Below, one piece after another: positions 1-64,000 of a stretch of DNA of 64,000 bases. Numbering within the stretch: the stretch's first letter is position 1; every line of letters begins with the position of its first letter. The notes under the pieces are model-generated. The model ran no database searches. It saw only the letters and a list, made by a program, of their open reading frames with translations, and was not told where the DNA came from. A program made the position numbers and the translations under genes. The DNA comes from Anaeramoeba flamelloides (taxonomy: Eukaryota; Metamonada; Anaeramoebidae): the NCBI GenBank assembly GCA_027625915.1, contig JANTQA010000076.1, positions 1,612,001 through 1,676,000 of the forward strand, in the 5' to 3' direction.

Positions 1-100
1 TTGAAATTTAAAGTTTATTTCTCAAATTAAAAAAAAAAACATAGGCACTTGACGCCACTCTTGGAACTCTACGCCACGTGAAGAAGTTTCCTGAAACTTG
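1..100. repeat. Fragment of dispersed repeat with 10-bp units
   Basis: A poly-A-like tract is followed by a run of degenerate 10-bp units of the type GTGCCGTMAA (read on the minus strand). The same units occur next to LINE remnants near 10181-10220 and 51151-51190. The left edge of the window cuts it. No coding potential is seen from here to the element that starts at 402. Confidence 0.45.
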
Positions 101-401
101 AAAATTCTTTAGAATATTTTATTAGAGATATAATTTAGGCTTGACTATAACTCATAGGATATCTTTTCTCTCACGATAAAAAGAAAAAAAATTATTTCTA
201 AGCAAAGATCAGAAAATGAGAAAGTTAAACAAGAGATGAAAGAGTCAAAAAATAATAAAAAAAAGTAGAAACTTGATCGAAAAGTTTTTTTTGTACCCCA
301 AGTCTTAAAAGGGTTAGTGGTTGTTTCCTTTTATGCTGATTGTTTTTGGATCATCATCATAATTTTGTTTAAAGAAAAAGTGCTAAATAGTTGACTACTA
401 A

Positions 402-881
402 CAGTGGTGTAAATAACCCGTGTTTTTTACATTGATCCATTACAAAAATTTAACTCATTGTGTAAAAATATTGGCTGATTCTAGAAATAAAAGAACCAAA
501 TCAATGTGATGGAAACAGTATATAAACAAGAACTAGGGTTCTTTAAATAAATTTTAAAAAATAATTATGAAGATATGGAAAGATCAAAATGTAATTTTTT
601 GACAAAAAAACTGAGAAAACAACCATTTTTGAATTGTCGGAAAAAAAAACATTCTATCTCAGAAATTTTGTCAATATGACGAAATTTTTAAAACAAAAGT
701 ATTTAATATAATTGAGCCATTTCAGTTAATCAAAGATCTAACCTCTAAAGTCAATTTAAATCCAAACGAAGAATATAAATGTGTCTTCATTTCTTCAAAT
801 ACCCAAGTCTGAAAAAAAAAAACAGATGTTAAATTTTTGTTATGGGTTAAAGGTTCTCAAGATGGGTTATTTACATCACTG
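402..881. mobile_element. TA-flanked MITE, Tc1/mariner-like termini (480 bp)
   Basis: The ends are inverted copies: CAGTGGTGTAAATAACCC on the left, and on the right the reverse complement of CAGTGATGTAAATAACCC. A CAGT start next to TA is typical of Tc1/mariner-derived elements. The right flank is TA; the left flank is TAA, so the left duplication may have mutated. There is no open reading frame, so the copy is non-autonomous. These termini differ from those of the 482-bp family at 38357, so I treat it as a separate family. No second copy was found here. Confidence 0.6.
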
Positions 882-989
882 TAGAAATCAAAAGAAATAG
901 GTTACTTTATTAAGTTATAATTTAGGACTTTATAGATGGATTGGATCTCTAAAAAGGGTAGAGTTTTTGAGAATAAGAATTGAAAAATT

Positions 990-1404
990 ACAAAAGAATA
1001 AAACCAAATAGGTATTAATCAAAAATATTTAAATTATCTATCAAACTCAACAATTCTAAATTTCAGAACATTTGTTAACCACTTTAAATAGATATTACTA
1101 TGTACTAAAAAAAATTCAAAAAAATTTTGTTCTTTATGTTTAAAGTATAAACAGAAAGATATAATAAAAATATTGATCATTTTTTATGGATATGTCCTTT
1201 CTATGAAAAAGATAGATTAATTTTTCAAAACAAATTAAAAAAAAAAAAATCTTTTGGAATTAATTAACTGCAGACAGTTTCAAATTATTTTCGTTGATTA
1301 TTAATCGTAAAATCTATGATTTCACGTTTAAATTTCTGAAAGGGGAATTTTAGTCCTTGGGCAACTAGAGTGTAATTTACTCTACTTCAATAAAAAAAAA
1401 AAAA
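990..1404 (+). mobile_element. LINE 3' fragment with zinc-knuckle and A-rich tail
   Basis: Around 1122-1240 the plus strand reads as an open stretch containing C-S-L-C, then D-H-F-L-W-I-C-P. This is the CCHC-type knuckle found after the reverse transcriptase domain of many non-LTR retrotransposons. Homologous DNA on the minus strand lies at 9780-10120 and 50840-51070. The 3' end is a short unique tail followed by CAATAAAAAAAA (about 1388-1404), as expected for a target-primed LINE. It is 5'-truncated and not functional. Confidence 0.6.
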
Positions 1405-2826
1405 CAAAAAAGCATTTTTTTCAAAAAATATAAAACACGTAAACAAGAGTAATTTATCAAACCAAATACATTGTTTCAAATGAAGCAAACTATTTTTTTT
1501 TAATGTTTTTACAAAAAGATTTGAAAAGGTTGAATGATAGATATTCTCAAACCGAAATATTCAAACATTGTTTAATTTGGAAAAAAGAAGAAAATACCAT
1601 TTTCAACCATTCAAAATTTGAGAAAGCTGGATTGTTAAAATAAAAATTGACAAAAAACAACTCTGTGAGTAATAAAAATCCTTTACAAAAAGTTGAAGAA
1701 AGGAACAAAAATAGGAAACAAAAAAAAAAACCAAAATATATTTTCTATTATTCATTTTCATTTATTATTTTACAAAAAAAATTTTTTTTAAGGTTTTAAT
1801 AAACATTATTGAAACCTCCCAAATTCCATTGACAAATTTCTCTGATAATACCATAAAAGATTCTCAAAAAGACATAAAAAAAAAATAAAGGAGAATACGA
1901 TTACTCATTCGTACTATATTATTTTTTATTTTAACTTTTGGGAAAAATTTTATTCAAAATGTAAATTCTAAACCCTTTTTTAATTGACAAGGAATTCTGA
2001 TCTCAATCTGTTTATTTATTTTTGTTTTTCGTTTCATTTATAAACTTCTAGTATTAACTTTATTTGAAAAAAAAAACACCCGACGAATAAATAAAAATTA
2101 TAGTAACAAACATTAATTATTTGAAAAAAAAAAATTTGGAATATCAAATTTCTTTCAAAATAAAAAAAATCCAGTTCAAATTTAAATGGAAAATTGAAAG
2201 GAGAGTTATTTAAAAGCTAAGAAAACTTTTTAAAAATTGTGAAATTAAATTTGAATGAATTAAACAGATAAATTGTGAAATTAATTTTTCTGATTTTTTC
2301 AAAAAAATTAATTTATCAAAGAAAATAATTTCTACTTTGAAAAACCAACAAGTTAATACACTACGATTAACTTTTAAAATGAATTAATTTGATTTCACAA
2401 AAGTATTCTCAATCATTAATCTTTTCAAAGGTTACTTTATTTAATAAAGATCTTTAAGAATATTTTGAATAATCAGTGTTTTTCCCGAAAAAAATCAAAA
2501 AGATAACTTTTCAGCAATTATGTGGGGTTACTTTGAATATTTTGTTAATCTCAAAAATAAAACGATTTTTGTCCAAAAAATAATTAAAACAAAAAAAATC
2601 CAGTAACAATATTGTTGAAGTGTTCTTTAAAGATCAATCAAACTTCAAATTCATGCCCACTTTATTGGATTTCACTCTTCTGAAAGTCTTCGAATTTGTA
2701 AGAATCAAAACAAAAAATAATTTCTTTTTTAGAAAAAGTTTTGAGTTTTTAATTATTTGTTTTTTATTAACTTTTTTATTAATATTTTTCAAAATTTTTA
2801 ATAAATTTTCTTGATTTTTATATTTG
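1405..2826. other. Gene-free AT-rich stretch
   Basis: Long A and T homopolymers and short chance reading frames only. The reading frame at 2620-2814 starts with GTG and has strongly biased Phe/Leu/Lys composition, so I do not call it a gene. The last part presumably holds the promoter of the gene at 2827, but no motif can be assigned. Confidence 0.6.
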
Positions 2827-5800
2827 ATGATCCAATTAAAAAGATCGATTTTCTTGCTAATAATAATTTTTGTATTTGCAGGAGCTGTTCATTGCATGCA
2901 AATAGGAGCTGAAATGGAACAACTATTTCAGAATCGACGTGTAGCAAAAATTGCAAAAGAGTTTCGTGACACGGATATCTTTGGGAAGCTGCATCAAACT
3001 GAGATTGACCACGGAGACAATAAATACTCGAACCATATCACACTCTACGGAGCCGATCACAAGATTCATTTGCGTCACCAAACAGTAACACATCCATTTT
3101 ATAACCTTGATCATGTTGAGCATGGGATCAATGATTTGGAGTTAAGGGACGATGAATTGTTTCTTCACACACAAGACGTTGAAAAGGTTTTGCAGTGGCA
3201 GAGGGGGCATTTCATTGTCACCGATAGCAACTGGGCTGGGTTCGCAGGGGGTAATGATGGCTTTTATTTAAGACTTGAGGAAAGAGGCAAACAAATAAGT
3301 GACAATGTTGTTCATTTCCCAAAAGTTGAGCACGTAGCTTTTTACGAGGTGATCAAAAACACAAACAGCTTTTTAAAATTGGAGCCCTTTGATTACAACA
3401 AGATCAAACAGAACAATTTTGAGAAGCATGAACAAGGAGGGTCTAAATTTGAGCCACAGCCAAAGACTGGTGGTAAATCTGAGAACGAATGTCCTGTCCA
3501 AAGGAACAACCAAATGGATATGCAGGATGAACACCAATTGCGATGGGATAAATATTTCGAACTGAAAAAGCAGTATAGTATGAATTATGACCCCACAAAC
3601 AAGCAGGCGCGTGATGTAATTGACATAATCCAGGAAGATGACTGGGAATTGTCTTGTACAGACTGCTATGCGTATTTATCAGTTGGATTCGAAATGAGAC
3701 TTGTTGTTTCTTGGACGGAACTGAAACGATTTGAGATTTTTTTCACACAAGATACTGCTGTTGGATTTGAAGTCCATCTGAAAGCAACCAACTACTCGTA
3801 TAATAACAAATCAGAATTTAAGATCATGGATCCTAGAGTGTTCCTTAAAAAAACACTTTACATCTCGGGAATACCAGTCTGGTTTGAACTTGGAGGCAGC
3901 TTGAACGGATCAGTTGATTACGGATTTAATTTGAATGGAGAATTCAAGGCAGGGGCCAGTGCTACGCTCGCAGGGAAGGTAGGCGCCATTTTTAACAACC
4001 AAAACAGCGAATGGCAAACTCAAACGGATTTTACAAAGGATGTCGACATTTCAAAGCCCTATCTCCATGTAGAATCAGTTGAAGCTTTCGTTGCTCTTCA
4101 CTTGCTCCCAAGACTCTATTTAAAGGTTTACTCAACTGTTGAAGTTGAATTTATACCAGATCTGTATCTGAATAAAACATTTTCAATCGAGAGTCAGAAA
4201 AGTCAAGAAGCTGTCGTTTCACATAGCCTAAAATGGGGTATCAATGGTAATTTAACTATACCAAAGCTCGAATTTCCAATCGTAGAAGAAATTATCAACA
4301 CATTTTTATCAAGGTCCTGGAAATATGTACTCAAGGAAGAAAAGCCACTTGAGTGCGATTTTTGCCAGGGTGTTCTTGGAACGATAAATAATAACCAAAC
4401 TTTTGACCGGACAGAGGGTGTCAATAGCCATTTTCAGGAACCACAATCAGACTTGGTCAGTTTACAAGTTACCATTCGGAAGTGTTGCGATTTAGCGAAC
4501 GGAGATGGTTCTAACGATGAGAGTGATCCATATGTAGGGATCAGGATCTGTGATAGTAAGGGAGACAATTGTGGTACCACAAAGGAAACAGAAGAGGAAG
4601 ATAATATAAATTGTCCCGTATTCAATAAAGTATTCGATTTTGGATCTGTTGCAAGAGATTCACAAGTTGAGCTTAAAGTCTATGATTATGATAGGTGGAG
4701 CTTTAACGACGATCTTGGAAAGGGATATTATAATCTTTCAGATTGCACATCTGGGAACTGCACTAATCTCCGTGTTGACTTGGTGGATGGAGAGGGATAT
4801 TGCATGATAGATGTTGATACAACAACGTACGAGACCCTTGTCTTTGTTTCCTTTGCTGAAAACCTGGGAGATGATGACTATTATGTCAAATATATGGTTG
4901 GGGAGACTGAAGAAGGTACAACTGAAACAAAGGAAGGACCAAATATAGATTGGGCACACCTACACAATTTTGAATCACAACATAACGATTGGGAATGCAC
5001 AACTCAACTTTATGAAGACATTTCATTTTATCCAGATGCTAAGGTAGGTGAGTGTTCCTTCGATTTATCAGATCCAGACGAAATTTATCGAGAAGAGAAA
5101 TGCGCGTTATCAGAAATCTCAAACGCATACCTGTATGCCTCAAAAAATGTAAATCCATTTAACGTGCCCATGGGGCAAGTCTCAGAAAGTCTAAATATTG
5201 GTTTCCATCATTTGAGGTTGTTTTATCACCAACCAGATCCTGAGTTATATCGTTTAGATTTGTATATTGATTTTTCCAATAGCTCTATCTATGGATGGAA
5301 TAATACAATACCAAAATCAGGAATTATCAATGATAATTACGATTATTTTTCGTCAGAAAATCATTTGGCCCTGTTTAATTTTGATAATGTTGACAAATTT
5401 ATCTTTGGTTTAAGGGCACTAAATGATACACAAGGGCACCTCTTAATAACGGGATACAGGTACCTATCTTTATATGGAAGCAATAAAGGAGAATTGTCCG
5501 CAAATAGCTTCATCTATCATACCATCGAACAAGATCACAATAGCAATGTCACCAATGGTATCGTACTTTATACAGTGTCAAATCTTGGTGATCCTGATTT
5601 GTTTCTTTATGACAAAAATGAACGAGCAATTACACAATCATCATTAAGCGAGGATAGCCAAGTTGAAAAAATGTTTATTCGATATAACTGCAGTGAATCA
5701 CATAATCATTGCTACACAACTAATTGGCGGAGTGACAATCTATTATTTATAGTCTTGTTTAACTACGATCCCGAAGGGGATATTTCAATGAATTACAATC

Positions 5801-7557
5801 TCAAATCCATGCCTTTATTTTATGCATACGTCGGGCAATCGATTAATAAGACTCTATCCTTTGAGAAAACCCCAGAATTTTTATATTTTGAAATCCCCGT
5901 CAATGGGTTCAACGATCTCTTGGAAATGGATTACTATGGAAACGGTGGAGAGGTTCTCTATTTAGATGTCCCCGATAATTGCTCTTTCCCAAATAAGGAT
6001 TGCCACATGTATAAATTTAATCTATCCGATGTGGGCAATAATAACCTGAGGATCAGTGGCAAAGATATCAACGATGGAATGTTAATAATGACTGTCGATT
6101 TGAGTTCAGTCAGTTTAGGGGAGCAATATTCTTTCGATTTTTTGATCGAGGCAATCACCGAAATTACATCGGGGCTACCAATCGCAAGAACCTGCTTGGA
6201 CTCGGAAAGGCAATTTTTCTCTTACACGCCTTATAACTTTGATGGGCTTGCGAGCTCGTTGCTCTTGACCTTGAGCAAAAATACGACCGAAGTTGGCAGT
6301 ACTCAATATACCATTTATACATCAACAGATAATTATCCAAGCGAGTCAAATTACGATCACATGGCCTCTGGCTATGGAGAAGAAGTCACATTGGAAATCA
6401 CAGATCTGGATTGTGCATTGGAACAATATATTACGATCACACTTGATAATGCCCAATATTCTATTTATGAACTTTCCTTAATACAAACGTTTGAGCTCAG
6501 TTATACAAATTCTGGTAATAATTCCTTTGATGGCTCTTTAAAGAAGGATGACTATGTTCGTTTGGTAATGAATTATGCTGACGAAGACGTGCCTTTGGGC
6601 TTTGAGCTTTCATTACAAAATGTTGATGGGGATACAGACATCTTGGCTTCAAACATATCGACGGTTTCGCCCTACGAATTTCAGTGGCAAGCTTCTAACG
6701 TAGGGGACGACAATCTTGCCCTGTTGAAAGAAAACTTGCCAGCGGGTAGCTGCTACCTCTCGATCTCGACAAACCAAGACTCATCATTCCATTTCCAAGC
6801 AGGTAATTTGAACCCATTCGAGATACAATTACAAACAAGCAACCTAATAGAATCACAAATTAAGGAAGGCAATGCAATCATTGAATTGCAAATTAATAAC
6901 GTGCAATTCGCTTGGGATGAATTTATTTCCTTCTATGATAACATCACCATCCAGATCATCGACAATATGGTTTCACAGTCAAGCGAAATCGATGGGTGGG
7001 AGAACAAAATAAGACCAGACCTTGAAAACAATTGGAACGAAACCTTTGAAAGAGTCAATGACCAACTAATCAGAATCTCAATAAACAAGATTGAAGACTT
7101 TTCCATCGAAGAAGATGAAATAATCACTTTGAGTTTTGATCGAAAATGGATCATACCCGAAATCGATTTTGAGGATCTCCAGTTTACCATAAGTACAGAT
7201 AGTGAACCATCTCCATCTCCATCTGCCAGTGTGTCTGCTAGTCCATCTGCTAGTCCATCCGCTAGTCCATCCGCTAGTGTGTCTGCTAATCCATCTTCCA
7301 GTGTGTCTGCTAGTCCATCAGCTAGTCCATCCGCTAGTGTGTCTGCTAATCCATCTGCCAGTGTGTCTGCTAGTCCATCAGCTAGTCCATCCGCTAGTCC
7401 ATCAGCTAGTGTGTCTGCTAATCCATCTGCCAGTGTGTCCGCTAGTCCATCAGCTTCTCCTTCTGTTTCTCAAACAACAACAGTATCTTCTTCAAATAGT
7501 GTTCATCTTTATATAATCTTTACTATTTTAGCAATATTTGCAAATTTATTTCATTAA
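2827..7557 (+). CDS. Large secreted, probably GPI-anchored surface protein with C2-like domain and Ser/Ala/Pro stalk
   Basis: The frame extends to a TTG at 2824, but the first ATG is at 2827, giving 1576 residues. It opens with a signal peptide (basic start, then a run of Ile/Leu/Phe/Val ending near A-V-H-C at residue 23). Residues about 275-500 are Cys-containing and beta-rich (C-T-D-C, glycine-rich hydrophobic strands), family not recognised. Residues about 545-655 look like a C2 domain: the Asp clusters N-D-E-S-D-P-Y-V and D-Y-D-R-W-S-F-N-D-D would form a calcium site. The next 800 residues carry many N-glycosylation sequons and motifs such as G-D-P-D-L-F-L, resembling extracellular beta-sandwich repeats. 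Residues about 1460-1550 are a Ser/Ala/Pro/Val stalk. The C-terminus is a short hydrophobic tail without basic residues after it, as in GPI-anchor signals. Likely an adhesin or surface receptor; exact role unknown. No intron is needed. Confidence 0.85.
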   Translation: MIQLKRSIFLLIIIFVFAGAVHCMQIGAEMEQLFQNRRVAKIAKEFRDTDIFGKLHQTEIDHGDNKYSNHITLYGADHKIHLRHQTVTHPFYNLDHVEHGINDLELRDDELFLHTQDVEKVLQWQRGHFIVTDSNWAGFAGGNDGFYLRLEERGKQISDNVVHFPKVEHVAFYEVIKNTNSFLKLEPFDYNKIKQNNFEKHEQGGSKFEPQPKTGGKSENECPVQRNNQMDMQDEHQLRWDKYFELKKQYSMNYDPTNKQARDVIDIIQEDDWELSCTDCYAYLSVGFEMRLVVSWTELKRFEIFFTQDTAVGFEVHLKATNYSYNNKSEFKIMDPRVFLKKTLYISGIPVWFELGGSLNGSVDYGFNLNGEFKAGASATLAGKVGAIFNNQNSEWQTQTDFTKDVDISKPYLHVESVEAFVALHLLPRLYLKVYSTVEVEFIPDLYLNKTFSIESQKSQEAVVSHSLKWGINGNLTIPKLEFPIVEEIINTFLSRSWKYVLKEEKPLECDFCQGVLGTINNNQTFDRTEGVNSHFQEPQSDLVSLQVTIRKCCDLANGDGSNDESDPYVGIRICDSKGDNCGTTKETEEEDNINCPVFNKVFDFGSVARDSQVELKVYDYDRWSFNDDLGKGYYNLSDCTSGNCTNLRVDLVDGEGYCMIDVDTTTYETLVFVSFAENLGDDDYYVKYMVGETEEGTTETKEGPNIDWAHLHNFESQHNDWECTTQLYEDISFYPDAKVGECSFDLSDPDEIYREEKCALSEISNAYLYASKNVNPFNVPMGQVSESLNIGFHHLRLFYHQPDPELYRLDLYIDFSNSSIYGWNNTIPKSGIINDNYDYFSSENHLALFNFDNVDKFIFGLRALNDTQGHLLITGYRYLSLYGSNKGELSANSFIYHTIEQDHNSNVTNGIVLYTVSNLGDPDLFLYDKNERAITQSSLSEDSQVEKMFIRYNCSESHNHCYTTNWRSDNLLFIVLFNYDPEGDISMNYNLKSMPLFYAYVGQSINKTLSFEKTPEFLYFEIPVNGFNDLLEMDYYGNGGEVLYLDVPDNCSFPNKDCHMYKFNLSDVGNNNLRISGKDINDGMLIMTVDLSSVSLGEQYSFDFLIEAITEITSGLPIARTCLDSERQFFSYTPYNFDGLASSLLLTLSKNTTEVGSTQYTIYTSTDNYPSESNYDHMASGYGEEVTLEITDLDCALEQYITITLDNAQYSIYELSLIQTFELSYTNSGNNSFDGSLKKDDYVRLVMNYADEDVPLGFELSLQNVDGDTDILASNISTVSPYEFQWQASNVGDDNLALLKENLPAGSCYLSISTNQDSSFHFQAGNLNPFEIQLQTSNLIESQIKEGNAIIELQINNVQFAWDEFISFYDNITIQIIDNMVSQSSEIDGWENKIRPDLENNWNETFERVNDQLIRISINKIEDFSIEEDEIITLSFDRKWIIPEIDFEDLQFTISTDSEPSPSPSASVSASPSASPSASPSASVSANPSSSVSASPSASPSASVSANPSASVSASPSASPSASPSASVSANPSASVSASPSASPSVSQTTTVSSSNSVHLYIIFTILAIFANLFH
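7202..7480 (+). repeat. Coding minisatellite (Ser/Ala/Pro stalk)
   Basis: Units of about 12 bases such as GCTAGTCCATCC, alternating with GCTAGTGTGTCT and GCTAATCCATCT, encode repeated P-S-A-S and V-S-A-N/S blocks. Runs of several units are themselves duplicated, so the tract grew by slippage or unequal exchange. The repeat also keeps other frames open, which explains the long overlapping frame at 7202-7516. In the protein it would be an extended, probably O-glycosylated spacer. Confidence 0.85.
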
Positions 7558-7833
7558 TCTTATTCAAAAAATATGACACTCTATATTTTGTTTTTAATGT
7601 TAAGCCAAAAATCTAAAGAAAAAATTTCCAACAAATAAATAAACAATTTATGTTTTTCTTTATCAAAGAATTTATATTTTGGTTTTATTTCTGTTATTTT
7701 GAGTTTTTGGAGCGAAAAAAATTAAAAAAATCACAATTGATGCTCATTCCTACACACAGTATTGTTTTTAAATAATTTAACAATTCTCTTTTTACTACTT
7801 CTTGTAGAGATGTTGATCAAAAAAACTATTTTT
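7558..7833. other. Gene-free 3' flank
   Basis: AT-rich sequence between the stop codon and the next transposon. No terminator or poly(A) signal can be assigned with confidence. Confidence 0.5.
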
Positions 7834-7837
7834 TTAA

Positions 7838-9050
7838 GGGAGTAAGTACATTTTTCATTTTTTGAGAGTCACCATTTATGTAAAACTGAATTATTCAAAT
7901 CATTTCTTTAGCCAAATACATTGATATTTTAATAAATACTAGAGTGGAATATATCCTAGTATAAAATATTTTCATACCAACAAAAAAACTGGAATTCAAT
8001 AAATTATCTAAAATTGATCAAAAAAAAATAAATAAAAATCATTTATTACTTGATCTTATCTATAACATTTGACCCAATTCCTTATTCTTGATTTGGTTTT
8101 ATTTTTAATTCTTTATGAAAATAATTTTGTTTGGAAAATATTTGATTAATACATTACTTTTTATTTCGAAAGAAATTTTCAAAATGAATTTAAAAATCCT
8201 ATTTTCATTTAATTCATCTAATTCTAGTTTGGATCAAAGAAAATCAGATATTTTTTTAATTTTTCTTGAGAATAAGGGTTTATTGGACAAATTTATTTGA
8301 TTTTATAATTATTTATTTTCCATTAAAATGAGAACTCAAAAAAATACTGAATCTGATTGAAATTGTTTCTTGAATTTTTCAATTATTTTGATTTGAATCT
8401 TTTGTAACTGTTTTTTTTATTTCAAAGAATTCAACCGCTTTACTTTAATTTTTGAAATAGTATTCTTTATTTTGACTATGTTTGTATAAATATCTGAAAA
8501 TTAAATTTTTGAAGCAAATTTGTAAAAAAATCTTTTATAAAATAATAATAAATAGTAATGAGTTAGAAATTCAAGGAAAAAAATAGTTTGTATTCATCCA
8601 AATTAAGAAGAGAAAGAAAAAAATCTTCGAGAATAGGCTTTGATCGAATTTATTTTTTTTTTCATTCTTGATTTCAACAAATTTATTTGGAAAGGTGATC
8701 GTTGGTGTTTGGTCTTCTAAAAGAAAAGATTTGTTTCAAATACACACATTTTGGTGTATTTTTTTTTTTTTTTTGGTTTACTCTTTGATTAATTTCAATC
8801 ATTCGTATAAACACATCTCTCGATCCAAAACCAAATTTAGTAAAAATAAAAATTGAATCAAAAAAAAATGTTCAAAAAAGTGAAAAATGAAAGATTCAAC
8901 TCTGAATTACTTTGGTTCTTTGAACAAATATAAACTAGCGAATGGTTTTTTAGTTTCAAAGTTTCAATATCTGGTGGGCACTCAAAAAATATTTTTCAGG
9001 AAGTTTAACACAATTAAAATTTTTCATAATGGTAAAATGTACTTACTTGC
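7838..9050. mobile_element. TTAA-flanked DNA transposon, family B copy 1 (1213 bp)
   Basis: Flanked by TTAA at 7834-7837 and 9051-9054. The left end is GGGAGTAAGTACATTTT; the right end is the inverted counterpart (AAAATGTACTTACTTGC). Two further copies, at 20659-22547 and 23466-24230, align with it from end to end or up to a truncation. TTAA duplications are known for piggyBac and Kolobok superfamilies; the GGG start fits Kolobok-like ends better, but no transposase is present, so the superfamily is not settled. Short frames inside (8115-8300, 8668-8856) have no recognisable domain. A non-autonomous element. Confidence 0.75.
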
Positions 9051-9212
9051 TTAAATAAAAGCTAATTTTGATAATAATTATTAAAATGACTTTTCATATT
9101 TTGAAAAAAAAACTGAACATGAAAATAATCCCTGGCATGATTCTTAATTGTTAGTATATAAGTAAATTTTCTAAATAATTTCTTTTAGTTAAGAATCAAA
9201 GGCTTTTAATGG

Positions 9213-9254
<42 letters not shown>
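9213..9254. repeat. (AT)n microsatellite
   Basis: About twenty uninterrupted AT dinucleotides directly upstream of a SINE-like fragment. Confidence 0.9.
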
Positions 9255-9256
<2 letters not shown>

Positions 9257-9284
9257 CCCTTACTCTGATAAATAAATAAAATTA

Positions 9285-9745
9285 TTATTTTATTTTTTTT
9301 TCCATTTTTTCCCTAGCTGAATCTTCTTTATATTGGGAAGAAGATTTACAACTTAAAAAAGATCAAGTGGCTACTAGCTAATAATGTGATACTGAAACAC
9401 AAAAGTATGAGTAACTTGAAAATAAAAAAACGAGAAAACAAAAGTAAAAAATACCATGGGTTTAAAGTAAATAAGATCAAAAAACAAAAAAAAAAAGAAA
9501 TTATTACAACTTAGACAACGATCCCCAAATCAACATTCATGAATCAATTATCAAATTATTTTATCAACTAAAAGTATCATGGTTGTGATTTTGGGTTTCC
9601 AAAATTAAAGATAGTATTGGTTTTTCTTTGATAATTTTTTACTAATTGCTTCCTATAAACCCTTTTTAAATGTCATTTTTTTTTTTCAATATCAATTTTT
9701 TTCTTTTCAATTTTTTGCTTTTTCTTTTTAAACATAAAACAAATT
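9285..9745 (+). mobile_element. SINE-like retroposon, family I copy 3 (degraded)
   Basis: Similar in order and orientation to the full copies at 37212-37810 and 39539-40130: it starts with the T-rich CCATTTTTTCCCTAG segment, then the GAAGAAGA and AACTTGAAAATAAAAA blocks. It is more diverged, and no A tail or target duplication is visible. The 3' part runs into LINE-derived DNA. Confidence 0.45.
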
Positions 9746-10180
9746 TGGTGTATATTTCCCTTTAAAAATAGTGAAATCTATGATTTTGACCTGAAATTAC
9801 CTTTGAGGAATTTCAGAGTAAAATGATATATTTTAGGATTATTACTTTGGGAAAATAATTTTTAGTTATCATAAATACAATTACTTTATTAAAATTTAAT
9901 TCTTTGAACTTATTCAGAAAAATCGATCTATCTTTTTTATAGCAAGGGCATACCCATAAAAAATGATCAATATTTTCTATTATTGCTTGATGTTCATACT
10001 TTAAACATAAGGAACAAAATTTTTTTGAATTTTTGTTAGTTAGATAAAAATATCGCAAAACGGTTGGTAAATGTTCTGAACTTCAGAATTGTTGAGCTTG
10101 ATAGATAATTACAATATCTTTTTGTAATAAATAATTTTTTTTTACTTTTTTTATTTTATTATAATTTTCTTGTGTAGTGT

Positions 10181-10220
10181 GTGCCTTCAAGTGACTTCAA
10201 ATACCGTCAAGTGCCTAGGT
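10181..10220. repeat. Four 10-bp tandem units in LINE-associated repeat F
   Basis: Units begin at 10181, 10191, 10201 and 10211 (GTGCCTTCAA, GTGACTTCAA, ATACCGTCAA, GTGCCTAGGT). Exactly the same phase and the same final GTGCCTAGGT occur at 51151-51190. A degenerate palindromic segment follows at about 10255-10330. Confidence 0.7.
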
Positions 10221-10920
10221 TTTTTTTTATTTTTGAAATTAAAAAAAGCTAAGGGTGTTTTTCCAGAATTCACACGAATAGAGTAAAATTAAAGATAGAA
10301 CTCCATTCTTTTAAATTTTTGAAAACCTAATGACAATTTTCAAACTTGTAGTATTCAACAACCCATTATAAATTTAATAATAAATTTGGTTTTTAAAGAA
10401 GTTTTAAATTAACTCTTAAAATTTTAATTAATTTTATTGTTAATTCTTTGGTTTAATTTTATTAGTTTATCCGGATATGGTATAGAAAAGTTTTTTAATT
10501 TATTTTTAAATTCAAATTTCTATTTGTTTATTGAAATTATCAAATTTTCGATTTTAAATTCTGTTTTGTAAATGAAAATTGTGTATTTTGTTTTATTTTG
10601 CCTATTTCGGTAATACTTGTGTTAATCTAGGAATGTAAATAATTTAGGGTTGCAATTTTAGAGTTATTAATTTCTCAGTCATATGTTAATTAGCTTAATA
10701 TAAAATATTTAAATAATATAATTTTGAAATAATTTGTTAATTAATTATTATTAAATATATGTTTTGAATGGTTATAAGTTTCTTTTACCCTTTTAAAATT
10801 ATAAACTATATGTGCAATTTTTTTCTAAATAAATTCTCAAATATTTAATCTTTGATAAATCTTATGACAATAATTATTTTTTCTTTGTTAGGTAATAATC
10901 CAAATTTAACAAATATTTAA

Positions 10921-12021
10921 GGGACTAGCCTTCTACTACAACAAGGAAAAAATTTAAAATATGTTATTGGTGGTATTCTTTACTTACAAATTTCGTAGAT
11001 CTCAAGTATCAAAAAATTCTGATCGACTAAGAAAACCATAAAAGAAAATTAGTTTAGTGAGATCAATTTTGTTTTATCATTTTTTCTGAAAAAGAAAACT
11101 ATTAAATTCTTTTTTTTTCTCACAATTTATCTGGTTTTTCCGCTTTTTATTGCAATTTTGATCATTATTATACAATAACATTTCTTTGTTACCAGTAATA
11201 TTAATATAAAGATTTTTTTTTCATTTTGGAGATAAAACTTTTGGTTAATGAAAAAAAAACGATATATTCAACGGATTAAAAAATAATTGTTTTTTTTTTT
11301 AAGAAGAGTAGTTATAATAATTAATATTTAAAGTCATGTGTAAATTTTACTCTGAAATTTTGTTTTTATAGTAAGACAAAATTCGATTTTTCAAAATAAA
11401 ATTTTCTTGAAGATATTTGGGAATTAGTTAATTTTTTCCACAAAATTCAAAATCATTTTTTTTCTGCCAAAAATGAATTGAATTGTTTTAAGGATTCTTG
11501 TGAATAAGACCAAACAATTTGTTAAAAAAATTTTTCAAAATTAAAAATTTTTGGAAATCAGAAAACAACTTTTTCAAAACATTAAAGAAAAAATTTTTTT
11601 TGCTTAATAGATCTCAATTTAATTGATAAACTGTAGTTAAGCTTCTACTGAATATTCATTTATTCAATAGTCTATACCACAATTAGTTTTATTGGCCGAG
11701 ATTTGAATTGAAATATTAATCAAAGAAAAAGAAACCAAATAAAAAATTTGCTTTTAAAATCAATACTTTCCAACATAAAACAAAAAATTTGTTTTTCCAT
11801 TTTCAAGAATTAACTTTATTCTTAAACTAATTAATAGGTTACTTTTTTTCGTTTTATATTGGAAACATGTAAATTTTGAATTTCAAAAAAGAGACTCAAA
11901 TCAATAAATTGTTTAAATGGGGCTAACTCATCTATTTCATAAGTCGAAACTAAAATTACAAAAAATAAAAATTTGAAGATCTCGAAAAGATTTCATTTTA
12001 TTTTCAAAAATTACTACTCCC
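10921..12021. mobile_element. TTAA-flanked DNA transposon, family D copy 1 (1101 bp)
   Basis: TTAA flanks lie at 10917-10920 and 12022-12025. The ends are GGGACTAGCC and the reverse complement of GGGAGTAGTAATTTTTG. The copy at 49734-50831 is its reverse complement over essentially the whole length (1098 bp). No protein is encoded. It sits inside the LINE remnant, so it inserted after that LINE. Confidence 0.75.
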
Positions 12022-12480
12022 TTAAGATATTAAGATTAATTTTCCATTTTTTGGATTTATATTTCCTTTAATAATTAAAATCAAACCATTTTCAAACATT
12101 TGACAATGATTTGTTAATGCTATTATGTTTAATAAAAGAAAAGGTGATATAAGAGCAAATAAAATAGGAGAGAATGGATCTCCTTGGAAAATACCAACTC
12201 CTTCCCCTTGATAATATTTTAATAAATTGTTTTTGACAATAATATTAAAAATAAACTTTTTAATTGTTTTTCGAATTATTTTAAAATTGATTCAATCCAC
12301 AAGATTTTGCTAGATCGATCATTATAATATATGTAAAAAAAATTTTTTTTCAAAATAAGAGATTGGTAAATAACAAGAATAAAATAAAAAAACCAACTTC
12401 AAATGATTCTTTGACCATGATCGAAACTTTTTTTTCTGTTAAAGGTTCGTAAAAAAATTTTCAGAAATCAATTTATTTTT

Positions 12481-13340
12481 TATTAGTATCCTTTGAAGAA
12501 CAAAACGAAACAAGTTGGATATTAAAAATTGATGTATAGTTGGTGTACTGTCTAAATTAAAACTTATAAATCAAAAGATTTGATTAAAAATTGAAAAAAT
12601 CCAAAATTCTTAGAGACCTATTGAAAAAAACAATAATCTTCATTTTGATTCAGAATGGAAGATCTAAATGCAATTACAATAGAAATAATTTTGATTTTTC
12701 TTCAATCATTTTTACTGTTTCAAGAACATTTTAATAACACATTTCTTTTACCAAATTACTATGTATCTTGCAATAAAAAAAAATTTCAAAAGAATTACTT
12801 TATCAAAGAAAAAAAATGGAAAAAAAAAATAATAAAATAAATCTGAAAAAATTATTTCAATTTTCAATATTTCCATAATAATTTTTATCTTTAAATATCG
12901 ATTCTAACTCATCTAAACTCCTGTAATTCGTCTATCACGACTGGGTTCCTTTGAAAGAAAAATGATTTATTTTGAAAAAGATATTCCTTTTGTTCTCAAA
13001 ATAAAATACAATGCATCTCAAATAATAAATCAAAATTAATATGAATAAGAATTTATAATACATATTTAAAATGCATAATTCCCAAGAGAAACTTGAAAAT
13101 ATTAATAAAAATAAAATTAAAAAAAAAAGTGTAAGAAAAATTGTAAAGTAGTTTAATTATTTTCCTTTTTAGTTGTGAAATATCAAATAAAAAAAAAAAA
13201 AAAAATAGTGAATAAGTTTTAAAATAACAAAGAATAATAGCAACAAAAAATTCTTTTTTGAACTAATGTATTGGCATAAATGTATAATTTAATTTTTCGA
13301 TAATATTAAAAAGGTTTAAAAATGCAATTAAATGACTTTA
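12481..13340. other. Gene-free AT-rich stretch
   Basis: Possibly the diverged 5' continuation of the LINE remnant, then 3' flank of the giant gene on the minus strand. The frame at 12655-12840 is low-complexity and ends in poly-Lys; I do not call it a gene. Confidence 0.5.
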
Positions 13341-16300
13341 TTAGTTATTCATTGACCGCTTAATATTTTGATAGACCCTTTCAAAATCTGGGTCTTCTTC
13401 ATTTGACAGATTTTCTGCCTCTTGATTCATTACTTGTACTACCAAGAACTCAAGTATGGTTAAATGTATCCAAGTATAAATGATTCCACCTGAATGGTTT
13501 TCAATTCTTTTCAACAGCCCACCATTTCGAGCAATTTCTAACATTTTCTTTTGCATTTTACTTTCACCGTCACCAAAGAATTGGTCCCATTTATTTGTTT
13601 CTTTCTTTTTCCACAAAAGGTTTGTGCTCTGTGTCGTATAAATGACTCTGGTTTTTTGATCCATATGCATTTCTTTTGCCAATTTCAAAAAATATCCCCA
13701 AAATAATTCTAAAGGATCAATTTTATTCTTCAATAATTTATTCAAGCGTGATTCTTCTCTTAGCTTTGTGATCTGTCTTCGGAATAATTTTTCTATATAT
13801 GTTCTATATAGCTCATTTTTTGTTAATTTTAATCTTTTATATGCATCTTTTTCCTGGCCACGAATATATTTGAGGGCTATATCTGGTAATACCTCTGTTA
13901 CCACTTTCAAAACATATGGTGTTTCTATTAGCCCGCTTAGCCCTTCTATTTCTTTGATATACTTGTGGTATTTCTCGACGCCCCAATTTCTTCGATCCCG
14001 CTCATCTGTGTTCTTTATAAAATACCCCAAATATTCATTTATTTGCTCCGGGTTAAACGGTGCTGTATACCACTCTTCTAATAGCCTTTCATCATACTCT
14101 CCGTTGTTGAGAGGTGCAAAGCTTAATTTATAATTTTTAATTAAAAACTCCATTCTGGTTGTGATGAGCACTTTGCTACCACTATAATCTTGCAAAAGTT
14201 TATTTTTGTCAATTATATTTCGTGCATCATTGATTTCGTCATAGCCATCTAAGATGAAGACCAATTGTTTACTTTTTTGCATTTCCTGTATCTCTTTCTT
14301 GTCAAGTTTCCAGTTCTCATGTAACACTTCTTCAACAATGCTGTGCACTGGGTCCCTTAGCATTAACAGTCTTACAAACACTGGTATGATGCTTTCAACG
14401 TTACCTGAATCATACCGCCCCCAGAGTCGCAGATTCAGCATCTCCAAAAAGGTCGATTTACCTGTACCAGCCCCCCCTAACAAGAGAAATACCTTCTTTT
14501 CTTTATTGACCAGAAATTCTTCCACTTTTTCACAAAGATCTTCGGTATATTTGGAATTTTGAGTTCTTCTTCCTCTTAAGGGGATATACATTTGAGACTT
14601 GTTTTTCAAATTTCCAAACTCTTCACTTAATCCCATTTCCCGTTGCTTACTTATCTTTTCCTCGATTGGAGAGACCTCTAACCACTCTATTGGCGGTAGG
14701 AATACCTTTTTTTTTTGTGGTCGCGATATCTTTTCTATTTGCTTGGATTCCTCCTTGTTTACAATGACAGATGGCGTTAATTGCCTCCTTATTTCTTGTT
14801 CTATACACCGGAGCCAGTTTAGATCTAATCGCACAAAGGACATATTAGGACAGAGCAATTTCTGAAAAAAATTGTCTCTTAATTCCTTTCTTGGAACACC
14901 ACTTTCCCTTTCTTTCATTAATAGTAATAGCTGGGAGATCATCATATTTATTATCTCTTTTCTTAAATCCTGATCGACTAAAGCTATGTCTAAATTGCCC
15001 AAAATATTGAAAACCATAATTGCTCCTTTTTTTGATATCCTTTCAATTTTTTCTTTCTTTGTCCCCTGAAAATTGCCACTTTTTTGAAAACTTGTGGAGA
15101 CAACTGTATTTAATAGCTTGATTGATTCGCTTTTGTAACTTTCCATTGTCGTTTCCATTTTTGTTTTATTGCCATTTTCATTAAAAAGAAACTTTTTATA
15201 TATAAAATTTCCAATAATTGCAAAAAGAGCAGCATCAAAAAGGTGTTTAAAATTGCTATTTAATTCCCGTAACATTTCAAAATTTTTTTTGGCACCTTCC
15301 AATTTCCTTAATTTTATCAAGACCCTGACATAGAGTAGTCTGTTTTCCCATTTGCTCTCGTTATATTTAAATCCCTTCTTTAATATTTGCTTGGCATTTT
15401 GGAAATCCTCTCGTTCCAAATAAGCTTGTGCAAGAAGTAGACATATCTCTGCAATCTTGGGATCATTTATCCTCATTTTTAACACATTTTTTGCATTCTT
15501 GATCACGTCTTGATATTTCTCCAGTTCGAGATCGCATTTTAACTGCTCACAGATTTTGGATAGCTCTTTTTTTACCACTTCGCTCTCTGAAAGACTATAT
15601 GCGCTGGGTGTATTCTTCGTCATGAATGCCATAATATTATCACATACAAGCAATCCCTCGCATTTGATCAGGTAACTAAAATTTTCATACCCCATCCTAA
15701 TCCCGGTACCGATCGCGATGCTGTTGACTACACAATTGCCCTGCACTTGAGGGGAGTATGGGAGAATCCCTTTAAATTCTCTTGCTCTTTGAAAATCTGT
15801 TATTACCCTTTCAAACAAATCGGTATTATAAATCATCGATTTTCCGCATTTTTGGTCTTCCCCTCCATTAATTTCTTCATACTCGTAAAATTTGGCAGTC
15901 AGTATATCAGATATGTATCTTTCCAAATTCTTGTCACCCTTGATACGAGCAAAATAAGGATAATATCGTTTTTTAGATTCGTCACAAGGATGGTTCTCTG
16001 CACCTTTGCCTAGATTGTCGATTCTGATGGTAGTGTATTCTGGCGAATACTTGATGAAGGAAATATATAATGCATGATTTTTCCATCCCGACGGTACACT
16101 TATTTCTTTGAGCCGATCCTTCTTTGGCTTTTTTTTTTGGTTTTTTTTTAACAAATGCCTTAATGATTCAATGATTTTCTTTTTTTTTCCCTCAATGGTG
16201 TTGGTGTAAAAAATGTTAAACATCTCAATTTTGAAAAATAATTCCTTGAATAAGCTTTGCTCAAATTTCACGGGCATCCCAATTAGATCTTCGTTTCCCC

Positions 16301-19300
16301 AAAAATCTGGTATCTTGCTCGATAGCCCATAAAGTATTGCAAAATATGTCCGTATTATTATTGCCAATCCGGATTGTTTATCCCATCCCTCAAGATCAAC
16401 CTTTCTTGAGATGTGGTCCTTATAGGTATCTAATTCCTTTTGGTAGCTTTGTGTGTCGTTAAAATTGGAATCTACATACATTGGGGGTATGTATTTTTTT
16501 ATAAATGTATTTATAAGCTTAAACTCGGGTAGGACATCATTTGAATCGAGTTCAACAGCTTCAATTAAACTTCGCTTGGTGGTAAATCGTTTGCTGTCGA
16601 TATTCTGTTTGGAAAACTGCTGAAAATCTCTTTGTAATTTTCCCAGGCTGATCCTTGTTTGTTCTCTTGAAAATGCTAGCATGCATTTGGCTTGCCGATG
16701 TTCTGGTGAAATCTGTGATACCAATTCGAAATAAATAATTGCTTCATCAAATCTTCCCAGCTTTGTTAGTATCATGCCAAGCCAATAGTAAAGATTCACT
16801 TGTGTTCGGTCCCTTTTGATTGCATTGTAAATCATATCTAGTGCATCCCTGTACTCGCCCCGTGCGTAGTACAAGTTAGCCTGGACTTTAGGATAATCTT
16901 TATCATCTTTTTTCGATTTCTTGAGGGCATTTTCAAAATCCTTAATTGCGATTTCCTGGAAAAATGATTCCTGGCTATCTTGCTGCGTCACAGTTGCTCT
17001 TTGTGTGTTTTTTCCAACAAATTCTCTAACGTTTAATGGGTTGATAAAGATTTCAGTTTCCCAGGCATTGATGTTTAGCTTGATTTTTTGCTTCCCTTTA
17101 TGATCTTCTTGGATGGATAGTGTTCCCTTGTCCGTCAACCCCTCTTCATCGATTTTTGTAATGGAATATTTAAAATAAGGAAATAATGGGTTCCCATCTA
17201 GATCTTTCAAAATTCCAATGTACTTAAAGAAATATTCCTTTTCTGCAATCTTTGGCTTAAAATTGAGTACGTATAAATGCCCATTACCAATCTTGATTCC
17301 AAATATGTGTTTGTTATCAGATTTCAATATGCTGAATTGGTTGTCATATTTTAATAATCTGGATAAGGTACGTTGCTTGTTGAATTTTCTATTTATACCC
17401 GCGAGTATGATATGGTTTAAAATACTCTGTTTACCCTTTTCTATAAAAATTAATTGATTAATATTGACCTCATACTTACTTTTAGATAATGTGTCTTTGT
17501 TCATTATTTTCACGAGGCCATCACCGAGGTCATACAGAAAATTTACTTTTGGATCCAAACATGATAATTTATCCATAATACTTGTTTTTTTCATTTGGTT
17601 GAAATTAACTTGTTCTCTCCAATCTATTGGCCTTAAGTATTGATACTGAAACCCATCATATTCTAAAAAAATCATTGGCACACCAAAGTTGTAAGTGGTG
17701 TTACATGGAGAATTGGATCCCCTGATTTTAATAACACTGCATATACCAAAATAATCTGACAGAAAATCCAATTGAATCACGCCTCCTTGGATGTTGACTT
17801 TCAAAATCTCCTTCGCATAGCCACAGAATCCCTCTTCATCCCACCATTGTCGCATTTTGTTTATAACTTCGTTGATCGTTGTAAACTCTTTTTGTCCATG
17901 GAAGTCATCCAATGTCTTATCCCCATTGGTAATCATTTCGATAATATCTGTAATGGTTTTAGAATTATGAATTTTTTTTAATTGCATCTTAATTAGCTTA
18001 CATTCTCCAAAATGATAATGAAGAACCTTAGAAGTAGGGTTTTTATTAAAAATTAATGTTTTGAACTTTTCAAACAATTTCATTTTGATCTTCTCATTTT
18101 GTGGTAATTCCTCTTTTACTAATTTTTGAAGAATTAACCCCAACTTCTCTTGACTATATTCTTTTGTAAAAAATGTGTAAACTTGTTTGAATTGCTCTTC
18201 TTGATTATTTTTGTTTTTATTATTATTTATTTTTAAACTACCAAGATCTTTTTTTTCGATATTTAAAGTTGAAAAAAGTTCCAAAAATACTTTGTGCTTT
18301 TTTGGGGATAACTCTATCCTCCCTAATAAAATATTATCCCTTAATCCTTCTCCAAATGCATTATACATGCAGTTTAGTCCAATACCACTGGCATTCACAC
18401 GAGTACATTGAATTGGATCAATTACATCAATAAGACTTACTTGTATTGTAAGTTTTTCGTCATCTTCTAATAAATCTTGACTAAGATCATTATAGTTATT
18501 ACTCACTTTATTATCATCTATTTCCAAATTTGTATCAGAAACATCTTTTCTCATATTTCCCTGAAGTGCTTTTTCCATATATTCTAAATATACTTCTCCT
18601 CTACAATTAAGGGATTTATTTGTTTTTTTTTTCATTTTGATAATCCAGTCATAATATTTCAAAGCCCTTACAAACTCTCCCTGGTAACTATATACAGTAC
18701 CTAAGAATAAATAGTATTTGTATTCTTTTTCACTGATTTTTATTTTCTTGTTTCTGTTTTTGTTCTTGTTCTTATTCTTTTTCGCTTTTTTTTCCCTTTT
18801 CCTTTTCTTTTGTTTTAGAAGATTTCTTAAAACTTGTATGGCCTTTTGATAAAGGCCAATTTGGATTAACTTTTTGATGGACATTTTAGGTGATTTTAAT
18901 TCAACATTGATTGTTTTTACCTTTTTAATTTTTAATTTTTGGTAAGTATTTCTCAATAATTGAAAATTCTTGGTTACTTTTTTTACCTTATCTTGCATAA
19001 AATATGTTTTAGCTATTAAAAAATAGCAATTATTTTGAAAGTTTGGATTATCCTCTGTCTTTTCAATGGCTGCAAGAAAGCATTTTCTTGCTGATTTAAA
19101 GTTACCTTCTTGATAATTTTTGATTCCATTTTTTAAAATCTTTTTAGGTTTCGTATTTTGTAATTCCTGTTTAATTTCGATTCCATTAGAAAATACATCT
19201 TCACCTGATTCATTAATCCCTTCAATAAAAAACATTACATTATCATATTCATCTTTGTAATTGGGTTTTTCATGTATTTTATCACTTTTATTTGGAATTA

Positions 19301-20126
19301 TTTTTTTCTTTTTTCGATCTTTCTTCTTTTTTTTTTCTTCTTCGTCTTCATTATCATATTCTTCTTCATTCTTATTCATCATCTTATTCCTATTCTTTTC
19401 TTTTTCATTTTTCTTTTCTACAGTATTTTCCTTTGATTTTGATTGTTCTTTCTCAAGTGTGTGTTTTAAATTATTTTCCTTTGTATGTTTTTCCTTTTCA
19501 CACACTTCTATTTCATTGTTTTCATTAGACAGTGATGAACATGTTGAAGTAGTACTTGTTGTTATCAATTGCTCAAATTCAAGATTTAGTTTATTTTTGA
19601 TTTCTAACATTAGTGGATTTATCATTTGTTTTTTTTTTTTAGGTGCTTCATCTTCAATCCATTCATCCAAAAGTTTTAAATTATTTTTAATGTTATTTTT
19701 AATATTGGGTCCTTTTTGAATAATTATTTCATCATCTTCTAAACTTGTTAAAATTTCAATTAAAATATTATGAATATTTTTTAAACTGGTTTCATTGTTT
19801 CTTAGTTGTTTTATTAATGTTTCAAATAATTTTATAATTTTTTCCCAATATTCCCCTCCTTTTAAACCATGGGGTCTAATTATTATTGTTAAATTTTCCT
19901 TTATATTCTTATGTAATTCAGCATAGTGACTTTCGCTGTTTTTTTGTGTAATATTTAATAAACCTTTGATTTTGTTGCTAAATGTTTTTGAGGAATTCCC
20001 ATTTTGCATAACAAATGCTCCCCAACCTTTGGATCTATGTTCAAAAAATTGGATTTGTGTTCTATCCAAAGTAAATAATATTTTGTTATTTACTTGATCG
20101 TTGGTGTAGTATTCATATATACCCAT
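13341..20126 (-). CDS. Giant TPR / OTU-like / NACHT NTPase protein (2261 residues)
   Basis: ATG at 20124-20126, single uninterrupted frame. Order of parts: N-terminus of unknown fold (1-190); Lys/Glu low-complexity linker (about 200-285); TPR-like helical repeats (about 335-500); an OTU-like segment with G-L-N-C-M-Y-N-A-F (Cys near 584), then W-W-D-E-E-G-F and, near 829, D-G-F-Q-Y-Q-Y-L, where OTU-type enzymes normally have a catalytic His; a second TPR block (about 1065-1160); a Cys-centred segment with N-H-A-L-Y-I, R-I-D-N-L-G and Q-G-N-C-V-V-N (Cys near 1464), which could be a permuted papain-like fold; a third TPR block (about 1540-1635); and a NACHT-type NTPase with Walker A G-G-A-G-T-G-K-S (near 1883), Walker B F-I-L-D-G-Y-D-E (near 1957) and L-I-T-T-R. 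No LRR or WD repeats follow. Probably a STAND-class sensor or scaffold. The NACHT and TPR calls are firm; the protease-like calls are inference. Confidence 0.85.
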   Translation of the reverse strand: MGIYEYYTNDQVNNKILFTLDRTQIQFFEHRSKGWGAFVMQNGNSSKTFSNKIKGLLNITQKNSESHYAELHKNIKENLTIIIRPHGLKGGEYWEKIIKLFETLIKQLRNNETSLKNIHNILIEILTSLEDDEIIIQKGPNIKNNIKNNLKLLDEWIEDEAPKKKKQMINPLMLEIKNKLNLEFEQLITTSTTSTCSSLSNENNEIEVCEKEKHTKENNLKHTLEKEQSKSKENTVEKKNEKEKNRNKMMNKNEEEYDNEDEEEKKKKKDRKKKKIIPNKSDKIHEKPNYKDEYDNVMFFIEGINESGEDVFSNGIEIKQELQNTKPKKILKNGIKNYQEGNFKSARKCFLAAIEKTEDNPNFQNNCYFLIAKTYFMQDKVKKVTKNFQLLRNTYQKLKIKKVKTINVELKSPKMSIKKLIQIGLYQKAIQVLRNLLKQKKRKREKKAKKNKNKNKNRNKKIKISEKEYKYYLFLGTVYSYQGEFVRALKYYDWIIKMKKKTNKSLNCRGEVYLEYMEKALQGNMRKDVSDTNLEIDDNKVSNNYNDLSQDLLEDDEKLTIQVSLIDVIDPIQCTRVNASGIGLNCMYNAFGEGLRDNILLGRIELSPKKHKVFLELFSTLNIEKKDLGSLKINNNKNKNNQEEQFKQVYTFFTKEYSQEKLGLILQKLVKEELPQNEKIKMKLFEKFKTLIFNKNPTSKVLHYHFGECKLIKMQLKKIHNSKTITDIIEMITNGDKTLDDFHGQKEFTTINEVINKMRQWWDEEGFCGYAKEILKVNIQGGVIQLDFLSDYFGICSVIKIRGSNSPCNTTYNFGVPMIFLEYDGFQYQYLRPIDWREQVNFNQMKKTSIMDKLSCLDPKVNFLYDLGDGLVKIMNKDTLSKSKYEVNINQLIFIEKGKQSILNHIILAGINRKFNKQRTLSRLLKYDNQFSILKSDNKHIFGIKIGNGHLYVLNFKPKIAEKEYFFKYIGILKDLDGNPLFPYFKYSITKIDEEGLTDKGTLSIQEDHKGKQKIKLNINAWETEIFINPLNVREFVGKNTQRATVTQQDSQESFFQEIAIKDFENALKKSKKDDKDYPKVQANLYYARGEYRDALDMIYNAIKRDRTQVNLYYWLGMILTKLGRFDEAIIYFELVSQISPEHRQAKCMLAFSREQTRISLGKLQRDFQQFSKQNIDSKRFTTKRSLIEAVELDSNDVLPEFKLINTFIKKYIPPMYVDSNFNDTQSYQKELDTYKDHISRKVDLEGWDKQSGLAIIIRTYFAILYGLSSKIPDFWGNEDLIGMPVKFEQSLFKELFFKIEMFNIFYTNTIEGKKKKIIESLRHLLKKNQKKKPKKDRLKEISVPSGWKNHALYISFIKYSPEYTTIRIDNLGKGAENHPCDESKKRYYPYFARIKGDKNLERYISDILTAKFYEYEEINGGEDQKCGKSMIYNTDLFERVITDFQRAREFKGILPYSPQVQGNCVVNSIAIGTGIRMGYENFSYLIKCEGLLVCDNIMAFMTKNTPSAYSLSESEVVKKELSKICEQLKCDLELEKYQDVIKNAKNVLKMRINDPKIAEICLLLAQAYLEREDFQNAKQILKKGFKYNESKWENRLLYVRVLIKLRKLEGAKKNFEMLRELNSNFKHLFDAALFAIIGNFIYKKFLFNENGNKTKMETTMESYKSESIKLLNTVVSTSFQKSGNFQGTKKEKIERISKKGAIMVFNILGNLDIALVDQDLRKEIINMMISQLLLLMKERESGVPRKELRDNFFQKLLCPNMSFVRLDLNWLRCIEQEIRRQLTPSVIVNKEESKQIEKISRPQKKKVFLPPIEWLEVSPIEEKISKQREMGLSEEFGNLKNKSQMYIPLRGRRTQNSKYTEDLCEKVEEFLVNKEKKVFLLLGGAGTGKSTFLEMLNLRLWGRYDSGNVESIIPVFVRLLMLRDPVHSIVEEVLHENWKLDKKEIQEMQKSKQLVFILDGYDEINDARNIIDKNKLLQDYSGSKVLITTRMEFLIKNYKLSFAPLNNGEYDERLLEEWYTAPFNPEQINEYLGYFIKNTDERDRRNWGVEKYHKYIKEIEGLSGLIETPYVLKVVTEVLPDIALKYIRGQEKDAYKRLKLTKNELYRTYIEKLFRRQITKLREESRLNKLLKNKIDPLELFWGYFLKLAKEMHMDQKTRVIYTTQSTNLLWKKKETNKWDQFFGDGESKMQKKMLEIARNGGLLKRIENHSGGIIYTWIHLTILEFLVVQVMNQEAENLSNEEDPDFERVYQNIKRSMNN

Positions 20127-20654
20127 TATTTCTTTTTTATAATTAGTCGTAATTTTATGTTGAATTACCTTTCCAGAAATTGGGGGTAGGTAACAGTTTG
20201 ACTCTTTATTTTTGACATATATTCTTTCGTTATTAAAGGGAAAATGATATTTGAAACTGGTTACTTATATGTGTGTATGTAATTATGTTTATGTGTATGT
20301 AATTATGTATGTAAATGAAAATACAGGAAAATGAAAATACCGGAAAATAAAAATAAAGAAAGAAAGAAAGAAGAATTTTTGTTATTAAACAAGATAAATT
20401 AATAATTAAATGATGAAATAAATCAACAAAAATAAAATATGAAACAAAAACTTAAAAAAATTTAAGGGTGATTCAAAATTAAATGATCATAAAGTCATTT
20501 TAAAAGAGTACAACTAAAAAAGTATAAAAGTAAAATATAAAAATAAATCTATTGGGGTTTGTTTATCGTTTTATGGGATGATTTTGAAAACTTTTATGTT
20601 CATAATGTTTTGGTCAAAATTTTTTAAAACGATTTTATTCTCTTAATGTTTTAA
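20127..20654. other. Upstream region of the giant gene
   Basis: Contains GT/AT-rich simple sequence (TGTGTATGTAATTATG repeated, about 20267-20312) and a GAAA microsatellite (about 20358-20373). No promoter motif can be named. Confidence 0.5.
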
Positions 20655-20784
20655 TTAAGAGGATAAGTACATTTTTTCAATTTTGAGTGCCACAATTTAT
20701 GTTAAACTGAATTTTTCAAATCATTTCTTTAACCAAATACATTGACATTTTAATAAATACAAGGGTCGAATATATCCTAGTATA

Positions 20785-21269
20785 CTGTTGTTAAAATAAA
20801 GCGTGCAAAAAAGTTTAATACATGTTTCAAATTAAAAAGCGTGTTTTTTTGTTATAGAATAGCTATACATCAACCAATCAACGAAACTGATAATAAACAC
20901 TAAATAAATCTTAATTGGTTTCCTTAAAGTTCTACTATTTAAATAGAAATTCTAAAAATGAAGAATCAAATTGGAAAATTTATCTCAAAAAATAGAGTAA
21001 AATTTTAGATGTAAACTTTTAATCATCAAAAAAAACAAAAAATTTCAAAAAAATTGAAGAATATTACCGAAAATTTTTCAACTAATTGCATTAATAATTT
21101 AAATTTTACTGAAAATATCAAGGACTTTACTTTCAAAATTGATTTGAACTTAGGTATACTATTGAGTAGTAAATTGGATCTTGCATTGGAGCAAGAAAAA
21201 GAAAAAAAGCACTGATTATATTTTGAAACACGCATTATAGTCGTTTATAACGCATTTTTTTGATCACTA
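20785..21269 (-). mobile_element. Tc1/mariner-like MITE, family A copy (485 bp), nested
   Basis: Reverse-complement relative of the 482-bp element at 38357-38838 and of the right part of the 1.65-kb element at 56097-57749. Comparison with family B copy 1 near 7966 shows the empty site: CCTAGTATA followed by AAATATTTT. Here the same flanks are split by the insert, with TA on both sides. The frame at 21026-21235 resembles the one at 57327-57518 only because both lie in this repeat. Confidence 0.75.
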
Positions 21270-21632
21270 TAAGATATTTTCATACCCACCAAAAAACGCA
21301 AATCAAAAAAATGAAAAGATTGATCAAGAAAAGCAAATAAAAATCATTTATTTCTTGATATTATCTGTGATATTTGATATGATTACTTATTCTTAATTTG
21401 GTTTTATTTTTAATTCTTCATGGAAAGACTTTTATTAGGAAAATTTTTGAGAAACAAATTACTTTCTATTTGAAAAGAAATTTCCAAAATGAATTTAAAA
21501 AATCCTATTTTCATTTTATTCATCTAATTCTAGTTTTGGTTCAGAAAATAGGATATTTTTTTAAATTCCTCTTCAGAAATAAAGATTTATTGGACAAATT
21601 CGTTTGATTTTATAATTATTTATTTTCTATTA

Positions 21633-21828
21633 CAGTCAGTCCCACTTTTAAGGCACAAATTTTCAAAGACATTTATGGCAACAAAAATAATCTCAAATTA
21701 AGTCAAAAAATTCAAATTCTAGTAAAATAATTTGCGAAAAAAAAAATTCCAAATTATGTGCCTTAATTTGAGATTTTTCATTTTTCTTTAAATTTTGGTT
21801 GAAAGTTTGTGTCTTAAAAGTGGGACTG
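21633..21828. mobile_element. Palindromic TA-flanked MITE, family C copy 1 (196 bp), nested
   Basis: Ends CAGTCAGTCCCACTTTTAAG and, inverted, CTTAAAAGTGGGACTG; TA on both sides (21631-21632, 21829-21830). The inner sequence is also inverted around its centre (CTCAAATTAAG against CCTTAATTTGAG), so the single strand folds into a long hairpin. The homologous site in family B copy 1 (about 8320) lacks it. Confidence 0.8.
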
Positions 21829-22568
21829 TATGTAAATTTAGAACTCAAAATAATACTGAGTCTGATTGAATTTTTTTCTAATGTTTCTTTTATTTTAGAT
21901 TGAATCTTTTGTAACTGTTTTTTGATTCCGAGAAATTCAATCCCTTTATTTTAATTTTTGAAATGGTATCCTTTATTTTGGTTTTGTTTGATAAAAATAT
22001 CTGAAAAAAGAATTTTGAAAGCAAATTTGTAAAAAAATGTTCTGTAAAATAATAATAGATATGTAATGGGGCGGGAAATTCAAGGAAAAAATAGTTTGTA
22101 TTCATACAAATTAAGAAGATAATGGGAACCAATCTTCGAAAATAGGCTTTGATCGATTTTTTTTTTTTCCTTTGTTGATTTCAACAAATTTATTTGGAAA
22201 GTTGATCTTTTGTGTTTGGTCTTCTAAAAGAAAAGGTTTATTTAAAAGACACACCTTTTCGTGTCTATTTTTTTGGTTTACTCTTTGACTAATTTCATTC
22301 GTTCATATAAACAAATTTCTAGATCCAAAACCAAATTTAATAAAACTAATTATTTAATCAAAAAAAATGTTCAAAAAATCGAAAAATGAAAGATTCAACT
22401 CTGAATTACTTTGTTTTCTTTTCACTAATATACTAGCGAATGGCGTTTTGGTTTCAAAATTTCAATATCTGGTGGAACTCATAAAATATTTTTCTGTAAG
22501 TTTGACCCAATTAAAATTTTTCAAAATGGTAAAATGTACTTACTTCCTTAAAAGACTTTTGACAAAAA

Positions 22569-23397
22569 TTATGTGTTAGTAACATCGTTTTTGTTGATGT
22601 AATATATACCGCTCAATGATTTGGTAACAGATATGTTGGGTACCCAACAAATATTTGATTGAATGCAAACAACAGTGATTCTCTGTTTTCGTACATTTAT
22701 TTCTTGTACGGATTTCTGTTGAGTGTCAATTTTGGTTGCACTTTGAATGTCTTCAGCAAACAAAAAAAAAAAACAAATCTACACCTTGAGTAGGTACTTT
22801 AGTTAAACTCCACCACAAACGATTTAATAACCATTAAGAAGAAAAAATAAAAAAAAATATTTTGGAAGAGAAAAATTTTTTTTGGTTCGTAACTTCGAGC
22901 ATTTCTTAATTCTTTGAAAATGTGATTTATCGCCGTTTCCAAAACAAAAAAAGTTGCACTTTCAATCACTTACACCTTTTCTTGTAATTAGCCACTTGGA
23001 ATTTAATCTGGTTTATTACCGAACAAAAATTACTTGATTAGAAAAAAAAAAAAAAAAATCACTTACAACAATATTTTTTTTTCAACAAGGAATCAGAAAC
23101 ACTATTTTGGGTTACAAATTTTTGTTGTTTGTTAGTTTTGGTTTTGGAGATCAATAGGGATTGTAAACAGGTTGGTTTCTTTGATCTTTTATTAAAAGAC
23201 CTGCTCTTTGTTGCTACTAGATCATTCATTTTCAAATCCTCGATTAGTTCATGTCGAAATGCTGGTGTTGGGTTGTCTGGGTGCAGTTGCTTGTGGTTCT
23301 TGTTTTCTTTCACTTTCTCTTTCTCTTTTCTGGAGTTAGTTATTTGTTCATGGTCCAATTCAGGATCACTTTTAGAACTTTTGTTTGAAAAAAGCAT
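22569..23397 (-). CDS. Small basic hypothetical protein, two exons
   Basis: Proposed exons: 23397-23067 (ATG at 23395-23397) and 22750-22569, about 170 residues. The donor is GTAAGT at 23066; the acceptor follows a T-rich run and ends in GAAG at 22751. The phases agree (one base before, two after the 316-base intron). The first exon is hydrophilic and basic (K/N/S-rich, with N-P-T-P-A-F-R-H and R-S-F-N-K-R-S-K-K-P); the second has a less AT-biased composition than the intergenic DNA. No domain was recognised; a nuclear or nucleic-acid-binding role would be a guess. Without splicing, exon 1 would end at a stop at 23059. It is hemmed in by family B transposon copies on both sides. Confidence 0.45.
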
Positions 23398-23465
23398 AAA
23401 TAAAATTTTGTGAAAATTTGAAAAAATAAAGATAAAAAAAAAAAATAAAAATGTAAACTATTTAA

Positions 23466-24230
23466 GGGAATAAGTACATTTTACAAATTTTGAGTGTCAC
23501 CGGATTCTATGAAACTGAACGATTAAAATCATTTCTATAGCCAAATAGATGAATATTTTCATACATTTGGGAGTCGAATATATCCTAGAATAATATATTT
23601 TATCATTCCAAATCAAAAATGGAAATCAAAAAATAAATAAATTGATGAAGAAATAACAAAAAACCATTGATTTATTGATCTTATCTGGAAAATTTGGTAT
23701 AATTACTTCTTCTAAACTTGACTGTATTTTTAATTCTTTTTTGTAAAAAAAAACTTTTAATGGAAAAAATTAGATAAACAAATTACTTCTTATTTCTTAA
23801 GAAATTCCCAAAATGAATTAAAATTTCCTTTTGTCGTTTAATTGATCTAATTCTAGTTTTTTTTCCGAAAATCGAATAATTTTTTGAATTCTTCTTGAGA
23901 AATAAAGATTTATTAGATTTATTTGTTTGACGATAATAGTTATGTATTTTCCATAAATTGAGAACTCAAATAAATTCAGAATCCTTGGTTGAAATTTGTT
24001 ATCATTTATTCTGATTCTTTGGTTTGAATCTTTTTTAACTTTTTTTTGATTTCAAGAATATAATTCCTTTATCTTTAATATTTGAAATGGTATCTTTCAT
24101 TTCGGCTGGGTTTGAAAAAAATATTTGAAAAAAATATTTGAAAAAAATATTTTGATAGCAAATTTGAAAAAAAATGTCTATTAGATATTAATAAATAATA
24201 ATTATTCTAGAAATTCAAGGTAATAAATTA
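23466..24230. mobile_element. TTAA-type DNA transposon, family B copy 3 (truncated)
   Basis: TTAA at 23462-23465, then GGGAATAAGTACATTTT. It follows copy 1 for about 765 bp, with more differences than copy 2, and loses similarity near 24230, so the right third is missing. Confidence 0.65.
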
Positions 24231-25354
24231 TTTAAAAGTGTAATCTTGGATTATAAACAAAAACTAATCTAAATTTGACATATTATATTAAAAAAATAAA
24301 TAAATTGAAAATAATGAAGATCTGTATAATATTTTCTATGGAATCACACAGAAGATGAAAATCCTTATAAAATCTGTGTATCTTAGCAAATATAATATTA
24401 ATAACTTACCTACTATATTGAATATTATTGATAATAGTAATAATAATATGAAAAGATCCTTTAGGTTAAATATCACAAGTGTATAAAGATTTTATTATTG
24501 AAATCTTGATAAAATCATAAATTTTTATTTGTAAATTTGGGAAGTGTGCCTAAGTTCTTAGAGTAAATTGGAGTACATATTTGTTTTTTTTTTTATTCTA
24601 AAAATTAAAACAAAATTTAAAAAAAAATTCTTTGTATTTCTGGAATCAAACAAAAATATAAACCCCCAGTTTTCTTTTGGTATCTTTTTTATTATTAGAA
24701 TCTATTTTAATATTGAATAAACAGAAAATTTAAGAAAAAATAACAATGTGTTTTTTATTTTAAGATTTACAAAGAAAATTTCTTGATATTTCTTTTAATT
24801 TCTTCAATAAAAAAAATGGCTAACAAGATTTGTTTATCAACCTCCATTTAATAACGATAATAATAATTAGTTTATTTTTTTATCAACACCTTTTCAAACT
24901 GTTGCAAAGTGGTTATGTTGAAATTTCTCAAAAAAATGATGTATCATTGTGTTTTAAATAGTTTACTATATGTTATATATTTTTTTTGAATAATTATAAT
25001 TTGGTTAAATATCTATTCTTTTAAATAGACAAAATTTAAATAAAATTAATTTTTGGTATCTAATCCTCTTATTAATCAATTAGTTATAAGTGAAATTTAA
25101 AAGAAATTTTAGTAATATTTTTTTTTTTCTACTTTGATCTCTCCAAATTTTTAAAACTTGGAATTTTTTTCTTTTGATTTAGAATTATTTATTTTTTTTG
25201 GTGGGTACTATAAATTCTAAATAATTGTCAACGCATCAATTAATTAATTTTTCCGATTTCGAATTTCATAAAGAATTTATTTTTATCTGATTTTTTATAA
25301 AATAAAATATTTTCTGGTATGGAAAAAATTTGTAATTGTGGTTTATTTGGAAAA
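24231..25354. other. Gene-free AT-rich stretch
   Basis: A short piece of repeat F (GTGCCTAAGTTCTTAGAG) lies at about 24545-24600. Otherwise no structure was found. Confidence 0.5.
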
Positions 25355-26285
25355 GGGGCTAGTATCTATTAAATTTTTTTAAGGTAAATTTAATAGAGAT
25401 TTAGAATTTTTTTTTTCCAATTACTTAGATTTAAAATCAAAGTGAAAAACTTCTAGTTATATTAATGAAATCTCGATAAATGACATTCATTAAATTTATT
25501 TATTGTTTTTATAGAAATAAAAAATTTTTCTATTTTTTCACTTTTTTGAAAGTTGCTTTTTTTCAACTTTTGGCAAAAATACAAAAAATAAAAAAAAAAA
25601 TATGAGCCAGAAAGCAAAATCATGTTGTTTTTTTGGTAGAAAGGCAAAAAATAATTTGAAAAATAGACCTGAAAAGTTATTTTGGATTTGCATGAAAAAT
25701 AGTTTGATTCGAAAAAAATATACAATATATGCTTTACTCAAAATAAAAAAATTTCTTTCTTTTCCTTGTGCCATTCTTTTTTTCTTGTTTCTACTTTTTG
25801 AGTTTACATTCTTTTGTTTTTGTTGAATTTGAAGTTTTTTTAAGTATTCTCAAATTACCATTCCAAAAATTTTTGCCAAGGCCAAAAAAAAATAAAAGAA
25901 AAGAATAAGAACTATTTTTTAAAAAAGTAATTATTGACAAAACAAATTGAGTTCTTTATAGTGTCAAGTTGGATGAACAGAAGTGAATAAGAAAATATTC
26001 ACCAGTTTTAAATTATTTTTTCGTATTTTCAAACGAGAATAAATATTAATTTCGAGAAAATAATTAAATCCAAAATTTCTCATCCATTTAAAGATATTTT
26101 TTTTAAAAAAAAATTTTTAAAAGTCACTTTTTTTGACTAGAATTGTAAACTTTTTAAAAAAACAAGAACTAAAAGTTCAAACATTGAAAAAAACTGTCTA
26201 TTTTCAATTTTAAACATATTTCAAGATAAGGATTCCTTATTTAGTTATTGGTCAAAAAAAAAAAAAATTAATAGAGACTAGTCCC
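25355..26285. mobile_element. TTAA-type DNA transposon, family E copy 1 (931 bp)
   Basis: Reverse complement of the element at 58683-59613, with the same length of 931 bp. Ends: GGGGCTAGTATCTATTAAA on the left and, inverted, GGGACTAGTCTCTATTAAT on the right. TTAA follows the right end (26286-26289); the left flank is AAAA instead of TTAA. The reading frames inside (25462-25725, 25538-25774, 25602-25826) recur in the other copy but look like repeat sequence, not genes. Confidence 0.75.
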
Positions 26286-26289
26286 TTAA

Positions 26290-27385
26290 GTGTTGAGTAA
26301 TTGTGGTTAAAAATGATTTTTTGAAATGGTGTAGAAAATTTTTTTTTGTAAAAATTATGTAGGTCCAATACCTAAACAACAACATAAAGAGCGATTGATC
26401 TCCAAAAATCAACACTCAAAAAGTGTACATTTTTTAAAAAAAAGCTTCACAGAGATTAATACTCAATTTCCAATTATAAAGGTTATGATATTATAATTTT
26501 GAAAACACCTATGTTAATTTCGAGGTGTTACTCCTTGGTACTTTTTTCGATCTCCAAGATTTTTTTTTTCGTTTTTATATATTCTCAAATGACTTATCTT
26601 TTTCTCAAGAATGTTATAAAATCCTTACTTTGTCAAATATCGGGAGTTACAATATAACCACAAATTATATTAATGTGAATTAAATTGATTGGGTTCTTAT
26701 AGAAAACAATTTGTTTTAAATTGAATAAATTTAACCCTTTGGGAATTTTAAAAAAAGAAACAAATAATTTTTATTTTTAAAATTTGATTTTTTTTTGAAT
26801 TGAAAATTCTATTAATTTTTTTTAAATTGAATTTTTTTGACATTGCGAACACTTTTAAACTTTTTTTTTGAATTGAATGAATTTTTTGCCAAATGAGATC
26901 CACTCAAAATTTTTTTATTGTTATTTGAATGTTGTCAATCAAAAGAGGTTTAATTCCACAATATCCTTTTTAGATTTCAAGTCGCTCCTTGAGTATGTAT
27001 AAAATTCACGATAAATGGCTAGACCCTTAATTGTTTCTTTTTTCATACAAAAAGCAATGAAAAAAAAAAAATGAAAATTTTGTTTTGAAAACTCTGTATT
27101 TAATTTAATAAGAAAAAAAATTAACTGGGAACTGGGTCCTTAAATTAGAAGAAATTGCCATTAAAAAAATTTTAAGATTGAAAAAATAAACTAATTGGAA
27201 AAAATCCGAATTAAAGTAAATATAAAGTTAAAATAAATTTATTATTATTTCTACTAGTTTTAATATGATTTAACTTTTTTTTTCTCTTCACAGATAAATT
27301 TTCTTCGCATCTTTTTTAAAATTAGAGAAAATACTATCCGAGCATCGATTTACAACAAATCCATGTAGATGTGTGTAATGAAATT
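26290..27385. other. Gene-free stretch with one solitary transposon-like end
   Basis: At 27015-27030 there is GGCTAGACCC followed by TTAA, the inverted form of the family D/E end. No partner end was found. The rest is AT-rich and featureless. Confidence 0.4.
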
Positions 27386-28847
27386 TTAATTGATTTGTTT
27401 CTGTAACTGGTGCCATAATAAATTGGATTCATCGTTTAATTGGAAATAATCTGAGGCTTCTTTGAATTCATTAATAACCTTTTCATCTAATTTGTCTTCG
27501 AGTTCGATATTTGATGTGTAAAGATATTTAATAAATATTTTCCAAAACGATAAAGATCTTTTTGAATAATCTGTAACTTGATTTGTTGTGTTGTGTTCTA
27601 TTGATTGAAAGAAGTTTCGAAACATTCCGCTTCTGGATACTAAAACCCATTTATGGACTTTAATTGTTGTGGGGTTATTTTCATTTGACTTTTCATCTGT
27701 GATTATGATTTCAAAGTCTTTTGATTCTTCATCAAAATACAATTGGGTCAAGCAATGGTGCCAATCAATGATTGTTGTTTTGGGATCAATTGTTTTGATT
27801 ATTTTTTTATATTCTTGTATTTCTTCCTTTCCTTTGTCCATTTCCTTGAAAAAACTCTTAACAAATAAATTTTTGATTAATTCATCTTTTCCTGAATAAG
27901 CCCAAATCAAAAATGATTTTATATATTCGTCTTCATCTTCCTTTTCCTTTCCGATTTCCTTTAATTTGTCAACGATTGTTTCAAATTCCAAGATTTGTGA
28001 TTGGAATCTTGATTTGATCAGACTTGGTTCATATTTGATTTTCCCATTTTCCTTTGTGCCAAATTCTTGTCTTTTAACGTATTGGATCAAATCCTTTTGG
28101 AGTTGTCTTTTGGGTAACAATTCTTGATATTTCTTCTCAACAAGATCATGAACATCACAACCATAAAGATAATCGTCTTCCCCACAAAAATAGTTAATGC
28201 CAACACCATCGCTATACCCCATAATAATTACAAAGGGGATATTAAACTTTTTGCCTTCCTTTGTTGTGAGATTTTTGTTTTGTTCTTCAAGCCAATTTTC
28301 ATAAATGGGCAACAGTAATTCACCAACGATGTCTTGGTATTTAAATAAGTTTGGGATATAAATAGGTTTTGTCATAAAATCATAAAATTTATCTTTATTC
28401 ACCACATCTGTATAAAGTTTTAACTTTTTTTCTGCTTTTTCAGGATTAAGGTAGTCCTGTAGAAATTCCTTGTATTCATAAAATTCGAGATATAACATAT
28501 ACTGATCGATCTCGTTGTCAAATCCCTTTTATTTTTTTTTTTTTGTTTTTTTTTTTTGTAAAAGGGGAAAAAGGTTGGTTTTTTATTGAATTATTCATTC
28601 TTCATTTTAAGAAAATAATAAAGAGAACCAAAAAAAATTTTTTGAGAGAAATTAATACTTTGGGTGATTCCTTGTTACAAGAGTTCGTCCACTTAAAAAA
28701 TGGTTTTATGTTTTTGTTAATTTTTTGGGCTTGTTTTTGTAACATATTATTTTTTTCTTTTTCGAATAATAGTTGTTGTTTCAATTTCTTGATTGTTTCT
28801 CCATCAGTGTTGTTTGTATTGTTATTGTTTATTGTTTCTTCAGTCAT
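27386..28847 (-). CDS. BTB/POZ-domain protein, minus-strand member of a head-to-head pair
   Basis: Two exons: 28847-28659 (63 codons, start M-T-E-E-T-I) and 28501-27386; the 157-base intron begins GTATTA and ends ATCAG, phase 0. The product has 434 residues. Exon 1 is Asn-rich followed by a short coiled-coil-like segment (K-K-L-K-Q-Q-L-L-F-E-K-E-K). Exon 2 has a first, degenerate BTB-like half (ending F-L-I-W-A-Y-S-G-K) and a canonical second BTB: D-F-E-I-I-I, V-H-K-W-V-L-V-S-R-S-G-M-F-R, V-T-D-Y-S, I-K-Y-L-Y-T-S. BTB domains dimerise and often recruit CUL3 ligases; the partner here is unknown. No RCC1 repeats are present. The plus-strand twin begins at 30333. Confidence 0.8.
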
Positions 28848-29106
28848 TTTACTCAAAAAAAAAAAAAAACAAAAGGATTAAAAAAGGAAATATGAAAAAA
28901 AAAAAGTTTAAAAAAATAAAATAAAAAACAAGTAAAACATTGAAAGATTAAAGTTAAAAAGAGATTTGGGTTTATTTTGATTTGGAGAAAGGAAGAAATG
29001 ATTGACAGATCTTAATAGAGTTTTGTAATCCAGGTTTTTTCTGCTGAAAACTGGTTGTTGATCCACAAACAAAAATATTTTGGGTTTTTAGTTAAATTAA
29101 CGGATA

Positions 29107-30075
29107 TGTTAAATATAAAAGAAAAAGATCAAAGTATTCGTTTTACTGTATCCAAAAAAATTTAGGAAGAATTCGAACCAAAAAAAGAAATAGAGACATT
29201 TCCCGATTCATAATTTTTAGTTTTTTCTTCTTTCAGAATTTAAAATTTGAAAATTATACTGATTCAGAAAATCTTTTCTTGGAAAGTTGATTGAATATTT
29301 TGTTCCTTTTATTTTCAGAAGGTACACCTTTAGTATCTTCTCTTGGTTACAAAATAAAAGGATCAAAATTTTTATTCAACTTTCTAAGAAAAGATTTTCG
29401 AAATTTTTTTAACCGAATTGAGAACAAAAGTGAACCGAATTGGACTTTCCGTACAATCCGTCGATTCGTTTCTTGGACTAGGTTTTTTCTGTCGAGTCAG
29501 GTATCTTGTAATGGGGTTTTGCGAAAACAAGATTTGAGAAACTTGCAAAAAAAAAAAAAAAAAAGCAACTGAAATTTTCAAAAACAAATTCTTATTCTTA
29601 AAAAACCTCTGCACTTTATAAATGTACTCTATCTATAAAGTTCGAATTAGAAACTTCATAAAGTAACCTATTTTAATTGATCTATAGTTGTTTAAATATT
29701 TAAAACTCTTTATTAAAACAAACGATGAGGCGATCCAAAAAAATCGACATCAAAGGAATCAACCACCAACCCATTCAACACTTGGGAAACAAAAAAAACT
29801 TTTCGATGAAGTTTTTTCTTTTTTTCTTATTTTTTTACTCTCTTCCATTTCTTGCTTTTCTTTCTCTTTTTCTTGTTCATGTTTAAAAATAATTTATTCT
29901 TTTCATTTTTTAAGAGAAAAGTTATCCTCTGAACTGTAATCCTGCCTACACCACAGTTCGGATAAAAAACACTAAATACAATTTTAGAGTTTCTGGAAGT
30001 GCCTTAGTTTTTTTTAATTTGAGAAATAAACCGAAAATTAAATAAATTTTCGTTTTTTTTTTACAAATTAACAGT
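29107..30075. other. Spacer between the divergent BTB genes
   Basis: No gene. It holds a 50-bp-arm hairpin (29266-29400) and, at about 29985-30060, a fragment of repeat F (AAGTGCCTTAG). Both BTB genes would be transcribed away from it, so it, or the duplicated arms next to it, may hold their promoters. Confidence 0.5.
29266..29400. repeat. Imperfect hairpin, 50-bp arms, 35-bp loop
   Basis: Arm 29266-29315 pairs with arm 29351-29400 at about 44 of 50 positions. Shared core: GAAAATCTTTTCTT at the outer end and TCCTTTTATTTT at the inner end. It could be a small MITE, a cruciform or a transcribed stem. Confidence 0.8.
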
Positions 30076-30332
30076 AGCCGTTAATTTAAATAAAAACCCA
30101 AAATATTTTTATTTGTGAATCAACAACCAGTTTTCAGCAGAAAAAACCTGGATTAAAAAACTCTATTAAGATCTGTCAATCATTTCTTCCTTTCTCCAAA
30201 TCAAAATAAACCCAAATCTCTTTTTAACTTTAATCTTTCAATGTTTTACTTGTTTTTTATTTTTTTTTTTAAACTTTTTTTTTTCATATTTCCTTTTTTA
30301 ATCCTTTTGTTTTTTTTTTTTTTTTGAGTAAA

Positions 30333-31793
30333 ATGACTGAAGAAACAATAAACAATAACAATACAAACAACACTGGTGGAGAAACAATCAAGAAATTGAA
30401 ACAACAACTATTATTCGAAAAAGAAAAAAATAATATTTTAGGTAAAATTGTTAAAGAAAAAAAATTAATGGAGAAAAACTATTACAATTTATTCAAAAAG
30501 ATCCACAACGATGTCACCGAAGTAATATTTTTGATTTTGATTCTTTCCTTTTTTCTTTATTTTACTCTAATAAAGGCTTTAGTTAAAAAAAAAAAAAACC
30601 AAATCAACCTTTTTTGCATTCACAAATAAAAAACAAAAAAAATAATAAACACAATTAAAAAGGAAACTGATACTGACTGCCATGCCCAGATGGTCTTTAA
30701 AAGTTTTAAATTTCTCCAATTTCAAGAAATTAATTTAGAGGATCAAAATAATAGGGAACTCTATCAAAATTCAATTGGCAAAGAGAAATGTTTGGAAATA
30801 ACAAACGATAATGACAATACCTTTTTTCATCCCGTACTTTTTAGCACAGAGGATGTGATCACTGATCTATTGTTGCCCCTTTATGAAAATTGGCTTGAAG
30901 AACAAAATAAAAATCTCACAACAAAGGAAGGCAAAAAGTTTGTTGTCCCATTTGAAATTCAAGCAGGTTACCCGAACGAAGTGGATGAAGAGAGCAAGAA
31001 AACGTTTTATGGTTATAACATTCACGATCTTGTTGAGAAGAAATATCAAGAATTGTTACCCAAAAGACAACTCCAAAAGGATTTGATCCAATACGTTAAA
31101 AGACAAGAATTTGGCACAAAGGAAAATGGGAAAATCAAATATGAACCAAGTCTGATCAAATCAAGATTCCAATCACAAATCTTGGAATTTGAAACAATCG
31201 TTGACAAATTAAAGGAAATCGGAAAGGAAAAGGAAGACGAAGACGAATATATAAAATCATTTTTGATTTGGGCTTATTCAGGAAAAGATCACATAGCCGA
31301 CAACAAACCTCTTAAAAAATATCTTAAAGACCAACAAAAGGAACAAGGAAAGGAAGAAATTAAAGAATTTCAAAAAATAATCAAAACAATTGATCCCAAA
31401 ACAACAATCATTGATTGGCACCATTGCTTGACCCAATTGTATTTTGATGAAGAATCAAAAGACTTTGAAATCATAATCGCAGATGAAAAGTCAAATGAAA
31501 ATAACCCCACAACAATTAAAGTCCATAAATGGGTTTTAGTATCCAGAAGTGGAATGTTTCGAAACTTCTTTCAATCCACAGAAAATAAAACAACAAATCA
31601 AGTTACAGATTATTCAAAAAGATCTTTATCGTTTTGGAAAATATTTATCAAATATCTTTACACATCAAATATCGAACTCGAAGACAAATTAGATGAAAAG
31701 GTTATTAATGAATTCAAAGAAGCCTCAGATTATTTCCAATTAAACGATGAATCCAATTTATTATGGCGCTTATTACAAAATAAAATCAATTAA
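30333..31793 (+). CDS. BTB/POZ-domain protein, plus-strand member of the pair
   Basis: Two exons: 30333-30521 (63 codons) and 30690-31793; the 168-base intron runs from GTAATA to CCCAG, phase 0. The product has 430 residues. The frame opens with TTG at 30324, but the first ATG is 30333, after a T-rich tract. Layout is the same as in the minus-strand twin: Asn-rich start, short coiled coil, degenerate first BTB half ending I-W-A-Y-S-G-K-D, canonical second BTB with V-H-K-W-V-L-V-S-R-S-G-M-F-R and Q-V-T-D-Y-S. The second half of exon 1, the start of exon 2 and the segments around P-F-E-I-Q-A-G-Y-P and H-I-A-D-N-K-P differ strongly from the twin, while blocks between them are almost identical. 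Likely an adaptor protein; partner unknown. Confidence 0.8.
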
Positions 31794-33552
31794 TTGGCTT
31801 TATTTTTATTAATTTTTTTAAATTTTTTTTATGTTTTTTCTACTTAAACACCTCCACATCAAAAATTGTGAGAAATTACAATATAAATGTTATCTTTGAC
31901 CTTTCTTTTTTGAAAAGTTTCAATTCTTTTTCCTGCCTTTAATGTTGTTTTTGAAAGTATTGCTTGTTTGAAAAAGAAATAATAATATTTTTTTTTAGTT
32001 ATTTTTGAAAAAGTGTAAATTACACTTTAAATGTCCTTTTACTTAAATCCCCTCAAAGACAATTTAGGGATAAAATCAGAGATTTCACAATTGTTCAAGG
32101 GGAACAAATACCAGGATTTTTTTTTAGGTTTAAAAAGCTATAAACCAAAAAATTGAAAAAAGAATAAATAATTTAAAAAGAACTTATAAGAAGAGTTTTT
32201 TCTAAGTGATTGATAATAAATTAAAAAAAAAAAAACCAATGTTGTCTTTGATTAAGAACACCCAAACTCACAGCCATGTCATATTTGGTTAATTTAATTT
32301 AATTTTGGAATTGGTCAATGAAATTTCATTTTAGGGGTTGTTGTTTAATTGGTGTAATTTCTTTTTTCTTTTTGATTTGGTTTGCTTTAAAACTTTGGCA
32401 TTTTTTGCCTTTAAATTTTGAGTTTTTTATTTTCAAGTTACTCATTCGTTTGAGTTTCAGTATTACAGCATTACCAAGTAAAAACTTGATCTTTTTTATT
32501 ATTTGTAACCCATCTTCCTAATATAAAGAAGATGAGCCTGGGGAAAAATGGAAAAAAAATAAAATAATAATTTTATTTATTTAAAAGAGAAAGGGAGAAA
32601 AAGCTCGAAATAATATGTCAACGAAGAATAAAGTTACAAATGTATCCAATATTTCCTAAAAATAATGGCAAATTTCTTTTAAAATTTCTTATGTATTAAA
32701 ATTCGTCCTAATAAAACTAGCGAAATAGACAAAATCATTAACAACCATTTATCGATTCTCGATAATGAAATAATTTGTTTGTTAGTATAGACTGGAGATA
32801 AATAAATTACATGAAAAATCTTACATCTCGATTTTATATGATACCCATTAGGGATTGTCAAAATTATAAATAATTCTTAAATTTTTGATCAAAAAAAAAA
32901 ATGTTTTCTGAAGATGTTTAATCCCAAAAAAATACTCAATTGAAAGTTAAAATTCATACCCATATTTTATTGTTGATAAAATTGTGTGTTTACTTATCAG
33001 ATTGTATGTTTTTTATTGAAATTACTGTCCATGTTTTTTTTGAAAAAAAAAATTTTTTTTTCATTTTTTGGAAATCTTTTAATGAATCTATTTTGAAAAA
33101 AATTCTTTAGGTTCTGGTTTAACAAGCATCAATGTTTCACCAAATTTATAATTTTCAAATTTTCAAAGAAAATCACCAACCAATAGAACTTTTTGTAAAT
33201 TAAAAAAAAAAAAAAATAATCATTTTTTTTTGTTCACGAAAGTTTTTATTTTGAGTATTTTTGGTTTGATAAATTACGTATTTTCTAATATAATTAAGTA
33301 CAATGAAAAATATAAAAAAATTAATTTGCCTTACTTCAATGAAACATTTTTTATAGAAAAAAATTACTAATTTCCATATGGAAATGAGAAAAATATTATT
33401 TAGATCAAAAAAAAAAAAAAAATAGAAAAATTATAGTTATATAATTCTTCAATTTAAAATTCTATTATCGATTTGAAATATTTTTTTTTTTAAAAAGTTT
33501 TTTATTCTTTATTTTTTTTTACAATTATAAGAGATTTAGGATATATATATAT
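31794..33552. other. Gene-free stretch with two repeat fragments
   Basis: About 31985-32100 (minus) matches the 3' end of the LINE family (GTAAATTACACT segment). About 32330-32575 (minus) is a truncated copy 4 of the SINE-like family I, best matched by 9285-9450. The frames at 32318-32521 and 32679-32861 lie in or near these repeats and are not called. Confidence 0.5.
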
Positions 33553-34075
33553 AAACTAGATTCCAAAAATTTGGACACAGTTTATACAGTTGAAAGAACA
33601 TCATTACTATACTTTAAATTCAAATTGGAAAGAATTTTGATTTTACAAACAATTTCATTTTTTGTCTTTTTTGTTTTGTTTTCATTTCCTTTTTTGCAGT
33701 TATGTAATCTGTTTGGTTAGATCTCGAAATTTTTTTCAATGGTTGATAGAAGGTTAGTGTTGAGTTTGTTAAATTGGAAAATCAAATACAATTGGTAGAT
33801 GGTATCTTATCATTTGATCGATCAACAATGGTTGGTGAAATTTCAACATATTTACCAATACATTTTTTGTTCCGCTCGTTTCATTATTTTGGACACACTG
33901 GTTTTTATTTTTGAGTTTTAAATTTTTTTCTTTTATTTGGATGAAAATGATTACTTATAAAAAACATTAATACCTTGTAACTTAAATGTAGTTTTATATT
34001 AGGTTTGGGAAAATACAATAAATTGGGTTTTTTTTTGCCTATTTTTGATTTTGGGTGTGTCCAAATTTTTGGAAC

Positions 34076-34082
<7 letters not shown>
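33553..34082. mobile_element. TA-flanked inverted-repeat element in AT microsatellite (about 530 bp)
   Basis: The left end reads AAACTAGATTCC then AAAAATTTGGACACAG; the right end is the inverted form of AAACCCCGTTCC then AAAAATTTGGACACAC. Both are embedded in TATATA runs, so the exact TA duplication cannot be placed. The TTTGGACAC segment is of a kind seen in Tc1/mariner ends, but no transposase is present. Confidence 0.6.
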
Positions 34083-34117
<35 letters not shown>

Positions 34118-34130
34118 ATTTTGCAAGAAT
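34083..34130. repeat. (AT)n microsatellite
   Basis: TA repeats with one interruption, directly after the inverted-repeat element. Confidence 0.85.
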
Positions 34131-34320
34131 TTCCATATAATTGATTTTATTAAATTTTGGCTATCTTCAGAAGCCAATTTTTAAAAAGAATAGAAATAAT
34201 CAAAAAAATAATATTTTTACAAAAAGAAAACAGATTTTTAGAAAATCTCATTTTCCAGAGAAAAAAAAGAGGGGAAGAACAATAAATATAAAATAATGTT
34301 GATTTATGTTTTTTCAAATA

Positions 34321-34510
34321 CAGCCAGTTCCACTTTTAAGGCACAAACTTGTAACGAAATTTAAGGCAAAAAAAAATCTCAAATTAACGCACAAAATTCT
34401 TTCGTAAAATAAATTGTAAAAAAAAAAATCTAAATTTTGTGCCTTAATTTGAGATTTTATTGTGCCTTAAATTTCATTGAAAGTTTGTGCCTTAAAAGTG
34501 GAAGTGACTA
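34321..34510. mobile_element. Palindromic MITE, family C copy 2 (190 bp)
   Basis: Starts CAGCCAGTTCCACTTTTAAG after TA (34319-34320) and ends with the inverted form before TA (34511-34512). Same internal symmetry as the copy at 21633. Confidence 0.8.
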
Positions 34511-34907
34511 TAGATATTGAGCGAAAAGATCAAAAACAAGATTTCCCTATCAAAATTCTTTTTTGTATCATAAAATTTTGAGAAGTTATGTTATTTTGAT
34601 TCTAAAACAATTCTTTGAAAAAAAAAAAAAAAAAATATTTTTGACTGGAATAATTGTTGAGAAAACTTATCTATATTTAAAAATCTTTTGTTCGTAGGTA
34701 GTTGGGGTTTAAAATGTGTTTTTTATTGAAAATATTTTCAATAATTAAAACTATAAACACACTTTTATCACTGATTTCCTCTAGAAAATGTTCACCATAA
34801 TCTCAATTATTATAATAACTCTACCAATTCTTGAACGAATATAATTAAAACATTGAAGTGTTTGTTATTTTATTTAATTTTAAAGAATTAGTTTCTTTAA
34901 ATTGATA

Positions 34908-35101
34908 CATCAGTTCCACTTTTCAGGCACAAACTTTTAACAAAATTTAAGGCAAAAAAAAACTCAAATCAAGGTAGAAAATTTAAATTTGAGTAAAATA
35001 AATTGTGTAAAAAAAGAATTCCAAAAAATATGTTTTAATAGGAGATTTTTTTGTCCCTTAAATTTTGTTGATAGATAGTGTCTTAAAAGTGGAACTAACT
35101 G
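34908..35101. mobile_element. Palindromic MITE, family C copy 3 (194 bp)
   Basis: Starts CATCAGTTCCACTTTTCAGG after TA and ends CTTAAAAGTGGAACTAACTG before TA (35102-35103). It lies about 400 bp from copy 2, in the same orientation as far as its symmetry allows one to tell. Confidence 0.75.
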
Positions 35102-35103
35102 TA

Positions 35104-36146
35104 ATTTCATCAGTTTTATTTTGATTTAATAACTTTTTATACAAAAAATCTTGGAAAATTCATTATTTTGATTTCTAAAGTAATTTAATTGTTAAAACGG
35201 ATTTTTGGGAATTGTTTTTAAAAACCGTTTTAATAAAATCATTTTTTTTTCATGTTTCCAATAAAATACTCTTGTTTTTTTTATTTTATCTTTTATTAAA
35301 TTGGATTAAAGAATATCAAAAATAAAGCCACTAAAATAGATGGATGATTCAAAAACTGGTTGGATTATAATCTTTATCTTGAGAGATACACAAGACTATT
35401 AAAATTTAAAAATTTGTACAAATTTGAAATTTTGGCTAATTTTGAATTCCAAATTAATAGCCAGTCCTTGATATTTTTCACAACCAAATTATATTATTCA
35501 AAGTCAATTACTATCTAGTTTCCAACAAAAACCTTTGAAAAAAATCAGCTTTTATCAAAAATAATTGCTTATATTTTTTCACTACACTACAATGAAAAAA
35601 TCAATTCTGAAAATTAAAGTTAGCCAAAAACACTTTTTAGATTTCAGTAATTCGTTTATTATAATTTTTTTCTTTCAAAGTTATGATGATTTTTTGTTAG
35701 AAAGAAAAGATACAAATTAAAATCTTTTAAAGATTCAAATACCACCCTTTTCAAAATTAACGACTTTTGAAAAAAAAACCGATTTTTTTAAGGTTTTTTT
35801 TTTTTTTTTTTGAAATAAGTTAATAAGAATGAATTTTTGATCAAAAATTAAGTAAAAAAAAAATATTAAATGTTAAAAAAAATTACAGAGAAAAACAGGG
35901 AAAATATTAAAACTCAACATGAATCAAAATAAAATGATAAAAAATATTTCAAAAACGAAAAAAATATCATTTTTTATGTTTAATTTAGAGATATATTTGG
36001 AAAGATATAATATATTTTATTTTCAAAGTTAAAAATATGATTAATTTTAGACACATTTAAAAAATAGATTAAAATAATCTCCCAACCAAGTCAAATATAA
36101 ATTTCAAAAATTTTACAATTAAAAATGAAAGAATCTATCAAATAGT
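35104..36146. other. Gene-free AT-rich stretch
   Basis: Nothing recognised beyond homopolymer runs. Confidence 0.5.
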
Positions 36147-36901
36147 CCCGAAAATACCCGAACTCGAAAATACCCGAAATTTTTTTAACCACATAAAAAC
36201 ACGTTATAGTCAACTTCAAAGAAACACTAGTGCCAATATACTCAGTTTAAAGGTAAATTTGGAATTTTAATTTAGAAAAAAAATTTTTTTCTGACAATAT
36301 TAAAATTCAAAAAAATTAAATTTGAGGGAAAGGGTATTCAACCCATTTTGTATGAAGGGGATTGATATATTGGATGATAAATATTACTGATCATTTCGAA
36401 ATGGTATTAACTAAATGAGAGAAAATGTAATTTTAAAGAAAAATTCTAATTCTTTATCATTACCTATAATTTTGTAATCTTAAATACAATCCTAAAATAA
36501 CCGAGTAATATCTAATCGTACAATACATACGCATGCCCTACACAAGGTGACCCAAGCTGAACTTTATTTAACTCACCATTCCATAATAGGAACTGGATTA
36601 ACCAAAACATACTAACACACACCATACAAAACATAAAATAACCCAAAAATACCCTGACATACCCATACACTTAACCCTAATAAGTTCCATCAATTGCACA
36701 AATATACTCAAAAGTTTCCAAAACCTCTTTAGAGTAGTTTAAAGTAGAAAATTCAAAAAATAATATTTTTTCTGAAAGTAAAATTGTTATTTTATCATTA
36801 AACTGAGTATATTGGCATCGGGTTTCTTCTAAGTTGTCCATAACGTGTTTTTATGTGGTTAACAATTTTTCGGGTATTTTTGATTTTCGGGTATTTTCGG
36901 G
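36147..36901. mobile_element. DNA element with about 105-bp terminal inverted repeats (755 bp)
   Basis: Left arm 36147-36250 and right arm 36801-36901 are inverted copies, with shared blocks TTAACCACATAAAAACACGT and GCCAATATACTCAGTTTAA. Each arm starts with direct repeats of AATACCCGAA. The inner 550 bp is richer in C than its surroundings (many ACCC and CCAT triplets on the plus strand) but has no open frame. No clean target duplication is visible. Superfamily unknown. Confidence 0.7.
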
Positions 36902-37196
36902 AATATTTAAAACACCCAAAATGAAAAAACTATTACTGAAAATTTTCATTTTTTTTTGAAATTCCCTTTAATACCTAATAAAGTTGTTAAAGCTTTTTAA
37001 AAATTGTTATTTATAATAATGTTTATTATGTGAATGTATTCCCAAATACAAAAAAATTAGAGATTTTTTTTTTTGAAAAAAATTTACGAAATATTTACCA
37101 ACTTACCAATTAAGAAGTTGATCAACCAAAGTTACTAAATTCCTATTAAATTTGAAATTTAATAGTTCTTCTGAATTTCAAGATATAAAGAATATA
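36902..37196. other. AT-rich spacer
   Basis: No feature recognised between the inverted-repeat element and the retroposon. Confidence 0.5.
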
Positions 37197-37211
37197 ATTC
37201 AATAAGTTTTT

Positions 37212-37810
37212 GATTTTTTTCTATTTTTCCCTTTTGAATTTCTCTTTTTATCGCGAAGAAGGGTTACTCGGGAGAAAAATTAAGTGGTTATTTGCCAATA
37301 CTGGAAGCCTAGAAACTAGTTTGTAGAGGTAACTTGGTAATAAAAAAAAAGACAAAAACAAAAACTGGAACTATCTAAAAAAGAACAGATCAAAAAGATG
37401 AACAATCACAGTTACTAAACAGCTACATCTCAAATGTAGTATTAACGATTTCTTAGAAATAATAAAGTGGCAAAATTTTAAATAAAAGGATCCTGATTGT
37501 GCTTTTGAGTGTTCTTGATAAAAATGGAATGTTGGTTTTTTTTTATAATTTTTTACCAACTGTAGTTGAAAAGTGTTGCCTTTTTTTTTTTTTTATTATA
37601 TCTTTTTAATTTTTCTTTTTGTTTTTTCAATAAATAGAAATTTGAAACTTACTTAATTCCTAAATATTTATTTTTCTATTTTACTATTTTATCATTAGTA
37701 ATCACAGCGAGTGTTATCAAGTACCAAAGTTTTCTTTTTATTTCTTTAATTACAGAAAACCTAACGGTTGTGAAAGGATCTTTAATCGCCCCCTTAAATC
37801 AATAAAAAAA
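37212..37810 (+). mobile_element. SINE-like retroposon, family I copy 1 (599 bp, with TSD)
   Basis: Begins GATTTTTTTCTATTTTTCCC and ends in CAATAAAAAAA. It is flanked by 15-bp direct repeats that differ at one base: 37197-37211 (ATTCAATAAGTTTTT) and 37811-37825 (ATTCAAAAAGTTTTT). A long target duplication plus an A tail indicates target-primed reverse transcription. No protein is encoded. It may be a SINE or a LINE-derived short element; no tRNA-like head was recognised. Confidence 0.75.
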
Positions 37811-37959
37811 ATTCAAAAAGTTTTTAAATCATACATATATTGTAGTGGCTTTATTTTTGATAATACTTGATCTGGTTAAAAGATATAATATTTTGTTTTT
37901 AAAAAAAATATTGACTACTTAACAAAAAAGGTATTAAAAAATCCACTTTTACACAGAGT

Positions 37960-38160
37960 TTTTTCAGAAAATGAAAAAAATGCTGAAAATCCATAAAAGT
38001 GGTGAAAAAAAATACCCTGACTTTAAAATAATCCCTGAAAGGATTTTTTTTTGTTGATATTCAGGAAATTGGTATGTTATTTCTTTTATTTAAAACCAGA
38101 TCCTTTTTTTTTTAAGAATAAAACTTTTCAAATTACAATTTGTTAAATAATCCTTGTTGA
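37960..38160. repeat. Dispersed repeat H
   Basis: The segment with AATCCCTGAAAGGATTTTT and GATATTCAGG is found inverted at about 43500-43610, directly upstream of the LRR gene, and in diverged form at about 63650-63790. Confidence 0.5.
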
Positions 38161-38356
38161 CTTCAATAAATCCTTTTTTCCAACTTTTTATTGTTGTTTT
38201 GGAATTTTTTAGTTTTTTTTACGGCTGTTTCAAAAATTGTTAAAAACTTTTTTTTTGTTTTGAATTGTTAATAAGATTAAAAATTTCCAGGATTGTATTT
38301 ATTTTTTCAAAAAGAAAAATAGTTTAACAATAATATTTGACACACATCAAGATATA

Positions 38357-38838
38357 CAGTGATCAAAATAATGTGTTATCAATGACATAACCCATTTCAA
38401 AATATAACTCCTGTTTTTTTTTTTTCTTTTGTTTCCAATGCTACATCCAATTAACTATCCAAATAGTATCCCTAATTTTAAAATAATTTTGAATATAAAA
38501 ATCTTGATATTTACAGTAAATTTAAATTAAGAATGTAATTAGTTGAAATTTTTTTAAATATTCTCAATTTTTTTGGTATTATTGGTTTTATTTTTTTGAT
38601 TATAAAAATTTTATTAAAAATTTACTCTATTTTATGAGATAAATTCTACAATTTGATCCTTCTTTTGTAAAAACTCTATTTAAATATTAGAACTTTAAGA
38701 AACCGTTCCCATATTTATTTAGGGTTTATTATCAGTTTCGATTATTGATCAATGTATAGGTACTCTACAACAAAAAAACATACTTTTTATTTTGAAACAC
38801 AAGGATTAATTTTTTTGGTAAGCTTTATTTTAACACTG
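38357..38838 (+). mobile_element. Tc1/mariner-like MITE, family A (482 bp)
   Basis: TA (38355-38356), CAGTGATCAAAATAATG at the left end; CTTTATTTTAACACTG, then TA (38839-38840) at the right end. The left 45 bp and the right 440 bp match the two ends of the 1653-bp element at 56097-57749, so it looks like an internal-deletion derivative. The copy at 20785-21269 has the same structure. Confidence 0.8.
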
Positions 38839-38840
38839 TA

Positions 38841-39490
38841 ATCAAAAAATTTTTTTCAAAGATCCTTCAAAATATTAATAACTTCTAATTGAATGAAAAC
38901 CACAAAGATCTTCATTAGCCAATGAGAATTGATATTTTTGGATGTCTAATTAACTCTCATTATTACGTAAAATTAATTTTCAACTGATTTGCCCAATGCT
39001 CTTTTAGTATTTTAATTGTATAAAATTTTAACTGATTAACTTATTTTTTAATTCTGGAATATTAGCTTCATCTAATATTCTTGGTTCGCCCAATATAGAG
39101 AATACAAAAAAGAACCAGTTCAAGAAATAAATAAATAAATAAAGTTCAACAATTACAAGGGGTCTTTTAAAGGCTAACTGCCAAAGGTAAAAATTGAAAA
39201 ATAAAGGTGAAATTTTTTTTCATTTCTTTTTGCTAAAAACTTCAATTATTTTTAAATCATTTTTGTACATTTAAATAGAGACAAAACAGTTTTTTAGAAA
39301 AAACCTTTGTCTCTTTTTTGTCAATGTTTTTTTTTGATCAAACTGAAAGATTTGGTGGTATGGATTTTGGTAATAAGTTTGTGTAAATTGGATTGGGAAA
39401 GTTCTTAAAAAGGGTAACTGAAGTTGGGAGATTGTAGAACAATGATTTGGGAAAAATTTCTATTGTAAATACGGTTTGATTTGAAAAGTA
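38841..39490. other. Gene-free stretch with repeat J
   Basis: About 39180-39390 is found inverted at about 60330-60535 (shared block GATCAAACTGAAAGATTTGG). The rest is featureless AT-rich DNA. Confidence 0.5.
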
Positions 39491-40482
39491 CAGCTTTACA
39501 CAAGAGTAAATACGAATGTTATAAAAAATAGAGTTTTTGATTTTTTTCTATTTTTTCCCTTGTTGAATTTCCTTTTTATTGAGAAGAAGAGTTACTAAGG
39601 AGAAAAATCAAGTGGTTACCTACTAATACTCGAAGAACAGAAACTAGTCGGTATGGATAACTTGAAAATAAAAAGAAAAGACAAAAACAAAAACTGGAAC
39701 GATCAAAAAAGATTGGATCAAAAAGAAAAAAAAATGGCAGCTACTAAAAAACTACCTCTCAACGAAGCATTCATGATTTCTTAGAAATAATTAAAGGACA
39801 AAATTTTAAATAAAAGGATCATGTCTGTTTTAATGAGTATTCTTGATAAAAATGGACAGTTGGTTTTTTTTTTGATTTTTTATCAACTGTCAAAAAAAAA
39901 TTTCTTTTTTTGTTTACTAACTTGCTTTTTTTTTTTTTTTTTTCCTTTTCTTTTTTTTTTCTTTTTAATTTTTCTTTTTGTTTTTTCAACCAATAAAAAA
40001 TTGGAACCTGCTCGATTCCAAAAAATTTTTTTTTTCTTTATCATCTAAATTACTAATTTACCATTAGTAATCAGAGCTGTAAGAGGATCTTTGATCTCTC
40101 CCTTCAACCAATAAAAAAAAAAAAAAAAAATAGAGTTTTTACAATTTTGGAGATAAATAAAGAGTTCCGTGTATTTATCTAAATTTTGATAATTGTAAAT
40201 ATAATATCCGATTATCTGAGTGGACAATAACAATTTGAATCAAAAAATGGTTTGGCAAATAATAATCTTCCAAATTGTAAAAAGAAACATATTTCAAACT
40301 ATGTATTGGTATTTACCAAACGATTTTGTTTTGAAAATCAATTTGATCTCAAAAATCAAAACGGGTATTTTGTTTACTATTACGGAAATTTGGATAAATA
40401 CACGGGTCTCTTTATTTATCTCCAAAATTGTAAAAACTCTATTTTTTACAACATTCCTCCATTACAATTGTGCACTGAACTG
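39491..40482. mobile_element. TA-flanked fold-back element interrupted by a retroposon
   Basis: TA (39489-39490) then CAG on the left; ACTG then TA (40483-40484) on the right. The arms are inverted over more than 100 bp (GAATGTTRTAAAAAATAGAG, then ACAATTTTGGAGATAAATAA). Once the retroposon at 39539-40130 and one copy of its target duplication are set aside, the element is about 390 bp and would fold into a long hairpin. Non-autonomous; Tc1/mariner-type flanks. Confidence 0.7.
39539..40130 (+). mobile_element. SINE-like retroposon, family I copy 2 (592 bp, with TSD)
   Basis: Same start (GATTTTTTTCTATTTTTTCC) and A tail (CCAATAAAAAA, 40108-40130) as copy 1. Flanked by TAGAGTTTTT at 39529-39538 and 40131-40140, possibly extended by preceding As. 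It is inserted in an arm of the fold-back element; the other arm (around 40430-40455) shows the uninterrupted sequence. Confidence 0.8.
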
Positions 40483-40652
40483 TATTTTTAAGGAATAATA
40501 GTATAAATTTAAAAAAAAACAATTAAAAACAAAAAAATACTTTTTAACAAAAAAAACAAAACAACAATTATTTACAAAAACGTACAAACCATTTGCAAAA
40601 ACTCAAATTAAAACCCGAACACAGGTTATTTAACATACTGTATAAATCACCC

Positions 40653-40876
40653 AATTATTAAAATGATGATTAATGAAATTACCCTTGTTCAAAACACTAT
40701 ACAATCAATCAAAAAACAAGAATCAAAATTACCATTTTTCAAAAACTCAAGCACACCTCTATAGGACTTGATTGTTTTATCAAAAAAAGTTGATCTACTT
40801 TATTCTATCAAACAATTACTTGAGTATTCTAGAGACACCCTACTTCAATGTACTTTAGGTAGGTTTATTACAAGGT
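40653..40876. repeat. Dispersed repeat G
   Basis: Inverted relative to about 63806-64000, where the copy runs off the window. Shared blocks: AATGAAATTACCCTTG and CAAACAATTACTTG. Confidence 0.6.
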
Positions 40877-40934
40877 TCATAAAAAAATTGGTTATTTATA
40901 AAAAGGATTTGATTGAAAAAAATTGAAATTACAG

Positions 40935-42960
40935 TCTTTATTGTTTTGATTTGGAAACAATATCTTTGTTATGTTATCGAGTTTGGCCTGGAAGAACGAA
41001 AAATATGTTATGGTTCGAAGTGATATAAGATGATATTGAGGAGTTCGAAGAACGACAATTAATATAATCCTATCAACATTACAATCTCCATGTTTGAGTC
41101 TGGAAGGAGAACCAAAACAAGGAAATATAGCCAGTGATTGTTGAACAAACGATACAATACCAGATGCTATTAATTTTTGAACTCGGGATCTAATTCTGCA
41201 CAACAATTAAAAAAACTAACAAATGAAAATAAAGAAACCTATTATGCCGAAAACAACTAATTTGAAATTTTTTAATACTACTTTGAAGAACTGGCTCTTC
41301 AATGGATTTTTTACTCCTAATATAGTTATCGAAAATATTGAAGTTAAATTTTAACATTTTGATCTTAATAGACAAAACACGGTTTAAAACCCAACAGAGA
41401 CAAACTAGATCGTCCAACTTTTCAATCAGTCTCTATCTTCCCCATTTATTTTACTCTTGTTGCGAAAACATCCGAAGGCGATCAAACATAAAATCTGCAT
41501 ATATTGTGTGATCTTAAAAGTGAATTATTTTTGAAAATCCCTCCAAAATTTCTTTACTTGAATAAAGTAAAAAAAAATTTGATATTTTTTTTCGAATTTC
41601 AAAAAATTTGTAAATGAGTTTTTTTTCTCACTTTCAAAATCTTTTTATTAATGGTCTCTTCTCTCCTTTTTTCTAAGAAAAAAAGTAACCAAACTTTTTT
41701 TATTTTTAAAAAAATGAGATTGATCTCAATCGAACCAAAACCAGAAAAGATGTTTGATTTTAGACATTGTTTTTCAACACAAAAAGAGAATTCATTCAAT
41801 TTCCAACCTTTTAGAGAAAATTGAAAGATTTTTTTCTTTGTCTTCTATTGATCAAATAATTGGGTTGACTTGAACCAAATTAATTTTCCAATGTTGTAAA
41901 ACCTTGAGCGCGGCAAAACCTTATATATTTATGAGGAAAAAAATTGTAAAAATAATTTGTTAAAGTGATCTCAAATAACTGTGTTTATTGTTTTGATTTG
42001 GAAACAATTTCCTTGTTATAATCTGAGTTTGGCCTGGAAGAACGAAAAAAATGAGATTGTTCGAAGTGACATAAGATGATATTGAGGAGTTCGAAGAACG
42101 ACGATTAATATCATCTTAGCACCAGAACAATCTCATTATTTTGAGTCTGGAAGGAGAACCAAAACGAAGAATTATAAAAGGTGACTGTTGAACAAATGAA
42201 ACAATATGAGATGCTATTTATTTTTTAACTCGGGATCTAACTCGTCAAAACAACAAACAAACAAATAAATTTAACCGAAACAACTAATTTGTTAATTTTG
42301 ATGGTACTTTGAAGAGTCTACTCTTCAAAGGATCTTATTCTCTCAATGTATTTAGTGAAAAGATTGAAGTTAAATTTTGAATTTTCATCGTTGGTAACAA
42401 AACTTGCTTTAAATTTTCTAGAGATAAACTAGATCGTTCATCCATTCAAGAGATCTATCTCCGCTTTTATTTTCTGTTTGTCAGCCAATTCTCGAAAACA
42501 ATCAAACTTAAAAATCTTCATGCATTTATTGGTGTTCTTAACTAGGAAGTATTTTGAACATTCCTTAAAAATTTCTTAACTTGAGAGAGTAAAAAAAAAT
42601 GTTTTTTTTTTTTTTCCATTGAAGATCATTTATTTTTTTCCCCTTTCCAAAAAACCTCTTATAAATGGTCTTTTCTCTCCTTTTTTCGAAGAAAAAAGAG
42701 ATCAAACAAAATTTTTTTTTTAAAAATGATATTGCTTTTTTTTGGAAAAGAGAAAAAAACCATGTTTGTATATGGACATTGTTTTCAATAAAGAAATGGA
42801 ATTTATTCTTTTTCCAAACTTTCCCCAAAATGATCAAGCACTTTTTTTTTAGTTTTTATTGAACAAGTATTTTGGTCCCTTTGACCAAAGTATGTGTTCA
42901 ACTGGTTTTAAATTGAGACATTGGCAAATCTCAGTGTTATCAATTAAACAATGTTGTAAA
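40935..42960. repeat. Direct tandem duplication, unit about 1047 bp
   Basis: Unit 1 spans about 40935-41905 and unit 2 about 41983-42960. Matching landmarks (TTGTTTTGATTTGGAAACAA at 40941 and 41988; GAGTTTGGCCTGGAAGAACG; GATGATATTGAGGAGTTCGA) keep the same spacing. The units differ at many sites, so the duplication is not recent. The segment around the landmarks is less AT-rich than its surroundings. Frames in it (40892-41206, 41190-41417) are not conserved between units, so I do not call genes. Confidence 0.75.
42045..42141. repeat. Hairpin in unit 2 of the tandem duplication
   Basis: AAAATGAGATTGTTC and TAAGATGATATT on the 5' side pair with AATATCATCTTA and GAACAATCTCAT on the 3' side, around a loop with GAGGAGTTCGAAGAACGAC. 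In unit 1 the 3' side has drifted and pairs poorly. Confidence 0.65.
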
Positions 42961-43683
42961 TAAAAATTTCAAAGTACAGTTAAATAACTTTAAATATCAG
43001 ACTTAAAGACAAAATTATTGGTAAAATACATCTTAATTCACTTTGTTAGAATTGGAAATAAGAAGATCAGAAAATTCCCAAACTTTGCCTAATAATACAA
43101 TGAATTCTCAAAATCTTTCCACAACAACTACATTGCTATCCTAAACTTTTAAGCGTTCTAATCTCTTTCTTATCTGTAGTTATCTAAAATTATTTACTTA
43201 AATTTTCTCAAAGAAAAAGTTTATGTTTAAAAAAAAATAAATAGCTTAAATATCATTTTTCAAAGTCAAATTTCATTAGTAAAATACTTCTTATTGGACC
43301 CAAATTAAACAAAAGAAGATCAGAAAATTTTCAAACTTTGCCTAATTACGAAAGGATTTCCAAAAATCTTTCCACACTGTCTACATTCCCACTCTAATCT
43401 TTTGAGTGCTCTTATCTCTTTCTTATCATGTAGTTTTCTGGAATTAGAATAGTTAAATTTTTATAAATAAAATGTTGGGGTTTTTAAAAAAATAATAGCA
43501 CAGCAATTTTCACTAATATTCACAATTAAAAATCTTTTCAGGGATTTTCTTCAGGTCAGGTATTTTTTTTTTTACCTCTACTTTTATAGATTTTTTATTT
43601 TTTTCACCTTTTTACATTCCAAACAACTCAGAAAAGAAAGGTTGAGTTTTAAGGTTTTTTTTTGAGATCCCTTTTTGCTAATA
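42961..43683. other. Upstream region of the LRR gene
   Basis: Two diverged copies of a short segment (GAAGATCAGAAAATT, then AAACTTTGCCTAAT) lie at about 43062-43095 and 43315-43350, a local direct repeat of about 250 bp. About 43500-43610 is repeat H in inverted orientation. No promoter motif can be named. Confidence 0.5.
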
Positions 43684-46600
43684 ATGTCTAGTTCTCCAAA
43701 AGTTGTAAACCTTCTGAAAATGTTAAAATCAAATAACAAAATACTTACTGAACTGGATCTTTCCGATAATATATTAGTTTCAGTAGGAACTAAACAACTA
43801 AGCGAAGCATTGAAAGTCAACCAAACCCTTACCTTCTTAAATCTCAAAAATAACCGTCTCGGATCAGAAGGAGCCAAGCACCTAAGCGAAGTACTCAAGG
43901 AAAACCAAACATTGGCTAGTTTGGATCTTACCTATAATAAAATAGGATCAAATGTAATGCAACACCTAAGCGAAGCACTGAAAGTCAACCAAACCCTTAC
44001 CGCCTTAAATCTCTCCAATAACTCTCTAGGATCTGATGGAGCCAATCATATAAGCGAAGCACTCAAGGAGAACCAAACCCTTACCGCCTTAAATCTCTCC
44101 AATAACTCTCTAGGATCAGAAGGAGCCAAGCATATAAGCGAAGCACTCAAGGAGAACCATACATTGATTAGCTTGGATCTTTCCAATAATAAAATTAATG
44201 GAGAAGGAGCCAAGCATCTAAGCGAAGCACTCAAGGAAAACCAAACATTGGTTAGTTTGGATCTTAAAAACAATGCAATTGGAGCAAAAGGAATGCCATA
44301 CCTCAGCGAAGCAATGAAGGAGAACCAAACCCTTACCTTATTAAATCTCAACTATAACTCTCTAGGATCAGAAGGAGCCAAGCATATAAGCGAAGTACTC
44401 AAGGAGAACCATACATTGATTAATTTGGATCTTTCCAATAATAAAATTAATGGAGAAGGAGCCAAGCATCTAAGCGAAGCACTCAAGGAAAACCAAACAT
44501 TGGTTAGTTTGAATCTTTCCCGCAATAACTTTGATGAAGAAGGAATCAAATATATAAGTGAAGCACTCAAGGTAAACCAATCATTGGAAATACTTATTCT
44601 GGCCTCAAGTCAAATTGGCACAGAAGTAGCAAAATACGTCAGTGAGTCTCTCAAGGAGAACCAAACTCTTACCAAATTGGATCTTTCTTTTAACGAATTG
44701 GGATCAGAAGCAGCGAAATACCTTGGTGAGTCTCTCAAGGTCAACCAATCACTTACTCAACTGGATCTTAAATATAACGAAATGGGGCCAAAAGGGATAA
44801 AATTTTTAAGTTTGCCTTTAATTGACAACAAGGCGCTATCTAAACTTGTTCTTTCATACAACAAAATTGGAACAGAAGAATTACAATCTATAAGTGAAGC
44901 ACTAAAATTCAACCAAACCCTTACTTTGCTGGATCTTTCTTTTAACCAAATTTTCTCAGATGACATGCAGTGCCTCAGCGAATCTCTCAAGTTAAACCAA
45001 ACACTACTTTTCCTGGATCTTAAATATAATCAAATTGGAGCAGAAGGAATGCAATACCTCAGCGAAGCTCTCAAGACCAACCGAACTCTCCTTGAGCTTA
45101 ACCTTATCGATAATCAGATCGGAGACGAAGGGTCCAAACACTTAAGCGAAGCACTCAGGTGCAATCAAACCTTGACTCATTTACATCTTTCTTTAAATCC
45201 GATTGGAACATTGGGAACCAAATACCTCGGCGAATCACTCAAGGACAATCAAACACTTACCAGCTTAGTTCTTTCTTTAAATAGAGTCCGAAAAAAGCAA
45301 AATAATAAAGGCATTATAAAAGGCGCAGAAAAAATATATGAAGAATTACTACAGGTATTAAAAAACAATAAATCTCTTATCAAACTATTTCTTTCTGATA
45401 AAAGAAGGGCTTATAAGGAAAACCCCCTAGAAAATGATAATTTCATAACAAGAAACAAAAAATTTCAAAAAAAGTTAACCAATTCAGCCAAAGATGGAAA
45501 TTTAGAACGATTCAAAGAATTAATACAAATTGAAAAAATACCCTTAATATACCAAACATCTTCCACTTTATCAGAGAAACCATATTTAAAACTAAAGGGA
45601 AAAGATGAAAATACAATTTTACATACAGCCATACTTAATAATCAAATAGAAATTATTTTTTATTTATTATTTGCAAACGATGAACAAAAAGACCATCAAA
45701 TTATTTCAAAAAGAAATCATTTATTTAATTTAAAAAATTCAACAACAAGAAAAAGTGCACTTGATTTATTAAACCCAAATGAAATTTTAATCCAAGATTT
45801 TAATAATTATTATAATCAATTTATTTCAACACCTTCTTCCTATTCATATTCAAAATCAATTTATTCCAATAATAATGATAAATCAAATAATAATTTCCCA
45901 AATAAAATATTGGCAGAAAAGGAAATAATCTTGATGAGAATTGGGAAAGAATGGAAAACAATCAAAAATGAATTCAAAAATGAATTAACTGAAAAGCAAA
46001 AGCAATTATTTTTAAAATGGTTATACTGCCCGGTTTCTTTGAATTTTCAAGAAAAGCAAATAATTCTTGGAATTTTCAAATTATTAAATCTTTTTCAATT
46101 TCAAAAACAAGAGCAGAAATTTCAGAAAGAACTAAAAACAAATCAAAAAACAACAGACCACGAAAATAAGGAGAATGGTGATGATGATGAAGATAAAAAA
46201 GATGAAGAGGGGGTTGAAAATAAAAAGGATAAGGAAAACGAAAATGGAAATGAAAAGGAAAACGAAAAGAAAATAGAAGATGAAAAGGAAAAGGAACAAG
46301 AAATTAAAAAGGGAAAGGGGAAAGGAAAGGAACAAGAATATTTTAAAATTAATGAGAAGAAGGGGAAAAAAGAAAAAGGGAAGGAAGTAATAAAGAAAAA
46401 AGAAAGCTGTGAAAAAATAAGTAATATTGGAAAAAATGAAGAAGAAGAACAGGAAGATAATAAAGAAAAAAATACAAATAAAAAAGAAATTTCACAAAAA
46501 TATTTATTTTCAAATCAAAAATTATTTAATGATTTCAAAAATTATATCAATAAATATGCTAATTCAGAAAAAAAAAAATTTGTGATCAATCGAAAAAAAA

Positions 46601-47235
46601 AGAAGAAGAAGAAGAATGGGAACGAAAATGAGAATATCAAAATCAAATCAATTAAAATAAATAAATTTATTCTTTGTTTAAGATCAAATTTATTTCGAGA
46701 TATGATTTTAAATACATATCATTTACAATTAGAAAAGGAAAAGGAAAGGGGAAAGGGGACTGAAAAGGGAAAGGAAAATGAAAATGAAAAGGAAAAGGAA
46801 AAGGAAAAGGAAAACGAAAAGAAAAACGAAAAGGGGAAGGAAAAGAAAAGGGAAAGGGGAAAATTAGATATAAATTGTGTTACTGATTATTTTAAGTCAA
46901 TTCCCGAATTTCATTCATTTCTATTATCTGAATTATATAATATGACTTGTTTTAACTTTCATTTTGAAAATAAAAATAATAAAAAATTAAAAGGTACTAA
47001 TAATACCATCAAAACAGAAACAAAAACAACAGAAAAAAAAACTCCAACCTTTCCAGAATTTTCAAAACCGTTAATATTAACAAGTACAAAAGCAAAAAGA
47101 ATAATAAAAAATTTTAAACAAACCAATATACAAAATTTAATCAATTTCTTTAGAGAAAATGATGTTTCTGGTTTCTATCAAACAAATCCTCTATTGTTTA
47201 TTTATAATTTATATATTTTTTCTCAAAAATTATAA
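43684..47235 (+). CDS. Leucine-rich-repeat / ankyrin-like / split BTB protein (1183 residues)
   Basis: The frame opens with TTG at 43675; the first ATG is 43684. Residues 1 to about 535 are some nineteen 28-residue repeats of the ribonuclease-inhibitor/NLRC3 type (L-x-x-L-x-L-x-x-N-x-I/L-G-x-E-G-A-K-x-L-S-E-A-L-K). Residues about 599-665 look like one to two ankyrin repeats (A-K-D-G-N-L-E-R-F, N-T-I-L-H-T-A-I-L-N-N). Residues about 760-796 (Q-L-F-L-K-W-L-Y) resemble the end of the degenerate first BTB half seen in the other BTB genes here. A Lys/Glu tract (about 820-940) follows. A BTB-like domain then appears in two parts, K-F-I-L-C-L-R-S-N-L-F-R-D-M (about 994-1007) and C-V-T-D-Y-F (about 1064), separated by a second Lys/Glu tract. 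A cytosolic scaffold or recognition protein is likely; ligand unknown. Confidence 0.85.
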   Translation: MSSSPKVVNLLKMLKSNNKILTELDLSDNILVSVGTKQLSEALKVNQTLTFLNLKNNRLGSEGAKHLSEVLKENQTLASLDLTYNKIGSNVMQHLSEALKVNQTLTALNLSNNSLGSDGANHISEALKENQTLTALNLSNNSLGSEGAKHISEALKENHTLISLDLSNNKINGEGAKHLSEALKENQTLVSLDLKNNAIGAKGMPYLSEAMKENQTLTLLNLNYNSLGSEGAKHISEVLKENHTLINLDLSNNKINGEGAKHLSEALKENQTLVSLNLSRNNFDEEGIKYISEALKVNQSLEILILASSQIGTEVAKYVSESLKENQTLTKLDLSFNELGSEAAKYLGESLKVNQSLTQLDLKYNEMGPKGIKFLSLPLIDNKALSKLVLSYNKIGTEELQSISEALKFNQTLTLLDLSFNQIFSDDMQCLSESLKLNQTLLFLDLKYNQIGAEGMQYLSEALKTNRTLLELNLIDNQIGDEGSKHLSEALRCNQTLTHLHLSLNPIGTLGTKYLGESLKDNQTLTSLVLSLNRVRKKQNNKGIIKGAEKIYEELLQVLKNNKSLIKLFLSDKRRAYKENPLENDNFITRNKKFQKKLTNSAKDGNLERFKELIQIEKIPLIYQTSSTLSEKPYLKLKGKDENTILHTAILNNQIEIIFYLLFANDEQKDHQIISKRNHLFNLKNSTTRKSALDLLNPNEILIQDFNNYYNQFISTPSSYSYSKSIYSNNNDKSNNNFPNKILAEKEIILMRIGKEWKTIKNEFKNELTEKQKQLFLKWLYCPVSLNFQEKQIILGIFKLLNLFQFQKQEQKFQKELKTNQKTTDHENKENGDDDEDKKDEEGVENKKDKENENGNEKENEKKIEDEKEKEQEIKKGKGKGKEQEYFKINEKKGKKEKGKEVIKKKESCEKISNIGKNEEEEQEDNKEKNTNKKEISQKYLFSNQKLFNDFKNYINKYANSEKKKFVINRKKKKKKKNGNENENIKIKSIKINKFILCLRSNLFRDMILNTYHLQLEKEKERGKGTEKGKENENEKEKEKEKENEKKNEKGKEKKRERGKLDINCVTDYFKSIPEFHSFLLSELYNMTCFNFHFENKNNKKLKGTNNTIKTETKTTEKKTPTFPEFSKPLILTSTKAKRIIKNFKQTNIQNLINFFRENDVSGFYQTNPLLFIYNLYIFSQKL

Positions 47236-47634
47236 AATTATCTAATTGAAAAAGAAGTGCCTACAATGATACTAATTTAAACTTTTATATTTATTTTGAA
47301 TTTCAAATTAAGGTCGCCAATCTTAACTTGATTTAAAATTAATTCCTGATACATATTTTGATATCCAAGTATCTGATGAATTTTGAGTAATTTTAAGTAA
47401 ATCACAATATTGAATTCGAATTAATTCAGAAAAATAAAAATAAAAATTACTTGAAAACAATACAATTACTCTTTTTGTCATTTTTTTAACACCCTTATTA
47501 AAGAAATACTTCATAATCATAACCATAAAAAAAATCAGAAATAATAAAAGCAATCAAAAGATCAGATTTTGAGAACAATTATTTTATTTTATATCGATTT
47601 TTTAGTCAATACTTAAAATTTCAAAAACAAGTAT
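47236..47634. other. 3' flank of the LRR gene
   Basis: AT-rich; no feature recognised. The frame at 47323-47553 is not called. Confidence 0.5.
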
Positions 47635-48160
47635 AAAGTGATCAGTCTTTCACATCAACTGGACAAAATTTTAAAATATGTTCTTGATAATATTCAGTCT
47701 TTACAAATTTTGGATATATGAGAAGTAGAAAAAAAAAGTTATTCGACTAAGGAACCCAGAAAAGAAAATTTTTTTCAATGTGATCATTTTTTTTTCCCTT
47801 TTTTTTTGAAAAATAAGATAATTTAATTGATTGTATTACTTTACTTACAATATTAAAACTTTTTACTATTTATGAAAATTTTCATCATAGCTTTTACACC
47901 AGAATTAAACTTTATTTCAATATATATTAAATAGAAAATATTTTTTTCTTTTTTCAGATAATCTCGTGGTTAACCAAAAAATTGATTAATTCAATAAATT
48001 TAAAAATAATCCTATTACTTTAATGTGAATTGGTTTTAAATTTATAAAAAAAATTGAATATTTTACAAAAAATTTTGTTATTGTTCTAATAGGGAATTTG
48101 ATTTTTTAAAAAATTATTTTCTTGAAGATATTTGGGAATTTACTTAATTTGATTTTATAA
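47635..48160. mobile_element. Family D transposon copy 3 (diverged half)
   Basis: Same orientation and order as 10921 to about 11440: ACAAAATTTTAAAATATGTT, ATTCGACTAAGGAACCCAGA, GATATTTGGGAATTTACTTAA. Terminal GGGACTAG is not intact and the right half was not found. An older copy than the other two. Confidence 0.5.
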
Positions 48161-49609
48161 ATTGATAATCAATTTTTCTTATCTTTAGAAAGTAGACAAT
48201 TTTTTCGATAGTCAGGAAAAATAACCCTAATTCATATTTTTTGATGATAAGTGAGGTTTGTGTTTAAAAATTGTGAAAAGGGTTTAATTTTTTGCTTTAA
48301 TATAAAAGTATTTTGTTTTTGTTTTTTTTATGAAAAATTCCTTTGCATGTTCTACATATTATTTAAATCCGATTAGAATATTATTGAATTCTACTTTTGT
48401 TTCAATATTTTGAGTCAATAAACAATCTGTGATAAAAAGATAAAAAATTAAAAAATAATAAAAATATTTTCAATTTTTTGTTATTTTTTAGTTACTAAAA
48501 TCAAATTATTCTAAAGATCAGCCAAAAATTGATGAATCCAAATATTTTTCTTGAGAATTTTAAACAAATAAAGTAATTAATTTTATTTTTTATTGTAAAA
48601 ATTGAAATCTCCTTTGAATTTTTTTCTTGAAAAAATTAAACCCCCTTTTATTGTTACCAAACTGAATAAACAACATCAAAACAAAACAATTATGAATTTT
48701 AAACCAAAATGAAAATATAACAATTCTTTCTATAATTTGAATCATTAAATTTCTCTTATTGATTATTTTTTTTCAAACAAAAATAAAGATAAAATCTTGA
48801 TACTCCAATAAAAAAAGTTAGAAATGGTTCTCTTTCCTGAGTTTATTTGTAATTTTTCAAATACAATTGGTAATTTATATTTTTTCAAAGTCAATTCCAT
48901 TAATGAATATAATAACCAAATCACCAATTTCTATTGAAAATTTAAATTTTATTTGACAATTTTGCTTCAAAAAAAAAAAAACAAATTAAAAACATTTTTT
49001 AAGCCTTACTATAAAATACAACAATCTTTATCCCTTAAAATTCGAAAAAAGTTTTCACAAAAAAAATATTTCTACAACAAAATAAATCCCTTGTTATACT
49101 TCAAAAAAAATTAATATTAAAATTCATTATGTTTTTCAATGCAAATCTATTTTGTATATATCTTTTACAGCTAAAAAAATGATTATCTGGTCTTTTAAAC
49201 CTTTTGAATTCCAACAGTGATATTTATTGTATCCTTAATTAGTTGATTTTTAGATATGCTTATAAACATTTATAAATATCACTTGTTATTATTATTATCC
49301 AGTTAGTGTCTTCTGGTATTTTTTTTTTCATGGGGCTTATAACCTGTGTATTACCTTCAAGTTCCTAGAGTTTCTAGAATTTAAAAATAAATAAGTAAAA
49401 TCGTTGATATTTCTCTATTCTTTTAAAGTCTGGAATATTTAAAAACAATTTTTTTTTGATTTAATAGATGATTAAAAATGTATAAAATTGTCTTTTGACT
49501 CTTAAAATTAAAAAAAAAAAAATTAACCTGCCTTTCATGGAGGTTTTTATTTTATGAGAAAATTGATTGAATTTTGGAATTTACAGAAAACTTTGAAAAT
49601 TTAATAATG
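48161..49609. other. Gene-free AT-rich stretch
   Basis: A piece of repeat F lies at about 49350-49450 (TTCAAGTTCCTAGAG, then CTATTCTTTTAAAGTCTGG). Nothing else was recognised. Confidence 0.5.
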
Positions 49610-49733
49610 TTTTTTTTTATTGAGGAGGAAGTGTAGATTACACTCTAAGTGCCCTTAAACTTAAATTTCCTGTCAGAAATTTAAGCGTTAAATCATAGAT
49701 TTTATGATTATTAATTAACAAAAATAATTTTAA

Positions 49734-50831
49734 GGGAGTAGTCATTTTTGAAAATAAAATGAAATCTTGTCCAGATCTTCGAATTTTTTTTTTGTAATTT
49801 GTGTTTTGACTTATGAAATGGATGAGTTAACCTCATTTAAACAATTATTTGATTTGAGTCTCTTTTTTGAAATTCAAAATTTGCATCTTTCCAATATAAA
49901 ACGAAAAAAAGTAACCTATTATTTTGTTTAAGAATTAAGTTAATTCTTGAAAATGGGAAAACATATTTTTGGTTTTATGTTGGAAAGTATTGATTATAAA
50001 AGCAAATTTTCTATTTGGTTTCTTTTTCTTTGATTAATATTTCAATTCAAATCTTAACCATTAAAACTATTGGTGGTTTAGGTGATTCAATAAATGAATA
50101 TTCGATAGAATTTTGACTACAGTTTATCAATTAAGTTGAGATTTATTATGCAAAAAAATTTTTTTCTTTAATGTTTTGAAAAAGTTGTTTTCTGGTTTTC
50201 AAAAATTTTTAATTTTGAAAAATTTTTTTAACAAATTGTTTGGTCTTATTCACTAGAATCCTTATAACAATTCAAATCATTTTTGGTAGAAAAAAAAAGA
50301 TTTTGAATTTTGAGGATAAAATTAACTAATTCCCAAATATCTTTAAGAAAATTTTATTTTGAAAAATCAAATTTCATCTTAAAACAAAAACAAAATTTCA
50401 GAGTAAAATTTTTAAATGACCACAAAAATTTGATTATTATAACTATTCTACTTAAAAAATACAATTATTTATTAATCCGTTAAATATATCAATTTTTTTG
50501 GTTAACCAAAAGTTTTATCTCTAAAAAGAACAAAAATATTTATATTAATATTACTGGTAACAAAGAAATGTTATATTATAATAATGATCAAAATGACAAT
50601 AAAAAGGGTAAAAAATTATTAAATTGTGAGAAATAAAATGAATATAATAGTTTTCTTTTTCAGAAAAAATGGAAAAAAAAAATTGATCTTAGTAAACTAA
50701 ATTTTTTTTTTTATGGCTTTCTTAGTCGATCAGAATTTTTTGACACATGGGATCTACAAAATACGAAAGTAGAGAATACCACCAATAACATATTTTAAAA
50801 TTTTGTCTTGTTGTCTTAGAAGACTAGTCCC
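49734..50831. mobile_element. TTAA-flanked DNA transposon, family D copy 2 (1098 bp)
   Basis: TTAA at 49730-49733 and 50832-50835; ends GGGAGTAGTCATTTTTG and, inverted, GGGACTAGTCTTCTAAG. Reverse complement of copy 1 over its whole length. It sits inside a LINE remnant, as copy 1 does, but at a different LINE position. Confidence 0.8.
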
Positions 50832-51150
50832 TTAAGCTATCATAATTTAAAGTTTTTTTCATTAAAATTTAATTCTTTTAACTTTTTTAGAAAAATTAAT
50901 CTATATTTTTCATAGGAAGGACATACCCATAAAAAGTGATCAATATTTTCTATTATTTCCTTATGTTCATAATTTAAACATCAAGGACAAAATTTATTTG
51001 AATTTTTATTTATTTCATAATAATATCTATTTAAGCAGTTGGTAAATGTTCTGAATTGTAGAATTGTTGAACTTGATGGATAACTTAAATATCTTTGATT
51101 AATAAATAATTTTTTTTTGGTTTTTAATTATTGCGAAATATTTTTGTGGA

Positions 51151-51190
51151 GTTTTGTCAAGTGCCGTAGAGTGCCGTAAAGTGCCTAGGT
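51151..51190. repeat. 10-bp tandem units of repeat F
   Basis: Units start at 51151, 51161, 51171 and 51181 (GTTTTGTCAA, GTGCCGTAGA, GTGCCGTAAA, GTGCCTAGGT). The middle two differ at one base. Confidence 0.8.
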
Positions 51191-51418
51191 TTTCCATAAT
51201 TCAAAAGAATTGAGTTAAATCAAATATTTTACTCTATTCTTTTAAATTCTAGAAAACATAACGGCGGTTTTTTTTTAATTAGAGAAATAAATAGAAAATT
51301 TTTGAAATTTTCCTTTTATTTCCCAAATTAAATTAAAAGATAACATTGGTTTTCCAAAATTTAAAAGAATAGAGTAAAATATTTGATTTAACTCAATTCT
51401 TTTGAATTTTGGAAAACC
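51188..51418. repeat. Nested palindromes: two palindromic arms inverted to each other
   Basis: Arm 1 (51188-51258) and arm 2 (51348-51418) are each nearly self-complementary (GGTTTTCC at one end, GGAAAACC at the other in arm 2). They are also reverse complements of one another (GAATAGAGTAAAATATTTGA against TCAAATATTTTACTCTATTC). A diverged further copy lies at about 52110-52185. Confidence 0.8.
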
Positions 51419-52225
51419 TAAAAACACTTCCAACTGGTAGAATTCAACAACTCATTATAATTATAATTATAAATTTCTTTTTTAAGAAGGTTTAAACTCC
51501 CCGACTTTTAGTTACTTTTATTGTTTATTCTTTGATTAAATTTTATTAATATTTTCAGATAGGGTAGAGCGATAATTCTTTTAATTTTTTTTTGAATTTG
51601 AATTTCTTTTTATTGATTGATATTACCAAATTTTCGAATTTAAATTCTGTTTTATAAATAAGAACTGGCGTGTTTCTGTTTATTTTGCATATTTCAGTAA
51701 TACATGTATTAATACAAGAGTTTAAATAGTTTAGAGTTGTTATTTTATAATTATATATTTCTAATCCATATGTTATAAATTTAATAATGTTATTTTTTTT
51801 AATTCTTTTTTTTTCTTTCTAAAATCTATTGATTTTACAAATAAACGGTAAAATAAAAAAAAATTACGAGTGACTTTTTTGAATTTAAAAAAATATTAAA
51901 CCCTTATATTTTACTCAATTCTTTTCAATTCTAAAAAAACCAAACGTACATTTCTGTAAATTTTTCTGTTTTATAATGAAAATCTTTTGAAAGTCCAAAT
52001 AAACATTAACCCAAGAGAAATTAACTATCTGCATTTTTTTAATAAGAGAAAGTAAAAATAAAATTTAATAATTTTCTTTTAATTTAAAAAATAAAATAAG
52101 CTAACCACCGTTTTCCAGAATTAAAAAGAATTTCATAAAATCTAATATTTTATTCTATTCTTTTAAATCCTGGAAATCTTAAATACAAGAAATAAGTTTT
52201 TAATTTGTTAAAGCAACTGGTATTA

Positions 52226-52509
52226 CAGTAAGTAGCCCTTTTGTAGCACAAAAGTATATCAAAATTTTAGTAAAAAAAAAAGGCAACTAAAAAAAGATAA
52301 TTGAAAAAATTAAATAGTCAGTTTAACTTTTAAGACACAAAGTTTCAAGAAAATTGAAGGCACATAACAAATAGAAATTAAAGCTCAAAAACTCAGATTC
52401 TTGAAAAATAATTTGTGTAAATAATTTTCAAAAAACCAGATAAAATTTAAGATTTTTTTATACCTTTAATTTTAAGACAAATTTTGTATCTCAAAAGTGG
52501 AACTTACTG
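52226..52509. mobile_element. Family C MITE, one and a half copies (copy 4 plus fragment)
   Basis: TA (52224-52225) then CAGTAAGTAGCCCTTTTGTA on the left; TTACTG then TA (52510-52511) on the right. A second left end (GTCAGTTTAACTTTTAAGAC) starts at about 52317. From there to 52509 is 193 bp, the normal family length. The preceding 91 bp look like the half of another copy. Confidence 0.65.
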
Positions 52510-52511
52510 TA

Positions 52512-53575
52512 TTATATTGTTTAGAATATTTTAATTATTTCTCTACATCCAATTTTGTTTATTTTAATGAATAGACTTTTTTTTACTCCTTTCTTCAAAT
52601 AAATAAATAAAAAAAAATAAAATCATTTCACTCTACTATCTTTGTATTTTTTTTTCTAAAAATTAATTTTGATCAACAATTACCAATCATTTTTCAGATA
52701 ATAGTCTAAAAACTAATATTATTTTTGGTATTATTAACTGGAGATTAAAAAAAATAATTAATACTGGAATTGTTGCCAAAGACATATTTTTATCAACACC
52801 CTTGCAAAAATTGTGACTCACCTGAAAAAATAAATTGAAAAAAAAAAATTATCTTTTAGTTTTCAAGAACAGCTAATAACAAAATCTGATTTGTAATTCT
52901 CTTTTAAGTCATTCTAAATCTATAAAAGCCTGATATATTAAAAATTACAAAAAATTAAACCAAAAACCAAAAAAAAAGTAAGTCACAATTTTTGAAATGA
53001 GCATTAGGGATTTTTTATTACTGAAATTTCTCTGAAAAAAAGTTAAACAAAAAGATTTTTTACGAATAATTAAATTCATTTTAAAAGACATTACATATTC
53101 TCAATTATCTCAGTGATTATTTATCTTTTCCAAGATCTTTTTAGTATGATCTTTAAAAAAAAAAATTAAAGAAAAAATTGAAAAAGAAGATAGAAAAAGG
53201 ACTAGAATAAATTTGAAATCAAAATAAAAAGAAAAAAAAAAAAAAAAAAAAAAGATCAAAAAAAAAACAAAAGAAAAACAAATATTTGCAAAATTAGACA
53301 AAATGATTCTGATCAAAAAATTTCAAAATATTTTTTTGATAAGAATACTGGAATAAACCCTCAAAAAAACTTCCATTAACAATTTAAAGCGAGTTAAAAT
53401 TTTTGAAAAATAGTTTTTATTTATTTTTTTGAAATAAAATGTTTCCTGGGATAGATATCTTAAAAATTTGAAAGAATAGAATTGAATAGAATAAGGTTTA
53501 ATAAAAGAAAAATATAAAAAAGAATTATATCTGTGTAAATTTTAAAATTTAGGATTATTATTATTTTTTAAAAGA
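52512..53575. other. Gene-free AT-rich stretch
   Basis: A poly-A-rich segment at about 53160-53275 makes a chance frame (53110-53316, minus) of Phe, Leu and Ser; not called. Otherwise nothing. Confidence 0.5.
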
Positions 53576-56500
53576 TTATTTTTTCAAAAGTAAGGATAAA
53601 AGGAAGGATAAATTACAATTCTCATTTAATTGATAATATTCTAAAGCATCATTTAATTCTTCTACAATTAATTGGGGGTCATGGTCAGCAGTTAACTCAA
53701 TTTTGCTTGTATAAAAATATTTGATTAATATTTCTAAGCTCTCAATAGTTTTGCTAGAATAGTCAGTAACTGAATTAGCGTTTTCTTCAATTTGATTAAA
53801 CATTTCTCTAAATAGTCCCGACCTTGCATATAATATATATTTATGAACGGGAATTTCTTCCAAATCCTCATCCTCGTCTTCTTCGTCTTCATCATCCACT
53901 TTGACTAACAAATTAAAATTTTTAGTATCCTCATCATTATATAGCAATAATAAATCATCTTCGAAAGATCTGGTGCAAAAATCATCAATTTGAAGTTTAT
54001 CACAAACTTCTTTTGTAAAAGCGTAGTCTTCTATGAATCCTGAATAAACCCATTTAAAAAAGCTTTGTATTTTCAATTTATCATCATTATACTCATTTAA
54101 AACGGTTTCAATTTCCTCAATTGGGGTTTTGTTTAATCGGCATTCGACAAGAGATTTATGGATTTTGATATTAAAATTTTTCAGAGTATAATCACTAAAT
54201 TTCCCACTTTCAAGAAGAATTAAAAAATCTGAATTGTTTGAACTGTGACCTGTCTCCGGATAAAGAAAAACTGTATTTAAAGTACTTGACAATTCATATT
54301 TGATATTTTTTGGAAGAATTGAACTTGTTATTTTTTGAACTGGCCGATTTTCGATATTGAGACCATACATTTCATTTTCAATGGTTAAAAGGATTGTAAA
54401 ATTTTCAGATGATTCAATATTTATACAACGCACATCCTTTAATTGGGGAATGGGCAAAAATTTATTTGACTTTGAATCCCTTCCATTTATTTTAGCCTTC
54501 CCAGTGCTTAAAATTTTACCGTCTTTAAACAAGATTATTGAAGCTTCCCAAGGCAAACTCATTGTTTTAATATCATTTCCCGAAATATTTTCGGCAACAG
54601 TGCATGTATTTGTTTCTTTCTCATGACCAATTCCTAATTGTCCACTGGAATTATACCCAGTGCCTCTGAGTTCGTTATTAAACGTTGTAAAGTGAACATG
54701 ATTTGCACGTGTTGAGCCATAAACATCAGAAACGTTTCCAAACATTTTTATGGGTAATTGGAGATTCGTTAAGCTCCCATTTCCTAATTGACCTATTTTT
54801 TTTTTTATTTATTTATTTTTTTTTTTTATTTATTTTTTTTTTATTTATTTTTTTTTTTTTTTATTTTTTATTCCATTAATAATCAATGAATCAGATAATT
54901 TTGTCCAAAAATAAAATAGACTCTTATGTTATTATTAAAAATTGAATGGGAATTGTTGATCAATAAACTAATAAAAAAAATTTCAAAGATAATAAACTGG
55001 AAAATTTTTTGCTTATTGTTGAAAACATATAATTAAAAATCAATTAATTTGGAATTGAATGAAGAGTTACTAATTGAAAATTGAATTTAACATAGTTGAA
55101 AAGTTTAGGTACTTGATTTTTTGATCATAAGAGATTGATACAAAATAGATTTGTATGAAAAACTAAATGTCTTGAAATACTACAATTGTTCGAAAAATAA
55201 GAAGGTATTTTATTTTTTTTTTTGGAATAATAATTTTTTTGGAAAACAACCATTTCAATTTCGAATTCTAAAGCATAAAACGGAATTTAGGGAAGAGTAA
55301 GACTGGAAAATCGTGTTTAATTGCTTTTTTTGAAGTAAAATTTTCATTCAAAAATTAAATCTACAATAGACATCGGGGATTTGTTACACATTACCATTAA
55401 TGAGATTTACTTTTTGAGATTATTTATTACAAAATGGATTTCAAAAATTACAAATACACATCAGGAATAAAACTTTTTGTAGCTTGAATGTTTGGTAGTA
55501 ATTATATTTTATCTTTTTTTGGTTGAAGAAAAGAACAAAAAAGAGCAATTTATTTTCTCAATACATAGAAAGAATAGTTTAATTTCAATTTTGGTTTTAA
55601 AATTGTTTTGTTTTGGTGGGTTTGTTTTCGACTCGGTACAAAAAAACAGGAGTTGTATTTTTTCAAGAAAAAAATTTTCAATGAAATTTCCATTTTTACA
55701 AAAAAAATAAAATGGTTTTCGTTATTTATTGGAATTTTGGAAGAAAAACCAGCAAACCCAAACCCTTATTGGCAGATTTTGAATTTAGTAACTACAAAAT
55801 AAGAAAACGTTAAAAATGTTTTTATTTTTTTTTCGATTTTAAGTAAAAGATTATGGGGGGGTTTGAACTAAAATAGTGAATCAGGGGTTGGTTTTAACAA
55901 TATTCTAATCAAATTTAGATGTTTATATTCATTAAAACAAATTCTTTAAAAAAAACATTGTCCCCATAGATTAAGACATATAGTTTCAAATTGTGAAAAG
56001 GGGAAATAATAATGATGGCTTTCTTCTATACTGAAAATTATTTTTGTTGTTTCGAAGAGTAGAAGTTCAATGTCTGAGTTTTTTGTCAAAAAAATACAGT
56101 GATCAAAATAATGTTTGCCAAACGACTTTAAGAACTACGTTTGCAATTGATCAATTTGTCTCAACACCTTTTGACCCAATCTCATTTAAAAAAACAGATT
56201 AATGATCTTGGAAATATTTTCCAATTTGGATCAAAAAATCATTTTATGTCATTTTTTTTATGAAAAATGAAATTGAAATTTTGAGATACGTAAACTCGAA
56301 CACCCTTGTTAAGGATGGTAAAAATGAAATTGATAAATAATCACGATTTTTTAACATTATAAAAAACGAAGATCAGTCCAAACATTCAAAAAAACAGCTC
56401 TAACTCTAACTTTCAAAGATCACAATTCTCTAAGATTTTTGAATGTTGGGTTCCTTGTTTTGTTCTAGTAATTTGTAAACCAGATTAATCCATAAAAAAG

Positions 56501-58353
56501 GGGTTGAGAGTTTCTCTTGTTTTTTTGTTTGGTTCTTGTTGTTTTTCCTTGAATAAATCTCCCCACCATGAATAAGAGGAGATTGTCTCCTCGAATTGTT
56601 TTTGGAACAACATGATCCATGTTAAACACAAAAAATATTGTTTTTTTTTATATTTCTTTGTCAAAGTTTTCTTCGTTTGGATCTTTTCTCTCAAAACCCA
56701 ATAGGTGTATCGAGGAAAATTGTAGTGGTGTGATGTGGGAAAGATTTGGTGGTTCTTTGCATTCAAGTATCTTTGGAAAATTAAATTTGCAAAAATTAGT
56801 CAGTTTTTTTTTATTTAAAAAAAAATATTGTGTCAGTTGAGAAAAAATGATCTTTCGATTTTTGGAAATGAGGATTTTGGTGGATTTGATACAATATCAA
56901 ACACACTATCGTACACATTAACCAATTTGTTCTTTGTTTGGAAATATCAAAGGACCTTTCAACAATAATTCATCAAAATTTTTCAATTTTCTCCATTTTG
57001 AACTTTTAGGTTGAAGTGGCAAACCTTCTCATCTTCTCTCACAGATCACAAATAAATCAAAGAAGCAGCTAATCGTAGTCTCCAGGTTTGCCACTTAAAC
57101 CTAAAAAGTTATTTTCTCCAAAAGCTGTTTTTTCACAACCTTCTTTGTCATGATGAGATACGGTGAGAGACAACTCGAGTTAAAAAATGTTTTTTTTTTT
57201 CTACTTACATCTCATTGAATAAATAATTGCCAGAGTTACTAACCGAGAGAATCATCTTTTATCACACCGGGCATCAAATTTCAATACCAAACGTAGTCCT
57301 TAATCTGTGTTTCAAAATATAATCCTGTGCTTTTTTTTTCTTCTTGTACCAAGGCAACATCCAATCTACGACCAAATATTATACCTAAGTTCAAATCAAT
57401 TTTGAAAGTAAATGTCTGGATATTTTTAGTAAAATTTAAAATTAGGAATGCAATTTGTGCAAAATCTTTTGTACTTTTTTCAATTTTTTTTGAAATTTTT
57501 GTTTTTTTGTTGATGTAAATTTTCTTAAATAATTAACTCTATTTTTTGAGATAAATTTTCCAATTTGATCCTTTATTTTTAGCATGTCTTTTTAAATAAT
57601 ACAACTTTAAAAAATCAATACCAAATTTATTTAGGGTTTATTATTTGGTTTATTTGATCGTTAAATGTCTAGGTCTTCGATAAAAAAAAAGAAACTTTTT
57701 ATTTTGAAAAACAAGGATTAACTTTTGGAATGGATTATTTTGACAAGAGTAAAAAAAAAAAAAAAGGAAAAGAAAAAAAATGAGAAAAAAATAAAATTAG
57801 AAAAAAAAAATAATTTAGTACCATTCGAGTTATAACCGTTTCCATATAAGTCATTGTCAGAAGTTATAAAATAATTATTAATTGATGTACAAAGAATTTT
57901 TTTAATGAAAATGTTTTTTTTAGTAAAGTGTTCAACTAAATAGGCTTTGTTTGGTTTTAAATCGTCAACCTTCTCTAGGGGAATATTTAGGGATGAATTG
58001 TTGGTACCAATGAAATACACTCTCCCAGAGTAAGTAAGAAATAAGCCATTATAATAGCTGTGGTCAATCTGAACAATGCCATCGTTTTTAAGATCAACTT
58101 CAACCTTATATTCTGGTAAATATTTATGGATATCTGATCGAGGTTCAAATTTGAACATTTCTTTTTTTTGATTTAAAAGGAAAAGGTCTGAGCTGCCTCC
58201 ACAAATTTGTTCAATATTTGTTAGATTTGTTATTGGTTGTAATTGATAGGACATAAATTTCTGATCATGAAAGAAAAAATTTTTGCTCCCAATATAAAAG
58301 CAATTTGCTTTTGGAGTGTTTTTGTTTTTGTTGTCATTATTGAGGTTTTCCAT
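53576..58353 (-). CDS. RCC1-repeat / tandem BTB protein, two exons with a 3-kb intron
   Basis: Exon 1 is 58353-57822 (177 codons plus one base), exon 2 is 54792-53576 (two bases plus 405 codons with stop): 582 residues. Donor GTACTA, acceptor ATAG, phase 1. Joining restores G-Y-N-S-N-G followed by Q-L-G-N-G, an RCC1 motif that recurs later as G-Y-N-S-S-G-Q-L-G-I-G, so the splice is well supported. Residues 1-360 are a degenerate RCC1-like propeller. Residues about 371-440 form a first BTB half (K-F-S-D-Y-T-L, I-H-K-S-L-V, F-F-K-W-V-Y-S-G). Residues about 461-545 are a second BTB (V-H-K-Y-I-L-Y-A-R-S-G-L-F-R, S-V-T-D-Y-S, I-K-Y-F-Y-T-S) with an acidic Asp/Glu insert. RCC1-BTB proteins are usually cytosolic adaptors. 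The intron is about twenty times longer than those of the BTB pair and carries a transposon. Confidence 0.85.
56097..57749 (+). mobile_element. Tc1/mariner-like element, long form of family A (1653 bp)
   Basis: TA (56095-56096), CAGTGATCAAAATAATG on the left; GATTATTTTGACAAGAG then TA on the right. The left end and the right 440 bp match the 482-bp MITEs. The length fits an element that once held a transposase gene in the middle (56150-57290), but no DDE-type motif could be read with confidence on either strand, so any coding region is decayed or absent. Confidence 0.6.
57001..57110. repeat. Hairpin with 25-26-bp arms and about 58-bp loop
   Basis: Arms: 57001-57025 (AACTTTTAGG, then AAGTGGCAAACC) and 57085-57110 (GGTTTGCCACTT, then CCTAAAAAGTT). 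About 25 of 26 positions pair, with one base inserted. It lies inside the Tc1-like element and the RCC1/BTB intron. Confidence 0.8.
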
Positions 58354-58682
58354 TTTTGATAACAGAAAAATTAAAAGTCAAAAATTCAAAAAAATGAAAA
58401 TTTAGCAAAGTAACATTGCAGTAATCGCACATTTGTTTTGATTTACTGTTAATTGCAATATAACAAGATTAAAATTTTCATTCAGCTCTCCAAAAAAATC
58501 ACACCGCCCGATAATTAAAATATAATATCATAATAGTTCCCAATTCTAATAAAAGGGAAGTTAATAATTGAAGAGGGTTATTAATATAAAAATTGAAATT
58601 TTTGAGGGTTTAAAAACCTCTATTTTATGGAAAATTGAATGAATACTTTGCTTCATTTATTTTTCAACTAGAAGTATTTTAA
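58354..58682. other. Upstream region of the RCC1/BTB gene
   Basis: AT-rich; no motif assigned. The TTAA transposon starts about 330 bases upstream of the start codon. Confidence 0.5.
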
Positions 58683-59613
58683 GGGACTAGTCTCTATTAA
58701 TTTTTTTTTTGTCCAATAACTAAATAAGGAATCCTTATCTTGAAATATGTTTAAAATTGAAATTAGACAGGTTTTTTCAATGTTAGAAGTTTTAGATCTT
58801 GTTTTTTTAAAATTTTACAATTATGTCAAAAAAATTGACTTTTAAAAAATTTTTTTTGAAAAAAGATCTTAAACAGATCAGAATTTTTTGTTTAATTTTT
58901 GATTTAATTATTTTCTCAAAAATGATATTTATTCTCATTTTTAAAAACGAAAAAATAATTTAAAACTGGTGAATATTTTCTCCTTCACTTCTATTCATCC
59001 AACTTGAATGTATAAAGAACCCAATTTGTTTTATCAATAATTACTTTTTAAAAAATACTTCTTATTCTTTTCTTTTATTTTTTTTGACTCTGGCAAAAAC
59101 TTTTGGGATGATAATTTGGGAACACTTAAAAAAACTTCAAATTCGACAAAAATAAAAGAGTGTAAACTCAAAAAGTAGATTCATTAAAAAAAAGAATGGT
59201 ACAATATAAAAAAAGAAAATCTTTTATTAAGAGTAAAGCATATATTGTATTTTTTTTTCGAATCAAACTATGTTTTCATGCAAATCCAAAAAAAACCTTT
59301 CAGGTTTATTTTTCAAACTATTTTTTGTACTTCTTCCACAAACATAACAAGGTTTTGCTTTCTTGCTCATATTTTCATTTATTTTTTGTATTTTTGTCAA
59401 AAGTTGAAAAAAAGCAACTTTCAAAAAAGTGAAAAAATGCAAAAATTTTTTATTTCTATAAAAACAATAACTAAATTTAATGAATGTCATTTAGCAAGAT
59501 TCAATTAATATACTAAGAAGTTTTTCACTTTGATTTGAAATCTAAGTAATTGGCAAAAAAAATTCTAAATCACTATTAAATTTACCTAAAAAAATTTAAT
59601 ATAGACTAGTCCC
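58683..59613. mobile_element. TTAA-flanked DNA transposon, family E copy 2 (931 bp)
   Basis: TTAA at 58679-58682 and 59614-59617; ends GGGACTAGTCTCTATTAAT and, inverted, GGGACTAGTCTATATTAAA. Reverse complement of 25355-26285. The frames at 59196-59508 are repeat sequence shared with that copy. Confidence 0.8.
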
Positions 59614-59617
59614 TTAA

Positions 59618-60847
59618 ACTATTTCAAAATATATCGGATTAGAGGTTTTAAATCGTATTTACATGTTTTTTATTATCAATAAATTTAATTGATTGAAAAA
59701 AAGCTTTCTTATATTATTCTACAGTTGTTTCAATAACATATGTTGATGTTTTGGTTTTTGTTTTTCCAAATTTTTAGTTTTGTTTTTGTAAATAACTATT
59801 GTTTTGTTTTTTAGAGATATTTTTTTTTAATTAGACGTTGATTTTAGGTTTTTAATTTATTGTTTTTGAAAAAGAGAGTTCAGTAAAACCTTGTACTTTT
59901 CAAACTAAATAGTATTTACCAAAGGGTATTTTGTTATAGTGTTTTTGTATAACCTTCCAAGTTCAATCACCCTATTACTGTATTTGAATAATAAATCTGA
60001 AAAAATTGTCACTTCTTTTTCAATTTCCTTTTTCAAATAGAGATCACAAATCCCAACCCACTTCTTTTTGCGGACTTGAATTAGAAAAGAACAATATCCA
60101 AAATCCGTTGAAATTTTGTATACATTCATAATTCAAATAACAGTATAAATTGGAAAGAATGTTCACTTCCTTTTCCATATTTTTCATAGGCCAATCAAGT
60201 CCTCAAAAAGTAGATTGTAATTCGTTGCTTTATCCCCATAAAAAGGAAATGAAAAATGAAACAAAAATTTTTTTTCCGTTTATAATTTTAATAGTAGTAT
60301 TAAACTAACTCAGCCAAATATAAACAAACTTGTTATCAAAATCCATAGTCACCAAATCTTTCAGTTTGATCCAAAAAAAAAAGAACAACAAAAAAGAGAC
60401 AAAGCTTTTCTGAAGAAATATAAGTTTTATCCGATCTATATGTGCCAAAAATGATTTAAAAATTTTCAGAGTTTTAATAAAAAAAAAATGATCAAAAATT
60501 TCATTTTATTTTCTTTTTTTTACCTTGGTAAATGAATCGTCCTAGATTAAAATATTCGATTCAATTTTCTGCTGTTTGGAGACATTTTGTTATTTTAGTT
60601 CAGAAGAAAAGAATGTTTGGGTTCGTTTCTTCTCTTTAATGAGTTGATCATCAAAGTAGGAACATTTTTTTAATTCCAAACAAAGTTATACTCTCAATTT
60701 TAATTTTCATGGTTTCTTCATTCAATAATAATTCCTTATTTTTGAAATATTCCGCAACTAATTCAATATTTAAAGAGGTTTTCCGTTATTTTTATAATTA
60801 ATTATGAGTTTATAAGATTGTTTTTTTTGCCGATCTTTGATCTTTAA
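59618..60847. other. Mostly gene-free stretch
   Basis: The minus-strand frame 59905-60129 (74 residues, ATG start, mixed composition including R-K-K-K-W-V-G-I-C-D-L) is the only one here that reads like protein. It may be a gene fragment, perhaps of a mobile element: the DNA just below it (GTATTTACCAAAGGGTATTTTGTT, read in parts) resembles the interior of the fold-back element near 40310. Repeat J lies inverted at about 60330-60535. Confidence 0.35.
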
Positions 60848-62067
60848 GAGACTAACAAACGAAAAAAATTTTTCAAGTAAATCCAATAGTAAAGAAAAAA
60901 TTTTTACCCCATCTTGAAAATGAAAAATGGTGTAAAAATATGATTACTACAAAAATCCAAACTTCACTTCCAATACTATTTTACGAAATGAATTATTGTT
61001 TTTTTAAAGTCTAATCAATTTTTCTCATTTTAGGAAAAGTTTCAAATCCAACATATTTCTGAATTATTTAATAATAAATTATTTTATTTGAAAGAAGATT
61101 GAAATCATATTGTACGGAAAAGAAGTATATAAAAATACACTTTAAAAATTAAACCGTCAAGTTCTAAAATAACTTATGGTAAAAAATCTACTTAATTTCA
61201 AAAAAAATTCCAATAATTATTTTAAACTTGAAAAAAATATAATTATTTGTTTCGAAGAACAGACCAAATCTATTTTTTCTTTTTATTGAAAAAAAAATCT
61301 GAGAAAAAGAAACAAAAAATCAAATTAAAAATTCTCCCAAAATATTTTGATAAAAGCTTGAATATTCGACTAATAATCTAAGGGAATGCTTTTTCATTTG
61401 TTGATTTTTAATTAATAAAAATTAACCCAATCTTAATTCATTTCAGTGGGTTATGGGAAAACCCAAAGATCAAATGTATCAATAAATTTTACAATTATTT
61501 TTCAATTTTTTAAAGATTTTCAAACAAATAAAACAAATTCATATGCAATGAATCTAATAAAAAAAAAATAATTGACATTATCGATAAATGGTTTTAATAC
61601 AAATAATTCCTTGTTTATACTCTTGATATTTGATAAAGAATGTTGAATAATCTTTTTAAATTTCAAGAAATTTACTAAATATTTGTAAATAAAATAAATG
61701 ATCAATTTTTTAGATCTTAAAGTATTCAATATTTTATTTCTTTTTCTTGTAATTTTAAAATAAGATTAAACTTTGAATGTTATTTGTTCAGAATAACTCT
61801 CTAGAATTACTAAAAGTGAGATTTCTTCAAAATCAAAATTTTTTTACCAAATTTTTTTTTTTCTAATTTGATCCAAAAAGATAACCAAGAAGAATCAAGA
61901 TCTTTTGACTGAAATATAATTTTAAGAAATGGAATCTTTTAAAAATGATTATTCCTTTCTCTAAACTCGATAAATGTAGTTCATCATCGGGTTTAATTGT
62001 ATCCTAATGTAAATAATTACTCTCTTACCTTTTGGAAAAAAATAAATAAATAAGAGTTACTAGTCCC
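60848..62067. mobile_element. Possible TTAA-flanked element (about 1220 bp)
   Basis: TTAA at 60844-60847 then GAGACTAACAAACG; GAGTTACTAGTCCC then TTAA at 62068-62071. The ends match only moderately, and a third similar end (TTAGTCTCTTAA, about 63340) makes the pairing uncertain. Confidence 0.35.
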
Positions 62068-62071
62068 TTAA

Positions 62072-64000
62072 GTTACTTTTGGATTTTTTTATTTTTCAAA
62101 AATTTACTTTTGATTTTTAAAAACGGTTTTTATATTGATTTTTAACTTTAAAAATTGAATTTTAGTTAAAAAAAATACTCAAAAGGATTTCGACTAGGAC
62201 AAAATTAACTTTGTATATAAAAATGAATTATTTCTGATATCTAAAAATAAAAATTTTTAAGATTTTTTTTTAAGATTGAAGAATGGGATAATTATTAACA
62301 AAACACCATTTTAATTTACTATTTTTTAGAACTGATGAACCTGGTATTTTTATTCTTATAATTTTAATAGTATTTAGTTTAATAAAATTAAATATAAAAT
62401 TTTATCAAAATTGGTTTAATGATTGAAAGAATTTCGAAAAAAAAAAACACGAGGTTGGCCCAATCACCTTCAAACCATTTCTTGTAATTGGTAGATTTTA
62501 TTTCTTTATTTGGTTCTTTTTTCTGTTATCTATATTGAGATACAAGAATCCTAAATGAAGCAATATTCTAGAATTAAAAAAAAAGTTAATCAGCTGAAAT
62601 TTGATACTAATTAAAAATATTCAACATAAGCCTTGGTTAATGGTTGAATCATTTGAAAATAAACTCTATTCAAAAAGTTTAATAATGAGAGAGAATAGGA
62701 TGTTTTAAAAAATTCAATACTCATTGGTTATATGAAGATCTTTGGATTTTTCATTCAATTAGAAGAAAAAATATTTTTAAGGATCTCTGAATAAATAAAT
62801 TTTCATCTATATATACTAGAGTGAAAGTAGTATTGTTAAGATAGACTTCATTTTGAAAAACCAAACACACTCTTGAAAATTTTTCATTTTCAACAACAAT
62901 TAACTGTTGAGAGAAAAATGTTAGACACAGAAAAATGGTTGGATACCATTTTTAATTGAAAACATTAGTACAATTTCAAATCAAATCATATTGATAACTA
63001 ATTGAATTTTATCTAAATCCTGGTTTTAATGTGTTATAAGTTCATTAGTCTGTGGTGTGAGTAGAATACTCATTTGAATGGTTGATAACTAAAAGTAGAT
63101 CATGCTATTTTTACAAAAGTTCAAGTTTTAGTAAAGTTTACTATTAATTCTGAAAATGGTAATTTTTAAAATTGCTTTAGATTATAAGAGATAAGGTTTT
63201 GAAAAAGTAGAATTACATTAATCGTTATTCTAATAAGTAGATTATTGTTATTTTCTTTAGTTATTTCACAAACAAAAGAAATTAAAAATCATTTTCAGTA
63301 ATGTTCCTAATAAAAATTGCTTTCCAACTATTAGTCTCTTAACAGTAAAAACCCAAAACATTTTTTAAAAATTTTAATAACAAAACCTACAACACAAAAT
63401 TTCGAAAACAATCAGTTAATGTCTGAACCACAAAAGTTATTAAAGTCAACACAGGTTATTGAAAAAACGGTACAACACAAATTTAATATAAATAGACCAA
63501 ACAAACAACAAAAGTATGAAATACAAAAAGAAATAGAAATATCTTAAAACTCATCCATTGTATTTAAAACATTGTCAGAGATGTTAAATTGATTTTTTAT
63601 TTCAAGGTGTTGAATCCAAATTGAAAAAAGATTTTCCAAGTGTGCAATTATCGATATGTATTAGGCACTGAAAAAAATACCTTACATAAAAAAAAAAACT
63701 GAAAAAATTTTTAATTTTGATATTAAGAAAATTGTTGTGTTATTTCTTTTATTTTTAATCAAATCCTTTTTATAAATAACTAAATTTTTTCTGAATCAAG
63801 TAAGAAACCTACCCAAAGTCCCGTAAAGTAGGGTGTCTATAGAATACCCAAGTAATTGTTTGATACCATAAGTAGATCTACTTTTTTTGAAAAATAAATT
63901 GAATATTTAAAAAGTTTTAAATGAATTTCGAAAATGATTATTATTGTTGTTTTTTGATTGATTGAATGATGTTTTGAGCAAGGGTAATTTCATTAATCAT
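62072..64000. other. Gene-free AT-rich stretch to the window end
   Basis: Contains diverged repeat H (about 63650-63790) and repeat G (about 63806-64000, inverted relative to 40653-40876 and cut by the window end). No gene seen. Confidence 0.5.

Follow-up and report, generated by a model that had tools for sequence, protein, structure and literature searches.

A recombinational mosaic of old and recent segments in an inverted pair of BTB genes from Anaeramoeba flamelloides

Two neighbouring BTB genes of Anaeramoeba flamelloides lie head-to-head as mirror images, and they raise the question of how stretches that are almost identical and stretches that can hardly be aligned came to alternate along a single gene pair. 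We examined the pair within a window of 64 kb (the whole stretch of DNA that was analysed; 74.3% A+T), following up an original prediction of gene conversion between the two arms combined with diversification of surface loops.

Structure and domains of the gene pair

Gene A (28847-27386, minus strand) and gene B (30333-31793, plus strand) have their ATGs 1486 bases apart, and the arms are separated by a spacer, as listed here with protein lengths that leave out the stop:

27386..28847 (-): gene A, ATG at 28847 and stop at 27386; predicted exon 1 28847-28659, intron 28658-28526, exon 2 28525-27386; 442 amino acids
30333..31793 (+): gene B; predicted exon 1 30333-30521, intron 30522-30662, exon 2 30663-31793; 439 amino acids
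29134..30047 (no strand): spacer between the arms, with hairpin-like self-complementarity at 29262-29404 and, at 29587-29836, pieces similar to 247-346 and 868-981

In both genes, exon 1 is predicted to comprise 189 bases (63 codons) and to end at a phase-0 GT...AG intron, of 133 bases in A and 141 bases in B, which is followed by a single long exon 2, in agreement with the inverted copies of the same exon structure described by the original prediction. The reading frames and predicted splice sites are intact in both genes, and exon 2 is open in each despite a 9-base difference in length. Pfam scans, which covered exon 2 (E up to 0.1), placed a C-terminal BTB domain (PF00651) in A (E 1e-07, 32.5 bits) and in B (E 6.3e-09, 36.4 bits), both scores exceeding the gathering cut-off of 20.5, indicating that both genes belong to the BTB/POZ family. 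No RCC1, Kelch or MATH substrate domain was found in exon 2 of either gene by these scans, and the sole other match, RMC1_C in A, was below its own cut-off. In having a C-terminal BTB and a less conserved remainder, A and B resemble BTB/POZ substrate adaptors such as the MATH-BTB proteins of CUL3 ligases (PMC6883508); unlike those adaptors, they showed none of the three substrate domains in exon 2. The best solved relative of a three-row profile was KBTBD4 (E 8e-05), and a structure prediction for exon 2 of A with three aligned rows was unusable (mean pLDDT 39.5).

Alternation of blocks and islands

The two genes align, sense to sense, from about 255 bases upstream of the ATGs through the stop codon, and along this alignment near-identical blocks alternate with diverged islands (A coordinates before B coordinates):

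28744..29103 (-) and 30078..30436 (+): block 1, upstream flank plus codons 1-34 of exon 1
28314..28743 (-) and 30437..30871 (+): island 1, end of exon 1, whole intron and start of exon 2; 203 of 426 columns differ
28245..28313 (-) and 30872..30940 (+): block 2, 2 of 69 differ
28148..28244 (-) and 30941..31025 (+): island 2, 44 of 86 columns differ
27884..28147 (-) and 31026..31289 (+): block 3, 263 of 264 identical
27808..27883 (-) and 31290..31371 (+): island 3, which holds 14 identical bases
27413..27807 (-) and 31372..31766 (+): C-terminal BTB block, 8 of 395 differ, 5 of these within 13 bases
27602-27590 and 31577-31589: small island inside the C-terminal BTB block, 5 of 13 differ
27386..27412 (-) and 31767..31793 (+): C-terminal tail island, a differing part and then ten identical bases to the stop

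The segments described earlier as hardly alignable (second half of exon 1, start of exon 2 and two inner segments) correspond to islands that are about 47% different, and the C-terminal BTB block is nearly identical, as had been claimed. The 264 bases thought to be identical are block 3, where identity is near-complete and is broken by one silent T/C difference (27935 / 31238). The small island of the BTB block, the differing part of the tail island (7 of 17 at 27412-27396 / 31767-31783) and the upstream homology of about 255 bases before each ATG (29103-28848 / 30078-30332, ~96-97% identical) are additions to the original description. Block 1 consists of two conserved runs, one of 192 columns with 5 differences and one of 162 with 2, and between them a 6-column misfit with 3 differences in a T-rich run. 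Past the stop codons, 300 bases of A and B showed no similarity above shuffles (z -1.2, chance level).

A two-state HMM fitted to the 1710 columns yielded difference rates of 0.013 in the blocks and 0.473 in the islands, with a log-likelihood gain of 241.4 over a one-rate model. The dispersion of differences per 50 bases was 14.8, and the longest identical run was 212 columns, compared with at most 66 across 2000 shuffles. Evenly spread differences had been named as the outcome that would speak against a patchwork; checked base by base, the differences are strongly clustered, as in paralogues under interlocus gene conversion with islands of divergence.

The other repeats of the window served as controls. 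Thirteen hand-picked repeat pairs gave gains of 0.8-14.1 and dispersions of 0.55-2.07. In a wider set of all 54 other repeat rows of length 100 or more, which are not independent because repeat families and overlapping or related rows recur among them, every row was weaker than A/B (gain 0.0-23.7; dispersion at most 6.23 where computable). These rows are mostly non-coding in appearance, so that they show ordinary decay in this window, not the behaviour of constrained genes. Their longest run was matched by 3 or fewer of 300 shuffles in 8 of the 54, including 3 overlapping LRR rows aligned to themselves, which carry no information. Since tandem LRR copies (gains up to 23.7) and a couple of self-palindromes (40125-40447 and 51186-51420, with clustered differences and gains of 19.0 and 16.6) ranked highest, patchiness is present elsewhere in the window, but far less than in A/B. 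When A/B was scored as two BLAST rows without island 1, the gains were 93.4 and 10.8 and the dispersions 15.9 and 1.2; on its own the upstream row (block 1) is unremarkable, and the contrast between island 1 and its neighbours accounts for the remaining gain. Apart from A/B, the most clustered differences in repeats of the window belong to an LRR_6 gene (43675-47235, plus strand; 1186 aa), whose 84-base repeats are alike at the DNA level and whose product has weak ankyrin and BTB matches below cut-off. Long inverted dispersed repeats (10917-12028 / 49727-50835 and 25353-26289 / 58679-59615) are 88-89% alike, with evenly spread differences.

Ages and relatives of the segments

Silent sites differ sharply between the two kinds of segment. 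Where A and B encode the same degenerate amino acid, the codons differed silently at 8 of 264 positions in the blocks, compared with 17 of 41 in the islands (Fisher p 2.8e-11); 18.6 of 41 would be expected in the islands if the genes drew codons at random from their own usage. Because the segments for this comparison were drawn by eye, the test was repeated with the surroundings scored by amino-acid mismatches alone. Silent changes then affected 4 of 184 codons with no differing residue nearby, 0 of 54 and 6 of 33 in intermediate neighbourhoods, and 15 of 34 where at least half of the neighbours differed, an association reached by none of 100000 permutations. Nei-Gojobori Ks was 0-0.054 in blocks 1 and 3-5, bearing out the earlier statement that silent sites agree in the blocks, and 0.24 in block 2, a short block whose 26 codons carry 3 silent changes, two at the block edge. 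In the three larger islands Ks was 2.0, 2.6 and 1.0, values that are imprecise so close to saturation and rest on uncertain alignments. Non-synonymous divergence did not exceed synonymous divergence in these islands, contrary to what recognition genes under diversifying selection would show, with Ka/Ks of 0.38, 0.30 and 0.49 at near-saturated Ks; the ratio was about 0.39 in a 4-codon island, and Ks was not computable in the C-terminal tail. The introns are 62% identical, above shuffles (z 3.7). At silent and non-coding sites, then, the islands are old and the blocks recent. Blocks of differing age were also considered; a common age was not rejected by a chi-square test of low power (p 0.24, leaving out the 6-column misfit of block 1). 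Composition did not differ consistently between blocks and islands, the G+C of island 3 being 0.22 in A and 0.33 in B.

The proteins encoded by the islands were compared with shuffles. The head of exon 2 was similar between A and B in global alignment (z 5.5, none of 2000 shuffles as good) and more weakly so in local alignment (z 3.2, 23 of 2000 as good). Island 2 reached z 4.8 with its edges and 2.8 for its core alone, and island 3 reached 6.6 with its tail and 3.2 alone, while the tail of exon 1 had no significant similarity (z 0.9). Since the inner and exon-2 islands are still alike as proteins, they look old rather than unrelated, and with the exception of the exon-1 tail we prefer old homologous divergence over the insertion of unrelated sequence.

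A relative of the pair is present in the same window, an RCC1-BTB gene (53576-54745, minus strand) with significant similarity to the C-terminal half of A (32.6% identity over 218 columns) and of B (30.8% over 224). Its N-terminus is RCC1-like, whereas the N-terminal parts of A and B have no significant similarity to it and, by shuffle test, are unrelated to the RCC1 proteins of the window. Further exons are likely for this frame and for a second RCC1-like frame (57718-58353, minus strand). Block 3 also aligns with the RCC1-BTB protein (z 7.6), from which we suspect that both genes encode a second, degenerate BTB; Pfam reports one BTB only. In A, 20 of the 65 aligned positions of block 3, 20 of 58 of block 4 and 25 of 58 of block 5 are identical to the RCC1-BTB protein, indicating that these blocks are not intrinsically frozen. 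An apparent closeness of island 1 of B to the RCC1-BTB protein (21 identities in 78, against 5 for A) disappeared in shuffles (B z 0.44, A z -0.62). No donor of island sequences was found within the window, pattern matches to A/B in viral and prokaryotic contigs were not confirmed by tblastn, and Rfam and ARAGORN searches of the window returned nothing.

Origin of the mosaic

Because segments of these homologous genes have unequal ages, recombination is required; the pair is a recombinational mosaic, most likely due to interlocus gene conversion. We propose an old inverted pair of homologous BTB genes whose parts did not evolve as units, an explanation that we consider, as a whole, evenly poised between right and wrong. 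The near-identical blocks (the upstream flank together with early exon 1, the middle block and most of the C-terminal BTB) would have been kept recent by repeated conversion between the two mirror-image copies themselves. The islands (the stretch from late exon 1 through the intron into exon 2, both inner segments, the two very small patches and the 3' end) would have escaped conversion and retained their old divergence, either by heterology halting the conversion tracts or by selection removing converted versions. Recombination is hardly to be expected between sequences that differ at 47% of their sites, so that conversion at a late stage, after full divergence, is unlikely, and conversion would therefore need to have been continuous since the duplication. 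From the pattern we infer conversion as the process and its recurrence, and in the same way its direction (homogenisation of blocks, not import of islands) and any part played by selection in keeping the islands. The divergence of sequence beyond the blocks, in the C-terminal tail and 3' flank among other places, speaks rather for the version with repeated conversion. Several features pull the other way. With two sequences and no outgroup, the import of patches into a recent duplicate fits equally, and the homogeneous divergence of the blocks (in a test of low power) is also expected from a single recent event. Without selection, islands of only 13 and 17 bases could hardly persist next to long identical blocks while conversion recurs. 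The exon-1 tail also lacks significant similarity, and similarity is only moderate in the cores of islands 2 and 3.

In the import version, which we take seriously while leaning against it, the gene and its 5' flank would have been duplicated recently in inverted orientation, after which one or both copies received patches of diverged sequence from other members of the family. This version accommodates the similarly low divergence of the blocks and the near-identity of ~255 non-coding bases, which conversion of already diverged flanks would not easily make; very short islands are easier as imports, and a related BTB gene lies nearby. Yet no donor was found in the window, and the 3' end would require an import extending beyond the stop codon. 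A recent duplicate whose surface loops were pushed apart by diversifying selection on amino acids is highly improbable, even though exon 2 stayed open through its length change and the 13-base island, the only one that could be placed, falls within the BTB stretch aligned to KBTBD4, at what we take to be a loop between a helix and a strand of the BTB fold. Such selection would leave the silent sites of the islands like those of the blocks; they are instead saturated, differing about as often as random codon use would predict. Divergence also extends to the 3' flank and to the intron within island 1, and Ka/Ks is 0.30-0.49 in the larger islands. Islands driven apart by diversification, as the original prediction had it, are thus contradicted as the primary cause; selection may nevertheless preserve them. 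Its proposal of gene conversion between the arms fared better, in that exchange between the copies or with relatives explains why the blocks agree at silent sites. An assembly artefact, in which two haplotypes or distant loci were wrongly joined head to head, would suit a window rich in repeats; judged from the assembled window, we think it quite unlikely, since a fold-back should give identical arms and not open copies with saturated islands and distinct flanks, and the mosaic between the two sequences would remain even if they had been wrongly joined.

Old paralogues with blocks kept alike by repeated conversion have a counterpart in the copepod Tigriopus californicus. In its GOT1p1 and GOT1p2 genes, regions of low divergence alternate with highly diverged ones, a pattern ascribed to interlocus gene conversion that is still going on, and Ka/Ks is low; the intron of GOT1Sd/GOT1Sr is largely unalignable between little-diverged coding regions (PMC3728101). 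A and B share with GOT1p1/GOT1p2 the paralogue pair, the alternation and the low Ka/Ks, and the phenomenon is therefore already known. Several populations were sequenced in the GOT1 study and conversion was inferred by GENECONV, whereas one copy of each gene is known for A and B; unlike GOT1, A and B are inverted BTB genes in which one diverged stretch spans coding sequence and intron. A/B has the signature of a known process, the copying of patches between relatives, in a sharp form. We recognised no report of the pair in the literature, mostly outside subscription papers, on Anaeramoeba (with or without BTB) or on conversion in inverted or protist gene pairs, and the main text of PMC11550330 (on ignava), as far as it was available, does not contain the word BTB.

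The pair offers a clean case of adjacent gene segments with very different ages, and for this reason whole-gene trees or duplication dates of such families would mislead. We also entertain an idea that is unlikely to be right as it stands: A and B might be one of many pairs in a large BTB family, in which constant blocks are combined with old variable segments that are exchanged and shuffled by conversion between inverted neighbours. Such a family would generate adaptor diversity in the manner of cassettes within a free-living protist, and might serve to discriminate among symbionts or among prey. Should it turn out to be modular, the family would be a protist example of diversity arising from shuffled old segments.

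Other frames of the window include two that are retroelement-like to our eye (12025-12291 and 9816-10082, both minus strand), in which Pfam reported nothing. A 2261-aa open frame (13341-20126, minus strand) has TPR repeats and a NACHT domain above Pfam cut-offs, an NLR-like architecture. A 1577-aa frame (2824-7557, plus strand) has a C2 domain and two hydrophobic termini, the C-terminal one preceded by a long Ser-Pro-Ala repeat, and its product, judged by eye, may be a surface protein.
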